NCBI RefSeq assembly: GCF_000970205.1
Contig: NZ_CP009512.1
Span: 2,480,001-2,544,000 of the forward strand
Direction: 5' to 3'
DNA length: 64,000 nt
From: Methanosarcina mazei S-6
Lineage (GTDB): Archaea; Halobacteriota; Methanosarcinia; Methanosarcinales; Methanosarcinaceae
Position 1 is the stretch's first letter. Every line of letters starts with the position of its first letter. Both the position numbers and the translations under genes were made by a program. The notes beneath the pieces were generated by a model. The model was not told the DNA's origin. It ran no database searches and was given only the letters and a program-made list of their open reading frames with translations. Positions 1 through 64,000 of this stretch are shown piece by piece.

Positions 1-458
1 CCGTTTTCAGATGAGGTCTCACCTGTTACAGGATATGAAATACCTGAAAAGCCGGACTTTCCAGAAAGCAGAGCAGGGTTATTCAGTGCAGAAGTTTGTT
101 GAGATTCCTGAACTTCTTCAGAGTTCCGGGTTTCAGGTCTCAGAACAAAGCCTCTGGCTTCCCAGCCTTTCCGGATTTTCAGACCGAGAGGATTATTGAA
201 AAAGTCTGCAAGGTACTCGGAATTCACTTTATCGGGATCCAGAATAAGCTGAATATAAACCATGCAAAACATTTCGCCGGGTAGGGAACTGGATACATTT
301 AATTCATGGTAAAGAGGAAGGTATAGAGAATTGTCTTCTCCGGAAAAGCCATATTTCAGGTCAGGGTCAGGGAAATTGAGCTTTAAAGTAAATTTGGAAA
401 GATTTGTCGGTTTCAGGCCATACTGACTGCATAAGTAGTCTATTTCTTTTTCAACCAT
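1..458 (-). CDS. Hypothetical protein, C-terminus cut by window edge
   Basis: A minus-strand reading frame stays open from the left edge to an ATG at 458 (reads MVEKEIDYLCSQYGLKP...), about 152 codons visible with no stop. Composition is that of a soluble protein: mixed charged and hydrophobic residues, no signal peptide or membrane segment, then a Ser/Glu/Gln-rich stretch near the edge that looks like a linker. The frame remains open upstream of the ATG to about 585 without another ATG, so a non-ATG start further up is possible; no clear Shine-Dalgarno precedes 458. I do not recognise the family. Confidence 0.6.
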   Translation of the reverse strand, partial: MVEKEIDYLCSQYGLKPTNLSKFTLKLNFPDPDLKYGFSGEDNSLYLPLYHELNVSSSLPGEMFCMVYIQLILDPDKVNSEYLADFFNNPLGLKIRKGWEARGFVLRPETRNSEEVQESQQTSALNNPALLSGKSGFSGISYPVTGETSSEN

Positions 459-651
459 GAGGATCAGACATAGGGTTTTCTGGGCTAATATAGGGATTTC
501 TGCTGCTGATGTTACTTTCAGGTATATGCAATTATTAAAATTGATACTGCATATAGAGTTCCAAAACTCATATATTTTTTCTATTCAACTTGCTTGAAAC
601 ACATTTTCCTGAATAAAGCCAGTCCAGAATATTTGAGCACAGGTGAACTAC

Positions 652-900
652 CACTCAGCTAAAGACTGAATGGCTTCCTGAGTCATTCTTTCTCCCATTG
701 GAGGCAAGTCGTGCAGGCTCTAGCCCCTCGTTCCGAAGGTGAAATAGATATGAGCGTGAGGTTGTACTTGAGATGCTTATAGCTACCGTCTTTCCGCGGC
801 TTAATCCCGATCCCTTCAGGATGATTCTTGCCCTGTTATCCAACTCCCCGATGTTCAAACGTTACCTCGCTTGGTTTTCGCTTTGAAATTCGGCAACGTT
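652..900 (-). pseudogene. Possible IS605-type tnpB C-terminal remnant
   Basis: The minus strand encodes a short segment (655-858) ending in RNEGLEPARLASNGRKNDSG followed by SHSVFS. This resembles the variable tail seen at the C-terminus of many archaeal TnpB proteins (an NEA/NEG-x-x-x-R motif, then a Gly/Ser-rich end). There is no catalytic RuvC or zinc-finger part, so at most it is a relic. It sits about 240 bp from the end of an IS200-type element, which fits IS605-family debris. The match is weak and by recall only. Confidence 0.3.
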
Positions 901-1104
901 CTTAGGAACTGTGAGGTTGTGGTGACAGCAAAATCTAATATTAAAAACGTTTTGAAGATACTTAATAACTTACAGAATCTATAACGGGTAACAGTTTGGA
1001 AGTTGACGCTTATATCTCACGAAGCTAAAGACTTCGAGGTTTTACGCTTCTTCCTATAAATGTAAAAATCCGGAAAAGAAAAAATGAATTTAAGAATCAA
1101 TGTT

Positions 1105-1727
1105 GCGGTGGCGCACCCCGCTACAAGCAACGGGGTATTTTCGCGCCACCGCTTTGGTTTTATGGCTATTAAAAATCGAATATTTTCATTTGCTGATATG
1201 CTTCTTTTTCTTCCTGGTTTCCCTGGTTTTGAACATAGTTTTTAATAACATCGGAAGTTGTTCCGTCTCCTACTGTTCCAATGTAACCTCCATCACTCCA
1301 GAATTCACCACCCCAAAGCTGTTTTTTATCTCAGGATACTCTTTAAAGATCTGTCTTGCTATAGATCTGTCTTGCTATAATACTCTTTATAGTTTGCATA
1401 ACCTTTGAAGGAGAATACTTAGGTTCAGCTCCAACAAAAAGATGCACGTGATCACCATCACTACCAATTGCATCAAACTCAAAACAGTATCTTTCACTAA
1501 TTTCAAAGCATACATTTTTCAAAAAGTTTACAAGCTCTATATCTAAAAGAAGTTTTTTACGATAATTCACGCAAAAAACCATGTGGTATCTTATTTTATA
1601 TACACAATGGTTTGCATGTCGTAATTCCATCAACAGTATAAAGGTAATTAAGGATATAAAATCAGTTATTTAACAACGGTTACCGGGGAAGTTTTTCATC
1701 CCCGCAGCAAGCTAGCGGGGTATTCGA
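1105..1727 (-). mobile_element. IS200/IS605-family element, copy 1
   Basis: A tnpA frame is bracketed by two strong hairpins. One end has a 10-bp arm gcggtggcgc at 1105-1114 pairing with gcgccaccgc at 1143-1152 around an inner ccccg..cgggg stem. The other end has ccccgc/gcgggg at 1700-1720 followed by gtattcgac. There are no terminal inverted repeats in the usual sense, as expected for single-strand-transposing IS200-type elements. It is nearly identical to the element at 6591-7199. Boundaries are approximate because cleavage sites cannot be fixed from one sequence. Confidence 0.8.
1169..1633 (-). pseudogene. tnpA: IS200-type transposase TnpA, damaged copy
   Basis: Y1-family HUH transposase. 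From ATG 1633 the protein shows the HUH pair H62-V-H64 in a DGDHVHLF context. A 16-bp direct duplication (1348-1363 and 1364-1379) shifts the frame and ends the protein after about 96 residues. The remaining sequence down to the stop at 1169-1171 still encodes, in another frame, the EFWSDGGYIGTVG segment with the catalytic Tyr. It also carries the same A_AAA_AAC heptamer (plus-strand 1321-1327) as copy 2. With the duplication this copy cannot give active transposase by a single -1 slip, so it is called a pseudogene. Confidence 0.85.
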
Positions 1728-1839
1728 CTGTAAAAAATTCCGGAATATTTGCGGGAAGACAACATCATCAAAACAGGCTTAACCGATATGGAAACCCGAA
1801 CATATACTTAAATTGATCTTTCGGAAAACGGGGGAACTC

Positions 1840-2031
1840 ATGCGAATTAACAATATCGTTAAATACGACCTGGAAACAAGAGCAAAAGACCTCAAAAGCG
1901 AAGGTCGAACTCTCTAAGAGATTTCGCAAATACTCACAGAAGACGCGAAAAATAAGATTAGTGTTTCGACAGTTTACCGCTATTTCGAATTTTGCCTTTT
2001 TGTGCCTATAACTAAAGTGTTGGGTTATTGA
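1840..2031 (+). pseudogene. Small helix-turn-helix DNA-binding protein with in-frame stop
   Basis: ATG at 1840 follows a good ribosome site (ggggg, 6-10 nt upstream). It encodes MRINNIVKYDLETRAKDLKS and on to residue 25, then TAA at 1915-1917. The same frame continues with EISQILTEDAKNKISVSTVY, which reads like the second helix and recognition helix of a short HTH domain (alternating polar/hydrophobic residues, S-x-S-T-V-Y). The frame closes with TGA at 2029-2031, though resemblance to a DNA-binding domain fades after about residue 51. It is probably a relic of a plasmid- or IS-borne regulator. Confidence 0.5.
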
Positions 2032-2122
2032 CGGCTTCTAAGCCTCCCTAACAAACTTTTTTAAATCGTTGATACTAGCACTCCATAAAAGCTTCATACT
2101 GAGTCTGTGAATGAGCTCGACT

Positions 2123-2266
2123 TCATGGAATTTTCAAAACTTCAGCAACCCGGGCAGGTTCACAGGTAAGCCAGCCCGAGAGTTCACCAACATGTCCCTG
2201 CTGTGATAATAGAATTACTGTGCAGGTTGAACCTACATTCCGCAGTATTTTTTCGAAATTTAACAT
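2123..2266 (-). CDS. Small hypothetical protein, 47 aa
   Basis: A short minus-strand frame, ATG 2266 to TGA 2123-2125, encodes MLNFEKILRNVGSTCTVILL followed by SQQGHVGELSGWLTCEPARV and AEVLKIP. It has an amphipathic start, a Gly/Trp/Cys-bearing middle and a possible weak Shine-Dalgarno (cagga) before the ATG. The amino-acid mix looks coding rather than random, but it could equally be the surviving piece of a longer gene. Family not recognised. Confidence 0.35.
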   Translation of the reverse strand: MLNFEKILRNVGSTCTVILLSQQGHVGELSGWLTCEPARVAEVLKIP

Positions 2267-2311
2267 TTTTCCTGATAGCGTTTTTGGAACAGATTTAAGG
2301 AATTTTGACTA

Positions 2312-2480
2312 TTAACGTAATTTGGTAAAAATCGATTGATATCGTTTTTTGGTCTCTAAATACCTCACATAGTTACTTTTACCCCATGCATAAAAGTCCA
2401 ATAAATCGACGTTAGATTCAAAATCGATAGCAGGAAAAATTATGAAATCTGAAATTTTCCTGCGGAAAGTGGGTTGAAGT
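2312..2480 (-). pseudogene. C-terminal fragment of an unknown protein
   Basis: An open minus-strand frame without any start codon ends at the TAA at 2312-2314. Its translation (…ISDFIIFPAIDFESNVDLLD then FYAWGKSNYVRYLETKKRYQSIFTKLR) has strongly protein-like composition and reads like a C-terminal domain. It has no ATG and is bounded upstream by a stop near 2480, so it is called a gene fragment. Family not recognised. Confidence 0.3.
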
Positions 2481-2581
2481 ACTAGGCCTTAATTTATCCT
2501 TTTTATAAAACGTGGCTCTGCAAGAAAAATGCCATTTTTTTCGCTCTTTTTCTTGCAGGTGAGGGATTATTCATCTACATA

Positions 2582-3928
2582 TTATTTTTTCCTTAGTTTC
2601 CATCCCCCATAAAGACAGGTCAAGCTTCCCAATAACCCAAAACCTGGAGCAGAGCTAATTTCACTCGATTTGTTTTCATTTGAGTTACTACCATTATCAG
2701 AATTATTATTGTTTAAATTATTGAATATGCTAGCGTTTTTTTCTCCAGATGATGACAAGTTAATTTCTTCAGCTCCTGTACCTTCAGTTGCATAGGAGGT
2801 TGCCCTTTTGCTTTGGTCAGTCATATTAGAATCAATAAAATACGCTAAGGCAATTTCAACAGGATATTTTCCTACGTTCATTGCGTCTATAACCTTGTTT
2901 GTAGCTGTATCAATTACAGAGACAGTGTCACTCGCATAATTCACCACAAGTACCTTTGTTCCATCTGGAGTGACTTCAATTCCACCAGGTGCCTTTCCTA
3001 CAGGCACAGTGGCTGTAACCTCGTTTGTTGTTGTGTCAATTATATCAACAGCACCTGTAAGTGAATCGGCGCCAGGGAACTGTATCGATACATATACCTT
3101 TTTCCCATCTGGGCTGACCGCAACTCCACGAGGATAACTTCCTACAGGCACAGTGGCTGTAACCTCGTTTGTTGTTGTGTCAATGACAGAAATAGTAGCT
3201 GTGGAGTCACGATAAATATTGGAGTTCATCACATATGCCCTTGTTCCGTCTGGACTGAATACAACCCCAATTGAGTTGTTTCCTGTATGTATCGTGGCTG
3301 TAACAGCGTTTGTGGCTGTGTCAATCACAGAGACCGTGCCTGTAAAGTTAGTTGAGTCACCACCGGAATTTGCCACATATACCTTTTTCCCATCCGGACT
3401 GACTGCAACCCCAGAAGGAAAGTTTCCTACGTTTACTGTGGATATAACCCTGTCTGTTTCTGTGTCAATTACAGAAACAATGTTGTTGCTGAAACTCGTC
3501 ACATATGCCTTTTTCCCATCTGGATTGACCACAATTTCTTGAGGATAGGTTCCTATTTTCACTGTATCTATAACTTTATTTTTGGAAGTGTCAATTACAG
3601 ATACAGTGTTACTGCCTGAATTCACCACATATACCTTTTTCCCATCTGGACTGACTGCAACTCCAGCAGGATGATCACCTACATCTACTGTGGATGTAAC
3701 CTTATTTATTGCAATGTCAATTACAGAAATATTATTGCTGTCGTAGTTAGTAATGTAGGCAAAGGGAGCAGCACCTGCACATCCTACAAGTATTAAATTC
3801 ATAAGTGCTATTATTCCCAAAACTTTCATGACATCATATTGCCTGTGTACCTTATTGGATGTAGCCACAGATGAGAGTAGACTTGAAAAAATGACAATCT
3901 CTATTGTTGATATAATTTTACTATTCAT
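2582..3928 (-). CDS. YVTN beta-propeller surface protein with C-terminal sorting tail
   Basis: About 448 residues. The bulk (about 55-375) is roughly seven copies of the 40-odd-residue YVTN repeat: each has an ISVIDTATNKV-like strand, then a V-G-x-x-P motif, then VSPDGKKVYV. These fold as a seven-bladed propeller. The C-terminus carries a Ser/Asn-rich linker, a PGFG motif, a hydrophobic stretch and the basic end LRKK, the architecture of proteins sorted by archaeosortase-type PGF-CTERM processing. An internal ATG at 3829 (MKVLGIIALMNLILVGCAGA) gives a cleaner signal peptide than the first ATG and may be the real start. Expected outside the cell; its ligand is unknown. Confidence 0.85.
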   Translation of the reverse strand: MNSKIISTIEIVIFSSLLSSVATSNKVHRQYDVMKVLGIIALMNLILVGCAGAAPFAYITNYDSNNISVIDIAINKVTSTVDVGDHPAGVAVSPDGKKVYVVNSGSNTVSVIDTSKNKVIDTVKIGTYPQEIVVNPDGKKAYVTSFSNNIVSVIDTETDRVISTVNVGNFPSGVAVSPDGKKVYVANSGGDSTNFTGTVSVIDTATNAVTATIHTGNNSIGVVFSPDGTRAYVMNSNIYRDSTATISVIDTTTNEVTATVPVGSYPRGVAVSPDGKKVYVSIQFPGADSLTGAVDIIDTTTNEVTATVPVGKAPGGIEVTPDGTKVLVVNYASDTVSVIDTATNKVIDAMNVGKYPVEIALAYFIDSNMTDQSKRATSYATEGTGAEEINLSSSGEKNASIFNNLNNNNSDNGSNSNENKSSEISSAPGFGLLGSLTCLYGGWKLRKK

Positions 3929-4223
3929 CTTTTATCCCCAAGTAATGTTTGTCTTTCATAAGGGTGCCGTGATTATTAGATGTTATGAATTGATTTACAC
4001 ATATTATCTCATACTATAATTGCGGATAATACGTTCAATAAAAAATATTTTTTAGACATTTGATAAGTAGTAAATTGTTGCATTAAAATTAGAATTTTCT
4101 CAAAAAAACAATAGAAATAACAATTTCCTTGTAAATATTACCCATATCTGTTTCAAAAAAATGAGGAGTTAAATTCCTCATACGCATGCTATCAATTTCG
4201 GTCTTCGACGGTATTTTCCAAGC

Positions 4224-5519
4224 TCAGAAAATCACATATATGCGCATACCTTCTGGACTACCTGATACAGCTTCCCAGTAATCTGTGCCACCATTCCATG
4301 GGTCATTAATAAGTAAACAGTCATCTGCACTATCATAGAAAACCCAATACCCAGCACAAGCTCGACAATGACTCGAAGTAATACTATTGAAGGGTCTATA
4401 ATAGTCAATTTCACTCATCGCTTTAGTAAAAGATAAAGTAGTAGTTTTGTACGACCTCGTCGCCCCTAATCCTCCCTCACTTCTAGATAACTTATACCAC
4501 TCTTCTGCCTTAGTGGGACCAATTCCGATAACGTCACCATTTGTCCCACCCATTTTTTGGTATATGTAGTCTTGAGTATAGGAATAACCATGCCATGCAG
4601 CAATCATTTTAGCAGTTGCTGGAACACAATAAAAGTTTTTTTCTTGACCATATAAGGGAACATCAAGTAGTACTTGTGTTGAATCGCTGAGTAGTGCCTT
4701 TGTTGAGGAATCTGTTGTTGTGGGCATTACTGTTGAGTTATATGGTGATGGTATCACTTTTGAACTGGTATTTAGTTTGTTACCTAGTTTTTTGATATTT
4801 TCTTCAGTAATTGGCTCACCGATATCAATTCCGATATCATTTATTTCTTGTTCTAATTTTTTAGTAAACTGTTCACTCTTTTGCCAATCTTTCAAATTTT
4901 CATCTACTTTATCCTTTGATACCTGTTCATACATCGACCAGACTCCAAGTTCGGTTTTAGTTGCAGGTTTGTCTTGCACCTCTTCAAGTGTGTATGCATC
5001 TACAAATATCCGATGTTCAACTCCAGTAGTCTTATCTTTTACTGTGGTCATTGCCCCTACGTTAGGATAGTCATATACAACCATATTCGTCGACACGATT
5101 TTTCCAGTTGGGTATTTTGCTTTGGCGGTTTCTATTGACTTCTCCATGACTTCAGCCACGTTATAGGGTTTAGGATTAATTTCGATGCGTCGGAGTGTAC
5201 TTCCCAGCGTTTTATTAGCACCAATGTCGATTCTACTAATTAAAGTATTTTTATTATATACTGAGAATTCATAGTATAATTTTTGACCGCTTATATCATA
5301 GAGCTCCAATGGTTTGGGATCAATAGATGTTCCTTCCCATTTTTCGGAGTTGTTTTCGGTCACTATAAGCGCAATAATACGCGTATTTGCATGCTCAAAG
5401 GCTTCATCAGCAGTTACAGAATAATTATCCTCTGTCTGTGCACTTACGGCTGGTATAAATGCCATACCAACCAGCATCGTCAAAAGAATTACTCCTATTG
5501 TTAGTTTGTTCTTAATCAT
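4224..5519 (-). CDS. Secreted C39-like cysteine peptidase
   Basis: I choose ATG 5519 because it has aggag seven nt upstream and starts directly on a signal peptide (MIKNKLTIGVILLTMLVGMA, cleavage near VSAQ). The mature protein has an N-terminal region of about 250 residues resembling PepSY-type propeptide folds, a Ser/Thr-rich linker, then a Peptidase_C39_2-like domain. Candidate catalytic residues are Cys298 (YCVPATAKM), His384 (SSHCRACAGY) and Asp406 (INDPW). It is probably exported and cleaves peptides outside the cell. The surrounding genes do not form an obvious bacteriocin-export operon, so its substrate is unknown. Spacer 5520-6199 holds nothing I recognise. Confidence 0.8.
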   Translation of the reverse strand: MIKNKLTIGVILLTMLVGMAFIPAVSAQTEDNYSVTADEAFEHANTRIIALIVTENNSEKWEGTSIDPKPLELYDISGQKLYYEFSVYNKNTLISRIDIGANKTLGSTLRRIEINPKPYNVAEVMEKSIETAKAKYPTGKIVSTNMVVYDYPNVGAMTTVKDKTTGVEHRIFVDAYTLEEVQDKPATKTELGVWSMYEQVSKDKVDENLKDWQKSEQFTKKLEQEINDIGIDIGEPITEENIKKLGNKLNTSSKVIPSPYNSTVMPTTTDSSTKALLSDSTQVLLDVPLYGQEKNFYCVPATAKMIAAWHGYSYTQDYIYQKMGGTNGDVIGIGPTKAEEWYKLSRSEGGLGATRSYKTTTLSFTKAMSEIDYYRPFNSITSSHCRACAGYWVFYDSADDCLLINDPWNGGTDYWEAVSGSPEGMRIYVIF

Positions 5520-6199
5520 ATTTTTTCTCCTGTTTAGCACCCAGGAGGCAGAAGCAGGCAAGCTTAAATATTCGCACAGCTAAACATAACAACTGCCTCT
5601 TAGGGCGTATTTATGGAGTTCGTGTGATTCTGGAAAATACTTTAAAACTCCATAAATTCCTTTTTGTTAATACCTTTATAACTTTTATGTCCAGATTTTC
5701 TAGCAATACAGTTTTCAAGTGAATTTAGAGTATAAATTGCCTACAAATATTGTTACTGTTTAATGATCCGGTCATAAGTTATTTAATCGAGTATATGCCT
5801 TGACTCATATTCAAAAACGCATATAAAAGAAAAAATATTAAATTCGATGCATATAGATCTTATTTAAGTCAGCCCTTTATAGACAAGGAATTCCTTGTCT
5901 ATAGATTTTCTAATCCTGACTATATTAGTGTAATCAATTAAAAAGTTCAATGGACAGGAACTTACTGTTATTGTGCATAACCCCGAATAATTATTTTCTT
6001 TACTCTCTTCTTTTTTGCTGAAAATAACCCATCATTCTAAGCCCTTTTGAGTCGTTTTTCTTGGCGGCCTGAAAGGGATTACCATACTAAAAGAGAAAGT
6101 GCGACTGCGACCCGGATAAGAAGCCTCTCTATCCTTCTGTGAAGTCTGTTAATTGGTCCAGAGGATTAGAAGGAAACAAGAATATTCAAGTTTATACAG

Positions 6200-6534
6200 T
6201 TAGTTATCTTTTTTTCTTTCTCTATAAGCTGCCTGCCTGCATTTATCGGAACAAAAATAAGCATCCTTTCTAAGAGGCCTGAAAGGCTTCTGACAGTGAG
6301 TACATATTGAACTGACAATTGTGCCCATACTGCGTCCCTGCGTTCTTTCCTACGCTGTGTACTGCGCTTGATAGCTTCCTTCCTGTTCTGTTCACTCATG
6401 ACCTTATAGCAGTCATTACTACAGCATGAGGAAGCGCCCCACCTGGTTTGAAATTCTTTCCCGCAAATATCGCATTTACAATAATATGTTGTGTCTTCCA
6501 ATGTTCGCGTTTTAGTCTCTTTTCTGATAAGCAT
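6200..6534 (-). pseudogene. Two-zinc-finger protein split by a frameshift
   Basis: From ATG 6534 the first part encodes a finger with C-x2-C (CDICGKEF) and a second Cys pair (CCSNDC), then a basic helix of Lys/Arg-rich residues. In the -1 frame, starting at an ATG at 6328, a second similar finger follows (CTHCQKPF … CSDKCRQAAYRERKKDN, stop 6200-6202). The two halves clearly belong together, and the original frame runs on without sense to 6166. Either a one-base change broke the gene, or the second finger is made separately or by frameshifting. A DNA- or RNA-binding role is likely but unproven. Confidence 0.55.
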
Positions 6535-6590
6535 AATTATCCCCGTTACACTTAATTACTCAAGCAGAACTTTTTCTTATAATCAAATTT

Positions 6591-7199
6591 GCACTGGCGC
6601 ACCCCGCTGCAAGCAACGGGGTATGTTCCGCGCCAGCGCTCTGGTTTTAATGTTTATCAAAAATCGAATATTTTCATTTGTTGATATGCTTCTTTTTCTT
6701 CCTGGTTTCCCTGGTTTTGAACATAGTTTTTAATAACATCGGAAGTTGTTCCGTCTCCTACTGTTCCAATGTAACCTCCATCACTCCAGAATTCACCACC
6801 CCAAAGCTGTTTTTTATCTCAGGATACTTTTTAAAGATCTGTCTTGCTATAATACTCTTTATAGTTTGCATAACCTTTGAAGGAGAATACTTAGGTTCAG
6901 CTCCAACAAAAAGATGCACGTGATCACCATCACTACCAATTGCATCAAACTCAAAACAGTATCTTTCACTAATTTCAAAGCATATATTTTTCAAAAAGTT
7001 TACAAGCTCTATATCTAAAAGAAGTTTTTTACGATACTTCACACAAAAAACCATGTGATATCTTATTTTATATACACAATGGTTTACATGTCGTAATTCC
7101 ATCAACAGTACAAAGGTGATTAAGGATATAAAATCAGTTATTTAACAACGGTTACCGGGGAAGTTTTTCATCCCCGCAGCAAGCTAGCGGGGTATTCGA
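6591..7199 (-). mobile_element. IS200/IS605-family element, copy 2
   Basis: Second copy of the element at 1105-1727. It has the same layout: an outer palindrome gcactggcgc/gcgccagcgc at 6591-6638 enclosing ccccg..cgggg at the tnpA 3' side, and ccccgc/gcgggg at 7172-7192 followed by gtattcgac on the other side. It carries no tnpB. It lacks the 16-bp duplication of copy 1 and is the better candidate for an active element. Ends are approximate. Confidence 0.8.
6657..7105 (-). CDS. tnpA: IS200-type transposase TnpA, apparently made by -1 frameshift
   Basis: The protein begins at ATG 7105 with MMELRHVNHCVYKIRYHMVF and has the HUH motif H62-V-H64. The 0 frame ends at 6758 after PEIKNSFGVV.... At codon 98-99 it runs through A_AAA_AAC (plus-strand 6809-6815). 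A -1 slip there continues as KKQLWGGEFWSDGGYIGTVG, supplying the catalytic Tyr112, and ends at TGA 6657-6659 for a 149-residue product, normal for TnpA. Without the slip the nucleophilic Tyr is absent. The same heptamer is present in copy 1. A fixed one-base deletion is the alternative. Confidence 0.75.
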
Positions 7200-7358
7200 C
7201 TGAAAGAAAGTAATTTAAAAAGGAGAGTAAGGAATTAAAAAACAGGTACAAGGCCCGAATCATAAAAAGTTTGGACAGTGTGACCGTATCCAGAAACCAA
7301 TTATTAACCAGTACATTTTTTCCTGATATTTCCTTCTTCTTGCACATTTGTTTAATAT

Positions 7359-7541
7359 TTATTGAATGTTGACTATTTCCTGGGCAGAAGAAGACTGGGC
7401 GGAAATACTGAAAGATGTAACTGACAATGTGCATCCACATTTTCTGCAGTAGTAAAAGTTGTTCGAGCCGATTACCTGTTTTTTAAGGGGTGTGCCACAT
7501 CTGGCACATTTTGAAGGAAGTTCAAACATATCCTTGCTCAC
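7359..7541 (-). CDS. Small zinc-ribbon protein, 60 aa
   Basis: A 60-residue protein with two Cys knuckles: C-x2-C (CARCGTPL) and C-x2-C (YYCRKCGCTL), a classic zinc-ribbon spacing, then a Ser-rich tail. Its ATG overlaps the TGA of the upstream zinc-ribbon gene by four bases (atga), so the two are probably translationally coupled. Such minimal ribbons occur in archaeal transcription and translation accessory proteins; no specific role can be assigned. Confidence 0.7.
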   Translation of the reverse strand: MSKDMFELPSKCARCGTPLKKQVIGSNNFYYCRKCGCTLSVTSFSISAQSSSAQEIVNIQ

Positions 7542-7738
7542 TCCAGAATCATCAGCGGTTCAAGTCTTGCAGTTTCCTTTCTTGTCCAGTACCCGCAAAC
7601 GGTACAGTATTGAAATTCGCTGAAAAGGTCGTTTTCAAGTTTAGAATGACATTCAGGACATCTTTTCAAAAATAGATTATGTCCTGGCTCTTTTTTAGTT
7701 CCGGTAATTTGTTTTCTACTTGTTTCCTTCATAGCCAA
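7538..7738 (-). CDS. Small zinc-ribbon protein, 66 aa
   Basis: Starts MAMKETSRKQITGTKKEPGH and has C-x2-C (RCPECHSKL) and C-x2-C (YCTVCGYW) knuckles about 18 residues apart, forming one zinc ribbon. It is followed with a 4-bp stop/start overlap by the 60-residue ribbon gene at 7359-7541, making a compact two-gene unit. Function unknown. Confidence 0.7.
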   Translation of the reverse strand: MAMKETSRKQITGTKKEPGHNLFLKRCPECHSKLENDLFSEFQYCTVCGYWTRKETARLEPLMILE

Positions 7739-7770
7739 TACTCCCTCAGTATTTTTTTACTTAAATGATT

Positions 7771-7824
7771 ATTATCTTGAATATTTATTATCTTGAATAT
7801 TTATTATCTTGAATATTTATTATC
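7771..7824. repeat. 16-bp tandem repeat, 3+ copies
   Basis: Three perfect copies of attatcttgaatattt (7771-7818) and a partial fourth, in the spacer upstream of the zinc-ribbon pair. AT-rich; no gene in it. Confidence 0.9.
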
Positions 7825-7963
7825 CAGCGTTGCACGAATCACAGTTAATATATGTTTTTTTAGAGCATACAGACATTCGGGGGCAGTCGACAAGCCTCAG
7901 CAGATAACAATGGTCAAAACCCCGACAACCCTGAAAACAGGCTATCCTGTGCCCTGGAAAGCT

Positions 7964-10381
7964 TCAGCGTTTTCCTAACTCCTTTTCAGTTTCAAGGACC
8001 TTAAGAGTAATTTTCATAACAGAGTCAGGATTAAGGGAAATAGAATCTATCCCCTCTTTTACCAGGAATTCTGCAATCTCAGGGAAATCACTGGGCGCCT
8101 GTCCGCAGATCCCGCTGTGTCTTTCATTCCGTTTTGCTCCCTGAACCGCCATTGACATAATTTTCAAAACTCCCGGGTCCCTCTCATCGAATTCTGCAGC
8201 AAGCATTTCTGAATCGCGGTCAACCCCGAGGGTCAGCTGAGTAAGGTCATTTGAGCCTATGGAAAAGCCGTCAAAATACTCGCTGAACTCATCTACAAGC
8301 AGGACATTATTGGGGATCTCGCACATAACATATATCTGAAGCCCGTTTTCTCCGCGCCTGAGCCCGTTCTTCTCCATCTCGGCAATGACTTTTTTCGCTT
8401 CTTCAACAGTTCTGCAGAAGGGCACCATAAGAATAAGGTTCTTAAGGCCCATTTCATCCCTGACCTTTTTCATAGCCCTGCACTCAAGAGCAAAACCTTC
8501 CCTGTAGCGCTCATCAAAGTAGCGGGAAGCTCCTCTGAACCCTATCATGGGGTTGTTTTCTTCCATTTCAAAATACCTGCCCCCTAAAAGGCTTGCATAT
8601 TCGTTTGTCTTGAAATCGCTCATCCTGACCACAACAGGCTTCGGGTAAAAAGCAGCTGTAATCATCCCCACTCCTCTGGCAAGCTGCTTGATAAAATAAT
8701 CTTCTTTTTTCTCATAGCCCCGGGTCAGTCTTTCTATTTCCCTGAGTTCTCGCGGGTCTTTAACCTGCTCAGGATGCACAAGCGCCATAGGGTGGACTTT
8801 AATATAGCTCGTGATAATGAACTCGAGCCTTGCAAGCCCAATCCCATCATTGGGAATCATGGAAAAGGAAAAAGCGCTTTCAGGGTTTCCAAGGTTCATC
8901 ATGATCTCTGTTTGCGGGCGTTCCAGGTCTTTCAGGCTGACGGTATTTTTCCGGAAAGGTAGGAGACCCGCGTATACAAGCCCGTCTTCTCCTTCAGCAC
9001 AGCTTACAGTAATTTCCCTCCCTGTATTGAGGACTTCGGTGGCGTTTTCAGCCCCTACAACCGCAGGGATCCCCAGTTCCCGGCTGACAATTGCAGCATG
9101 GCATGTCCTGCCTCCTTTGTTTGTGACAATAGCGGCTGCGGTTTTCATAACCGGTTCCCAGTCAGGAGTGGTAGTGTCCGCGATAAGGATCTCTCCGGGC
9201 CTGAAAGAGGGAAGGTCAGAAACATCAGTGATTACACGGGCTTTTCCGGAAGCAATCCTGTCTCCGACACTCCTGCCTTTTACAAGGACTTCAGATTTTT
9301 CTTCGATGACATACGTTTCAAGCACATCTTTTTCTCTCTGGGACTGAACGGTTTCTGGCCTTGCCTGAACTATGAAGAGTTCTCCTGTTATTCCGTCCTT
9401 TGCCCATTCGATATCCATTGGCCTGGATTCATCGTATTTGTTGGAGTAATGGTCTTCAATATCGATTGCATATTCGGCGAGCTTGAGCACCTCTTCATCA
9501 TTGATACAGAAGCGCTGCCTGTCAGCTTCTGGGACCTCCACGTTCCGGGTAAGGACTTTTGAATCTCCCCTGCCGTAGATCATTTTAATTTCCTTGCTTC
9601 CAAGTTTTTTCTGGATAATCGGTTTATATCCTTCGCGGAAAGTTGGCTTGAATACATAGAACTCATCAGGATTGACCTGTCCCTGAACAATATTTTCTCC
9701 AAGCCCATAAGCCCCCGTGATGAAAACAACATCCCTGAAACCGGTCTCCGTATCAAGAGTAAAAATTACGCCGCTTGATGCCAGGTCAGACCTGACCATT
9801 TTCATTATTCCTATGGAAAGGGCCACTTTGAAGTGGTCAAATCCATGGGTTACACGATAGGAAATAGCCCTGTCCGTAAAAAGGGAAGCGAAACAGCGTA
9901 TACAGGCGTCTTTGAGCCCGGGATAGCCTCGTATATTCAGATAAGTCTCCTGCTGCCCCGCAAAAGAAGCGGTTGGAAGGTCTTCAGCCGTTGCCGAACT
10001 CCTTACAGCTACATCCGTATACTCTCCATACTGTTCGCAGAGGCGGTCATAAGCCCCTTTGATCTCCTGCCAGATGTCATCCGGAATTCCTGCATCAAGA
10101 ATCAGGTCTCTTGCAGCCTTTCCCCTCTTTGCGAGGTCAGATACATCAGAAGTGTCAAGCCCTTCCATTGTTTTTTTAAGCTTCTCCAGAATTCCACCTG
10201 TCTCCAGCATATGCCAGTAAGCACTGGCAGTAACTGAAAAACCGTTAGGTATTCTGACCCCTTTTGAAGTAAGCTCCCTGTACATTTCCCCTATGGAAGC
10301 ATTCTTTCCGCCAACCGTCGGGATGTCCTCGATAGTTGTCTCCTCAAACCAGCGGATGTATTTGTTTTTATCTTCAGGCAT
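7964..10381 (-). CDS. ppsA: Phosphoenolpyruvate synthase
   Basis: 805 residues covering the three expected parts. The N-terminal pyruvate/ATP-grasp domain has VGGKNASIGEM near residue 23 and RSSATAEDLP near 127. The mobile swivelling domain carries the phosphorylated His428 (GGRTCHAAIVSRELGIPAVV). The C-terminal PEP-binding barrel ends near SGICGQAPSDFPE. The enzyme makes PEP from pyruvate, ATP and water, the entry to gluconeogenesis in a methanogen feeding through acetyl-CoA and pyruvate. It is complete and monocistronic in appearance; downstream is the zinc-ribbon pair, upstream the guanine-deaminase-like gene on the same strand 220 bp away. Confidence 0.95.
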   Translation of the reverse strand: MPEDKNKYIRWFEETTIEDIPTVGGKNASIGEMYRELTSKGVRIPNGFSVTASAYWHMLETGGILEKLKKTMEGLDTSDVSDLAKRGKAARDLILDAGIPDDIWQEIKGAYDRLCEQYGEYTDVAVRSSATAEDLPTASFAGQQETYLNIRGYPGLKDACIRCFASLFTDRAISYRVTHGFDHFKVALSIGIMKMVRSDLASSGVIFTLDTETGFRDVVFITGAYGLGENIVQGQVNPDEFYVFKPTFREGYKPIIQKKLGSKEIKMIYGRGDSKVLTRNVEVPEADRQRFCINDEEVLKLAEYAIDIEDHYSNKYDESRPMDIEWAKDGITGELFIVQARPETVQSQREKDVLETYVIEEKSEVLVKGRSVGDRIASGKARVITDVSDLPSFRPGEILIADTTTPDWEPVMKTAAAIVTNKGGRTCHAAIVSRELGIPAVVGAENATEVLNTGREITVSCAEGEDGLVYAGLLPFRKNTVSLKDLERPQTEIMMNLGNPESAFSFSMIPNDGIGLARLEFIITSYIKVHPMALVHPEQVKDPRELREIERLTRGYEKKEDYFIKQLARGVGMITAAFYPKPVVVRMSDFKTNEYASLLGGRYFEMEENNPMIGFRGASRYFDERYREGFALECRAMKKVRDEMGLKNLILMVPFCRTVEEAKKVIAEMEKNGLRRGENGLQIYVMCEIPNNVLLVDEFSEYFDGFSIGSNDLTQLTLGVDRDSEMLAAEFDERDPGVLKIMSMAVQGAKRNERHSGICGQAPSDFPEIAEFLVKEGIDSISLNPDSVMKITLKVLETEKELGKR

Positions 10382-10603
10382 ATTCCCCTAATCCCCTCTC
10401 AATATTGTCTGAACTAAGTAAGGACTGCATCACATTTAAAGTTAAGTGATGTTGTTAAGAAGTTATCCAGAAACGCGCATTATTGACCCGGAACAGAAAT
10501 CTTCCGTGATTGAATGTGATACCCCAATAGTAATTATGGTCCTTATCAAAGAAATCAGTTTTCCTGCATAGAAAAATTAAGTTAAATTTATGTACAGAGA
10601 GGT

Positions 10604-11089
10604 TCAGTACTCGATTTTATTTTCAGATTCTTCCCAGGCCCTGAAAGCTTCAAGGGCTTCTTCCCTGAGAAGCTGTTTGAAATCTATTTTTCTTTCATTC
10701 ATAGGGCGCGAAATTTCCTCGTATATGAAGGAATCGTCAAAACCTATATTTTCAGCATCTGACCTTGTACTGGCAAAGAAGACTTTATCTATCCTTGCCC
10801 AGTAAATGGCACCAAGGCACATGGGGCAGGGCTCGCAGGAAACATAAATGCTGCACCCGCTCAGGTCAAAGGTATTCAATTTTCGGGCTGCCTCTCTTAT
10901 AGCACCAATTTCTGCATGGGCGGTAGGATCGTTATGCAAAGTGACCTGATTGTAACTTTCCGAAACTATTTTTCCGTTTTTCACTATTACGGCACCAAAA
11001 GGGCCCCCTCCTCTCTTCACACTTTCAAGAGAAAGTTCAATGGCTCGTCTTATGAGTAAAAGATCTTTTTCTGACATGCTATCTTTCAT
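10604..11089 (-). CDS. guaD: Guanine deaminase-like cytidine/deoxycytidylate deaminase family enzyme
   Basis: 161 residues, the usual length of the short bacterial-type guanine deaminases. Zinc-binding signatures are H58-A-E60 (DPTAHAEIGAI) and C88/C91 (CEPCPMCLGAIYWARI); Glu60 would be the proton shuttle. The RGGGPFGAVIVKNG start and the C-terminal FDDSFIYEEISRP segment fit the GuaD branch rather than tRNA adenosine deaminases. It would convert guanine to xanthine and ammonia in the cytosol. Start ATG 11089 is followed by a second in-frame ATG at residue 5. Substrate is inferred from family. Confidence 0.8.
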   Translation of the reverse strand: MKDSMSEKDLLLIRRAIELSLESVKRGGGPFGAVIVKNGKIVSESYNQVTLHNDPTAHAEIGAIREAARKLNTFDLSGCSIYVSCEPCPMCLGAIYWARIDKVFFASTRSDAENIGFDDSFIYEEISRPMNERKIDFKQLLREEALEAFRAWEESENKIEY

Positions 11090-11259
11090 CTCTATCTTCC
11101 TGGATAAGATAAATATGATGACAGAATATGCCCTTTAGCGGCAGGAGTCGGTTTTTCAGGCGAAAATCAGAACCTTTTTTTGAAATAAAAGCTGAAAAAA
11201 ACAGTTTAGAGAACAAAACTTAAGTATCAAAACATATCAAACCATAATTCGGAGTGATA

Positions 11260-11538
11260 ATGTTGACAACTAAAAGTTTCACTGCTGAAGAAGCAAAGAC
11301 CGTTGGGGAAAAACTTGGAATAACCTGGGACAAATTCGATGTTGACCAGTTCCGCAGAGGCATGGACGTGGAGCTGGAACACGGAACCAGAGATCCCGCA
11401 ACAAATGTCACGAACGATGACCCCATAATGACAGGAAAGATTGCTCTGGCCCATCTCAACGAGTTTCCTGACTATTACGACAGGCTCGAAGAAATGGAAG
11501 AAGAAGCTGAGAAATACTGGGAAAAAGCAGGACACTGA
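11260..11538 (+). CDS. DUF5661 family protein
   Basis: A 92-residue acidic protein (from ATG 11260, which has ggag 6-9 nt upstream; a GTG two codons earlier overlaps that site and is less likely). It reads FTAEEAKTVGEKLGITWDKF then the highly conserved RRGMDVELEHGTRDPATNVT and TGKIALAHLNEFPDYYDRL, ending in a Glu-rich helix. I recognise this as DUF5661, a small conserved family of unknown function seen in archaea and bacteria. Convergent with the TPR gene. Confidence 0.8.
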   Translation: MLTTKSFTAEEAKTVGEKLGITWDKFDVDQFRRGMDVELEHGTRDPATNVTNDDPIMTGKIALAHLNEFPDYYDRLEEMEEEAEKYWEKAGH

Positions 11539-11652
11539 ACTTCGAAAAACATTACTTATTTTACGGCCTGTAATGGCCCTCTCAGGACAGCAGATAAAAA
11601 CATTAAAAATTTATTGACATAAATAATTTATCTGACCTATTAAAAATGTTTC

Positions 11653-11683
11653 TCGGTATGCTTGTAAGTTTCATGCATACCGA
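11653..11683. terminator. Hairpin between convergent genes
   Basis: A perfect 9-bp stem tcggtatgc/gcataccga with a 13-nt loop, followed on the plus strand by aaaatttttgtttt. It lies between the convergent DUF5661 and TPR genes, so it may end transcription in both directions. Confidence 0.5.
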
Positions 11684-11692
11684 AAATTTTTG

Positions 11693-11736
11693 TTTTCAGT
11701 TAATTTTCAGTTAATTTTCAGTTAATTTTCAGTTAA
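11693..11736. repeat. 11-bp tandem repeat, 4 copies
   Basis: Four perfect copies of ttttcagttaa immediately downstream of the TPR gene's stop codon. Confidence 0.9.
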
Positions 11737-11741
11737 GTACT

Positions 11742-14700
11742 TTAAATCTCATCAGGTTCAGGGACATACCAGTTATCAGTATCATTTTCTTTTTTCTGGC
11801 CCTCATTTCCAGGACTCTCGTTATTCTGATCTTCGTCAGGCTCAGGAATATACCAGTACCCTTCTTCATCGGGCTCAGTATAGCTTTCATAAGCTTCTTC
11901 ATATTCCTCTTCAGGTTCAGAGGAAGTATTGTTTAATTCCGGAGAAACCTGAGTCATGTTTGTGCTGGTATTTAGAGAAACGTTATCCTCACCGCCGTAC
12001 CATCTCATAGGCAACGGATAATCAAGGTTACCTCTATAGGTTTGCGGAATGAAGATGCGGGTTCCCCTATTTTGCAGAGCCGCCTCAAAGTCAGGATCCA
12101 GCGAATCAAGTTTTGCTTTACATACCGAAGCTTCATCGTATTCCTTTATGCGGTAGTGGGAAAAGCGCTTATTGTAAAGTGCAGAAGGTGAATCTGGATC
12201 AATTTCAAGGGCACTTTCATAGGAGTTTATTGACTCGTTAACGTCTCCCAATACATTAGCCAGATATCCTTTATTATACCATGCAGTTATGCAGTCTGGC
12301 TTTAATTGCACTGTTTTGTTAAAGCATTCAAGGGCAGCATTATTACTGCTTATTGCGAAATTGGCGCACCCTTTGAAATACCAGGCCGCCGGATTATCCG
12401 GATCATATTCAAGAGCTTTATCATAGGTTGCAAGCGCTTCCTGATATTTCTCCATTTTAGAGAGAGCAAAGCCCTTGTTATTAATAGCATCAATATTTTT
12501 TGGGTCAAGGGCAAGGATCTTATCATAGCAGGCAATTGCAGCCTCGAAATCTCCCATCGCTTCCAGAGCTTTACCCTGCCTGTACATTATTTCTCTATTC
12601 TCAGGCGTAATTTCAAGAATCTCTCCATATGTTGAAGCAGCTTCGTCATATCTGCCAAGCTCTTCAAGCAGAGAAGCTTTCTCAGACAGCGCCTTAGAGT
12701 TGGTGGGGTCAAGCTTCATAATAACATCATAGTCTTCCAGCGCGGCTTCCGGTCTTCCGGACCTTGCCAGAGCAAAAGCTCGTCCTTCCAGAGCCTCCAC
12801 GTTCTCAGGCTCAAGTTCCAGGAGAGGATTGAAGCATGCAACTGCTTCATCATATCTTCCAAGGCTTGCAAGAGCAAGAGATTTCCCCTGGAGAGCTTCC
12901 GAGTCAGTTGAATTGAGCTTGAGCAACTGGTCATAGTAAGCAATTGCTTCTTCAGCCCTCCCAAGATCACTCGATGTGGAAGCCATCCCATACCAGGCAT
13001 TACTCGACTGAGGATCAATATCCAGGGCTTTCTGGTAACACTCAAGAGCTTCCTCACTTCTTCCCAGTTTGTCAAGGGCAGAGCCTTTCTCATACCATGC
13101 CTCAGTACGTACTGGATTGATTGCAAGAGCCATATCATAAGAATGAAGCGCATCTTCATACATCTCAAGCTTGCTGTATGTTGAAGCTTTGCCATACCAT
13201 GCTTCATCGTAACCGAATTCCGGGCTCAGGTCTTTAATGCTCCCTGAAATCTCCGTGTTATCATCAGGGCTTGCATATTTATAGCTTAAAAGGTAAGACC
13301 AGAAGCCTCCTGTAATTGCCTTCTGAGGATTGATATTTGTATTTTTATTGTTAGCCGATATGGAAGTCAAGTTCCCGGACAGCATTTCTATATCCTTATT
13401 CAATCTGAAACGAGCAACGGAATAATTGGAGTTTATCTGGAGAGCCTGGCTGTAACAGTCTGAAGCTTCCTGATATCTTCCGAGCTCATCAAGAAGAAGA
13501 CCTTTATTGTACCATATTTCCGCACTATCAGGTGCGACTTCAAGAACCCTATCATAGCAAACAATGGAGTCTTCGTATCTTCCTATCTTTGCCAGAGCAA
13601 AAGCCTTGCCGTACCATGCAAGTGTGTAATTCTCATCAAGGTCAATAGCTTCATCATAGCTTTTTACGGCATCTTTGTATTTCCCAAGCTTTGAAGAATC
13701 ATATCCTTTTTTATACCAGACTTTAGCATATCCGGAATCCAGTTTAAGGGCTTTATCATAGCATTCAACTGCTTCTGCAGACTTGTTAAGCCTGTCAAGG
13801 TTCAGTCCCTTCTGATACCAGATAATTGCATGATCGGATTCTGTCTCAAGAACCTTATTATAACACTCAAGGGCAGATTCGTAGTTTCCAAGCTTGTCAA
13901 AAGCCAGGCCTTTATCGTACCAGATTTTGACTGCAGGAGATTTAAACTCGGGGACTTCAGAATAAACAGGTAATGAAGAGTCATAAGCTTTGAGACTTTC
14001 GAGGAGGCTGTCCCCAGCTTCCTGGATTTCAATTCCCGCATCAGGATTAAGAGCCCTATCATAGCAGATTATTGCAGCATCATACTGCCCCATTGCATTA
14101 AGTACGGAACCCTTGCTGTACCATGCTTCTGTATTATCAGGACTGTAAACAAGGATCTCATCATAGCACTGCAGAGCCTCTTCATTTCTGCCAAGCTGCT
14201 CAAGACAGAGCCCTTTTTTCTGAAGGGCACTGAGATTTTCAGGCTCTGAAAGGAGGACAAATTCGTAGCAGGTCAGGGCATCCTGATACATTTCCATCCT
14301 TTCAAGGTCCATGCCTTTATTATACCACGCCTCTACAAGGTCAGGGTTAAGAGAAATAGCCTGATCGTAACATTCTATTGCAGATTCATAATCTCCGGAA
14401 AAATCGTACATTATTCCTTTCTGATTCCAGAGTTCGAAATCTTCAGGAGTAACATTAAGAGCTCTGTTAAAACAATTCATCGCTTCTTCATAGTTCTCAA
14501 GCTGGGCGTATGCTTTACCCTGCATTTGTAAAGCTTTTGAAGAGTTAGTCCCAAATTGAATCGAAGTATCATAAGAGGTTAAAGCTTCCTGGTCAAGGCC
14601 GAGCTTCTCAGAAGCAGTTGCTTTCTGGAACCATACCCTCGAGAGATAATTGTCTGTTGCCAGGCTTTTCTCGTAACAGTTAATTGCCTCTATATAATTT

Positions 14701-15131
14701 TTTGTCTGGAGGTACTCGTCACCTTTTTTATACCAGCTTTCGGAAGAAACCGGGAAGGTTTCTATAGCCATGTCATAGCAGGCAATTGATTCTTCGTACT
14801 TTTCAAGAGCAGATAGGGAACAGCCTTTCCCATACCATGCCATTGATGAGTTAGGTTCAATTTCAAGTGCTTTTTCAAAGCATCCTATAGAAAGCTCATA
14901 TTCTTTAAGGGAATAAAGATCATTACCTTTAGTTAACAGGCCTTCTACAGAAGACGGTCGCTGAGAAAGTACTTCATCACGGGTGGAAGCGGCAGGCACC
15001 TCTTCTCCTTCTAGATTCTTCTGGGCTTCAGCTGCTCCTGCTGCAGGTAAAAAACCTGAAGTAAAGGATAAAACAAAAGCCAGAATACTTAGAAAACATA
15101 CGATTAAGCAGATTTTTTTAATTGAGCTCAT
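11742..15131 (-). CDS. Giant exported TPR-repeat protein
   Basis: 1129 residues. An N-terminal signal sequence (hydrophobic residues about 8-32, ending AAGAAEAQ) precedes more than 25 TPR units of 34 residues, with the recurring pattern A-W-Y-x-K-G-x-x-L-x-x-L-G-x-Y-x-E-A-x-x-x-Y-x-x-A. The array is broken once near residue 600 by a Ser/Asn-rich insert. The C-terminus is an acidic, Glu/Asp/Pro-rich tail with repeated WY(I/V)PEPDE motifs and no membrane anchor. It should act as a large extracytoplasmic scaffold for protein-protein contacts; partners are unknown. Repeats are similar enough at DNA level to permit length change by recombination. Confidence 0.9.
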   Translation of the reverse strand: MSSIKKICLIVCFLSILAFVLSFTSGFLPAAGAAEAQKNLEGEEVPAASTRDEVLSQRPSSVEGLLTKGNDLYSLKEYELSIGCFEKALEIEPNSSMAWYGKGCSLSALEKYEESIACYDMAIETFPVSSESWYKKGDEYLQTKNYIEAINCYEKSLATDNYLSRVWFQKATASEKLGLDQEALTSYDTSIQFGTNSSKALQMQGKAYAQLENYEEAMNCFNRALNVTPEDFELWNQKGIMYDFSGDYESAIECYDQAISLNPDLVEAWYNKGMDLERMEMYQDALTCYEFVLLSEPENLSALQKKGLCLEQLGRNEEALQCYDEILVYSPDNTEAWYSKGSVLNAMGQYDAAIICYDRALNPDAGIEIQEAGDSLLESLKAYDSSLPVYSEVPEFKSPAVKIWYDKGLAFDKLGNYESALECYNKVLETESDHAIIWYQKGLNLDRLNKSAEAVECYDKALKLDSGYAKVWYKKGYDSSKLGKYKDAVKSYDEAIDLDENYTLAWYGKAFALAKIGRYEDSIVCYDRVLEVAPDSAEIWYNKGLLLDELGRYQEASDCYSQALQINSNYSVARFRLNKDIEMLSGNLTSISANNKNTNINPQKAITGGFWSYLLSYKYASPDDNTEISGSIKDLSPEFGYDEAWYGKASTYSKLEMYEDALHSYDMALAINPVRTEAWYEKGSALDKLGRSEEALECYQKALDIDPQSSNAWYGMASTSSDLGRAEEAIAYYDQLLKLNSTDSEALQGKSLALASLGRYDEAVACFNPLLELEPENVEALEGRAFALARSGRPEAALEDYDVIMKLDPTNSKALSEKASLLEELGRYDEAASTYGEILEITPENREIMYRQGKALEAMGDFEAAIACYDKILALDPKNIDAINNKGFALSKMEKYQEALATYDKALEYDPDNPAAWYFKGCANFAISSNNAALECFNKTVQLKPDCITAWYNKGYLANVLGDVNESINSYESALEIDPDSPSALYNKRFSHYRIKEYDEASVCKAKLDSLDPDFEAALQNRGTRIFIPQTYRGNLDYPLPMRWYGGEDNVSLNTSTNMTQVSPELNNTSSEPEEEYEEAYESYTEPDEEGYWYIPEPDEDQNNESPGNEGQKKENDTDNWYVPEPDEI

Positions 15132-15184
15132 TAAATACCCCGATTTATAATAATGAGTTCCTTTGGAAATTTATTATAGTTGTT

Positions 15185-15310
15185 TGTCAGTATCATTAAG
15201 GTATCCTATATGTATCACTATTATGTGTACTAAGATATCTGATATGTATCATTCTGATATGGACTAAGATATCTAATATGTATCACTCTGATATGTACTA
15301 AAGTACCTGA
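15185..15310. repeat. Imperfect tandem repeat around gatatgtatcactctgatatg
   Basis: About four diverged copies of a unit built on tatgtatcactctgatatg with ctaagatatct spacers, in the 894-bp spacer between the TPR gene and the HD gene. That spacer contains no convincing gene. Confidence 0.6.
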
Positions 15311-15620
15311 TGCACGCGGATCATCCGGAGATATAAATGGCTATACAAATAAGTAACGAATCAAATTTCTTATGCTCCCCCAGGATAATCTGCCCCGTAC
15401 AAACGGGATTTCTTTCTTCAATTTTTCAGTATTATCTACTTAATTTGAGGGGTTTCTCCAATATATAATTTATGCAGTTTATGAAAGAATATACAGGGTT
15501 TCCATAACATTCAGGGTTTTACTTTGTGACACGACTGCTTCTGATATGAGAGTTAAATCTGATATGGGAGTTGATTTTATACCTCATTTAATTATTAACT
15601 TATATTTAATGTAATGGTTA

Positions 15621-15704
15621 AATTTGTCAGATTAGATTTGTAATTTGTCAGATTAGATTTGTAATTTGTCAGATTAGATTTGTAATTTGTCAGATTAGAT
15701 TTGT
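15621..15704. repeat. 21-bp tandem repeat, 4 copies
   Basis: Four perfect head-to-tail copies of aatttgtcagattagatttg plus t, in the same gene-free spacer upstream of the HD-domain gene. Confidence 0.95.
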
Positions 15705-16025
15705 ATGATAGTTAAATCAAATCTCATGTAACTGCTTAATTTTTAAATGTGTTCGATTATCAATTGAATATTAAATATACATAAAAATACCGGTTTCATA
15801 ACAGACAGTTTCGCAAAGTTTGCATATCAATGGTCGAGTTGTGATCTTTAAATTTAATAGATAACTTACGATATAATTACAGGGTTTTTATCTTAAAGGA
15901 GACTATAATCCCTCTTTCTTGCCCGGAGCAAGTAGTATTGTTATTAAGACAGCAAAAAGCTTTTCAGTATAAAATTAACAAGATATACACAAAGTATATA
16001 CTTCAAAATTACCTATTGCAAAAAC

Positions 16026-16814
16026 ATGCAAAAAGAAGACCTTGATTTTTTCCGGAAATGGTTTTTTGAATACGTAACTCAATTTTCTTCTCCTGACCTT
16101 TTCATTCAGGAAAACATTGAACTGAAAATTGAACATACCGGCAGGGTTTGTGGAAATATTCTTTTACTTGCAAAATCTGAGAAAATAAGCGAAAATGATT
16201 GCATGCTTGCCGAAACAATAGCTCTATTTCATGACCTGGGCCGTTTTGAGCAGTTCATGAAATATAAAACGTTTAAAGATTCAGAATCCGAAAATCATGC
16301 ATTTCTGAGCGTGAAAATTCTAAACAAAGAAAAAGTCCTCTCCCGCCTTTCAAAAGAAGAAAAGGGTCTCATTCTCAAATCTATAGAATGTCACAACATG
16401 ATGGAAATCCCGCAGAGTATAGAAAAGCACAGTAAACTTTATTTTTTCTGCAGGTTGATAAGGGATGCCGATAAAATAGATATCCTGCGGCTTGCCAGTG
16501 AAGAATATTCGGAAGAAAACAGGTCTCTGAATCCGGCACTAGAATTATATTTGCCGGATACGGGGGGATATTCAGAACCCATAGTATCAGAAATTCTTAA
16601 TAACAGGATGGCAAAAATTGCGGATATGAAAAACAGAAATGACGTAAAATTACTCCGCCTGAGCTGGGTTTTTGACATAAATTTCCCTGCAACTTATTCC
16701 CTTCTCAGAGAATATGGCTATCTTGAGACAATAATGTCCTCTCTGCCCGAAATAAAAGAAACGAGCCTTTTGAGAAGGCATTTTGAGAACTACCTGAGTT
16801 CTATAAATTCATGA
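16026..16814 (+). CDS. HD-domain phosphohydrolase
   Basis: 262 residues with the HD metal-binding pattern: His37 (IEHTGRV), His69-Asp70 (LFHDLGRFEQ), His91 (ENHAFLS), His123 (ECHNMME) and Asp147 (RDADKIDIL). This matches HD/HDc-type phosphohydrolases acting on nucleotides or cyclic nucleotides; the substrate cannot be told. It is cytosolic, with no membrane segment. It is convergent with the NIF3-like gene. Confidence 0.8.
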   Translation: MQKEDLDFFRKWFFEYVTQFSSPDLFIQENIELKIEHTGRVCGNILLLAKSEKISENDCMLAETIALFHDLGRFEQFMKYKTFKDSESENHAFLSVKILNKEKVLSRLSKEEKGLILKSIECHNMMEIPQSIEKHSKLYFFCRLIRDADKIDILRLASEEYSEENRSLNPALELYLPDTGGYSEPIVSEILNNRMAKIADMKNRNDVKLLRLSWVFDINFPATYSLLREYGYLETIMSSLPEIKETSLLRRHFENYLSSINS

Positions 16815-16877
16815 AGTTAAAATTGATTGAAATTATGAAGTTGAGATGCTACTGATAAAGTATCACCGGTTAAGAAC

Positions 16878-17798
16878 TTATTCGAGGTATCTTCTTCGAT
16901 TCTCACTGCCCAGGCTGCGCCTGTAATCCGAACGAATCTGGTTTCTTGACTGTTCTTCGAGCATAAACTCAAGTGAGTCCTTCTCATTCTCTTTTTGTTT
17001 ACAGTCATTCGTTTCTTCATTTGTATCAGGCACAGTTCCATCCATGTCGGATCCAAAGTCAACAGCTCTGAGCCCTGAAGGCTGGTCAATAAATTCAACC
17101 TCAATTCCAGGAAGCTCACATAATCTGGGGCACAGGGCTTTCATACCCGGGTTTTCAGTAGCATAGTGGGTTGCGTCAATCAGGCAGAGGTCTTCATACT
17201 CTCTGAGAACATCATGTTTAAGTTCTGACGAAATAAAAGCGTCAACTCCGTTTTCCCTGGCTATTTCGAGAAATTCTTTCCTGAAACAGCTTCCTCCAGC
17301 AACCATAACCCTGCTGATCTCCTGCCTATCCCCGGCGTACATGACAGGAGTCTGCAGGCAATCCGAAACATGGGCTGCCAGTTCGGAGGGAGAACAGGTT
17401 TCAATCTCTCCTATTCTACCAAGCTCCAGTGTCGTGATATTTTTGAGGCCCAGACTGGCTGCAAGAACATCATTAATTCCTCCCTCAGCCCTGTCATAGT
17501 TTGTGTGCATGCTGTAAAGGGATATCTCGTTTTCAAGGGCAATTTTAAGAGAAGCAGCCAGAGTCTTTGAAATCACGTTTACAGGATGGAAGATAAGGGT
17601 ATGATGGGTAATCAGCATGTCTGCCCCAATTTCTGCAGCTTTTTGTAGCACGCAGGAGTTCGCATCCAGAGCAACTGCAATTTTGCTTACTTCGTCTTTA
17701 AGCCCAAGGATCAAACCAATCCTGCCTTTATCAAAGTCGTCTGCAAGCTCAGGTGGAGCTATTTCTTCAAGCACCTGCACTATTTTAGAAAGTTTCAT
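16878..17798 (-). CDS. NIF3-like dinuclear metal protein
   Basis: 306 residues. It begins MKLSKIVQVLEEIAPPELAD with the DFDKGRIGLILG segment, then the dimetal ligands His65-His66 (LITHHTLIF) and the MHTNYDRAEGGIND motif, and near residue 217 DATHYATENPGMK. These are the hallmarks of the NIF3/YbgI (GTP cyclohydrolase I type 2 homologue) family. The last 60 residues are an unusual charged extension, absent from minimal family members, ending in RRSLGSENRRRYLE. True biochemical role is unsettled for the family. Confidence 0.85.
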   Translation of the reverse strand: MKLSKIVQVLEEIAPPELADDFDKGRIGLILGLKDEVSKIAVALDANSCVLQKAAEIGADMLITHHTLIFHPVNVISKTLAASLKIALENEISLYSMHTNYDRAEGGINDVLAASLGLKNITTLELGRIGEIETCSPSELAAHVSDCLQTPVMYAGDRQEISRVMVAGGSCFRKEFLEIARENGVDAFISSELKHDVLREYEDLCLIDATHYATENPGMKALCPRLCELPGIEVEFIDQPSGLRAVDFGSDMDGTVPDTNEETNDCKQKENEKDSLEFMLEEQSRNQIRSDYRRSLGSENRRRYLE

Positions 17799-18336
17799 GG
17801 AAATGTCTCCGAAGCTGGGAAATTAAAATTACCAGTTTTTTTCGATCAGAATTCAGGTTAAGTGTTTATGGCATTTAATTCCAGCCCTGGATTGATAGGG
17901 TCAAACAGGATAGTAATGTTAAGTGTAAAATGTTAAGTGTAACTGCCAACATTAGCAAAAATTAAAATAGGATATATGAAGATATTTTATAGAGATTTTA
18001 ACGAAATTTCTTATAGAGATTTATCGAAAGAAAAGTTCGGGTTCTCTGAAATAAAATGAATAAAAATCAAATCACTCAAAGAAAGTAATAAAATTTGCAT
18101 TATAAAAAAATAAACTGGAAATATGGGTCTGAAAATAATTGATTCATGCGGGGTATTCTGGGGCGGGGAATGTACTGCGCATAAATATAATACGGCTGTA
18201 ATCAAACAACTTTTGTAAAATATTGTTCATAACATAATTATAATATTAAAAAGCCGCAAATTTTACAGAAGCGCAAAATATACGTTTCCGGTGCCCGAAT
18301 CCGAGAGATTCAGTATCAAAATCAAGGAAGGAAACC

Positions 18337-19941
18337 ATGGATAAAAAGATTGTACTGATTGGGTTACTTGCCGTTTGTATTTTTTCCATTCTTTCAATGA
18401 CTGCTTCTGCGGCAGATAACATTGAATGGGTGGAGAAAAAAGATGGAGCAAAACTTTACTGGGGGGAGACGATAAACGTAGATGGTTATGATGTAAAAGC
18501 AGAAGATTTTAATGAAGATGGGATGGTTTTTGTATCCATATCGAAAGATGGGGAAAAACTGAAGACTTCTCCTCTTACAGCAGGCCTGGAATTTGAATAT
18601 AATGACGAAATAAAGGTTTATGCCCAGAAAGTGGACCCCAACTATGAAGTCATCACAAAGGACGGAAAAGAATTCAAGACAGGGAAATGGAATCCATATG
18701 CTGAACTGGATATTCTTTTAAGGGGAAAACCGGGTTTTGACATAGATGTTGAAACTAAAAAGGATACCTATGACTCAAAATTAACAGGTGACAGCAGAAT
18801 AGATGTAACTATAAATGTTAAAAACGATGGAGAAGCAAAGGCTCAAAATGTAGTGCTGACTGTTGACACCGCCGGTCTGGAAGTGCTCAATGGAAAAACA
18901 AAGTATACATATACTAAAATTCTTAAAGGTGAAGCCGTTGAGCCCATAAGCCTGACGCTCAAAGCCTCCACCCCGTGGGAAGATACTGATTATAACATAA
19001 GTGTAAAAACAACCTGTGAAGATATAAGAGGCAAGAAATACGAGCATACCGGATACAAAATCATAAAAATAGAGAAAAAATGGGACCTTATCGTCTCAAA
19101 GAACTTTATAAAAGAACGGCATATGGGAGAAAATGTGCCCGTATCGGTTACAGTCAGGAACAGAGGGCTCTGTGACATAAATAATATCGTACTTAAAGAT
19201 TCGATTGTTTCAAACATGCATCTCCAAAAAGATGCCACACTTGATAAGACATTTTCTCTGAAGGCTGGAGAAACAGCTGAAGACGTCTTCAAGTATACTC
19301 TTGTTCCGGAAAGACCCGGAGAATATACTTTCCCAAAAACTGTAGCTGCTTTTACCCTTTCAAACGGGCAGAGTGAACAGGTGGAATCAGATAATTCGGA
19401 AAAGATAACCATTTACGGCCCCTATATTGAAATTACGAAAACCGTTGACAGACAGCAGCTAAATCCCGGAGACAAACTTACTGTAACGGTCACTGCAAAG
19501 AACACCGGAAATGTTGATGCCAGTGTAACAGTGACCGATACCGTGCCCTCAGAAGCTAAACTTATTAGCGGGGAAACGAGTTTTAAGCAGGTTCTTGAAA
19601 GCAACGGTGGCTCGAAAACCATCACGTATATTATGCAAATGAATAAAGAAGGGGAAATCAAAATACCCGCCTGCAAAGCAAATTTCCTGGACCTTGACAA
19701 GTACTCGGGAGAAGTATATTCGGAGTCTCCTGTAGTTAATGTGGGAAAAATAATTACCCTTGAAGGCAGCAGCCCACAACCTGAAGGGTCAACCAGCTCC
19801 AATGAAGAAAAAGACGAAACTTCGGATCCGAGCACTGGCGGCACGGAAGAAGATTATGAAGATACACCCGGGTTTGGATTCTTCCTGGCTGTAGCAGGGA
19901 TTTTAATGGGAACAGGGTTCATTATGAAAAAGAAAGCATGA
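18337..19941 (+). CDS. Surface protein with DUF11/NEW3-like repeats and PGF tail
   Basis: 534 residues. A signal peptide (VLIGLLAVCIFSILSMTASA) is followed by a methanosarcinal N-terminal domain with the WVEKKDGAKLYWGETINVDG segment, then two or three Ig-like CARDB/DUF11 modules (NDGEAKAQNVVLTVD..., KNTGNVDASVTVTDTVP). An acidic Ser/Glu/Thr linker, a PGFGFF motif, a hydrophobic helix and the terminal MKKKA follow. The tail is the archaeosortase-type signal, so it is expected on the cell surface. A ccaagg-rich stretch (aaggaagg) gives a ribosome site before ATG 18337. Ligand unknown. Spacer 17799-18336 shows no gene. Confidence 0.85.
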   Translation: MDKKIVLIGLLAVCIFSILSMTASAADNIEWVEKKDGAKLYWGETINVDGYDVKAEDFNEDGMVFVSISKDGEKLKTSPLTAGLEFEYNDEIKVYAQKVDPNYEVITKDGKEFKTGKWNPYAELDILLRGKPGFDIDVETKKDTYDSKLTGDSRIDVTINVKNDGEAKAQNVVLTVDTAGLEVLNGKTKYTYTKILKGEAVEPISLTLKASTPWEDTDYNISVKTTCEDIRGKKYEHTGYKIIKIEKKWDLIVSKNFIKERHMGENVPVSVTVRNRGLCDINNIVLKDSIVSNMHLQKDATLDKTFSLKAGETAEDVFKYTLVPERPGEYTFPKTVAAFTLSNGQSEQVESDNSEKITIYGPYIEITKTVDRQQLNPGDKLTVTVTAKNTGNVDASVTVTDTVPSEAKLISGETSFKQVLESNGGSKTITYIMQMNKEGEIKIPACKANFLDLDKYSGEVYSESPVVNVGKIITLEGSSPQPEGSTSSNEEKDETSDPSTGGTEEDYEDTPGFGFFLAVAGILMGTGFIMKKKA

Positions 19942-20059
19942 AAAGCAAGAATTAAATATAGTCAGGATTATTCCGACCTTCCGGATAATCCGTTTTTATG
20001 ACCTTCACACTTCCCCTTGTACCGGGAAGGTGATTTATTTTGTTAAATTATCGGCCGTT

Positions 20060-20161
20060 TTTTCTAAATGGATATCTTTTCTAAATGGATATCTTTTCTA
20101 AATGGATATCTTTTCTAAATGGATATCTTTTCTAAATGGATATCTTTTCTAAATGGATATC
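20060..20161. repeat. 17-bp tandem repeat, 6 copies
   Basis: Six near-perfect copies of ttttctaaatggatatc in the 542-bp spacer between the surface-protein gene and the DHH gene. The rest of the spacer (20170-20480) has no convincing gene. Confidence 0.95.
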
Positions 20162-20483
20162 CTGTCTCATCTGCATCATGATTTCAGGAGGCCTCTTATC
20201 GAGCCAGTAGAATTACGCTTAGTCCGAATTGCGCCCAGGGACAGAAAAATCATGGCTTTCCCTGTACTTGCGACGTAGTCGCAACAGTAAGCAGCCTTTT
20301 TCGCTTCGATCAAGAGGGCTAATTTTTTTGAAAAATAGTTAGGGTTCCTTTAAGCATGAAAAAAATGGTTTAAGTTTTTTGAGTATCAGTAGTATCAGTA
20401 AATACTATAAACTGATTAATAAGGAACACAAAACAATTAGAATAATACATTAAAAAATTAGCAGGAAAAAAAGGAATCAAATC

Positions 20484-21473
20484 ATGACAGACGCTCAGAA
20501 CCAGCTCAAAGCAAAAACCCTGATCCTTACTCATGGGGACTCTGACGGGATATGTTCGGGAGCACTTGCAAAAAGCGCTTTTCCTGATGCATATGTATAC
20601 TTTACAAGCCCTGTGAGCCTTCTTGAAAAATTAAATCTTATAGAATATGTTGAAACTCTCATTATCTGCGATATTGCTATTGATGAAAGGTACTGCACTG
20701 AACTCCAATCTGCACTTGGGAAGTTTGCGGAAGAATGTAACCTTTATTACATTGACCACCACCCACTTCCGGAAAGGTGCAGTAAAGAAGAATGGTTTTA
20801 CCATGAAACAGAAGTATGCGCTTCAGAGCTGACTTATAGAGTTTTTGAAGACCTTCTGAGCTCAGAGATGAAAAGAGTTGCAATTTACGGGGCTATAGGG
20901 GACTTCAGTGATAACACCCCCTGTGTAAAGGACTGGGTGAAAGACTGGGACAAAAGAAGCCTCTATTTCCAGGCAGGGACCCTGATCCAGGCAATACTCC
21001 ATAAGGGAAAAGATTATGAATTCAAAAGGACTCTGCTTGAACCCCTTTCAAAAAATATAATCCCTTCAAATATCCCGGATCTGCTCGAACTCGCAAGAGA
21101 AGCTGCAATTAACGAAGAAAAAATCCGGTTCTGCGTAAAAAAAAGTGTTAAAGCCCTCAAAAACAGCGCGTATGTTGTAAATACGAATAACTCCATTTCA
21201 AAAGCAGCAATCTATGCAGCTTCCTACGGCCGGAGGGAGGTTGGAATTGCAGCGGAATACAGGGAGAAAAAGGGAGCGTATGACCTGAGTATACGTTCCC
21301 GCGGAGAAGTAGACCTGAACCGAATCCTCCGCTCAGTTGCTCCCAGTTTTGGAGGGAGCGGAGGCGGGCACCCTGTTGCGGCAGGAGCACGAATACCGGA
21401 AGGTTCTCTGGAAAGTTTTCTCCGGGCTTTCGATAAAAAGATCGGAGAAGCAAAAGAGGTTAAACAAAAATGA
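20484..21473 (+). CDS. DHH-family phosphoesterase
   Basis: 329 residues. The DHH domain shows THGDSDG (His17, Asp19, Asp21), an Asp in ICDIAIDE near residue 63, and the signature Asp91-His92-His93 (YYIDHHPLP). The DHHA1 domain at the C-terminus has the glycine motif GGSGGGHPVAAGARIPEG. This is the RecJ/Nrn-like group that hydrolyses nucleic-acid ends or small nucleotides with Mn2+; archaeal members include RecJ-like nucleases. Its stop overlaps the start of engB by four bases (atga), so the two are co-translated. Confidence 0.9.
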   Translation: MTDAQNQLKAKTLILTHGDSDGICSGALAKSAFPDAYVYFTSPVSLLEKLNLIEYVETLIICDIAIDERYCTELQSALGKFAEECNLYYIDHHPLPERCSKEEWFYHETEVCASELTYRVFEDLLSSEMKRVAIYGAIGDFSDNTPCVKDWVKDWDKRSLYFQAGTLIQAILHKGKDYEFKRTLLEPLSKNIIPSNIPDLLELAREAAINEEKIRFCVKKSVKALKNSAYVVNTNNSISKAAIYAASYGRREVGIAAEYREKKGAYDLSIRSRGEVDLNRILRSVAPSFGGSGGGHPVAAGARIPEGSLESFLRAFDKKIGEAKEVKQK

Positions 21474-22099
21474 AGACAAGTAAGACTGCATCTGAAAGTG
21501 GTATAAACCTTGAGATTATTTTTGCAGGACGTTCAAATGTAGGCAAATCTTCTCTCCTGAAAGAACTTTTCGGGGCAAAGGTCAGGGTAGGAAAACGTCC
21601 AGGAGTCACATTGCGCCCCACACATGCCCAGGTCTCGGATCTGCTAATCACAGATATGCCGGGTTTCGGCTTCATGAGCGGGGTGAAGGAGAGGAAGCAG
21701 GACATAGTAAAGGACAAAACCGTACACTACATTGAAGATAATGCCGGGAGGATTAAAATAGCTGTTCTGGTAATCGACGGGCCGGCATTTCCAGAAATAG
21801 TTGACCGGTGGGATTCAAGAGACCAGATTCCAATCGATGTTGAGATGTTTGATTTCCTGAGAGAAATCGGGATTGATACCATTGTTGCTGCAAACAAGAT
21901 GGACAAAGTCAAAGAAAACGAATCTGACCCTCTCCTCAACGAGGTCGCCATCCGTCTGGGACTTGAACCCCCCTGGCAGAACTGGAAGCATATTATTGCT
22001 CCCATAAGTGCCAAAAAAGGAGACCTCAAAACATTAAAGGGACTTCTAAGGGACAGGCTGCACGAAATGAAAAGGGACGACCTGTTCAAGTATATTTGA
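21470..22099 (+). CDS. engB: EngB/YsxC-type GTP-binding protein
   Basis: 209 residues with all GTPase motifs: G1 GRSNVGKSS near residue 20, G3 DMPGFGFMSG near 61, G4 NKMDKV near 143 and a G5-like SAKKGD near 183. The family assists ribosome large-subunit assembly. It starts inside the DHH gene stop codon, so expression is coupled. Convergent with the DNA ligase gene 70 bp downstream. Confidence 0.9.
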   Translation: MKTSKTASESGINLEIIFAGRSNVGKSSLLKELFGAKVRVGKRPGVTLRPTHAQVSDLLITDMPGFGFMSGVKERKQDIVKDKTVHYIEDNAGRIKIAVLVIDGPAFPEIVDRWDSRDQIPIDVEMFDFLREIGIDTIVAANKMDKVKENESDPLLNEVAIRLGLEPPWQNWKHIIAPISAKKGDLKTLKGLLRDRLHEMKRDDLFKYI

Positions 22100-22168
22100 T
22101 TCCTTTTATGAATCAGCTCAAACAGGTTATTTTATTTCACTCTTCAGCTCTTTTCAAAAACAGGAAAT

Positions 22169-23875
22169 TTACAGTCTTTTCAGCTGCTGACTGTATACGC
22201 GCCCTATCCGCTGGATAGTATCCGCTTCTTCCGGGTCTTTATCGTCACGGATGCGGATGAAACGGGGAAAACGAAGTGCAAAACCCGAGTCGTAGTTGGG
22301 GCTTTTCTGGATTTCCTCAAAAGCGATTTCAAGGACAACCTTTGGCCTGATAGCAAATACTCCTCCGGCTTCTCCGCCTTCCATTAGCCCTGAGAGTATT
22401 TCCGTAAGCTCTTTTAGCTGATCGTCCGTAAGCCCCGTGCCGACCTTGCCTACCTGCAGGAAGCGAGTAGTATCGGGGTCGTAACAGGCAACGGTATAAG
22501 AGCCGATCAGGTTTGCCCTGCGCCCGAAACCCCATTCAGCTCCGACAATTACAAGGTCAAGAGTGTCCATGAGAGGTTTTTTCTTGAGCCAGTTTTTTCC
22601 GCGTTTTCCAGGAGAATAAACGGAATTCGGGTTTTTAACCATAACTCCTTCATGCCCGGCTTTTAAGGCTTCCCTGTAGATCTTCTCCACAAGCTCAAGG
22701 TCTCCGGTTATGACCTGCTCAGCCACGGAAATGGACTTTGAGTCCTCGACAGAACTCTCAACACAGGACTCAAGAGCTTTCCTCCTCTCGAGAAGCGGGA
22801 GATCTATCAAAGTTTTGCCGTTGATGTACATAATGTCAAAAAAGTTGAGCTGGATAGGAATTCCGAGTGCCTTTTCCCTGACATCGTACTTTCGCCTGAA
22901 ACGCTTGAGAATTTCCTGAAAAGCCCTTGGAACCCCATTTTCGTCCACAGCTACGGCTTCTCCGTCAAGGATCGCTGACTCAGCTTTTACATGTTTTCGG
23001 ACTATTTCAACGAGGTCAGGGAGGGAACTGGTAACATTTTCAAGTTTACGCGAAAAAAGAGTTACGGAATTTCCGTCCTTGTGGATCTGGACCCTGGCCC
23101 CATCAAATTTCCATTCAATTGCAACCTCCTTCATGGCTCTTATATCAGCATCTATGTCAGGGCTGATCTGAGAAAGCATCATCTTGATAGGGCGGTTAAT
23201 TTCTATCCCGAGTCTCTCGAGAGCTTCAACCCCTCCTTTTTTAGCCGCTGCAGCCACTATTCCGAGGTCATTTGTAACCATGAAGGAATGTTCCACAATC
23301 TCTGCAGGAACAGAAAAAGCTTTTGCAATAGCGTCCCTGACAACTCCTTCTCCCACGCCTATCCTGAGTTCTTCAAGCGCAAGCCTTGAGATGTATTTTG
23401 CTTCCCTAGGACTTGATGAAGTGAACAGAAACTGGAGGTTTTTGACCTTAATATCCTGTGAACCTTTTCCAGAAGCTTCTGATGCGATCTTGAAACGCCT
23501 GTAAACCTCTGTTATTGATAGCTCTGGCTTTTCCTCAAAGAAAGAAGAGAATGTCACCTGATTTTTTCTTTTTTCTTTAAGGATAAGGAGTGCTGTATCC
23601 CCTATATCTCCGGTCGTCCGGACAAGAGATTCTATACTGTGTATGGACATGCCTGAGGCTTTGGAAAGAGAAACGTAAAGCAGGCTTGTGCCAATCCCGA
23701 GCTGTTCCCCACTCCAGGCAGGAAAAACCTCACTCATAATAAAATGAGTGGCAACAGGAAGCTCTTCAACATCAACCTTTTTGAGAAGGTCGGCAACCTT
23801 ATTTGTGGTCTCTATAGTGCTTGATATTTTTTCAATTGCCTGGCACGTTTCTGCAAATTCCCTGAAACTTGTCAT
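22169..23875 (-). CDS. lig: ATP-dependent DNA ligase
   Basis: 568 residues from ATG 23875 (a GTG three codons earlier is less likely). An N-terminal helical DNA-binding domain is followed by the nucleotidyltransferase core with motif I Lys256 ([12 protein letters not shown]), motif III near 310 ([12 protein letters not shown]), motif IV near 420 ([10 protein letters not shown]) and motif V ([15 protein letters not shown]). The OB fold follows, and the tail ends [12 protein letters not shown]. It seals nicks in replication and repair, via a lysine-AMP intermediate. It lies 69 bp downstream of hom on the same strand. Confidence 0.95.
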
Positions 23876-23943
23876 TACCCACACAGCCTCTTTTATTTTT
23901 GTTTTTCAGATTCCGGTCAATGGAAGCCTGTATCTTCAAGTAT

Positions 23944-24942
23944 TTACTGATTTCCGTAAATTGCAATCAGGTCACTGAGAATTGCACTTGCCGTTTCTAC
24001 AGGTCCTGCACCCTTACCCGTAACTGTAATTTCTCCTGCAAGCTCGGTATCTATGGAAGCCACATTAAGAGTGCCCCTCACGTCAAGAGGGTGATTGATG
24101 GGCACAAGCCTCGGAGCAACATGGATTCTTTCCCTGCTGACCTCTCCTATGAGCTTGATCACGTGCCCCCTTTCATAAGCCATTTCCAGAGCTTCGGGAG
24201 TAATTTTCGTGATCCCTGTAACCTCAACATCCTTATACGTTGCATTGAGGCCGAAAATCGCATTGGCAAGGATTACAAGCTTGCAGGCAGTATCAATCCC
24301 GTCCACATCGTATGTGGGGTCGGTTTCGGCGATTCCGAGTTCCATGGACTCGGCGAGAATGTCTTTATAACTTGCCCTTTCTTCAAGCATCCTGGTAAGG
24401 ATATAATTGCATGTCCCGTTCAAAATCCCTTTGATGCTTTTAAGCCTGTTTCCTGCAAGAACCTCATTTGCCAGGTTAATGATGGGCATGGAACCGCCAA
24501 CCGTAGCTTCGAACCTGAAACTGGACCCCGCAACTTTTGCGGCTTCCATCAGTTCTCTGTATTTCAGGGTAAGTGGACCTTTATTGGAGGTAATGACATC
24601 TTTACCGATTTCGAAGGCTGCAAACATATTCTGAAGCCCCGCTCCTCCGGTGACGATATTTGTGGGAGTGGTCTCTATAACAAGGTCGTGGTCTATGGAC
24701 TTTATAACCTCAACGCCTGTAATTTTTTCTATAGCAACCGTGCCCGTGGTTCTTTTGCGTGCAAGGCAGTCTGCAAGGTCAACACCTTCGGGATTTATAG
24801 TAGCTCCTCTTGAGTCCACTACAGCGACCACTATAATTTCCAGCCCGATACTTTCCAGATACTCTTTTTTCATAAGGAGTACCTCGGCTACACCCTGTCC
24901 GATTGCACCAAATCCTAAAATAGAACAGCGCACTGTTTTCAT
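23944..24942 (-). CDS. hom: Homoserine dehydrogenase
   Basis: 332 residues. The Rossmann motif GFGAIGQGVAE lies at residues 10-20. The catalytic part follows: TSNKGPLTLKY, the homoserine-binding GILNGTCNYIL and the ETDPTYDVDGIDTACKL signature. It reduces aspartate semialdehyde to homoserine for threonine and methionine synthesis. It lies 21 bp after the ACT-domain gene, a pairing common in methanogens, and no ACT domain is fused to it, so the upstream partner may sense the end product. Confidence 0.95.
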   Translation of the reverse strand: MKTVRCSILGFGAIGQGVAEVLLMKKEYLESIGLEIIVVAVVDSRGATINPEGVDLADCLARKRTTGTVAIEKITGVEVIKSIDHDLVIETTPTNIVTGGAGLQNMFAAFEIGKDVITSNKGPLTLKYRELMEAAKVAGSSFRFEATVGGSMPIINLANEVLAGNRLKSIKGILNGTCNYILTRMLEERASYKDILAESMELGIAETDPTYDVDGIDTACKLVILANAIFGLNATYKDVEVTGITKITPEALEMAYERGHVIKLIGEVSRERIHVAPRLVPINHPLDVRGTLNVASIDTELAGEITVTGKGAGPVETASAILSDLIAIYGNQ

Positions 24943-24963
24943 ATTTTCAAATCTCCTTCTCTA

Positions 24964-25467
24964 TCAGGCCTGGATGTCTATTGGAAGCACCATCAGCAAA
25001 TCTTTCTTTGCCGAGACTTTTTTCAGAATATCAAGCGCCTTTTGCAGGTCTTCTTTGCCCACAGCATCGACTCTGATCAGGGCTGAAGAAAGCAAATTAA
25101 TGCCTGGCATGGATAGTGAAAGATCCACGACTTCCGCAAACCCGGTCTTATCAATCTCGTCAATAGTGTCCTGTATCCCTGTATGGACCACGTGCCCTAT
25201 AAGAACCACATTTATGCTTTCTCTGAAACGATGTTCTCCAACCCTTACAACTCTTATCCCATTTTCCTCAAGTTTTGCCTTTATTGCTTCTATACTTTCA
25301 GGTTTCATCTCAAGTACGAGCTGTACGGGTACCGTCTTTCTGGGGGTCCTTTTCTGATGATGATGCAAAACCGTTATCAGGTTAGCTTTGAATTCCGAAA
25401 GAGGCTGGAGGGCTAAAAGCATCTGCCCGGGCACATCTTTTAATTCAATGTCCATGGAAACTCGCAT
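24964..25467 (-). CDS. ACT-domain amino-acid-binding protein upstream of hom
   Basis: 167 residues from ATG 25467, chosen because gaggga lies just upstream and because a probable TATA box lies inside the longer possible frame. The N-terminal half reads as one ACT domain (MDIELKDVPGQMLLALQPLS … ANLITVLHHH), and the second half looks like a further ligand-binding ACT-like module (MPGINLLSSALIRVDAVGKE). Position directly before hom suggests feedback sensing of threonine or methionine on the aspartate pathway; that is inference from context. Confidence 0.85.
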   Translation of the reverse strand: MRVSMDIELKDVPGQMLLALQPLSEFKANLITVLHHHQKRTPRKTVPVQLVLEMKPESIEAIKAKLEENGIRVVRVGEHRFRESINVVLIGHVVHTGIQDTIDEIDKTGFAEVVDLSLSMPGINLLSSALIRVDAVGKEDLQKALDILKKVSAKKDLLMVLPIDIQA

Positions 25468-25538
25468 AGTGTCCCTCGTGCAATTTATAATATTCAAGTA
25501 CGTCAAATAATAATAGATTAATTTTAATGAACATACGA

Positions 25539-25550
25539 TATTTATATAAA
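25539..25550 (-). promoter_or_regulatory. Probable TATA box of the ACT-hom operon
   Basis: The minus strand reads ttactttatataaatatc here, a strong archaeal TATA element about 75 bp before the ATG at 25467. With initiation about 25 bp downstream, this gives a leader of roughly 45 nt. Confidence 0.5.
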
Positions 25551-25810
25551 GTAACTGATTTTGCCAGATTATAAAAGGCAGTTCCTGCATAACGAATCAG
25601 GATGCGAACCGGAAATATCATATGCCAAGTCTTTGAAATTTTTATTACTTTTCCTGCTGCTTAGTAGATTAATTCAGTTATATAGTTTGCTATTTATGGT
25701 TTTTCAAAAGAGGTAAGAGTTTAGGTAAGAGTTTAATACTTCATTCAAATTACTATTTTGTTTATACATCCCACTTATCCTGTACCAACTTACTTCTATA
25801 CATTTTACTT

Positions 25811-25900
25811 ACTTCTAACATCTCACTTACTTCTAGCATCTCACTTACTTCTAACATCTCACTTACTTCTAACATCTCACTTACTTCTAACATCTCACTT
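25811..25900. repeat. 18-bp tandem repeat, 5 copies
   Basis: Five copies of acttctaacatctcactt, the second with one change, with further diverged copies to about 25780 and 25935. Located at the 3' side of the membrane-bound regulator gene. Confidence 0.95.
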
Positions 25901-25935
25901 ACTTTTATACATCCCACTTACTCCTATACATTCGC

Positions 25936-27135
25936 TTACTCCTTCTTTTCCAGAAACTCTCCCTGTTTGAGAATCTCTGAATCTGGAATTCTGATAATGT
26001 TCCCTCTGCCCTTTTTGAACTTTTCAATCAATCCGCGTTCTTCGAGATCCGAAAGCATAAGGCTGACTTTGGACTCTGAATAAGGTGACTTTTTCCTGAG
26101 CTCTCTCTGAGTGATCCGGTTTCCACTGGCTCGTATCAGATCCATAATTTCTTTCAGATCATCCGGCAGGCTTGCTTCCCGGCTTTTCGGAACTTCCGGA
26201 CTTAACAAATCAGGTTTCTCTTCAGAGAGTGAACTAATAGACGTTTTAGAGTCAGCTGGCAACTTTTCTCTTTTCTGAACAGATAACTCTGTCTCCTGAA
26301 CAGGTATCTCTGTTTCCTGAGCAGGGATCACTATCTCAGAGACATCTCCAATATGAGATCCAGAAAGTTCATAATTTGTTCCGGAAACCTTTTCGAGTGA
26401 GATACCTTCACCCGGCTCTGCATATTCAGGCATTTGTGACTCTGCTTTGAGATTTTCAGATTCCGGTGAATTTGATTCAGATGAAGCTGAGTGTGATGGA
26501 ATTAATTCTGATGAGGATGGTTTTGATGAAATTGATTCTGATGAAGCCGGATTTGATGAAATTAATTCTGACACAGCCGGTTCTGATCCAGTAAGAGATC
26601 GAGTTTCTTCCGGGGGATATGCTGCCTTTCCAGGAGGATTTTTTTTGCCCTTTTTTATAAAATAACCTGCCAGAAGCAGAATACAGAGTGCGACTGCTGC
26701 AAATATAAGGATCGTATTCTGTGAATTTGTCTCAGGTTGAGTTTCTTCTTCCAGATCCAGATCAACATTTTCAAAGTCCTCCTGGTAAAGAAGATCCTGC
26801 TGATAGGTTGGGAAGAGGAGAAGGTCGTGAACATAATCACCATCATCGGAGGTAATTATAACTTCTTCTTCAGTCTGATATACTATGGTGTTATCTTCGA
26901 GATAACTGGCAGTTATCAGATATGTTCCCTGAGTAAGGTTAAAAGAGTATTCAGCATCCGTTGCAACAAGATACTGCTCCGGAGTAGAGTTAATCTCGAC
27001 TATTGAGTTCTCGAGGGGCTTAAAAGTATACCACTCGTATACAGACCCGTGAATCGTCGCCGCAACTGCGTTTCCCTGAACAAACAGCAGGAAAATAAAT
27101 ACACAGGCGATCTTGCAGAGCTTTCTAAAATTCAC
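25936..27135 (-). CDS. Membrane-tethered winged-helix regulator
   Basis: 399 residues. A signal sequence (KLCKIACVFIFLLFVQGNAVAA) is followed by a carboxypeptidase-regulatory-like beta domain (about 28-110: IHGSVYEWYTFKPLENSIVE…GTYLITASY). A transmembrane helix (NTILIFAAVALCILLLAGYF) with a KKGKK stop-transfer and a long Ser/Glu/Pro linker come next. The C-terminal winged helix-turn-helix begins near residue 320 (RITQRELRKKSPYSESKVSL, then LEERGLIEKFKKGRGNIIRI). The topology puts a sensor outside and the DNA-binding domain inside. It is divergent from the coiled-coil cassette at 27351, which is a plausible target. Family resembles COG2512-type archaeal regulators. Confidence 0.85.
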   Translation of the reverse strand: MNFRKLCKIACVFIFLLFVQGNAVAATIHGSVYEWYTFKPLENSIVEINSTPEQYLVATDAEYSFNLTQGTYLITASYLEDNTIVYQTEEEVIITSDDGDYVHDLLLFPTYQQDLLYQEDFENVDLDLEEETQPETNSQNTILIFAAVALCILLLAGYFIKKGKKNPPGKAAYPPEETRSLTGSEPAVSELISSNPASSESISSKPSSSELIPSHSASSESNSPESENLKAESQMPEYAEPGEGISLEKVSGTNYELSGSHIGDVSEIVIPAQETEIPVQETELSVQKREKLPADSKTSISSLSEEKPDLLSPEVPKSREASLPDDLKEIMDLIRASGNRITQRELRKKSPYSESKVSLMLSDLEERGLIEKFKKGRGNIIRIPDSEILKQGEFLEKKE

Positions 27136-27289
27136 GAAGCTTTAAATGGGTTTTTAGCATAAATCTTTTACTTTTCATTATCAGAGGTTAAAATAAGCTG
27201 GAGGCGCATTAAAGTTTTATCAAGAAAATAGAGATCCAATCAAGCTTGCAAGCAAATATAATATAATTTATCAGTTTTATTCTGAAAAG

Positions 27290-27343
27290 TATGCTTATAT
27301 GTCACTATTCCATTATCACAGTATTATAACTTGCCAAAGGAGG
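27290..27343 (+). promoter_or_regulatory. Promoter and ribosome site of coiled-coil cassette 1
   Basis: TATA-like tatgcttatat at 27290-27300 and Shine-Dalgarno ggagg at 27339-27343, seven nt before ATG 27351. The same pair of elements recurs, spaced almost identically, before the second cassette (29513-29523 and 29564-29568). Confidence 0.55.
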
Positions 27344-27350
27344 CAGTCAG

Positions 27351-28397
27351 ATGAAAAAATTAGTGGTTGTTAGATATCTGGCTTATATCACATTTATATT
27401 AATCATACTCAGCATACTGTCTGGAGAAGCATTTGCTGCCAAATCTTCACCGGAGAATGGAAATCGAAATCAGTATGCAGATGAAAATACTATCGATACA
27501 GAAAATTATGAAAACAGTTCAGAAAAGAATAGAGGTACTGAAAGTTCAGGTTCCGAAAGCGTGAAGGAAGAGGAAAGAATCCAGACGCAGGACAGGGATA
27601 AATATACAGCTTATAAACTGGAAAGAAAACATACCCAGGAAGAGCTTCAGTTACAGAAAAGTGAATACAGGGAAGCAAAAGGGGATTTCCTGAAAGTAAG
27701 AAATAAAATTCAGACAGGAAAAATTAATCCGGGTTCTGAAGAAGCTATAGATGCCACTAAAGTCTACCTTAATTCAAGTATCAGCTATATGATAGCCCAC
27801 CTGAAAAATGTAAAAACCAATATGCAGCATTCAAACGGCAGTGGAGCAGAAGAAAAGATAGCTGCTATAGATGAAAGCATTAAAAGGCTTGAGGCTGAAC
27901 AGGCAGCAGTTAAAGATGCATCCAGCCAGGCTGAACTCATTACTTCAGTCAGTTCCGTGCGCGGGATATGGACCAATGCACAGAAAGCCAGCCTGGCAGG
28001 TGCAGGGCAAATCGTTAGCCAGAAAGTAGGGGAGTTCCTTGAGAAATCAGAAAATCTCTCTGGCGGGCTTGAGGTTCAGATTCAAAGCCTGAACGAAACC
28101 GGTGTCAATACTGCTGATCTTCAGACAAGGCTTGCCAGTTATAATCAATATATAAAAGCTGCCCGTGAGAAGAAAGCAACTGCTGATTCTATTTATGAAG
28201 ACGACACTGCTACCCAGAACGATCTGAAAGTGGCAAACAATTATCTGCGTGAATCTCTAAATAATGTGAATAAGGCGAATCAGATACTTAAAGTAATTTT
28301 CGATGAATTGAAGGGACATGGCTTTAATGAAATCGGAAAAGTTATAACAGAAAATGATATAAAAACAGAACTTAATAATACAAAAGGTACAGATTAA
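27351..28397 (+). CDS. Exported coiled-coil protein, cassette copy 1
   Basis: 348 residues. A signal peptide (ITFILIILSILSGEAFAAKS) is followed by a low-complexity Glu/Ser/Asn region to about 80 and then a mostly helical, heptad-rich body. The body includes the segments YLNSSISYMIAHLKNVKTNM, SNGSGAEEKIAAIDESIKRL and SLNETGVNTADLQTRLASYN, all matched by the paralogue at 29576-30625. There is no C-terminal anchor. It is followed 147 bp later by a small lipoprotein gene. I do not recognise an established family; a structural or sensor role at the cell surface is possible. Confidence 0.8.
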   Translation: MKKLVVVRYLAYITFILIILSILSGEAFAAKSSPENGNRNQYADENTIDTENYENSSEKNRGTESSGSESVKEEERIQTQDRDKYTAYKLERKHTQEELQLQKSEYREAKGDFLKVRNKIQTGKINPGSEEAIDATKVYLNSSISYMIAHLKNVKTNMQHSNGSGAEEKIAAIDESIKRLEAEQAAVKDASSQAELITSVSSVRGIWTNAQKASLAGAGQIVSQKVGEFLEKSENLSGGLEVQIQSLNETGVNTADLQTRLASYNQYIKAAREKKATADSIYEDDTATQNDLKVANNYLRESLNNVNKANQILKVIFDELKGHGFNEIGKVITENDIKTELNNTKGTD

Positions 28398-28544
28398 TAA
28401 TTATCTATATGAATTGATAATTAATCTGTAAAAACGGTACTCCTGTAAACGAATTAATTATTCAGAAGCAGAATAAAAAACATCCCCCAGAAGAAAAGGC
28501 TGAGAACTTCTCTGATTATAGATTTAGAATTAGGAGACATTAAA

Positions 28545-28835
28545 ATGGCTAAACTCACTCATCTGCTTTTACTGTTAGCCTTAATAGTCTGGCTTGCAGG
28601 ATCCGGTTGTGTTGGAAATAGTGAATCTGATATGGATGATGAAAGAATTAATCCTGACGCCGGAGCAGAGAATGGGATATCGGATTATTCAGAAATAGAA
28701 CTTACTCAGGCTGAAATTCAGGAAATTGACAATGACATGATTGAGCTTCAGCAACTGCTGGAAAATGCAAGTATTGAAGACGAAATAGTACTTGAAGAAC
28801 TCCCGGGTGTAAAACAAAAAAGCCGGAATAGCTGA
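28545..28835 (+). CDS. Small lipoprotein, cassette copy 1
   Basis: 96 residues. A lipobox-like signal (LIVWLAGSGC, Cys22) is followed by an acidic Glu/Asp-rich mature chain with the conserved segment EIDNDMIELQQLLENASIED then EIVLEEL. Its paralogue at 30638-30898 shares the signal and the terminal motif. It is likely anchored by lipid at Cys22 and may bind the coiled-coil partner; that is inferred from cassette conservation only. Confidence 0.8.
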   Translation: MAKLTHLLLLLALIVWLAGSGCVGNSESDMDDERINPDAGAENGISDYSEIELTQAEIQEIDNDMIELQQLLENASIEDEIVLEELPGVKQKSRNS

Positions 28836-28940
28836 AAGTGAGACGAGAAGAAGACAAAAGGTAAATAAAAACAGGAGTAAAAAGTGAAGAGATAAAAATA
28901 GTAAGAAGTGAAAAACGTAAATGAAATGAAAAGATAATTT

Positions 28941-29005
28941 CAAATGAAATATTCAAATGAAATATTCAAATGAAATATTCAAATGAAATATTCAAATGAA
29001 ATATT
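28941..29005. repeat. 13-bp tandem repeat, 5 copies
   Basis: Five copies of caaatgaaatatt between the two cassettes. The 28836-29512 spacer has no convincing gene apart from this repeat. Confidence 0.95.
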
Positions 29006-29512
29006 TAATTAAAAAATATCCTTCATACTCTGTCTTCTCAAAATCTCCTTTTCAAGCACTGAAGTTTTTTGTTCCAGTTTTCTATTCGATTTTGTTCTCT
29101 GTCTCTGTTAATCCGATATTAACCTGTTTAATTCGGTTAATGGTTTATGCTTATTGCAGGCCAGAGTCTGGAGTTTTGATTTTTAATCCAGCCATTATTT
29201 TTCAGGTAATACCAGGAATGAATCGGATTATCCTCAGTAAAATCCAGCTTTTACAGGCAAAACGCTACTATTTAATTATTTTATTTATGTGATGCTGAAG
29301 ATCTATATTCGAAAGAGAAAAATCAAAAATATAAAAGTCCGTACAATCACTAATTATTTTTACACAGATGTCGAATTGAAGTATAAAAAGCTTACTTTAA
29401 TTAGCAGTAATTTACTGAGCACAAATGCCTTTGAAGTCTTATGTGATTAATAGAATCAATGTTGGGCTTTAAATTAAACATTTATCTACTTATAACCCTC
29501 TTTATGAAAAAA

Positions 29513-29568
29513 TATGCTTATATATTATCCCTCCTCAATAATATAACAATCAAAAATTTCAATGGAGG
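29513..29568 (+). promoter_or_regulatory. Promoter and ribosome site of coiled-coil cassette 2
   Basis: tatgcttatat at 29513-29523 and ggagg at 29564-29568, matching cassette 1 in sequence and spacing. The ribosome site lies seven nt before ACG at 29576, exactly where cassette 1 has its ATG. Confidence 0.5.
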
Positions 29569-29575
29569 AAGTCAT

Positions 29576-30625
29576 ACGACTAAGCCAGGGGAAATTATCC
29601 ATTATGCTTCTTATCTAACCTTAATATTCATACTTTTTAGTGTACTATCACCGTCAGCTCTTGCCGGAAATGGGGCTGGGGCAGGTAATGCTGACAGGAA
29701 TGGAAAGTCTTTTGAAACTTTTCAGAAAACTGAATTGCTTCAGGAGAAAAATCAGGAAAAAAATCAAAATGAGAATTTAACCCGGGGACAGAAACAGCCT
29801 CATGAAGAAGTGCAGGAAAGAAAACAGTTAAAAGAAAAGCTAAATACTCAGAAAAATAATTACCAGAATTCGAGGAAAAACTTCCTTATAATTAGGAGCA
29901 GGTTAAGAGCAGGAAATTACAATGAAAAAGACCTGGAAACTACAAGGGAATACCTGAATGCAAGTATTGACTATATGATAGCCCACCTTGAAAAAGTTCA
30001 GTACAACCTTGAACAGTCGAACGGGAGCGGCACGGAAGCGAGAATTAATGCTATTGAGGAAAGAATAAGCCAGCTACAGGAAGAGAAGAAAGCTATTGAA
30101 AAAGCCGAAGACCTTGAAGACTTTACAAAAGCAACTGAATCTGTGCGCGGCGTCTGGAACAATGTGAAAAACAGGACTGCTGTAGAGACTGGACAGACTG
30201 CAGGCGAGAAAATAGATGATTTTGCTAACAAATCAGAGTCAATTTCCAGAAAGCTTGAAAAAGAACTGGAAAAACTGAATGAAACCGGAGTAAATACATC
30301 TGAACTTGAGTCAAAGCTTGAAAATTATAATGCCCTGATGGCTTCAGCAAGGAAGAATAGCGAGGCTGCAAAAGAGATTTACAATAAAGAAAACGCTACC
30401 GAGGAAGAACTTTCAAAAGCAAACGGTTATCTTCAAAATGCACTTGGAGAAATAAAAGAAGCAAATCATGTCCTGAAAGAAATCTTCGAGGAATTGGAGC
30501 AGTATAGATCTGAAGAGACCAACAGAAACAGAGCCAGAAATAATCCAGAACCAGAGTTCGATGATGCCAAAAATGGAACGGAAAATGAATCAGAAAATTC
30601 CACTGAGGAAGAACTGGAGAGTTAA
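29576..30625 (+). CDS. Exported coiled-coil protein, cassette copy 2 (ACG start?)
   Basis: Paralogue of 27351-28397. Alignment of upstream regions puts the start at ACG 29576: ggaggaagtcat-ACG against ggaggcagtcag-ATG. Upstream in-frame ATGs at 29459 and 29503 exist, but both precede the TATA-like element and lack a ribosome site. The protein has a signal peptide (YLTLIFILFSVLSPSALAGN), a Gln/Glu/Lys-rich region, then the heptad-rich body with YLNASIDYMIAHLEKVQYNL, SNGSGTEARINAIEERISQL and KLNETGVNTSELESKLENYN, ending in an acidic tail. About 349 residues from ACG. Followed after 12 bp by its lipoprotein partner. Confidence 0.75.
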   Translation, partial: TTKPGEIIHYASYLTLIFILFSVLSPSALAGNGAGAGNADRNGKSFETFQKTELLQEKNQEKNQNENLTRGQKQPHEEVQERKQLKEKLNTQKNNYQNSRKNFLIIRSRLRAGNYNEKDLETTREYLNASIDYMIAHLEKVQYNLEQSNGSGTEARINAIEERISQLQEEKKAIEKAEDLEDFTKATESVRGVWNNVKNRTAVETGQTAGEKIDDFANKSESISRKLEKELEKLNETGVNTSELESKLENYNALMASARKNSEAAKEIYNKENATEEELSKANGYLQNALGEIKEANHVLKEIFEELEQYRSEETNRNRARNNPEPEFDDAKNGTENESENSTEEELES

Positions 30626-30637
30626 GGGGGCAAAAAA

Positions 30638-30898
30638 ATGGTAAAATTTACACATATATTTGTAATCTCAATATTAATTTTCTGGCTTGCAGCATCAGGC
30701 TGCGTTGAAGACAATACAGACGTGGGAGAAGCAGGTATATCCCAGGAGATTCCGGGTGCAGAGGATGGTGAAAATACCTCAGCAAAACAGGAGCTAACCG
30801 AAGCAGATCTTAAGGAGTTTGAGGAAAATGTTACAGACCTTGAGGACCTGCTAAATAATTCAAGCCTTGACGAAGAAATAGTTATTGAAGAACTTTAA
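30638..30898 (+). CDS. Small lipoprotein, cassette copy 2
   Basis: 86 residues, ATG 30638 preceded by gggggc. Lipobox LIFWLAASGC with Cys22, acidic chain, conserved segment EFEENVTDLEDLLNNSSLDE and terminal EIVIEEL. It is paralogous to 28545-28835. Only 12 bp separate it from the coiled-coil gene, so this copy is an operon. Confidence 0.8.
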   Translation: MVKFTHIFVISILIFWLAASGCVEDNTDVGEAGISQEIPGAEDGENTSAKQELTEADLKEFEENVTDLEDLLNNSSLDEEIVIEEL

Positions 30899-30953
30899 AA
30901 AAGATATTTAAGAATAGATTAAAAAAGATATTTAAGAATAGAAAAAGATGATC

Positions 30954-31280
30954 TCATTTGAAGAACATCTTTTCTTTATTTTTCATTTTCCGGACTTCGT
31001 CTTCCAGGGTTTCTAACCTTGCTTCAAGCTCATTCATGTCTTTTCTTGTGAAAACATCTGCCTTTGCAATGGCATCCTGCATTTTATCAGATATTTTCTT
31101 TTCGAGGTCAATCCTCTGTTTCCTGCTCTCCTCCACCAGGTCCTGAACAGTTCTCTTGCCTTCCTCTTTGCTGATATCCCCTCTGTCGACAAGGTCTTTC
31201 ACAAGTTCATTTACTCTATCTTCTGTCATTGCCCACAGGCCAGCCCCTATGAGCCCAAGTTTTCTGACGGATTCTTTCAT
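30954..31280 (-). CDS. Phasin-like coiled-coil protein
   Basis: 108 residues: a short hydrophobic start (KLGLIGAGLWAMTEDRVNEL), then VKDLVDRGDISKEEGKRTVQ and a long charged coiled coil to the end (ELEARLETLEDEVRKMK). This is the pattern of the phasin/PhaF-like superfamily, small proteins found on polymer granules but also widely in organisms without them. Role in this organism unknown. Confidence 0.7.
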   Translation of the reverse strand: MKESVRKLGLIGAGLWAMTEDRVNELVKDLVDRGDISKEEGKRTVQDLVEESRKQRIDLEKKISDKMQDAIAKADVFTRKDMNELEARLETLEDEVRKMKNKEKMFFK

Positions 31281-31689
31281 GTATAAACACGCATCCCTGA
31301 TTATTAAACTGAATGTAATTAATTAGAAATAATATGTGAAGTATTAAAAACTGATAATGTATTAAAAGGTTGTAATGTATTAAAAACACTTTTATCATTA
31401 GAAGAGTGTCCATGTTTTAACAGTGGAAATCTATTTCTGCAATTTAAGTTTTGTCCTTCAAATATAATGGTAAATTTTTTACTCTTTATATCGGCTATCC
31501 GTCAATGGTTTTTGATTCGATAAGAATAAGTTGAAAAAACCTGTAAAGAAGTTCAAAAGTTGTTTGAAGTTTTCCCTATGGTGAATATTCAGCAACCTTC
31601 CTGTTCTTTATTCCATTTTAATGGAGATATTAGTAAAATATATTAAATAGGAATAAATACGCCACCATATCACCTATGCCATAATTATA

Positions 31690-31881
31690 ATCACTGGAGT
31701 TATATTATTCGGTACTTCAAGAAAAAAGTTACCTCTTCCCAGGGCTCACGATTCCGAAATACAGGAAGGTAACTACAGGCAGGGAAAAATTAGAAGATTT
31801 ACAGCTTTTCATGCCATAGTCTCACTTTCTGTAAGTCTGTGCATTGTATATAATGTATCTTTTTCAGAGTGCCTTTTTTAA
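31690..31881 (+). pseudogene. Possible membrane-protein fragment
   Basis: An open frame with no ATG, closing at TAA 31879-31881, encodes IIIITGVILFGTSRKKLPLP followed by RAHDSEIQEGNYRQGKIRRF and TAFHAIVSLSVSLCIVYNVS. It reads as two membrane helices joined by a basic loop. The lack of a start codon suggests a relic. The rest of the 722-bp spacer 31281-32002 shows nothing. Confidence 0.3.
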
Positions 31882-32002
31882 TAAATTACTATTGTATTAT
31901 AAATATCAATAAAAAAACTCCAACTTATTTATACAAATAAATATAATCTGTGATGAAGTTTAAATTCCCATAACAAATCCCCAATAATTATGATGATTTA
32001 CA

Positions 32003-34684
32003 ATGGCTAAACTCAATGAAGCTGAGACACGGAAAAGACTGATAGATCCGATGCTTGCTGCTGCAGGGTGGAATATCGTTTTCTATGATAAGACAAAAAG
32101 ACAAGATAATTACAATAATTGTGCGATAAGAGAGTATCCAACTGATTACGGACCTGCAGATTATGCGCTTTGCGTAGGAGGAAAAATCCTCGGAATTATT
32201 GAGGCAAAGAAAGAAGAGTCTGGTACACAAAGTGTTTTAACTCAGGCTGAAAGGTATTCACGTGGGCTTTCAAATAACCCTTTCAATTTTAACGGATACA
32301 GAGTTCCTTTTTTATATTCCACTAACGGAAAAGATATCCGGCACCACGATGTACGCCCTGCTCTTAGCCGTTCGAGACCAATATTCGGATTTCACACACC
32401 TGAGGCGCTGGTTGAGAAGTTAAATTATGACTCTGAAGATAGAAGTACCACATTTTTTGAGATCCCTGATAATACAAGAATGAGACCATATCAGCGTGAA
32501 GCCTGTGATGCTATAGGGAGGGCTATTGTTGATCGGAAACGGACAATGCTGGTCGCAATGGCTACCGGAACCGGGAAGACATTTACGATTGTCAATCTTA
32601 TTTACCGCTTGATTAAGGCAGGGGTTGCAAAAAGAGTCCTGTTTCTTGTTGACAGAAGAGCACTTGCTGCGCAGGCGGTCAGGGCTTTTTCGTCCTTTGA
32701 AACTGAGCAGGGACTGAAATTTGATAAAACCTATGAGGTTTACAGCCAGCATTTTCAAAGAGGCGATTTGGATGAAAACGAAGCTTTTGATTCAAATTTG
32801 ATCCCTGAAGCCTACCTTACAGACCCGAAGCCAGAGCACAGTTTTGTATATGTATCCACAATTCAGCGGATGACCATTAACCTGTTCGGAAAGGCTTCTG
32901 ATTATTCATGCAGTGACGAGCCCGAGGATGAAGATGCAGGGCAGCTTGATATTCCAATTCATGCTTTTGACCTGATCATAGCTGACGAATGTCACAGGGG
33001 TTATTCCGCACAGGAGGTTTCGGTTTGGAGAGACACACTTGACCATTTTGATGCTATAAAAGTAGGGCTTACGGCTACGCCTGCTGCTCATACACTTGCA
33101 TACTTTAAAGATGTCGTTTATAAATACGGTTATGAACAGGCTGTCAGAGACGGATATCTAGTTGACTATGATATTGTTGCACTGGAATCAGGCGTCCGCA
33201 TGAGTGGGATATTCCTTCGTGAAGGAGAAATGGTCGGAGTTATAGATTCCGAAACAGGGCAAAGTAAAATAGACACTCTTGAAGACGAACGTGAGTTCTC
33301 GGCTGAGAAGATCGAGAAGGAGATTACTAATATTGATTCTAATAAAAAAATCCTTCAGGAGATCAAACGGTATGCCGATGAGCATGAAGAAAGATATGGA
33401 CGCTTTCCAAAGACCCTGATCTTTGCCGTACAGGACCTGGCAAATTCTTCTTCCCATGCTGACCAGATAGTTGATCAGGCAAGGGATATTTTTGGTAGAG
33501 GGGATTCGTTCGTCCAGAAGATTACAGGCAAAGTTGACCGACCTTTGCAGAGGATAAGGGAGTTCCGGAATAGGAAAGAGCCTGGAATAGCAGTAACGGT
33601 TGACCTTCTTTCAACAGGGGTTGATGTCCCGGATATCGAGTATATTGTGTTTTTAAGATCCATGAAATCCCGAATCCTGTTTGAACAGATGATCGGGCGT
33701 GGTACGCGCAAAGGGGAACATTATCCCGATAAGTCTCATTTTGTCGTTTTTGACTGCTTTGGCGGGACCCTCATTGATTATTTCAAAGGGGTTACGGGTG
33801 TAACAGCCGAACCGCCCAGAAAGGAAGTAAAACCGATAAAAAAGGTTATTGAAGATATATGGAATAACCGGGACAGGGCTTATAATGTGCGTGTCCTGAC
33901 AAAAAGGCTCAACAGAATCGATAAGGAGATGAGCGGAGAATCCCGGGATATGTTCAGCGCTTTTGTAGAAAAAGGTGATCTGAACCGATTTGCTATCTCT
34001 CTTGAAAGGCGGCTTTCAGAGGACTTTACAGGGACGATGGGAATCCTGAGAAATCCTGACTTTTTGAACCTCCTTGAGAATTACCCCAGACCACCAAAGA
34101 CTTTCCTTGTGGATTATGCAATAAGGGACGTGGTTTCATCCACATGGATAGTCAGGGATGCGGCTGGCAAAGAATATAAACCGGATGATTATCTGAGTAT
34201 TTTTTCTGATTTTGTAAAAGAGAATTTCGAAAAGATTGCTGCAATCGGCATTCTTCTTGACCGCCCGCAGGAATGGAACACGGATGCACTTGGAGAGTTA
34301 AAAGAGAAACTTGAGTCTTCCCAGCAGCGGTTCACTATCGAAAATTTGCAGAGGGCACACAAAGAGAAATATAATAAAGCTCTTGTGGACATTATTTCGA
34401 TGATCAAGCACGCTGCCCGCGAAGAAGAGTCTCTCCTGACAGCGGAAGAACGGGTCAGCCTGGCTTTTGACCGGGTAACCGTGGGAAAAGATTTTACATC
34501 TGATCAGCGTTTATGGCTTGACCGCATCAGATCGCATTTGATTGCAAACCTCTCCATTGACAAAGAGGACTTTGAATATATTCCCGTGTTTTCCGATTAC
34601 GGCGGCTGGAATAAAGCTAACCGTGTTTTTGAAGGCAAGCTTTCTACTTTGATTTCAGAATTTAACAGGGCAGTTGCAGCATGA
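32003..34684 (+). CDS. hsdR: Type I restriction enzyme, motor/nuclease subunit HsdR
   Basis: 893 residues. The N-terminal HSDR_N nuclease core has the PD-(D/E)xK residues in PADYALCVGGKILGIIEAKK. Two RecA-like helicase domains follow: Walker A near residue 190 (MATGTGKTFTIV), Walker B DECH near 330 (IADECHRGYS), motif III (GLTATPAAHT) and motif VI (QMIGRGTRKG). A C-terminal helical domain contacts the methylase. It translocates and cuts unmethylated DNA with HsdM/HsdS. Stop overlaps hsdM start by 4 bp. Confidence 0.95.
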   Translation: MAKLNEAETRKRLIDPMLAAAGWNIVFYDKTKRQDNYNNCAIREYPTDYGPADYALCVGGKILGIIEAKKEESGTQSVLTQAERYSRGLSNNPFNFNGYRVPFLYSTNGKDIRHHDVRPALSRSRPIFGFHTPEALVEKLNYDSEDRSTTFFEIPDNTRMRPYQREACDAIGRAIVDRKRTMLVAMATGTGKTFTIVNLIYRLIKAGVAKRVLFLVDRRALAAQAVRAFSSFETEQGLKFDKTYEVYSQHFQRGDLDENEAFDSNLIPEAYLTDPKPEHSFVYVSTIQRMTINLFGKASDYSCSDEPEDEDAGQLDIPIHAFDLIIADECHRGYSAQEVSVWRDTLDHFDAIKVGLTATPAAHTLAYFKDVVYKYGYEQAVRDGYLVDYDIVALESGVRMSGIFLREGEMVGVIDSETGQSKIDTLEDEREFSAEKIEKEITNIDSNKKILQEIKRYADEHEERYGRFPKTLIFAVQDLANSSSHADQIVDQARDIFGRGDSFVQKITGKVDRPLQRIREFRNRKEPGIAVTVDLLSTGVDVPDIEYIVFLRSMKSRILFEQMIGRGTRKGEHYPDKSHFVVFDCFGGTLIDYFKGVTGVTAEPPRKEVKPIKKVIEDIWNNRDRAYNVRVLTKRLNRIDKEMSGESRDMFSAFVEKGDLNRFAISLERRLSEDFTGTMGILRNPDFLNLLENYPRPPKTFLVDYAIRDVVSSTWIVRDAAGKEYKPDDYLSIFSDFVKENFEKIAAIGILLDRPQEWNTDALGELKEKLESSQQRFTIENLQRAHKEKYNKALVDIISMIKHAAREEESLLTAEERVSLAFDRVTVGKDFTSDQRLWLDRIRSHLIANLSIDKEDFEYIPVFSDYGGWNKANRVFEGKLSTLISEFNRAVAA

Positions 34685-36105
34685 GTGATATTGTACAGAA
34701 ATTATGGGGTTTTTGCCACACTTTACGGCATGAAGGTATCGATTACGGCGATTATATCGAACAAATTACATACCTGCTTTTTTTAAAAATGGCTGACGAG
34801 CGGGAAATTAAACTTCCTGAAGCCTGCGACTGGCAGTCCCTGAAAGAAAAATCAGGAACCGAACTCACAGAGCATTATAACGATGCACTTCGGACACTTG
34901 GTAAGCAGGAAGAGCTCCTTGGTGATATATTTGCAGGCGCTCTTTCTCGTTTTCACAACCCTGTGAGCCTTAAGAAGATTATTTCCCTTATCGATGAAAC
35001 CGAATGGACAGGCCTTGATATCGATGTCAAAGCAATGGCTTTTGAGGGCCTCCTTGAAAAAGCGGCAAGCGAAGGAAAGAAAGGTGCAGGTCAGTATTTC
35101 ACTCCAAGGATTGTGATCCAGACAATTGTAAGATGCACAAAACCCGACCCCCGAAACCACCGTGATTTTTCAATTATGGACCCTGCATGTGGGACCGGCG
35201 GTTTTCTGGTCTGCGCCTATGAATGGCTGAAAGCTGTAACCGGAGGCGGAGCCCTTGAGCGCGACCTTGCAAAAAAAATCCGCTACAGCACCTATTTCGG
35301 GCAGGAACTTGTGGAACGCCCGCGCAGGCTTGCCCTTATGAACCTCTACCTTCACGGTATCGAGCCTGAAATCAAGCTCGGAGATTCCATCTATGAAATC
35401 CCGGAATCAAAAAAGTTCGATGTGGTACTCACCAACCCACCCTTCGGGACAAAAGGCGCAAACCAGGCCCCTGTCCGTGAAGATTTCGTTATCGAAACCT
35501 CAAACAAGCAGCTAAATTTCATCCAGCACGTAATGACAATCTTGAAACCCGGTGGCAGAGCTGCAATCGTGGTCCCTGACAATGTGCTTTTTGCCGACCA
35601 GGCAGGAGAGGTTTTCAAGGTGCTCTGCGAAGACTGCGACCTGCACACGGTCCTCCGGCTTCCGGACGGCACATTTACGCCCTATTCCCCGGGCACGAAA
35701 ACCAATGTGATTTTTTTCACGAAAGGCATCCCCACAGACCGGACCTGGGTCTACGACTGCCGGACCAATGTGCCGAAGATCACGAAAAAAGACCGCCCGC
35801 TTACAAAAGAGCATTTTGCGGAGTTTGAAAAGTGCTTTGGCTCCGACCCCAACGGCAGGGCAAAACGCGAGGAAAAGGATTCTCAGGAAGACCGCTGGCG
35901 CAGTTTCCATATCTCCGAACTCAAAGCCCGCGACTACAAGATTGATTCTCTGAAGTGGCTCAGGGACGATTCTTTAAGCGATACCGACGACCTGCCAGAT
36001 CCTGAAGAGCTTGCCGCGGAGGCTATTGATGAACTTGAAGCGGCGCTGGGTGAGTTGAATGCTATTCTTGATTTGATGGGGAATGGGTATGCAGCAGAAG
36101 AGTGA
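34681..36105 (+). CDS. hsdM: Type I DNA methyltransferase HsdM
   Basis: 474 residues with an N-terminal helical HsdM domain, then the adenine N6-methylase signatures: SAM site MDPACGTGGFLVCAYEW near residue 162 and catalytic NPPFGTKG near 252. It modifies adenine in sites chosen by HsdS. It overlaps hsdR (4 bp, atga) and hsdS (about 23 bp), so the three form a tight operon. Confidence 0.95.
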   Translation: MSDIVQKLWGFCHTLRHEGIDYGDYIEQITYLLFLKMADEREIKLPEACDWQSLKEKSGTELTEHYNDALRTLGKQEELLGDIFAGALSRFHNPVSLKKIISLIDETEWTGLDIDVKAMAFEGLLEKAASEGKKGAGQYFTPRIVIQTIVRCTKPDPRNHRDFSIMDPACGTGGFLVCAYEWLKAVTGGGALERDLAKKIRYSTYFGQELVERPRRLALMNLYLHGIEPEIKLGDSIYEIPESKKFDVVLTNPPFGTKGANQAPVREDFVIETSNKQLNFIQHVMTILKPGGRAAIVVPDNVLFADQAGEVFKVLCEDCDLHTVLRLPDGTFTPYSPGTKTNVIFFTKGIPTDRTWVYDCRTNVPKITKKDRPLTKEHFAEFEKCFGSDPNGRAKREEKDSQEDRWRSFHISELKARDYKIDSLKWLRDDSLSDTDDLPDPEELAAEAIDELEAALGELNAILDLMGNGYAAEE

Positions 36106-37513
36106 ATTGCCGGAAGGGTGGAAGTCAGTTTCACTTGGAGAACTGGTTCAACCCTCAAAAGAAAAAATAGAACCCTCGGAGAATCCCAATCTAAAATATG
36201 TTGGTCTTGAACATATCGAATCACATAAATGTCAAATAAAAGGTTACGGTTTTTCAGTAGATATAAAGAGCACAAAAACGATGTTCCACAGAGGAGACGT
36301 TCTCTATGGAAAACTGAGGCCATATTTAAACAAAGTTTGTGTCCCTAACTTTGATGGTGTTTGCTCAACTGATATTTTAGTATTTAATGCAACTTCGAAT
36401 CTTAACAATTATTATTTAATGAGATTTTTATCTACCCCTAACGTAGTAGACTACGCAAGCAACAATTCCTCTGGAGTCCAATTACCAAGAATTAATTTTC
36501 AAAAATTATCCAGTTACACTGTCCCTCTCCCCCCACTCTCCGAACAGCACCGCATCGTTTCAGCTATTGAAGCACTTTTCGCCCGTCTGGATGCAACAAA
36601 TGAAAAGCTTGACAGGGTGCAGGAGATTTTGAAAAAATTCAGAGAATCGGTGCTTGCGGCTGCTTGTGAGGGTAGACTAACTGAAGTATGGAGGGAAGAA
36701 AATCAAGGGATAGAATTTAAGGTTGATATTTTAGATTCCATTGATTTAGGTTCATCCGTAGATTCAGAAGTAATAATCGATGAATTTAACCTTCCTGACA
36801 CATGGAAATGGACAACTGTCGATTCTATTGGACATGTTAAAGGTGGAAAAAGACTTCAAAAAGGTTCCAACCTCGTTAATTATGATACATCTTATCCTTA
36901 TCTCCGTGCAGGGAATCTTAAAAATGGAACTGTAGAAGGAGAAATATTGTACCTTCAACAGAATGATTATAATCAGATTTCAAAATATACAATAAGTTCT
37001 TCTGATGTTTATATCACTATCGTTGGAGCTTGTATTGGTGATTCAGGAATTGTCCCTGAAGAATATGACGGAGCTAATCTAACTGAAAACGCTGCAAAGG
37101 TGTGCGATCTCCATGGAGTCTTCAATCAATATCTTGCTCTTGTTTTTCGGTCAAAAATAATTCAAGATCAAATCCAAAATAAAATATTTTCTGCATCACA
37201 AGGTAAATTAGCGTTGATTCGAATCAGAAAACTTTTGATCCCTCTGCCCACTCTTCCCGAACAGCAAGAAATAGTTAGGCGTGTTGATGCCCTCTTTGCC
37301 TTTGCTGACTCGATTGAAGCAAAAGTTACAGTGGCAAGAGAAAAAACAGAAAAACTAAAGCAGTCCATTCTTGCAAAGGCATTTTCAGGAGAACTTGTTG
37401 AGATAGAGGCTGAGATTGCAAGAAGGGAAGGAAGGGATTATGAGTCGGCGGAGGTTTTGATTGAGAGGATAAAGGAAGAGAGGGGGAAGGGTGGAAGAAA
37501 CGATGAAACTTAA
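36083..37513 (+). CDS. hsdS: Type I specificity subunit HsdS
   Basis: 476 residues with two target-recognition domains, each followed by the central or C-terminal conserved helix: first LPPLSEQHRIVSAIEALFAR near residue 150, second LPTLPEQQEIVRRVDALFAF near 388. The C-terminal coiled coil is REKTEKLKQSILAKAFSGEL. The two halves give the bipartite recognition site. ATG 36083 lies within the hsdM end; a second ATG follows two codons later. Its last about 170 bp recur at 38950-39125, and a shorter piece recurs at 60115-60200. Confidence 0.95.
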   Translation: MGMQQKSELPEGWKSVSLGELVQPSKEKIEPSENPNLKYVGLEHIESHKCQIKGYGFSVDIKSTKTMFHRGDVLYGKLRPYLNKVCVPNFDGVCSTDILVFNATSNLNNYYLMRFLSTPNVVDYASNNSSGVQLPRINFQKLSSYTVPLPPLSEQHRIVSAIEALFARLDATNEKLDRVQEILKKFRESVLAAACEGRLTEVWREENQGIEFKVDILDSIDLGSSVDSEVIIDEFNLPDTWKWTTVDSIGHVKGGKRLQKGSNLVNYDTSYPYLRAGNLKNGTVEGEILYLQQNDYNQISKYTISSSDVYITIVGACIGDSGIVPEEYDGANLTENAAKVCDLHGVFNQYLALVFRSKIIQDQIQNKIFSASQGKLALIRIRKLLIPLPTLPEQQEIVRRVDALFAFADSIEAKVTVAREKTEKLKQSILAKAFSGELVEIEAEIARREGRDYESAEVLIERIKEERGKGGRNDET

Positions 37514-37991
37514 CCTCTCTTGAGGTTCAATCTTTTTTATTTTTCAGTTTATCTCAAACTCAGTTTATTCTTAAATTTGGAAATTTAAGAATATTTCTCA
37601 TAATTATAAATAATTGACTATTTAGAGCATAAGCTTTGGAGAGGCGACTCTAAGTTTTTTAGATTTTCAAAAACCCATTTTTATAGTTTAAATTAAAAAA
37701 TTATTCTATTTGTAACAAAAACTCAAGAATTTAAAATTTTTATATATAGAAGTTTATTTACGTTTTTTTAACATACTTATTGTGAAAAAAGTGCTATTTT
37801 TATAAGTTTTTTAGGTAACATTAAAATTTAAAATCGCGACCTTTCAGCATTACAAATGCCATTTTTAGATTATTATGCCTTTGAGGGAGATTCAATTAAA
37901 AAAGCATAAATAATACATACATAATCAAATTAAGTGACATATATTTACATAACGTAACATTTAATTCGTTAAGAACACAAGGAGGAAATAA

Positions 37992-38939
37992 ATGACTTAC
38001 TTTGTAGATTTCGTAAATAACTTCATGAGAAGAAACAAAAATAATTTGATAAGGAAAAACAATATCCCAATATATATTTATTTAATTTTAAATATATTTG
38101 TTATTTATATTCTTTTCGGTTTAGCGTTTAGTACATCAAATTTTATTATAGTGTTTCTTTTTAGTTTAGGCATATATGTGGTATCTCTCGTTATCGCAAT
38201 ATCACCATTTGGAGAATGGATACTAAGATTGCATAGTGGATGTAGAAAGATTAAACGCAAAGATCAAATTGATTATATAGAACCTATTTTTAAGGAAGTG
38301 TTAAAACAGGCACGAGAACTTGATCCTCATATCTCTGAAGATGTTAAATTATATATAAGAAATACTCAGGATGTTAATGCATTTGCTATAGGAAGAAAAA
38401 CCATTTGTATTACAGACGGACTATTAAAAGCTCCAGTAGAACAAATAAAAGCAACTATTGCTTATGAAATAGGACACATAGCACATAGGGACACTGACTG
38501 GATCTTGGTTATTAGTGTAGGGAATTTTATTGTAACATTCGTATATATAATTGTTCGCGTATTCGGTAAGATGATGTCGACTTTCTTTGAATTATTGCCA
38601 AGTTCGGACAATCTGACGGATGGAGGTGTAAAAGTGGCTGGAATGGTGCAATCATATATTACTGATGCAATAATTATTGCACTTATGTGGGCCTGGACAA
38701 AAATTGGCATTTTGCTGGTTATGAAGTCAAATCGTGATAATGAATTTGAAGCTGATAAATTTGCTTTTAACCTGAGTTATGGGAATGCTTTGTGTGAACT
38801 ACTGGATTCTTCTACAGAATCGTCTACTAAAGGTCTTTTTGCAAATCTTATGAGTAGTCATCCAGATAAAAACGACAGAATTGCAGCATTGATGAACTTA
38901 GGTGCCACATACAGAAGGTCATACGGAGCAATCAATTGA
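37992..38939 (+). CDS. M48-like membrane metallopeptidase homologue with altered active site
   Basis: 315 residues with four hydrophobic helices (about 27-47, 50-71, 170-190, 223-244), the HtpX/M48 topology. The expected HExxH is Y158-E-I-G-H162 (TIAYEIGHIAHRDTD); the first zinc ligand is Tyr instead of His, a one-base CAT/TAT difference at 38463. The downstream EFEADKFAF motif is intact. A good ribosome site (aaggagg) precedes ATG 37992. Located between hsdS and a second hsdS tail. Either inactive as a protease or working with altered metal binding. Composition is more AT-rich than hsdRMS. Spacer 37514-37991 is AT-rich without a gene. Confidence 0.8.
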   Translation: MTYFVDFVNNFMRRNKNNLIRKNNIPIYIYLILNIFVIYILFGLAFSTSNFIIVFLFSLGIYVVSLVIAISPFGEWILRLHSGCRKIKRKDQIDYIEPIFKEVLKQARELDPHISEDVKLYIRNTQDVNAFAIGRKTICITDGLLKAPVEQIKATIAYEIGHIAHRDTDWILVISVGNFIVTFVYIIVRVFGKMMSTFFELLPSSDNLTDGGVKVAGMVQSYITDAIIIALMWAWTKIGILLVMKSNRDNEFEADKFAFNLSYGNALCELLDSSTESSTKGLFANLMSSHPDKNDRIAALMNLGATYRRSYGAIN

Positions 38940-38945
38940 ATCAAA

Positions 38946-39129
38946 TATCGCAGCAGCAAGAGAAAAAACAGAAAAACTAAGGCAATCTATTCTTGCAAAG
39001 GCATTTTCAGGGGAACTTGTAGAGACAGAGGCTGAGATTGCAAGAAGGGAAGGCAGGGATTATGAGACGGCGGAGATTTTGCTTGAGAGGATAAAGGAGG
39101 AGAGGGGGAAGGGTGGGAAGAAACGATAA
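38946..39129 (+). pseudogene. hsdS C-terminal remnant
   Basis: Encodes AAAREKTEKLRQSILAKAFS followed by GELVETEAEIARREGRDYET and a Lys-rich end, about 90 percent identical at DNA level to the hsdS tail at 37330-37505. It has no recognition domain. Differences are scattered, so it comes from a diverged hsdS relative rather than a fresh duplication. It marks the right boundary of the M48-like insertion. Confidence 0.8.
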
Positions 39130-39827
39130 TTCTTTTGCTACTTTTTGAATTCAATCTCTTTCTTTTTTGTTTTTTATGTTCCCTAACAGGGATACACTAT
39201 TACGAGCTGAATGAGATGCAAGCCGGCTATTGCTCCGAATATGTATTTCACGTTCATGTTCATTATTTATCCCTTAATTCGTCGGTGTTAAGGATTTAAC
39301 ACAAAATGTTAAATTCATTGGGAGCATTTCAAAATAAGGATGTATCCTGCTGGCCCTTCTCTTCTGGAATTCATACTGGATAATCTTAATACTGAAAATC
39401 TGCCCGGAAAAATAAGAAATTTATTTTACTTTACGATTGGTGTGTTTGCTTCTGCAATTTTCTTTTTTTGCATTTTCCGCCTGCTTAAAACAACTTTTTT
39501 ATAAATATCATTAACTGCTGTCTTGAGAGGATTATCCTATTATGATACTCTATCTGGTATTTTGAAAACCCTAAATTCCAATGTTTCTCTTTTTGATCTG
39601 GCTACTTACTAACTGAGAAATTATTTTCAATCCACACAAAAAGCGAAGAGTCTTTTTCAGTTTTCCTTTTATCTTCTTTTTCGGCTTTCCGAGAAGGCCG
39701 CTCTCCTGCATCGAGCGTGACAAGAATGGCTCAGTACAGTGAATAATGTTGTACGGTGTCAAGGGCGGTTAACTTTTTTCCATTTTGGGCAGTCTAGAAT
39801 TTTCCAACCTTTTTATATAAAGTTTAC

Positions 39828-40625
39828 TCAATTTTCTAAAATTTCTGTAGAATTATGACGTATAAGTCCTGTTTTTATACCCTGTTTTTTCCTTTCTTTC
39901 AGTCTGTAACTTTCCCCTTTGATATTAATCGTTGTACAATGATGGAGTATCCTATCAAGCAAGGCAGCCGCTATTACATGGTCCTTGAATATCTCTCCCC
40001 ATTCTCCATATGACTTATTCGATGTCAGGATTGTTGAACTCTTTTCATAACGTCTGGAGATTAGCTGAAATAGGCAGTGAGCTCCTTCATCATCAAATGG
40101 GAGATATCCAATTTCATCAATTATTAGCACTTTAAATTTCATCAAGTCTCTGATCTTCTTTTCAAGTATTCCTTCTCTATTTGCTATTTTCAACCTCTCA
40201 ATAAGGTTTCCTGTATTGGTAAAGTGAACAGAAATTCCTGCTTTTACTGCTTCAATCCCAAGAGCAATTGCAAGATGAGACTTTCCAACGCCTGGAGGAC
40301 CGAGTAAAACAATATTCTCTGCATTATGAACAAATCTCAATGTTGCAAGGTCTTCTATGACTTTTTTATTAATAGATGACTGAAACTCAAAATCGAATTC
40401 TTCAAGCATCTTTTTCACAGGAAAACCTGCACTTTTCATCCTTCTCTCAATTGCAGCAGCTTCTCTGTGTTTCTTTTCCTGTTCAAACAGATAATCAAGG
40501 ACTTCCATTGTTGTCTTGCTGTCCCTTGCAGCAATTTCAAGGCAGTTATCAAGGAGCTCTTCAATTGTATTCAGTTTCAGGTACTGAAGGTTATTGTGAA
40601 GCTTCTCATAAGTGAAGTTGTTCAT
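39828..40625 (-). CDS. istB: IS21 transposition helper ATPase IstB, copy 1
   Basis: 265 residues, intact. DnaC/IstB-type AAA+ ATPase: Walker A GPPGVGKSHLAIALG near residue 109, Walker B VLIIDEIGYLPFDD near 169, sensor STILTSNKSYGEWGE near 196. It directs IstA to target DNA. Start ATG overlaps the istA stop (atga). Confidence 0.95.
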   Translation of the reverse strand: MNNFTYEKLHNNLQYLKLNTIEELLDNCLEIAARDSKTTMEVLDYLFEQEKKHREAAAIERRMKSAGFPVKKMLEEFDFEFQSSINKKVIEDLATLRFVHNAENIVLLGPPGVGKSHLAIALGIEAVKAGISVHFTNTGNLIERLKIANREGILEKKIRDLMKFKVLIIDEIGYLPFDDEGAHCLFQLISRRYEKSSTILTSNKSYGEWGEIFKDHVIAAALLDRILHHCTTINIKGESYRLKERKKQGIKTGLIRHNSTEILEN

Positions 40626-43600
40626 TCAAAACCTCCCTGACTGAATGTTTCATAGACATCAAGAGACCTTTTTTCAACTTCTGGACCTGAGAACTTCAAC
40701 GGAATCTGTGAATTTTTCTTGCATTTTGAATTCTCTTTAAGAATCTCACTCAGGAGACCCTGGAAATGTTCCTTTTTCTTGGAAACTCTACAATTACCTG
40801 GAAGAATTTCATGTTCACAGACCTTTTCATGATCAACATAAATCTCTAATTTTCCTTCCAAAATATGAAGTTCTGCAGTTCTTCCTGCAAACCTGTAAGG
40901 AACAGAATACTTATTTCCAAGAAACGAAATATAACAGTCTCTGGAGATCTTTCTGGTCTCCTTATGGACAACTTTGTAAGGAGGAACCTGATCCAGAGGG
41001 CTCAGGTTCTCCTCCTTAAAGCGTTCAAGAGGGATTTGATAGGTTGTTCCATGGACAGTTGAGTTTACCCTTTCCAACCACCTGTGAACTTGGCCGTTCA
41101 GGTCTTCGAGAGAGGTAAACTGTCTTCCAAGGACGAAATCCCTCTTGACATAGCCGACAGTATTTTCAATTTTACCTTTTGTCTGAGGCCTGTAAGGCCT
41201 GCATAACCGGGGAGTAAAACCAAAGCATTTGAAGAAATCCTCAAACTGTGAGTTCCATTCAGAATCTGATGATTTTAAGGCTCTTTTGATAACAACCTGT
41301 TTGTCGAATAACAGGGTGGGATTTCTCCCTACCCCGTCTTCTAGGAACCGGACTTGAACCTTTCGATTCATCCGGCTCGAGCCACTACTACCCTTTCGGG
41401 TGTCAGTTTAGAACAAAATTGGGGTTAGTGATGCGTTTCTTCCGGTGGTATTCCATGAATTTCCATTGTTCGAAATATTCTTTGTCGATAAATGGATTCT
41501 TATTAAGGCTTGCTAGTCTTTGCCTAACAATTTTGGCATTGGAGAATCTCTCCAACGTATGTAGTTCTGTGCAGAATACGTATTTTCTTTTACCGGATTT
41601 ATGCCAGTATTTGGTCGTTATCCAGGTGAAACCTTTATTTGAGTGTCTTCTTTTCGCCCAGGAGATAAGCATGTTATAGACTATTTCATCAAGTTTGTTG
41701 AAGATAGCAGAAGAAACTGCGTGATTATGATACTGTGCCCATCCCCTAATGATTGGGTTGAGTGTTTGTATCAATCGGTCTTGATCCCATGCTTTTGCTT
41801 TGTGAAGTACGTCACGGATTTTCTTAATAACTTCCTTTTGAGAATCTTTAGATGGCTTCGGAAGAAGTTTTCCTTTATATTTCCTGAAGTTCCATCCTAG
41901 GAAATTGAACCCTTCACTAATATTGGTCACAAGAGTCTTTTCTTCGCTGAGCTTAAGTCCACGAGGATCTAAAAATGCTTGGATGACATCGACTATTTCA
42001 AGAGCCGTTTCCGGGGAATTGGCAGTTACCACAAGGTCATCAGCAAAACGAACATAATTAACCTTGTGTCTGTTTTGATGAGATTTGTCAATTGTTCCAT
42101 CTGATCTGGAGTAAAATCTCATCGCTAAGGCGTTTTCTAAGCCGTTTAAGGACATATTTCCAATTATTGGAGATATAGGCCCTCCTTGAGGTGTACCTTT
42201 TTCGGTAGGAAACAGATAATAATTCTCGGGCTTTGGTAATTAAACATAGTTATCTATTATGAGAGCCTATAGTTCTGTATGGACTGCCCAAGATGTAATA
42301 GTTCCACTCACAAAAAGAACGGTATAGTTGATGGACGTCAACGGTACAAATGCCATGATTGTGGATATAACTATTCCGTAGAGCTGAAATCAACTGCTAG
42401 CCCCACTTCTGTTAAGAGACAAGCTTTGCAACTCTATCTTGAAGGATTAGGATTTCGCTCAATAGGGCGATTTTTAGGTGTAAGTCATGTTTCTGTTCAA
42501 AAATGGATAAAGAAATTTGGTCGGGAGCTAGAGGACCTGAAAAGCGAAAATGAGATATCTATTGTTGAAATGGATGAGATGCACACTTACATCGGTAACA
42601 AAAAAAATATTGCTGGATATGGATTGCTGTTGATAGAGTTGGGAAAAAATTCATCAACTGCTCTTTTGGCAGCAGAGGAACAGAAACTGGACAACTGATC
42701 TGGGAAAAATTAAAGACGAAAAAGATTGAAGAAGTAATGACTGATCACTGGAAACCATATGCAGAGTTTATTCCAGAAACTATTCATACTCAATCAAAAG
42801 CAGAAACGTATACAGTTGAAGGATATAACAGCATATTCAGGCACTTTCTAGCAAGGTTGAGACGAAAGACAAAGTGTTATACGAAGAGTCTTGAAATGCT
42901 AAAGTACTCTGTTCTTCTATTGATGAAACACAGAAATAAAGAATTAGCTATATTTGATTAACAATGCCTAATTCTCGATATATCCGGCTTTTAGGAACTC
43001 TTTAAGGATTCGTTTATCCAGAGGGATGTTATCAAGTATCCAATTATGGCTGATTTCATCAAAGCAAGCTTTAATGTCACCTTCAACGATCCATTCAGGA
43101 GAAACTTTCTTGCTTAAACAGAGGTGAAGGTAGGCATAAGCATCTTTTGTAGAACGATAAGGTTTAAACCCAAACGAAGTTTTGTCACCTGCTGCAGATT
43201 CGATTGCGCCCAACACCAGAGAGTGCAAAGTTTGCATTGCTCTGTCAAACATAGTTGGTATGCTAAGAGGTCGTAGTTTACCGCTCTTCTTTCGAATGTA
43301 CTTCCGTGTTAATGGTTTTGCACGATAGCCTTTGTTCGTTAGTTGTAGAGCGGCACGCATCTTATCTGCCGATGATGACCAAATGACGCCATCTATTCCG
43401 GGAGTTCGACTTCCCTTGTTAGTGGTTACTTTACGTACCGAAAGAAGTTTGGCATAAAAGGACCGGGTCAGAAGACGGGAGAGTTTGTTCACAGTTTTCC
43501 AATTTCCGTTCTTAGCTGCACTTGCAATTCGAGACTGTAGGTTATTAACGGCTTCTTTCACTCTTTTCCAATCAATACTTTTCCATCGTAGAGTGAGTTC

Positions 43601-44763
43601 TTTGTCTGTAAGGTCCGTAACCGAAGTTATCTCTGGTTCTCTTACATTCATAATTAAACAATCCCTGTTGCTTTCGTGACTAATGGCAAGTGGGCATGCT
43701 TTCGCATTGAGGCATTTTTTTTCCTCTATATTCCCCATTACAGGAAACCGTTTGCTTTTTGCCAATTCCTCTGCCACCTGTGGCGTCGGTTTTCCTTGCG
43801 GAATTCCTACCTTATTAAGGACCACAAATGGTTTACCGAGTTCTATGTCATAGATAGTTGTTGGATACTTAGGAGGATCCTATAGACCGGAAGCCATATG
43901 TCCATTCGTCATGACACAACATGGAATGTCATAACCAGGCTCCTATGCCATTTTGGCTCATGCGTATTAACCTGCTTTCGCATGTTATACGTTACGATCT
44001 CTCAAACAGATCTTCACCTTTCGGTTCTCCATATATCCTTTTCCCTAGCGGTTTGGAACTGTCAGGTTCAGTTTTACACCTCATTGTCCTCTGAGCTTTG
44101 CACAGATCCGTTGCCAGAAATGCACATCAGAATAGGGACATTCTGAATGGATAGAATGGCGGGTTGTTCCGCAATCCATAGCATAACTTCTCGTCGCACC
44201 ATGTTATCGTATAGAATCTCCTGTGTAAATCCTCCAAAGTACTCAAAAGCATTCAGATGACACTGGATAAGAGTTGGAGTGTCTATACTCAGTGTAAATT
44301 CAACATATCTCATTCTGGAATATCCAAGAATCATGTTGAAGCAAAAGAGTTTCTTTACCTTTCCATCAACCTCAACTGTTCCTAACTCTCCCCAGTCAAC
44401 CTGAGCCTGGACACCTGGTTTTGTTTCATAGCGGAGTACGGCAGGGATTCCCTGCTCGGGTCGGATTTTTTGTACGAAGTCCTTGACTATGGTTTTTCCT
44501 CCATCAAAACCCATTTCTTTGATTTCCCGATAGAGGCGAGCAGCAGTATAGGGACCTTCTTTGAGTTTTTCTTGTATGTAAGGTTTGAAAGGATCAAGCT
44601 TGCTCTTTCTTCCAGAACGTTTCTGGGGTTCGGGCAAGGTTTTCAGTCGGAGATATTTCCTCACAGTTTTCCTGTCAAAGCCTGTTTGTTTGGCGATTTC
44701 ACTGATGCTAAAGCCTTGTGAATACAAATCTCGTATCAATAGCCATTCCTCCGTTTTCAGCAT
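40622..44763 (-). CDS. istA: IS21 transposase IstA, copy 1, interrupted by a group II intron
   Basis: Exon 1 is 44763-44200 and exon 2 is 41302-40622. Joined, they make 415 codons in frame, ending on the TGA that overlaps istB. Exon 1 has an HTH (RDLYSQGFSISEIAKQTGFD) and the start of the DDE core (QAQVDWGELGTVEVDGKVKK); it ends ...YDNM. Exon 2 resumes KQVVIKRALKSSDSEWNSQF and carries the RPYRPQTKGKIENTVGYVKR segment with the catalytic Glu. Without splicing, each part is useless. Splicing of this copy may be impaired because IS1 sits in the intron. Confidence 0.85.
42229..42968 (+). mobile_element. IS1-family element inside the group II intron
   Basis: 740 bp with imperfect terminal inverted repeats (ggctttggtaattaaacata against ggcattgttaatcaaatata) flanked by a perfect 9-bp target duplication taattctcg (42220-42228 and 42969-42977). 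Removing the element and one duplicate restores the sequence of the sister intron. Confidence 0.95.
42279..42961 (+). CDS. IS1-family transposase, made by -1 frameshift
   Basis: The first frame (42279-42698) holds the zinc-finger DNA-binding part (CPRCNSSTHKKNGI … CHDCGYNY), a helix-turn-helix and the first DDE residue (IVEMDEMHTYIGNKK). The second frame continues WIWIAVDRVGKKFINCSFGS through the MTDHWKPYAEFIP segment to KELAIFD, stop 42959-42961. The frames join at A8 (42600-42607): A_AAA_AAT at 42602-42608 lies in the 0 frame and a -1 slip gives KKKYCWIWIAVD. Bacterial IS1 uses the same kind of signal between insA and insB'. Confidence 0.85.
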
Positions 44764-44851
44764 TATTTATGATCCTCGAGCTTTTCTCAAGGATTGGAAA
44801 TTGGGGAATTTTAATCTGGCCAAAATGAGGAATTATTCACCGGCCTTGACA

Positions 44852-45264
44852 AAGGGAGATTTACGGGCCTGCCAGAAGTCTTTTAGAAGATAATGGAACA
44901 TGGAAGGAAGAGGGTGAATAGTTCTTTCTAATTGCCTTCTTTTGTGTTTCTTCTGGGCTTCTTCTGGAAGATGGATTATGTTTCTTTTCTCATTATACTA
45001 GTACTGTGATTCCGAAGTATGTTCATAAAACTTGATGTTTTAATCTGTCCAATGATCGTTGATTTTCCAACTAAATAAGGAACTTACTTTGGAATCGAAG
45101 CACTAGGCAGGATTATCATAGAGCCTCAAAAGCTCCGCGTAGCGTATGCCAGTAATTAAAAGAATATCTAAAATTGTTTTGTGCTGATCTTTTGGAATAG
45201 CGGCCTTTAATGCTTCATATTCTTTGGGAGTAAGGTTCTTACATCTTTCACATAAAAATGTAAA
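44852..45264 (-). pseudogene. Tyrosine-recombinase (integrase) relic with MITE and TAG codon
   Basis: Minus strand reads LCERCKNLTPKEYEALKAAI then PKDQHKTILDILLITGIRYA and ELLRLYDNPA. It then meets a 103-bp MITE (45001-45103), and continues YNEKRNIIHLPEEAQKKHKR to FWQARKSPF where IS21 cuts it. This is the central part of a methanosarcinal integrase, with the active-site Arg in TGIRYAEL. Excision of the MITE leaves an in-frame TAG between NPA and YNEK. Both N- and C-terminal parts, including the catalytic Tyr, are missing. From 45265 to 45853 I see nothing else. Confidence 0.65.
45001..45103. mobile_element. 103-bp MITE with TA duplication
   Basis: Imperfect 24-bp terminal inverted repeats (gtactgtgattccgaagtat and gtgcttcgattccaaagtaa, read inward) with TA on each side (44999-45000, 45104-45105). 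TA insertion and size fit a miniature IS630/Tc1-type derivative. It interrupts the integrase relic. Confidence 0.65.
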
Positions 45265-45853
45265 ACTTCAGAATCTTTTCCTTAACCTGATTTTGGATAT
45301 TTTACCAAAAAATTATCAAAGTAATGCCTAAACAGTTTTTATTTTAACCTGCATATTTCTGATGTTTTTGAGCCAAAATGACCGCATAATTATGTCAAAT
45401 CATGAAAAATACATAGGTTTAGTCAAAACCCATGCATCTTAAAAAAAGATAAATTCCATCCTTTCTTCCTTCAAAAAAACTTAAATTTAACTTTTTCATC
45501 AAAAATTTCTTCATTTTCTTAATTGCTTCTATTAAGAACTATTAAGACAAATAATGTGAAATTTATAGAATGTGTAATAAAAAGTAGAGTTTGAAAAAGA
45601 TGACCTGATTCATATTCACTTATTTATTTTCAGCCTCTTGAAGCTGTTTTAGATAGGTTCTATACAAAAAGATGTTTTCTCCAATTCAAGGAAGAATTAG
45701 TTGGGAATATATAACATTTTATCATATAGTTCTAATGTCAAATACTTTATATGATTCTATTTTTGAGGCTTGATGTGATCATTAATTTTTTCGTAAGTAC
45801 ATGGAACTCACTTTTATACTTACAATTTGAAGAGGAAAAGGTAAAAGTATTTT

Positions 45854-46909
45854 TCAACTTTCACATTCTCTCATCTGAAAGGCAATTCTATCATAAAGCG
45901 AAATTTCTTTTTTTTCTAAGTCTTTTTTCCATTCTCTTATACAATCGCAATCAAGGTTGTCTAACAATTCGATATCTTGTGTTTCATTGAATTTGTCAAT
46001 TTCTTTTCTTACATAACAAGTGCAGTTATTACAATTATGTGATGTTTCTTTAGGAAGAGGAATAAAAGCGTCTCCTCCAATTATTATCTTTCCTCTTTGG
46101 TGAGTTTGTTTTACTATATGTACAGCACTCCATAACCAAGGCACTCTATAAAATCCATTTTTAGTCAAAAAATCTTGTAGTGTAAAATCCTGAACTGCAA
46201 TTGGTTCTAGTGAAACTACTGATGAACCACTACTGAAAGCATGATTTACAGAAATTAAAGCTTCATCAATTGCTTCACTTTCTGTTAAAAATGGAGGTTT
46301 CACAATGATTCTAGATTCAAAAGAGATGTTCATCTCATTAAGAACTTTAGTTGCATTGTCATATTGTTTTCTTGTATAACCTTTATTTAAGCATAGATCT
46401 CTTATATCATCGGTATATGTATCGAATCCTAAGCCTACTATTATATTTTTTGCAGACACTGAGTTTAATAATTTTTTTAAGGCAGCTCGATTTATATACT
46501 CAGGCCTAGTCTCAATTTTTATCTGTTTTACTCCTAGAGAAATTAAATGTTCAAGCATTTTTTTTTGAACATCGCGAGGAATCTCTTTTGGATCAAAAAA
46601 AGATCCATTTGAAGATAAAACTAACTCATTACTATTAACATATTGTTTTGCATCTTGTAAAAATTGTTGATACATTTTTTCCGGCACATAATGGCCCTTT
46701 AAGTAACCACAAATAAAGCACCCCTCTTGATTATTAGCATAACTGCAGCCTTTCGTGTTTAATCCAATTATTGGTTTGGGGATTACCATCCTTTCTAATG
46801 CGTCTCTAACAATTTGACTTGTATTAGTGTCATATGTTGCTAGGCCTTGATTCTTAATTTCTCTTACTCGATTTAATACCATTAACTTAGCGTACTCTTT
46901 TGAGATCAT
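45854..46909 (-). CDS. Radical SAM enzyme of the RaSEA-like group
   Basis: 351 residues from ATG 46909 (an in-frame ATG five codons earlier lacks a better site). The cluster ligands are Cys55, Cys64 and Cys67 in KGCSYANNQEGCFICGY, the wide C-x8-C-x2-C spacing of Elp3-related RaSEA proteins rather than CxxxCxxC. C-terminal Cys groups (CNNCTCY and CDCIREW) also fit that group. RaSEA proper makes archaeosine in tRNA with ArcS. Here the gene lies in an AT-rich island beside other redox enzymes, so it may be a repurposed paralogue. Divergent from the FAD enzyme, with a 571-bp AT-rich spacer. Confidence 0.6.
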   Translation of the reverse strand: MISKEYAKLMVLNRVREIKNQGLATYDTNTSQIVRDALERMVIPKPIIGLNTKGCSYANNQEGCFICGYLKGHYVPEKMYQQFLQDAKQYVNSNELVLSSNGSFFDPKEIPRDVQKKMLEHLISLGVKQIKIETRPEYINRAALKKLLNSVSAKNIIVGLGFDTYTDDIRDLCLNKGYTRKQYDNATKVLNEMNISFESRIIVKPPFLTESEAIDEALISVNHAFSSGSSVVSLEPIAVQDFTLQDFLTKNGFYRVPWLWSAVHIVKQTHQRGKIIIGGDAFIPLPKETSHNCNNCTCYVRKEIDKFNETQDIELLDNLDCDCIREWKKDLEKKEISLYDRIAFQMRECES

Positions 46910-47495
46910 TGAAACACACCACATAGAAATTAATTGTATTATCTTTTTCGCAATTACTCATACGAAATCTTATTTTCAAACTATATTATAAAGATTCCTA
47001 TTCGAAACGGTGAAATTTAAGTAAAAAATAGTTGAAAATATTCTTAACTGAATACAATCACATCAGAAATCATTTCCAATACATTAAGTATTTAAAAAGT
47101 GACTTTGATAAAAAGTATATAATAATCAAAATTATTTTCGTGAACTTTATATCCAAAACAATCAATCTAGTTTTTAATTCTTAATATAAGTTCTGAAATT
47201 TGTATTAAAACTTATCCAAAAACCCAGTTTTAATCTCAATTATCAGAATTATTCAGGATTGCTTTCCTCATCAGAAGCTCGATTGGTCATTAAATAAGAG
47301 ATCCAAAAAGTAATTTTTGAGGTTTGGGATCGGTTCTTAACATAAGAACAAAAATTAATTCTAAATAAGCTAAAACTCAACTAAGAATGCTTCAATTGTA
47401 TAAATATTACATATATTTTCTATATTTTTACGGAGTTTAGATGAATAATCACAAAACCCAAAAATATATAAAGTCAAACCAAATTAATTAAATTC

Positions 47496-48887
47496 ATGAA
47501 GAATTATGACTCGATCATAGTAGGCGGAGGTATCAGCGGATTGTTATCTGCGCTAGTGCTGTCCAAATCCGGGAAGAATGTTCTTCTTTTAGAAAAAAAT
47601 AGAAATCTTGGAAATAACTGTAATAGTTACCTTGTTAATGGTTATCAAGTTGATACTGGACCACATGCTATTACTCAACTTCATGATGGTGGACCCCTAA
47701 GATATTTAATGGAAAATTATTTTGATTATGTGCCTGCTTTTGTTGATTACGGTGATTATTTTATACGCGATGAAGATGGTTTAAAGGAAGTACCTACCAC
47801 TCTTAAGGGTTATCTCACGATGGATATGTTGCCGAGAAAAGATCGTTTAATAATTGCTCAATCATTAACTAAACTGCTACTTTCATGGCAATTTGGGAAT
47901 GATCTCTCCAATATCTCAGTTTATCAATGCCTGCCATGGAACGCGCTTTCGTCTGATACACAAGAATTTATGGATACATTTAGTTATTTTTTATCTGGAA
48001 AACAGGCAAAAGAGACATCGGTTCAGAGAATGTTTGTTGGAAGTGGGTTTATAGGAGAGGATATAGAGAAGGATATTACTAGTGAAAATAGTGAACATAA
48101 ATATAATGATAGATTTAAGAGATTATCTTATGTCAGCAGATTGTTAAATAATAATAAAGTAGATTATAATCAGTATTATCCAAGAAATGGTTTGAAAGCT
48201 ATATTAAATGCTATTCTTTACTCTTTACCAGAAACGGTTGAGATTAAAACTGGCACCGCCGTAGAACAGATAATCACAGAAAATAACATTGCAAAAGGGG
48301 TCTTAACGAAAGAAGAGTCATATTTTGCAGATACAATTATTTACTCAGCTTTTGCAAAAGATCTCCCTAAATACATTACTGATTTGCCAGAATCTTATAT
48401 TTCGGATTTAAGTAGAATCAAACAATCGAAAGCTTTAACAATATGGCTTGGTCTGGATGAAACATTTGAAGAGTTTAATTACACAGGAGGAGAAGTGTGG
48501 TTTAAGGATAAACCATTCTGGGCAATGCCAATAAGCAATTACAATAAGAACTTTGCTCCAAAAGGTAAAAAGCTTGTGGGCTTTATGTTTTCCATAAATG
48601 AAGGAAATTCTTTAGAATCTGAAAAATTAGAGGCATATAATACTATTTTGCGAGTTTATCCGGGGATAAATAACTATATTGAGATGATTCATTATCAAAT
48701 AACTATTCCAGAAAAAGCTTCGGTGTCAATAAATGGCTTCATTGCAGATACAGTTACTCCAGTAAGAAATCTATATCTAGTTGGTACAGATGTAGATGAC
48801 CGTAGTATGGGGATAACAAGAGCTGCTTATTCTATAATCAAGTTAATAAAATCTTTGAGAATAGACGGCTTTATCATTGAACTTTAA
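47496..48887 (+). CDS. Phytoene-desaturase-like FAD oxidoreductase
   Basis: 463 residues. N-terminal dinucleotide-binding fold SIIVGGGISGLLSALVLSKS with the acidic strand end LLLEKNRNLGNN, then YQVDTGPHAI. The C-terminal FAD motif is NLYLVGTDVDDRSMGITRAA. This is the layout of the carotenoid desaturase/isomerase and related amine-oxidase superfamily. A role on an isoprenoid chain is suggested by the helical Asp-rich protein in the same island, but related enzymes also reduce or oxidise other substrates. No membrane segment. Confidence 0.75.
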   Translation: MKNYDSIIVGGGISGLLSALVLSKSGKNVLLLEKNRNLGNNCNSYLVNGYQVDTGPHAITQLHDGGPLRYLMENYFDYVPAFVDYGDYFIRDEDGLKEVPTTLKGYLTMDMLPRKDRLIIAQSLTKLLLSWQFGNDLSNISVYQCLPWNALSSDTQEFMDTFSYFLSGKQAKETSVQRMFVGSGFIGEDIEKDITSENSEHKYNDRFKRLSYVSRLLNNNKVDYNQYYPRNGLKAILNAILYSLPETVEIKTGTAVEQIITENNIAKGVLTKEESYFADTIIYSAFAKDLPKYITDLPESYISDLSRIKQSKALTIWLGLDETFEEFNYTGGEVWFKDKPFWAMPISNYNKNFAPKGKKLVGFMFSINEGNSLESEKLEAYNTILRVYPGINNYIEMIHYQITIPEKASVSINGFIADTVTPVRNLYLVGTDVDDRSMGITRAAYSIIKLIKSLRIDGFIIEL

Positions 48888-49035
48888 AAAATCATACATA
48901 ATTGTTCTGAGGCTTTATTTATTAGGGAATAAAATCGGTTTTTGAATGACTCATTGTTTTTATAAGGCTCATTCTTTAAAAACAACCACTATGAAAGGCA
49001 CAAATTAGAAGAAAAAAGAAAAAATTTTAAATTTT

Positions 49036-49443
49036 TTATTGGATTCTGGATCCTGCGTTGGGTCCAGGGCTTAAATCATAAACTTCTTCAATATGAAGAA
49101 GAGCTGCTCCTTTGGGCTTGAGATCGGTCATCTCGGTGGCAACCCAATCAGCAACTTCATCCATTAGAGGACCTTTATCGATTAACTCTACATTACCTTT
49201 AATTTGGTAAGCTTTCATGGGAGGCATATAAGCGCTGATAGCGGCTTTGGGATTTTCCTTCAGATTAGCTTCGGTTTTCTTCCAGAATATATTAGCCATA
49301 ACAATTGTTTCATCATCTCTTACTTTCACAAAACCCATAAAAACAATATTTGGAACACCGTTTTTATCTGCAGTTACCAAGGAAGCAATTTGTTGATTTG
49401 CAAGTACTTCTTTTACATCTGTGGAAATTTTCACCATATTCAT
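49036..49443 (-). CDS. Pyridoxamine 5'-phosphate oxidase-like flavin-binding protein
   Basis: 135 residues from ATG 49443 (gagg just upstream; ATG 49437 also possible). It reads MNMVKISTDVKEVLANQQIA then SLVTADKNGVPNIVFMGFVK, a split-barrel FMN- or F420-binding fold. Near the end it carries KPKGAALLHIEEVYDLSPGP. Family members are small flavoproteins that reduce or bind quinones, haem or F420. It is transcribed against its neighbours, and its codon use looks less AT-rich than theirs, so it may not belong to the island's pathway. Confidence 0.75.
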   Translation of the reverse strand: MNMVKISTDVKEVLANQQIASLVTADKNGVPNIVFMGFVKVRDDETIVMANIFWKKTEANLKENPKAAISAYMPPMKAYQIKGNVELIDKGPLMDEVADWVATEMTDLKPKGAALLHIEEVYDLSPGPNAGSRIQ

Positions 49444-50269
49444 ATTCCTCTTTGATCTTTTAGTTTGATCTATATTAATCAATATTGTTTCGAATGTAGA
49501 ATACTTTCTTAGAGACATTATTCATTATTTAACAGGCGTTGGGTAAGAATATATTGTTATTAATAACAGTTAAACAAATAAATTAAGATAATACAAAGTA
49601 AGAAAAAATACATGTTTATTAATCTTTCGTAAAGATTATACTTAAGTAACTACATATAATTTTTGTATATAATATTCAGTAAAACATTTCTTTGTATAAA
49701 AACAAACGAAGATAGTGCCATCGATCAAAAACTAAGCGTCTTATTTTTCTGAGATAGTCATCGAAGTCAATAATCAGATATCACTAAAAAAATCCAATAT
49801 GGTATAGACTTCAACTTTTTTTGTTTATTTTTAAACTTTAATTACTTCTCTGTTTTTTTGAGAAAATTCTTATTTGGCAGTAAGAATTCATAGTTCGTTA
49901 TGTGGATTTAACAATAATCAATAGTTGTAGCTATTAATTAGAAAAATTAACAAAGATTTATTACTATATATATCTAAAAATCAAATAATTTCGAATATTC
50001 AGCACTTGTTTTGTATATTTAGATCATAATTCCTCTACTAAGAGTTTTTGATAATTTTTGCTATATAACTATAATATATAAAAACGAAGAAATTAACAAA
50101 GATTATATAGAGATTGTAAATAAAAAGAATATTGCATATTAGTTCTATATTAAGAAATAATTGCATAATATGTTTATATATTTAATGAATTTTTCTAAAA
50201 TCTTTATCTAACGAATGATTTTTAGGCAATATTAGGTATGAATAATTGAGGTAAAAGGAAGTCTATACC

Positions 50270-51547
50270 TTGAAAATAGAGTTAATCAACCCGGCACCAA
50301 AGTTATTGAACAAGTTTGGACAATATAGCCCACCATACGGTTTAGCTTATATTGGAACTCTTCTCATGGAAAGGGGCATAGAAGTAAAGATAATAGATGA
50401 ACAAATAGGAGCTGTGCCCGAATACAAATGTGATTACGCAATGATAACTGGGACGACATCAACTATAACAAGAGCGTACAGTATATCGAAAACTTATCTA
50501 GACAAAGGAATACAAACAATTATTGGAGGTGTGCATGCAACCTCTATAATAAACACTCGATTTAAGGAAGAATTGAATGGAGCTTCTACTAGTGTTATTT
50601 TTGGACCTCTTGAGAATATAATTGATCAGCTAATTCAGGATATGAATTCTTCAAACTTACAGAAATACTATGTTGGTTCTTTTGTTGATGAATTGAAATC
50701 TCCTGAACCTATTTGGGATGTAAATAATGATAAGTATTTCACTTATCCTGTTCAATCTTCTGTAGGATGTCCATTTAACTGTAGTTTTTGTGCAGTAAAT
50801 AAAACATATGGAGAATTTAAAATTAAGAACATAGACCTTACACTCAGCGAAATTCAAAAAGCTTCAAAAACAATTATTTTCTTAGATGATAATTTATATG
50901 GCAATCCCAGTTATTCTAAAAAAATATTCACAAAAATAAAGGATGATATTGGTTATAAAAATTGGGGAGGCGTAGCTAGTTTAGGTGTTTATAAAGATGA
51001 AAAGTTATTGAAACTTTTTTCTGAAACAGGCTGCATTTGTATAAATGTTGGTTTTGAGACATTGGATTCTAATAAATTAAGTTCAGTTCAGAAAAAAAAT
51101 CATATTGAAGAATATACTAATTGCATAAAAACCTTGAACGACTATGGAATCTTAGCTTATCCTGGTTTTATATCATTTCCAAATGACGATGAAGCAACTT
51201 TAAAAGAATTATCCATTTTCCTAAATAAAGCAGAAGTTGACATATTTCACTACGATTTTTTAACTCCTTTTCCAGGTACTCCCCTTTTTGAAAATCTAGA
51301 TTTGAACAAAAAAATCATTGATTACGATTGGGCAAATTATGATTTTAATCATGCAGTCATAAAGCATAAAAAATGGACTACTGAAGAATGGGAACAAAAT
51401 GTAGAAGAATTTTATAAAGAGAATCTCTACTCTCGAGCAAATTCATTAGAGAAAAAGCTGTCCCTAAATCCATCATTTACGAATTCAAACTTAAGTTTTG
51501 AGATGTGGCATAAATTAACTGATTATTTGATGGGAACTTTTGACTAA
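50270..51547 (+). CDS. B12-binding-type radical SAM enzyme
   Basis: 425 residues, starting at TTG 50270 after aaaggaag. The N-terminal part (1-125) looks like a cobalamin-binding fold (LINPAPKLLNKFGQYSPPYG, ITGTTSTITRAY, TIIGGVHAT) without the DxHxxG His, as in HpnP/HpnJ-type enzymes. The radical SAM core has Cys167, Cys171 and Cys174 (GCPFNCSFCAV). Such enzymes methylate or rearrange unactivated carbons, including isoprenoids. It lies 154 bp before the Asp-rich helical gene on the same strand. Upstream spacer 49519-50269 is AT-rich and gene-free. Confidence 0.8.
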   Translation: MKIELINPAPKLLNKFGQYSPPYGLAYIGTLLMERGIEVKIIDEQIGAVPEYKCDYAMITGTTSTITRAYSISKTYLDKGIQTIIGGVHATSIINTRFKEELNGASTSVIFGPLENIIDQLIQDMNSSNLQKYYVGSFVDELKSPEPIWDVNNDKYFTYPVQSSVGCPFNCSFCAVNKTYGEFKIKNIDLTLSEIQKASKTIIFLDDNLYGNPSYSKKIFTKIKDDIGYKNWGGVASLGVYKDEKLLKLFSETGCICINVGFETLDSNKLSSVQKKNHIEEYTNCIKTLNDYGILAYPGFISFPNDDEATLKELSIFLNKAEVDIFHYDFLTPFPGTPLFENLDLNKKIIDYDWANYDFNHAVIKHKKWTTEEWEQNVEEFYKENLYSRANSLEKKLSLNPSFTNSNLSFEMWHKLTDYLMGTFD

Positions 51548-51700
51548 GGAGCATTATACCAAAAATTCTGAAAAAAACAAATCTAAAAAAGCTAGTGGAT
51601 AAAAATTCCAAATCAGAAAACCAAAAAAATATACAATGCTAACAAAACTGACTTAAAACTATAACAAACTCAAAACAAAATAAAGGAGGTGAACAACTAT

Positions 51701-52642
51701 ATGTTTCATTCATTTTTCAACACTTATTGTAATAAAAAAGATTCCGATGAAAAGCTTAAAAGACACATTGGAGAAACGCAAATACCTAAGTTTAGTGTTC
51801 TTGTCCAAGATATTTTAGATAATGCTTATCGTGATAACTTAATTATCGAAGATTTGAAACAGAATGAAAATATAATAACTGAATTTCCTAAAAAAATAGC
51901 AGAATTAGTGTATTCAATATCGATAATAGATAATTCAATTGATAAAAAAGAAGATTGTGTAGACGAATTAATTCTAATTTCCGATATTTGCATTTTCATG
52001 GAAAAGTTTCTCAATACTATTAAATATCTTGATAATCTAGAATTGAATATAGAAATATCAAAACTATTACAAGATGTCAATAATTTATTTAATTTACTTG
52101 GAAAAGAATTGGCATTAAAAAGAGATTTTAATAAATTTTATGTAAATTATGATATGCCTAATTATTTAAAGTTAACAAATAGCGACTTTTTGCTGTATAT
52201 TGATTTAACATTGCAATTGATAAGAATGGATAAACGAGAGTATATAGCATCTTTTTTCAAATATTATTCTCTAATGGACATGTTAATTGATAGTATCGTT
52301 GATTTTGAGGATGATTATGAGTCAAAATCTTATAATCCTCTTCAGAATATAGTTAAAAGCGATGTCTATGACATAGATACTATTACTAATATTGCAATGA
52401 GTTATGGTAAGGATGCTATGAAAATAGCTAATGAACAAAATGGCCATCTAGCGATGTATTTGACATATTTAGCTAGAGCAGAGATTGAAGCGCTAAGTAT
52501 CTTCAAGAAATATACCTATGAATTATCAAGGGATAAAAATCTAAGAAAACAAATTTTAAAACCATATCCATGGGAGGAAAGTGAAACTAACTTAAATATA
52601 AATCTATCTATTTGGAAGTTTACAGAAAGTCCTATAAAATAG
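51701..52642 (+). CDS. All-helical protein with two Asp-rich motifs (isoprenoid-synthase-like?)
   Basis: 313 residues. ATG 51701 is preferred because aaaggaggtga lies just upstream and a GTG at 51689 would sit inside it. The sequence is almost entirely helix-forming. Two acidic motifs stand in the places expected of class I isoprenoid enzymes: IIDNSIDKKED (Asp77, Asp81, Asp85) and MDMLIDSIVDFEDDYESKSY (Asp193, Asp197, Asp201, Asp204-205). The second reads like the second aspartate motif of prenyl or squalene/phytoene synthases. Overall similarity is too low for certainty. Neighbours (B12 radical SAM, FAD desaturase-like) support an isoprenoid role. Confidence 0.5.
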   Translation: MFHSFFNTYCNKKDSDEKLKRHIGETQIPKFSVLVQDILDNAYRDNLIIEDLKQNENIITEFPKKIAELVYSISIIDNSIDKKEDCVDELILISDICIFMEKFLNTIKYLDNLELNIEISKLLQDVNNLFNLLGKELALKRDFNKFYVNYDMPNYLKLTNSDFLLYIDLTLQLIRMDKREYIASFFKYYSLMDMLIDSIVDFEDDYESKSYNPLQNIVKSDVYDIDTITNIAMSYGKDAMKIANEQNGHLAMYLTYLARAEIEALSIFKKYTYELSRDKNLRKQILKPYPWEESETNLNINLSIWKFTESPIK

Positions 52643-52644
52643 GA

Positions 52645-52754
52645 CTAGTGTCATGGAAATTTAATTCTTGCACATAGTCTTTGGCAGCACACCATCAGTG
52701 CATAAGGATTCTGAGCTTAATAGGTGATCAATAACTAAACGTTCTTGACACTAG
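52645..52754. mobile_element. 110-bp inverted-repeat element (MITE-like)
   Basis: Starts ctagtgtcatggaaattta and ends with the inverse of ctagtgtcaagaacgttta. The nine outermost bases match perfectly, directly after the Asp-rich gene. No coding capacity. Confidence 0.5.
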
Positions 52755-52967
52755 CTACCTATCTATTTTCTATCACAATACAAAAGATCATCGCTTTAAA
52801 TCACGGAAAAAGTCCAAAAAAGACAGTAATAAGAAGTTTAAGATAATGTTTAGCTTTGTCTGACTATATCATATTTTTATATAGTTCATTTTTAGATATT
52901 GTGCTCCTCTCAAAACCTGATTTAACCTGACTTTGACAGTTAGATAAAAATAAGTGCTCTCTGTTTT

Positions 52968-53324
52968 ATGTTCTTTGGTCAAATGAACATCACAAAGCAG
53001 AGAGCATTTCCTACAATTCCTAACAAGAATATAAGTGTTCCTATTGGCTCGATCCTTGCTGTCCAACTTTTTTATGAAAAGCTTAACTTCTGTGACATTT
53101 TTGGCAAATATAAAAGCAAAGGTCTTGATCTCAATAGTTTACTAATTGGTTTGTTAAGCTACAAATTGACTGAGAATTTCAGTATCAAAGAAGCTGGCAA
53201 ATGGTTAAATCAGGAAGAGGTTCTTGATATCTTAAATCTTGAAAGGTTTCATGAAAGAGTTCTTTACAGAACTCTTGAACTTTTAGGACGTAACAGAGAG
53301 GAAATTCTCTCTGATATTCTGGAT
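52968..53324 (+). pseudogene. IS4/IS1634-type transposase, N-terminal fragment
   Basis: Encodes about 119 residues beginning MFFGQMNITKQRAFPTIPNK, with LSYKLTENFSIKEAGKWLNQ and RNREEILSDILD. This is the N-terminal helical part of IS1634-like DDE transposases. It is cut at 53325 by the end of IS21 copy 2; beyond that point the frame only reads IS21 sequence. The catalytic domain is lost. Confidence 0.7.
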
Positions 53325-53420
53325 TGTCAATGGCGGTTTAATTTTCTCCACTTTGGTCGGTTTAAATTTCCCCACCTTCAGATATAAATTTTACTCAATT
53401 TATCATAAACTCACTCAAAA

Positions 53421-54193
53421 TTACTGATAGATATTTACCGTTTTTATACCCTGTTTTTTCCTTTCTTTCAGCCTGTAACTTTCCCCTTTGATGTTAATAG
53501 TAGTACAATGATGGAGTATCCGATCAAGCAAGGCAGCCGCTATTACATGGTCCTTGAATATCTCTCCCCATTCTCCATATGACTTATTCGATGTCAGGAT
53601 TGTTGAACACTTTTCATAACGTCTGGAGATTAGCTGAAATAAGCAGTGAGCTCCTTCTTCGTCAAATGGGAGATATCCTATTTCATCGATCATCAGCACT
53701 TTATACTTCATCAAGTCTCTGAGTTTCTTTTCAAGCATTCCTTCTCTATTTGCTAATTTCAATCTTTCAATAAGGTTTCCTGTATTGGTAAAGTAAACCG
53801 AAATTCCTGCTTTTACCGCTTCAATTCCAAGAGCAATTGCAAGATGCGACTTTCCAACGCCAGGAGGACCGAGCAAAACAACGTTTTCTGCATTATGAAC
53901 AAATCTCAAGGTTGCAAGGTCTTCTATGACTTTTTTATCAATAGATAACTGAAACTCAAAATCGAATTCTTCAAGCGTCTTTTTCACAGGAAAACCTTCA
54001 TTTTTCATCCGTCTCTCAATTGCAGCAGCTTCCTTGTGTTTTTTTCCTGTTCAAACAAGTAATCAAGAACTTCCATTGTTGTCTTGTTGTCTCTTGCAGC
54101 AATTTCAAGGCAGTTATCAAGGAGCTCTTCAATTGTATTCAGTTTCAGGTACTGAAGGTTATTGTGAAGCTTCTCATAAGTGAAGTTGTTCAT
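53421..54193 (-). CDS. istB: IstB, copy 2, with frame break on a slippery site
   Basis: From ATG 54193 the frame runs to EQEKN and then reads wrongly. At codons 51-52 it passes A_AAA_AAC (plus-strand 54038-54044). A -1 slip gives EKKHKEAAAIERRMKNEGFP and continues the normal AAA+ ATPase (GPPGVGKSHLAIALG, LMIDEIGYLPFDEE) to 53421. Copy 1 has gaaaagaaac where this copy has gaaaaaaac, so a one-base loss created the site. Either a broken gene or rescued by frameshifting. The C-terminal residues KTVNIYQ differ from copy 1. Confidence 0.7.
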
Positions 54194-57100
54194 TCAAAAC
54201 CACCCTCAATGAATGTTTCATAGACGTCAAGAGACCTTTTTTCAACTTCAGGATCTGAGAATTTCAACGGAATCTGTGAAGCTTTCTTGCATTTTGAATT
54301 CTCTTTAAGAATCTCGCTCAGAAGACCCTGGAAATGTTCCTTTTTCCTTGAAACTCTGCAGTTACCTGGAAGAATTTCATGTTCACAGATTTTCTCACAA
54401 TCAACGTGGACTTCGAATTTTCCTTCAAAGATTCGAAGTTCTGTAGTTCTTCCTGCAAACCTGTAAGGAACAGAATACTTATTTCCAAGAAATGAAATAT
54501 AACAGTCTCTGGAGACCTTTCTGGCCTCCTTATGGGCAACTTTGTAAGGAGGAACCTGGCCCAGAGGGCTCAGGTTCTCCTCCTTAAAGCGTTCAAGAGG
54601 GATTTGATAGGTTGTTCCGTGGACAGTTGAATTTACCCTTTCTAACCACCTGTTAACTTGGCCGTTCAGATCTTCGAGAGAGGTAAATTGTCTTCCAAGG
54701 AAGAAGTCCCTCTTGACATACCCTACCGTATTTTCAATCTTGCCTTTTGTCTGAGGCCTGTAAGGCCTGCATAACCTGGGAATAAAACCAAAGCATTTGA
54801 AAAAATCCTCAAACTGTGAGTTCCATTCAGAATCAGATGATTTTAAGGCTCTTTTGATAACAACCTGTTTGTCGAATAACAGGGTGGGATTTCTCCCTGC
54901 CCCGTCTTCTAGGAACCGGACAAGAATTTTTCAATTCATCCGGCTCGAGCCACTACTACCCTTTCGGGTGTCAGTTTAGAACAGAATTGGGGTTAGTGAT
55001 GCGTTTCTTCCGGTGGTACTCCATGAATTTCCATTGTTCGAAATATTCTTTGTCGATAAATGGATTCTTATTAAGGCTTGCTAATCTTTGCCTAACAATT
55101 TTGGCATTGGAGAATCTTTCCAACGTCTGTAGTTCTGTGCAGAATACGTATTTTCTTTTACCGGATTTATGCCAGTATTTGGTCGTTATCCAGGTGAAGC
55201 CTTTATTTGAGTGTCTTCTTTTAGCCCAGGAGATAAGCATGTTATAGACTATTTCATCAAGTTTGTTGAAGATAGCAGAAGAAACTGCGTGATTATGATA
55301 CTCTGCCCATCCCCTAATGATTGGGTTGAGGGTTTGTATCAATCGGTCTTGATCCCATGCTTTTGCTTTGTGAAGTACGTCACGGATTTTCTTGATAATT
55401 TCCTTTTGAGAGTCTTTGGATGGCTTCGGAAGGAGTTTTCCTTTATACTTCCTGAAGTTCCATCCGAGGAAATTGAACCCTTCACTAATATTGGTCACAA
55501 GAGTCTTTTCTTCGCTGAGCTTAAGTCCACGAGGATCTAAAAATGCTTGGATGACGTCGATTATTTCAAGAGCCGTTTCCGGGGAATCAGCAGTTACCAC
55601 AAGGTCATCAGCAAAACGAACATAATTAACCTTGCGCCTGTTTTGATGAGATTTGTCAATTGTTCCATCTGATCTGGAGTAAAATCTCATCGCTAAGGCG
55701 TTTTCTAAGCCGTTTAAGGACATATTTCCAATTATTGGAGATATAGGCCCTCCTTGAGGTGTGCCTTTTTCGGTAGGAAACAGATGATAATTCTCGATAT
55801 ATCCGGCTTTTAGGAACTCTTTAAGGATTCGTTTATCAATAGGGATGTTATCAAGTATCCAGTTATGGCTGATTTCATCAAAGCAAGCTTTAATGTCACC
55901 TTCAACGATCCATTCAGGAGAAACTTTCTTGCTTAAACAGAGGTGAAGGTAGGCATAAGCATCTTTTGTAGAACGATAAGGTTTAAACCCAAACGAAGTT
56001 TTGTCACCTGCTGCAGATTCGATTGCGCCCAACACCAGAGAGTGCAAAGTTTGCATTGCTCTGTCATACATAGTTGGTATGCTAAGAGGTCGTAGTTTAC
56101 CGCTCTTCTTTCGAATGTACTTCCGTGTTAATGGTTTTGCACGATAGCCTTTGTTCGTTAGTTGTAGAGCGGCACGCATCTTATCTGCCGACGATGACCA
56201 AATGATGCCATCAATTCCAGGAGTTCGACTTCCCTTGTTAGTGGTTACTTTACGTATCGAAAGAAGTTTGGCATAAAAGGACCGGGTCAGAAGACGGGAG
56301 AGTTTGTTCACGGTTTTCCAATTTCCGCTCTTAGCTGCACTTGCAATTCGAGACTGTAGGTTATTAACGACTTCTTTCACTCTTTTCCAATCAATAATTT
56401 TCCATTGTTGAGTGAGTTCTTTGTCTGTAAGGTCCGTAACCGAAGTTATCTCTGGTTCTCTTACATTCATAATTAAACAATCCCTGTTGCTTTCGTGACT
56501 AATGGCAAGTGGGCATGCTTTCGCATTGAGGCATTTTTTTCCTCTATATTCCCCATTACAGGAAACCGTTTGCTTTTTGCCAATTCCTCTGCCACCTGTG
56601 GCGTCGGTTTTCCTTGCGGAATTCCTACCTTATTAAGGACCACAAATGGTTTACCGAGTTCTATGTCATAGATAGTTGTTGGATACTTAGGAGGATCCTA
56701 TAGACCGGAAGCCATATGTCCATTCGTCATGACACAACATGGAATGTCATAACCAGGCTCCTATGCCATTTTGGCTCATGCGTATTAACCTGCTTTCGCA
56801 TGTTATACGTTACGATCTCTCAAACAGATCTTCACCTTTCGGTTCTCCATATATCCTTTTCCCTAGCGGTTTGGAACTGTCAGGTTCAGTTTTACACCTC
56901 ATTGTCCTCTGAGCTTTGCACAGATCCGTTGCCAGAAATGCACATCAGAATAGGGACATTCTGAATGGATAGAATGGCGGGTTGTTCCGCAATCCATAGC
57001 ATAACTTCTCGTCGCACCATATTATCGTATAGAATCTCCTGTGTAAATCCTCCAAAGTACTCAAAAGCATTCAGATGACACTGGATAAGAGTTGGAGTGT

Positions 57101-57581
57101 CTATACTCAGTGTAAATTCAACATATCTCATTCTGGAATATCCAAGAATCATGTTGAAGCAAAAGAGTTTCTTTACCTTTCCATCAACCTCAACTGTTCC
57201 TAACTCTCCCCAGTCAACCTGAGCCTGAACTCCAGGTTTTGTTTCGTAGCGAAGTATGGCGGGGACTCCCTGCTTGGGTCTTACTTCTCTTACGAAGTCT
57301 TTGACGATGGTTTTTCCTCCATCAAAACCCATTTCTTTGATTTCTCGATAGAGGCGAGAAGCAGTATAGGGACCTTCATTGAGTTTCTCAAGAATGTAAG
57401 GTTTGTAAGGATCAAGCTTGCTTTTTCTTCCGGGACGTTTCTGGGGTTCTGGGACGGTTTTCTTGTTAAGATATTTCCTCACAGTTGCCCTGGCATAACC
57501 TGTTTGTCTGGAGATTTTACTGATGCTAAAGCCTTGTGAATACAAATCTCGTATCAATAGCCATTCCTCCATTTTCAGCAT
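54190..57581 (-). CDS. istA: IstA, copy 2, interrupted by an intact group II intron
   Basis: Exon 1 is 57581-57018 and exon 2 is 54870-54190. They join in frame to 415 codons with no internal stop. Exon 2 has no Met at all, so it can only be expressed through splicing. Compared with copy 1, the first 120 or so residues differ at many positions (FSISKISRQTGYARATVRKY against FSISEIAKQTGFDRKTVRKY), while the last about 65 residues before the intron are identical. The DDE core is complete after splicing. Confidence 0.85.
54871..57017 (-). mobile_element. Group II intron in istA, copy 2 (uninterrupted)
   Basis: 2147 bp, from gtgcg at 57017 to ...cgac at 54871, at the same istA site as the copy 1 intron. 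The 5' RNA domains occupy about the first 550 nt; the RT gene follows; a structured region follows the RT stop at 54971 and includes the gccggatgaa stretch and pairing arms characteristic of domains V-VI (about 54880-54970). Confidence 0.9.
54971..56470 (-). CDS. Group II intron reverse transcriptase/maturase
   Basis: 499 residues, intact. RT domain from about 85 to 320 with PGIDGIIW, RPLSIPTMYDRAMQTL, GDIKACFDEISHNW, GTPQGGPISP and the catalytic FADD at 286-289 (YVRFADDLVVTA). The maturase X region follows with RGWAEYHNHAVSSAIF and RFSNAKIVRQRLASLNKNPF. No HNH endonuclease motif. It assists splicing of its host intron and reverse-transcribes it at the target site. Start MNVREPEI is preferred; an upstream frame is shifted by one base relative to copy 1. 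Confidence 0.95.
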   Translation of the reverse strand: MNVREPEITSVTDLTDKELTQQWKIIDWKRVKEVVNNLQSRIASAAKSGNWKTVNKLSRLLTRSFYAKLLSIRKVTTNKGSRTPGIDGIIWSSSADKMRAALQLTNKGYRAKPLTRKYIRKKSGKLRPLSIPTMYDRAMQTLHSLVLGAIESAAGDKTSFGFKPYRSTKDAYAYLHLCLSKKVSPEWIVEGDIKACFDEISHNWILDNIPIDKRILKEFLKAGYIENYHLFPTEKGTPQGGPISPIIGNMSLNGLENALAMRFYSRSDGTIDKSHQNRRKVNYVRFADDLVVTADSPETALEIIDVIQAFLDPRGLKLSEEKTLVTNISEGFNFLGWNFRKYKGKLLPKPSKDSQKEIIKKIRDVLHKAKAWDQDRLIQTLNPIIRGWAEYHNHAVSSAIFNKLDEIVYNMLISWAKRRHSNKGFTWITTKYWHKSGKRKYVFCTELQTLERFSNAKIVRQRLASLNKNPFIDKEYFEQWKFMEYHRKKRITNPNSVLN

Positions 57582-57986
57582 TATCTACAATCCTCGAACT
57601 TTTCTCAAGGATTGTGAATTGGAAGGTTTTAAACCGCCGAAATTGGAAGATTCTTAACCGCCATTGACATACGGGTCAGAGAAAATACTCTTACCCTCGA
57701 AAGGGCTTTTAAATCTATATAATATCGGAAACCCAGCCAGCTTGTCTGGCGGCCTTACACAAAAAGAAAGAGAAGAAGAAACTTGGTTCTTTATAGTTTT
57801 GAGTGGGTAACTTACATTCATTTCCTAAATAATGAGGCAACGAATATAAATTTAGAAACATTTAAAGACTCTCTAACTAATCTTACCCGTTTTCCAAGAT
57901 ATTGAAAGAATTTCATTGTAGATAAAGTTGATTTGCGATTGCCGACAATATATTTATGTCAAACATCCAATCTATATGTGATTTAC

Positions 57987-58259
57987 ATGGTTCAAGTTGA
58001 TATAAGCGATGATACAAACCAGATTCTGGGTATTGTAAAAACTAAATTTAACCTGAAGGATGAAAGCGCAGCTATTGATTTTATAGTTGCTCAATGCGAA
58101 ATAGATATGCTAGAACCCGAATTAAAACCTGAATTTATAGAGGAAATGCAAAATATAATTGCAGGAAAACATATAGGGCCCTTTAAAACTGTTGATGATT
58201 TAAAAGCATACATAGAAAGTTTGCCTGATGAGGAAGAGGATGAATTGTGTATGAAATAA
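57987..58259 (+). CDS. DUF2683-type antitoxin
   Basis: 90 residues from ATG 57987 (MVQVDISDDTNQILGIVKTK). The N-terminal strand-helix-helix pattern suits a ribbon-helix-helix DNA-binding domain, and the rest (FIEEMQNIIAGKHIGPFKTV, DDLKAYIESLPDE) is the toxin-binding tail seen in RelB-like and DUF2683 proteins. It overlaps the toxin gene by 13 bp, the usual antitoxin-first order. Confidence 0.75.
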   Translation: MVQVDISDDTNQILGIVKTKFNLKDESAAIDFIVAQCEIDMLEPELKPEFIEEMQNIIAGKHIGPFKTVDDLKAYIESLPDEEEDELCMK

Positions 58260-58507
58260 TAATCAGTGAAAAACTTTCAAAAAAACTAATAAAATTAAGG
58301 AAAAAGAATATTTTACAATTTAATGCTATTTTTAAAAAAGCAGAAGAAATCCAGATTGACCCACAGAGGTATAAAAACCTAAGATATCCATTAAACAATC
58401 TTAAGCGTGTACATATTGATTCTCATTTCGTGCTACTTTACTCTGTTGATGAAGAAACAAAAACAATAATATTAGAAGATTTCATCCATCACGACTTCGC
58501 TTACTAA
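58247..58507 (+). CDS. RelE-family toxin
   Basis: 86 residues, starting at GTG 58247 after gaggaagagga. It has the RelE/YoeB fold pattern: MYEIIISEKLSKKLIKLRKK, a helix, then RYPLNNLKRVHIDSHFVLLY and VDEETKTIILEDFIHHDFAY. Basic residues in the first helix and the C-terminal His/Tyr could form the mRNA-cleaving site. It should cleave mRNA on the ribosome when the antitoxin is lost. Confidence 0.8.
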   Translation: MYEIIISEKLSKKLIKLRKKNILQFNAIFKKAEEIQIDPQRYKNLRYPLNNLKRVHIDSHFVLLYSVDEETKTIILEDFIHHDFAY

Positions 58508-58669
58508 TCTGACGAAAGGTGTTTAAAGTCGAAGACTTCTTTTACAAAGTTATTCAATAGATTTAATAAAGTCGTCCACAAGTAAATGGGTTATGAATAT
58601 TGCTGAGATGGCATCTACAGGAACGTTTCCAAAAAATAGAACAAAATTTTTGCATGGCCTTTATGTGTT

Positions 58670-59533
58670 TCAAATGTTTAATACTTCCACATTTTCTTTC
58701 TGAGTTATATTTCTTGCAATAACTCCACGATGGCACATGTTTACATCAGCTTCGAAACACATTAGAGCAACACGGTGGCTTCGGCTTAATTCCGTAATTT
58801 TATCTAAAAGCTCGGGATTGTCTTTTATTGTCGTTTTTTGGTAGTCCTCAAAGAGTTTTTCGTAATCTTTGAGTGTGAGAAGGTCTTTTCTTTTTTCCCC
58901 TTCTATACCAAGCTCGGGGATGTGGAGATATCGAATCTCTGAGTGTTCGAGATAATTTTTAAGGCTATTTTTTGTGAAATCAAATTTCATGCTGAAAGGG
59001 TTTTTCCTCACGTCAATAAGAACATCTATGTCGTTCTTAATTAAGATATTAAGGAAAAGGTCAACATCTCTTCCTTCATATCCAACAGTAAAAAGGCCCG
59101 GATCACGCATATTCACATCCTGACAAGGTAGTAGTTTGCTTTTTATTGTATAATCAGGAAACTTTCTGTATACGTATTCCATAATTTCTTTGTCAGAATT
59201 AAACTTCTTCACAACTCTATTTATTTTTAAAGTTGCCTTCGGGTCAATCCCTTTTAAAGCTTCTTTCCCTTTTTCGGTTAATTCAAACTTTTTTTCCTTT
59301 TCGAGAATATATCCTTCTTTTTGTAACCTGGAAATATCAGAATAACAAACGTTGGAAAAAGGACCGTAGTGATGGGGGAAAAAATGATAAAATTTAATTA
59401 ATTTGTCTATTTTTTCTACATGAGATGACAAAAAAAGGCTCTTCACTATCATGAATCTGGAAGACAAGCCCCTTTCATGGAGTTTGTCTATGGTGTAAAG
59501 AAGAGCTCTTTGTCTGTGATTCAGATTTTTCAT
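58670..59533 (-). CDS. DUF488 protein with Panacea/SocA-like N-terminus
   Basis: 287 residues from ATG 59533; a TTG six codons earlier is less likely. The N-terminal part (RQRALLYTIDKLHERGLSSR … FFPHHYGPFSNVCYSDISRL) resembles the Panacea/DUF4065 (SocA-type) domain, followed by a winged-helix-like stretch. The C-terminal part is DUF488: FTVGYEGRDVDLFLNIL, VLIDVRKNPFSMKFDF, LHIPELGIEGEKR and near the end MCFEADVNMCHRG. Panacea domains act as antitoxin-type partners, and DUF488 is often found near defence genes. Located beside a TA pair. Function not established. Confidence 0.75.
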   Translation of the reverse strand: MKNLNHRQRALLYTIDKLHERGLSSRFMIVKSLFLSSHVEKIDKLIKFYHFFPHHYGPFSNVCYSDISRLQKEGYILEKEKKFELTEKGKEALKGIDPKATLKINRVVKKFNSDKEIMEYVYRKFPDYTIKSKLLPCQDVNMRDPGLFTVGYEGRDVDLFLNILIKNDIDVLIDVRKNPFSMKFDFTKNSLKNYLEHSEIRYLHIPELGIEGEKRKDLLTLKDYEKLFEDYQKTTIKDNPELLDKITELSRSHRVALMCFEADVNMCHRGVIARNITQKENVEVLNI

Positions 59534-60099
59534 TAAATTACCATCTATCAAGTATGTTTATGTTCAAAATATTTCCATTTAACGATATTCTATGATTTAT
59601 TCATTAGCTATTTTCACAGCTATTGAGAAGACGAATTAAAAATTACTTTATTTATTAAATAGAATTCTACTCGAACTATAAATCTTTACTTTAGCGTTAA
59701 GTCTTAGTATGTTCAGCAGGGATTAATGCCCATGTTATTCATTGTATTGAATAATCATTCATCATATTGAATGACTAACAGATCTTCTCTATTTTTTCGG
59801 GAAAAAACATCCACTCCTATGTTCTCATGGTCGGTGAGAAAACTACACTCAAGAAGAAATCAAAAAACTCTGCTATTTTCCCAGTTTGCCAGTTACACAA
59901 TCACCAAAAGCCTATTTTCCTCAACGATCGCCATTCTCCTCAAGCAGCCAGTACCACAATGGCACATACCTTATCCTTTTCCCATCAACGACCTCCTCAT
60001 TAAAGAAGTCTGATGTAATGATATACTTGTCTAGTATAATCGATAATCGATGAAATTTGCTGATTTTGTCGTGTAAAAACGATAAATTTGCGAGATGAC

Positions 60100-60205
60100 A
60101 TTTTAGATGTAAGCGACAAGGAAAAAACAGAAAAATTAAGGCAGTCCATTCTTTCAAAGGTTTTTTCAGGTCAACTTGTTGGGACAGAGGCTGAGATTCT
60201 TCGGC
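60100..60205 (+). pseudogene. hsdS tail relic
   Basis: Encodes DKEKTEKLRQSILSKVFSGQ followed by LVGTEAEI, closely matching the hsdS C-terminus (37340-37430), then diverges. The following bases resemble, in reverse, a bit of the DUF488 gene (cttcggcttaatt). It looks like a recombination scar. The region 59552-60480 has no complete gene that I can support. Confidence 0.6.
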
Positions 60206-60488
60206 TTAATTTCACAATTTTACCAGATAATAGGATTCTACTGGAACTCAAAAGAAATAAATTTCGAGTACTGGGATCAACTCTTATAATATGCAATATA
60301 TATAATTACAGGGGAATATCACGGCAGGGGGATATAAGGGCAGAGAAGATCCTGTTAAAGCCAGCAATCTCTGAATTTCCGGTTCATATGCTTCAATAAG
60401 AAACATAGCTGTGGTTATTCTCCTTAACTAAAAAGAAGTTTAGAATAAAAAAGAAGTTTAGAATAATAAAGAGAAAAGAGGGAGTATC

Positions 60489-60782
60489 ATGAAGGAAGGC
60501 ACAAAAGAAGAAATGGAAGGCAAGTTTAGTAAGGCTAAGGGAGAAATCAAGGAAAGCGCAGGAGAAATGACCGGGGACATTGAGATGGAAGCAAAAGGTG
60601 AGGCTGAAAAAAGAAAAGGAGAAGCTCAGGAAAAAGTAGGGAAAATAAGGAAAGAGTTTGAAAAATCAAACTGCGGGCGGCCACCCCACCCTAAAGGATG
60701 GGGTATGCTTCGGGCCGCCCGCCCGGTTACTCGGGGACAGATAATTAAGCATCCTCTAACAAGGTTTCATGAACATAAGTGA
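60489..60782 (+). CDS. CsbD-like protein with MITE-derived C-terminus
   Basis: A CsbD-family stress protein in its first 59 residues (MKEGTKEEMEGKFSKAKGEI, AKGEAEKRKGEAQEKVGKIR): charged, Gly/Lys/Glu-rich and hydrophilic. From residue about 62 the frame enters the hairpin-ended element at 60673 and adds a foreign tail (CGRPPHPKGWGMLRAARP...) before stopping at 60782. The CsbD domain itself looks complete. ATG 60489 follows gggag. Confidence 0.75.
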   Translation: MKEGTKEEMEGKFSKAKGEIKESAGEMTGDIEMEAKGEAEKRKGEAQEKVGKIRKEFEKSNCGRPPHPKGWGMLRAARPVTRGQIIKHPLTRFHEHK

Positions 60783-60919
60783 TTGAAATTTGCCTCGGTT
60801 TCCGGTCCGATTTACGATTATTATACAAGGAAGCTATGATTTAGAGATTTAAAGAGAAAAACGAAGAGGCGAGGGTTCACTTCATCCCCTACCTAAAGGA
60901 AGGGGTATTCGTGACCCTC
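60673..60919. mobile_element. 247-bp hairpin-ended MITE related to IS200/IS605 ends
   Basis: Two palindromes bound a non-coding core. Left: gcgggcggcc/gggccgcccgc (60673-60722) enclosing accccaccctaaaggatggggt. Right: gagggttcac/gtgaccctc (60871-60919) enclosing cccctacctaaaggaagggg. The inner stem-plus-gtat(g/t)c pattern is the same as at the ends of the two IS200 elements. No transposase, so a non-autonomous derivative. It sits across the 3' end of the CsbD gene. Confidence 0.7.
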
Positions 60920-61141
60920 TGCGCTCCCGTTGTAATAAAGGCAGGATATCACAAATCTTGAAGACTGGCTTAAACTGGAATTTAAGACTGGCCTAAACTG
61001 GAATTTGATTCTAAGTCTACCACTGAAAATTCTACCAGCTGATTATTGACAATTTTTTAATACATTTAAGACAGTTTTGGGCCAGGGTTTTTCGTTATTT
61101 CTTATTTTTTCCTTATTTTTCCACTTATTTTTTCCGGCCCA

Positions 61142-62497
61142 TCAGGACAGGAAACTTAGCGAGGAAAGAGCCTGTTCCCTTCTGTATTCGGATTTAATCC
61201 CCTTTGCCAGCTCAAGGGCTTTTTTCAGGACTTCTTCCTTTCTTACTCCGTCCAGATACGGAATAATGAAAGAGAGAGCTTCGGGTCTCATATCTTTATC
61301 TTTAAGGTTAAAGGCTAACTGAAGAGCTTCGTCTATAATTTCTCCTTTTCTTTGCCCGTTCAGATAAGGGATAAGCAGAGAGAGGGATTGTCCCCTCAAA
61401 TACTCAGACTGAATACTGTATGACAGTTCAAGGGCTTTTTCCATTATCTTTTCATTTTTTGAGCCGAACAGGTGAGGGATAATTGAGGAAAGGATCTGGA
61501 ATTTTGAGTCACTGTATTGAATATATAAAGCAAAGGCAAGGATATCTTCAATAAGCCTTTCTTTCCCTGGCCCTCTCAGATGCGGGGCAAGAGAACGGAG
61601 TACAAGTGCCCTTTCTTCTTCGTCCTGAATTCTTGATGCGGAACAGAGGGCCTTTTCTATAAGTTCTGCCCGCCTGGGTTCTTCCAGATAAGGAATAAGC
61701 ATGGAAAGAGCCTGAGACCTTAAATCCCCGTATTCAATTCCGGAGGCAAAACCAAGGATTTTTTCCATAAATTCCTCTTTTTCGGGCCCCTCCAGCTCAG
61801 AGAGAACCGATAACTGAGACTGAAACCTCTGGATTTCGCTCTGGCCTTTTATATGCATTTCTGCAATTTTTGCCATTCTTATGGAACTTGGGGTTCCTTC
61901 AGTCTGGATTTCCTGAGTCAGCTGAATGTGTGTGTACGGGCTTTTCAGCTTTTTGACATTAATTCCGACTTCGGGTATGACTCCAGACATAGAGGGATCC
62001 GTTTCTTCTTCTGCCATCTCCAGTGCCTGAGCAATAATTTTTTTTGACATAAATTCTTCGAGCATCTTATTAAATTCTTCAAACACTTTCTTTCTATTGT
62101 TTAAGTTCTGTATTTTAAGCCCGGTAGAATACTCTTCGATCATTTTCTTGATTTCTTCGCCTTCCGTAAAATGCGAAATTTCCAGAGCCAGATCCGGGTT
62201 CTGCTCAAGGACTTTAAGAATCTCCCGCGTCAGAGCCTGTTTTACCTCAGGGTTGGAAGATGCAACAACCATATCTTCTGCGGCTTCTTTTAATTCAGGA
62301 TGGTTTTTAGAAAATATTTTTTCCCATAATTTTTTCCTGGCCGCCCATACCTCAGGTCCTGCTTTTTTGCCGGCTTCTTCATCCGCCCTTTTAGATCCGA
62401 TAACCAGGCAGGGAATTACAGGCTCAATAAAATCTGCTACTTCTTCTGCAAGTTGCTCAAGAGTTATTTTTTGTTGCCGCATAGTTTCTTCCTTCAT
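61142..62497 (-). CDS. Helical-repeat protein of unknown function
   Basis: 451 residues, cytosolic, no signal. The first 200 residues are helical and highly charged. From about 230 onwards it has six 36-residue units with the pattern (A/S)LSxLIPYLxGxxKxExIxxALxLAxxIxxxxxR, for example LSLLIPYLNGQRKGEIIDEA and LSFIIPYLDGVRKEEVLKKA. These should stack as a HEAT- or ARM-like solenoid for binding a partner. It is divergent from the serpin gene, with a 354-bp spacer. I do not recognise a named family. Confidence 0.75.
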   Translation of the reverse strand: MKEETMRQQKITLEQLAEEVADFIEPVIPCLVIGSKRADEEAGKKAGPEVWAARKKLWEKIFSKNHPELKEAAEDMVVASSNPEVKQALTREILKVLEQNPDLALEISHFTEGEEIKKMIEEYSTGLKIQNLNNRKKVFEEFNKMLEEFMSKKIIAQALEMAEEETDPSMSGVIPEVGINVKKLKSPYTHIQLTQEIQTEGTPSSIRMAKIAEMHIKGQSEIQRFQSQLSVLSELEGPEKEEFMEKILGFASGIEYGDLRSQALSMLIPYLEEPRRAELIEKALCSASRIQDEEERALVLRSLAPHLRGPGKERLIEDILAFALYIQYSDSKFQILSSIIPHLFGSKNEKIMEKALELSYSIQSEYLRGQSLSLLIPYLNGQRKGEIIDEALQLAFNLKDKDMRPEALSFIIPYLDGVRKEEVLKKALELAKGIKSEYRREQALSSLSFLS

Positions 62498-62851
62498 TTA
62501 CAGGATATTATGTCCTTCTCTTTTTGGTTAGCTCCGGAATAAAGATATCAGTAAATGTATGCCTGTAGTGGAATAAACAGAATAACAAATAAATACTTCG
62601 TTTTAAGCTTTAGAAAGCTCAGTATAATCTATCACATATCCGTGAGATTACACCAATCAACACAAAAGCAAGCTTCCCACAGCAGCTGCATCTGTCAGAT
62701 GTTAAAAGATACAGATCCCCAGAAAACAATCAAAATTGTGAAAAATTCATGTTTACTTTTTAGATTAAAACCCTTCTTTATTTAAGAAAACAGGTATATC
62801 CCGGATAATATATAAATATGTTTAAGTAACTTTTTTAAAATATTAAGAGAT

Positions 62852-64000
62852 ATGTCCAGAATAAAAATAATTCTTCTTGCGTGTATGTTAGCTCTTCTAT
62901 TCTCCGGCTGTGTGGAAAATTCGGCGGTATTTGAGAAAAATACAGCTACTCTTAAAGAAAATACAATAAATGCGGATTCAGTCAGGGGCTATGACATAGC
63001 TTCTGCAAACAATGCTTTTGCTTTTGATATGTATTCACAGCTGACGCAACAGGTAACTGGAGACTATGAAAACATCTTATTTTCCCCGTACAGCATTTCT
63101 GCTGCCATGGCAATCTGTTACGAAGGGGCGGAGAACACCACGAAGGAGCAAATATCAAACGTATTTTATTTCCCTACCAACAAAACCGTTTTGAAAGTAC
63201 GTCTGGAGAGAATAAACGACAGGATCAATTCCGGAAGCGGCGATTATGAACTCCAAACTGCAAATGCGCTCTGGATACAGGAGGGCTACCCTGTAAAAGA
63301 AGAATATCTTTTCAATGTGAAAAAATACTATGACGGAGAAGTAGCTAACCTTGATTTCGTGAGAAAACCGGATGATTCCAGAAATACCATTAATGAATGG
63401 GTAGAAACCAGAACCAGCGATAAAATCAAGGATCTGGTTCCAAAAAGTATGATTACGCCTGACACCCGAATAATTATTACAAATGCAATTTACTTTAACG
63501 GAAAATGGGCATACACATTTGATAAGCAGCTTACGGAAAAGAGAGCTTTTTATCCGGCAAATGGGGAAGAAGCCTCTGTTGATATGATGTATATGTATAA
63601 CAATTTTAATTATGGCGAAAACTCAAAGGCAAAAATCATAGAATTGCCTTATAAAGGCAATGACTTATCTATGTACATTGTGCTTCCGAAAGACAATAAC
63701 ATCAAAGAATTTGAAACAGAATTCACAATTAACGATTATACAGAACTTAAAAATGAAATGGATTCCACAGTAAACGTGGATATTTTAATTCCGAAATTTA
63801 AGTTTGAGACTAAAACAGAACTTTCGGACTCCTTTGTCGAAATGGGCGTTGTCGACGCCTTCAGGCAGGCAAATTTTTCAGGCATAAGTAATAGCCCATT
63901 AAAAGTATCCGAAGTAATTCATCAAACATTTATAGATGTGAAGGAAGAAGGAACAGAAGCTGCCGCAGCAACAGGGGTTGGGATGACAGTAGGTATGGAT
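62852..64000 (+). CDS. Lipoprotein serpin (cut by window end)
   Basis: ATG 62852 with 383 codons visible. A lipobox LLFSGC with Cys20 suggests lipid anchoring outside the cell. The serpin fold is clear: NNAFAFDMYSQL, NILFSPYSISAAMAICYEGA, TNAIYFNGKWAYTFDK, and the hinge VKEEGTEAAAATGVGM, whose small residues are typical of inhibitory serpins able to insert the reactive loop. The scissile bond lies just beyond the window edge, so the target protease class cannot be read. Serpins are rare in archaea. Confidence 0.9.
   Translation, partial: MSRIKIILLACMLALLFSGCVENSAVFEKNTATLKENTINADSVRGYDIASANNAFAFDMYSQLTQQVTGDYENILFSPYSISAAMAICYEGAENTTKEQISNVFYFPTNKTVLKVRLERINDRINSGSGDYELQTANALWIQEGYPVKEEYLFNVKKYYDGEVANLDFVRKPDDSRNTINEWVETRTSDKIKDLVPKSMITPDTRIIITNAIYFNGKWAYTFDKQLTEKRAFYPANGEEASVDMMYMYNNFNYGENSKAKIIELPYKGNDLSMYIVLPKDNNIKEFETEFTINDYTELKNEMDSTVNVDILIPKFKFETKTELSDSFVEMGVVDAFRQANFSGISNSPLKVSEVIHQTFIDVKEEGTEAAAATGVGMTVGMD

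Follow-up and report, generated by a model that had tools for sequence, protein, structure and literature searches.

Two tandem gene pairs of Methanosarcina mazei S-6, each encoding an exported helical protein (CC) and a small acidic putative lipoprotein (LP), lie beside the divergent gene of a membrane-tethered winged-helix protein (WH), which raises the question of whether these proteins belong together and how their expression might be controlled. We analysed the 64,000-nucleotide stretch of DNA that carries the locus (hereafter the window; Table 1) together with related loci in the genus, the order and the phylum. The layout of two cassettes with WH divergent from copy 1 had been proposed in a preliminary description, and our ORF coordinates are identical. 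What is new beyond it is a phased promoter array, the phylum-wide spread of the system, the old age of the duplication and the decay of copy 2. We favour, with a probability of about 0.55, the hypothesis of a dedicated envelope-response module, in which WH would sense the outside, bind the ladder of repeats and activate CC and LP.

Table 1. Features of the locus in M. mazei S-6 (window positions, except in the last row)
Feature	Position	Strand	Remarks
WH	25936..27135	-	ORF; membrane-tethered winged-helix gene, DUF7343
WH core promoter, probable	27158..27176	-	plus strand CATAAATCTTTTACTTTTC; kept in genus
Phased array, copy 1	27209..27244	+	repeats at 10-bp steps
Rung TTAAAG	27209-27214	+	
Rung ATCAAG	27219-27224	+	
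Rung, degenerate	27229-27234	+	
Rung ATCAAG	27239-27244	+	
CC1 core promoter	27285..27300	+	AAAAGTATGCTTATAT; BRE + TATA; 50 bp from last rung
CC1	27351..28397	+	exported helical-bundle protein, 348 aa
LP1	28545..28835	+	small acidic putative lipoprotein, 96 aa
Degraded array, copy 2	29429..29475	+	matches copy-2 array of relatives
Copy-2 core promoter	29506..29524	+	AAAAAATATGCTTATAT stretch
CC2	29576..30625	+	counted from ACG in place of ATG; open up to stop
CC2 as listed ORF	29459-30625	+	listed ATG start
LP2	30638..30898	+	small acidic putative lipoprotein, 86 aa
Third CC paralogue and second WH	G000:C1:1964509-1966899 (L216 4510-6900)		

The exported pair and its distribution

CC1 and CC2 are 36% identical, a similarity beyond chance (E = 4e-58 in a search within the genome), and their alignment has in common the blocks YMIAHL, SNGSG and LNETGVNT of the preliminary description. 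LP1 and LP2 are 41% identical. Their shared EIV[LI]EEL motif, described as a common ending, is present in both, but in LP1 it is followed by 10 more residues. The term coiled coil captured the helical nature of CC, for which helical bundle is the better term given the predicted helices (residues 70-121, 130-159, 166-188, 193-249, 255-282 and 289-321 of CC1); the N-terminal and C-terminal parts are predicted to be disordered. Outside the genus, CC proteins mostly have 400-600 aa and an extra beta-rich region that is missing in the Methanosarcina copies, and ancestral forms carry an added repetitive beta domain. The two halves of CC are separate, adjacent genes in L182, L238 and L241, which suggests that the beta and helical parts may be separable modules. 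These adjacent genes lie at L182 4541-6014, L238 740-2175 and L241 1477-2879. The cysteine of LP is invariant across 41/41 aligned sequences; the lipoprotein call satisfies the strict lipobox pattern in LP2 (ASGC) and fails it in LP1, which has GSGC at the cysteine.

None of CC1, LP1, CC2 and LP2 matches a Pfam or NCBIfam model above its curated cut-off, and a search for a known family in Pfam, NCBIfam, PADLOC and the PDB sequences gave weak matches only. The structural comparisons were similar, with a best Foldseek E of 0.029 and a best VIA-align Z of 12.5, below the chance level of about 13 for helical bundles. Among the relatives, only the Methanocella-like CC passed any cut-off, that of FliE (24.0 vs 22.4 bits), which we took as a chance match of helical sequence. 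The earlier statement that no described family was known holds for both proteins in the Pfam, NCBIfam and PDB searches, and CC and LP represent old and widespread exported families without a Pfam or NCBIfam model.

The association of the two genes was counted for CC genes that have downstream room and encode 240 aa or more, three genes cut by contig ends being left out, and with LP required on the same strand within 700 bp. LP directly follows CC in 38/38 cases in the genus, 40/44 in the order, and 13/19 and 18/24 in two sets of deeper loci (31/43), so that a separation of the partners in most genomes, which would have spoken against the preliminary description, is not observed. No adjoining LP was counted at 4/44 loci of the order and at 6/19 and 6/24 deeper loci, which we count against our explanation; in one of the four order exceptions (L127), LP is present and overlaps CC beyond the cut-off. 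In several loci CC and LP overlap by a few bases, an arrangement typical of genes with coupled translation. The acidic ending of LP, whose loss would likewise have spoken against the preliminary description, is kept in most genus members. The outer flanks differ between families: those in Methanosarcinaceae encode what we take from their sequences to be a homoserine dehydrogenase, an ACT-domain protein and a DNA ligase, those in f9 presumably gyrase A or MinD-like ATPases, among others. Since these flanks vary, simple synteny does not account for the pairing.

CC is present in 28/30 genus genomes, in 158/185 genomes of the order and in 130/392 genomes of an even draw from the phylum. The genus matches cover 29/30 genomes, one of which, G016, has the third paralogue only; G015 has none. 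The carriers include f9 and f14, which we take to be Archaeoglobaceae and Methanocellaceae, and there were no CC matches in the 14 genomes listed for the sister order f6 in the phylum draw.

A phased array of direct repeats upstream of CC

Upstream of CC lies an array of direct repeats of [AGT]T[AC]AAG, one per 10 bp. The genus alignment of the gap between WH and CC yielded conserved blocks, and the repeat was recognised from the gaps of other families; the motif was picked by eye in genus and order loci, and the core pattern was chosen after inspection of the arrays. Our first idea, a palindromic AAGCTT operator, is not generally kept outside the genus and was replaced by the direct repeats. 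Pairs at spacings of 10, 20 and 30 bp number 21, 20 and 24 in 27 genus promoters, 13, 6 and 8 in 31 order promoters, and 2, 3 and 3 in three phylum loci, against a Markov expectation of about 0.1 or less for each count. The exact 10-bp pair separates CC from the other genes of the same loci in the genus (23/43 vs 1/206), the order (15/45 vs 1/207) and the deeper loci (15/19 vs 0/112). It also does so in loci unused in motif discovery (18/28 vs 0/40), a set in which L232, L233, L234 and L251 come from genomes already seen (16/24 without them) and the split genes L238 and L241 count as two rows each. Upstream of CC, none of these four sets has a pair at 7 or 13 bp. On the reverse strand the pair occurs in 0/43, 3/45, 1/19 and 0/28 cases, hence the motif is directional.

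The position of the array is also constrained. Its last rung lies about 30, 40, 50, 60 or 70 bp from a AAAGTATGCTTATAT-like core promoter across 28 genera, and this distance modulo 10, taken as one value per genus, is 9 in 15 genera, 0 in 10, 8 in two and 7 in one (Rayleigh R 0.90, p ~1e-10, uncorrected for kinship). The 82 promoters used are those left after dropping 13/95 without a core match; they are first matches without hand correction, and outliers such as those at 17, 24, 25, 27 and 103 bp were kept. The phase of the array to the WH core is not kept (order: R 0.40, p 0.12). Autoregulation of WH through the array was rejected because of this and because about 200 bp are inserted between them in two genomes. 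In L058 and L059 the insert separates the array from the WH promoter and leaves the spacing from array to CC unaltered. Two rungs and the core, combined into one pattern, have 18 sites in 40 whole genomes (related and not independent, as in all our promoter and genome statistics), 17 of them at CC promoters, with 0 in the reversed control; the single other site (G352) precedes an unrelated small exported-looking ORF. A genus-wide scan for the array with spacing 0/10/30 also returned matches away from CC, many of them tandem repeats, and the 0/13/33 control gave 4 matches in 30 genomes.

The rungs are one helix turn apart and therefore on one face of the DNA, and whole-turn offsets to TATA/BRE, with a free number of turns, fit the need of a face-specific activator. 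It is thus strongly supported that CC and LP are driven by a face-specific regulator.

The candidate regulator and the competing hypotheses

The preliminary claim of a membrane-tethered winged-helix protein was borne out, as WH combines in one chain a signal-like N-terminus, an outer domain (~25-110), a predicted transmembrane segment (142-160, mean hydropathy 2.88; such a segment is also found in four divergent WHs), a long disordered linker and, at the C-terminus, a winged helix (325-384). The latter matches DUF7343 (58.2 bits vs a cut-off of 27.6), is modelled with pLDDT mostly of 82-90, is near-invariant in the genus and is strongly conserved in the order. PADLOC matches to WH, mostly CARF/Csa3 models, are limited to this winged helix and none involves CC, and we discarded a reading as a defence system. 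The outer domain may be of a carboxypeptidase-regulatory-like kind (PF13620, CarboxypepD_reg), scoring 13.6 bits in the window (cut-off 32.3) and 32.8 bits, above the cut-off, in the relative from L219; its structure model has low confidence, which counts against our explanation.

The co-occurrence of WH with CC, which the preliminary description had suggested checking with profiles, is marked: both occur in 118 of 392 genomes, CC only in 12, WH only in 7 and neither in 255 (Fisher p 3e-76, uncorrected for kinship), and outside the order the numbers are 51, 11, 6 and 255. Of the CC genes counted, 28/38 in the genus, 32/44 in the order, and 3/19 and 3/24 in the deeper sets have a divergent WH, an arrangement found in several families with differing outer flanks. 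The genomes of f10 have CC without WH, and the three of them that could be scored also lack the array, a joint absence that may be a single event. Several observations count against the association. Archaeoglobaceae-like, f3 and f2 genomes have WH alone elsewhere with no array upstream of it; G377, G385, G416 and G420, all less than 90% complete, keep the array with no WH match; and G222, G289 and G219 have WH and no 10-bp pair. The co-occurrence, the repeated neighbourhood, the conserved winged helix and the joint absence in f10 make WH the natural reader of the ladder, and the face-specific regulator of CC and LP is likely to be WH.

These data must be weighed against other hypotheses on the ladder. 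It could serve a different, soluble activator, with WH controlling something else or only sensing CC; the array stays at CC promoters even where WH is distant, and its phase relates to the CC core and not to that of WH. Yet WH and CC co-occur, their divergent neighbourhood recurs with different outer flanks, and WH and array are both absent in the scored f10 genomes, which makes a soluble activator unlikely in our opinion. We see still less reason to think that WH represses CC and LP until an envelope signal releases it. Divergently placed regulator genes are often repressors, but the array lies at whole-turn distances upstream of BRE/TATA, the usual place of archaeal activators, and in the window it covers neither core nor start; a repressor needs no phase, so that the whole-turn offsets point to a face-specific activator. 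That the repeats merely bend DNA or place histones is highly improbable: A+T steps with a 10-bp period can do both, but this motif is one-directional, virtually absent at the promoters of neighbouring genes and nearly unique per genome.

A different kind of alternative concerns the output. CC and LP might be structural components of the cell surface whose dosage WH controls in an ordinary way, with no sensing of stress, in agreement with an exported, helical CC with disordered ends and with the repetitive beta domain of the ancestral forms. Nothing speaks directly against this hypothesis, which we regard as quite possible if short of probable; copy 2 is often lost, and so the dosage does not seem tight.

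Under the envelope-response hypothesis, WH would be a membrane-tethered one-component regulator whose outer beta domain senses the state of the cell envelope and whose single transmembrane segment relays it, the C-terminal winged helix binding DNA from the membrane. Its target would be the ladder, in which a short direct repeat recurs at every helix turn, whole turns upstream of one core promoter; WH would activate this promoter by contacting the basal machinery from the same side of the helix. CC and LP would be secreted together, LP being held in the membrane and engaging CC through its C-terminal helix and acidic tail; their role would probably be to protect or reshape the envelope, and they may in turn act on the outer domain of WH. 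That the signal is envelope stress we infer from the topology of WH, CC and LP. The earlier proposal of an envelope-sensing system thus stands as regards the pairing, the co-occurrence with WH and the lack of a described family, whereas the membrane complex and the sensing role keep the status of inference. More speculatively, membrane-anchored WH receptors might assemble head to tail on the ladder, bringing the promoter to the membrane and switching on a single envelope operon. Only tentatively would we extend this to an undescribed signalling system, as deep as the Halobacteriota, in which the number of rungs and the whole-turn offset vary while the phase is constant.

Known regulators, including EarA, which is reportedly soluble, resemble parts of this arrangement. 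Transmembrane transcription regulators, as outlined in PMC10269533, are widespread one-component proteins, most of them single-pass and enriched in some archaeal classes, and how such membrane-fixed factors reach and work promoters is described there as poorly understood. WH likewise has a transmembrane segment and a DNA-binding domain in one chain, but unlike the proteins outlined there its DNA-binding domain is C-terminal, behind a putative carboxypeptidase-regulatory-like outer domain, and its candidate target occurs almost exclusively at a single gene in the genomes that we scanned. ArnR and ArnR1 of Sulfolobus acidocaldarius are described as membrane-bound activators of surface structures that bind two boxes between -43 and -84, and these boxes, like our array, lie upstream of BRE/TATA; the two proteins differ in their N-terminal HTH, HAMP domain, two C-terminal transmembrane segments, inverted-repeat boxes, and pilus and archaellum targets (PMC6396743). 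Our domain and hydropathy check found no such architecture in WH, which has a C-terminal winged helix and one transmembrane segment besides the signal-like start. EarA of Methanococcus and Thermococcales has short sites upstream of BRE, with up to three adjacent repeats and whole-window shifts between species, as in the array, but by the source's description its motif is TACATA-like and its targets are archaellum genes (PMC10665913). BldC, which forms head-to-tail oligomers on direct repeats of varying number, is a model for how the ladder could be read, although it is presented as bacterial, soluble and MerR-like and its regulon as wide (PMC5859096). As characterised in these sources, none of the four combines all parts of the WH-array-CC-LP system. 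Literature searches covering few subscription papers found no paper on DUF7343 or on a WH-CC-LP system, and none with presumed locus tags of A. fulgidus; the type of regulator is known, and the system was not found described in the literature searched. The locus offers, in a genetically tractable genus, a conserved candidate regulator together with a site that is short and phased and a target that is nearly unique, and therefore phase, rung number and tethering are each separately testable.

The second cassette and its surroundings

Ten copy-2 genes group in a single clade (SH-aLRT 100) next to the copy 1 of the genus, and the duplication is therefore old. The frame described for CC2 is open, but its listed ATG lies upstream of the gene's own core promoter, and the position homologous to the ATG of the other copies is ACG (29576-29578). 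CC2 may be expressed at a low level or from this ACG, because its frame has no further interruption and LP2 is complete. Decay is also seen in relatives, with ATA in place of the start ATG in L057 and fragments in L035, L044 and L058. The phased repeats of copy 2 are present in L035, L043, L046, L054 and L057 and degraded in the window.

Elsewhere in the genome there is a third, partial relative of CC, lipoprotein-like and with the C-terminal beta region kept, in tandem with a second WH, an arrangement shared by a genome that we take to be M. acetivorans. A third WH lies near 1803140. Cassette 2 adjoins a gene for a phasin-like protein of 108 aa (30954-31280, minus strand; PF05597, 33.4 bits vs a cut-off of 28.8), and an ORF of this kind also follows CC and LP in L096, L098, L099 and L100. 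Further downstream are an apparent type I restriction-modification gene set (R, M, S; 32003-37513) and repeated mobile elements (39828-57581), with IS21 istA/istB-like ORFs and group II intron reverse transcriptase-like ORFs in two near-copies.
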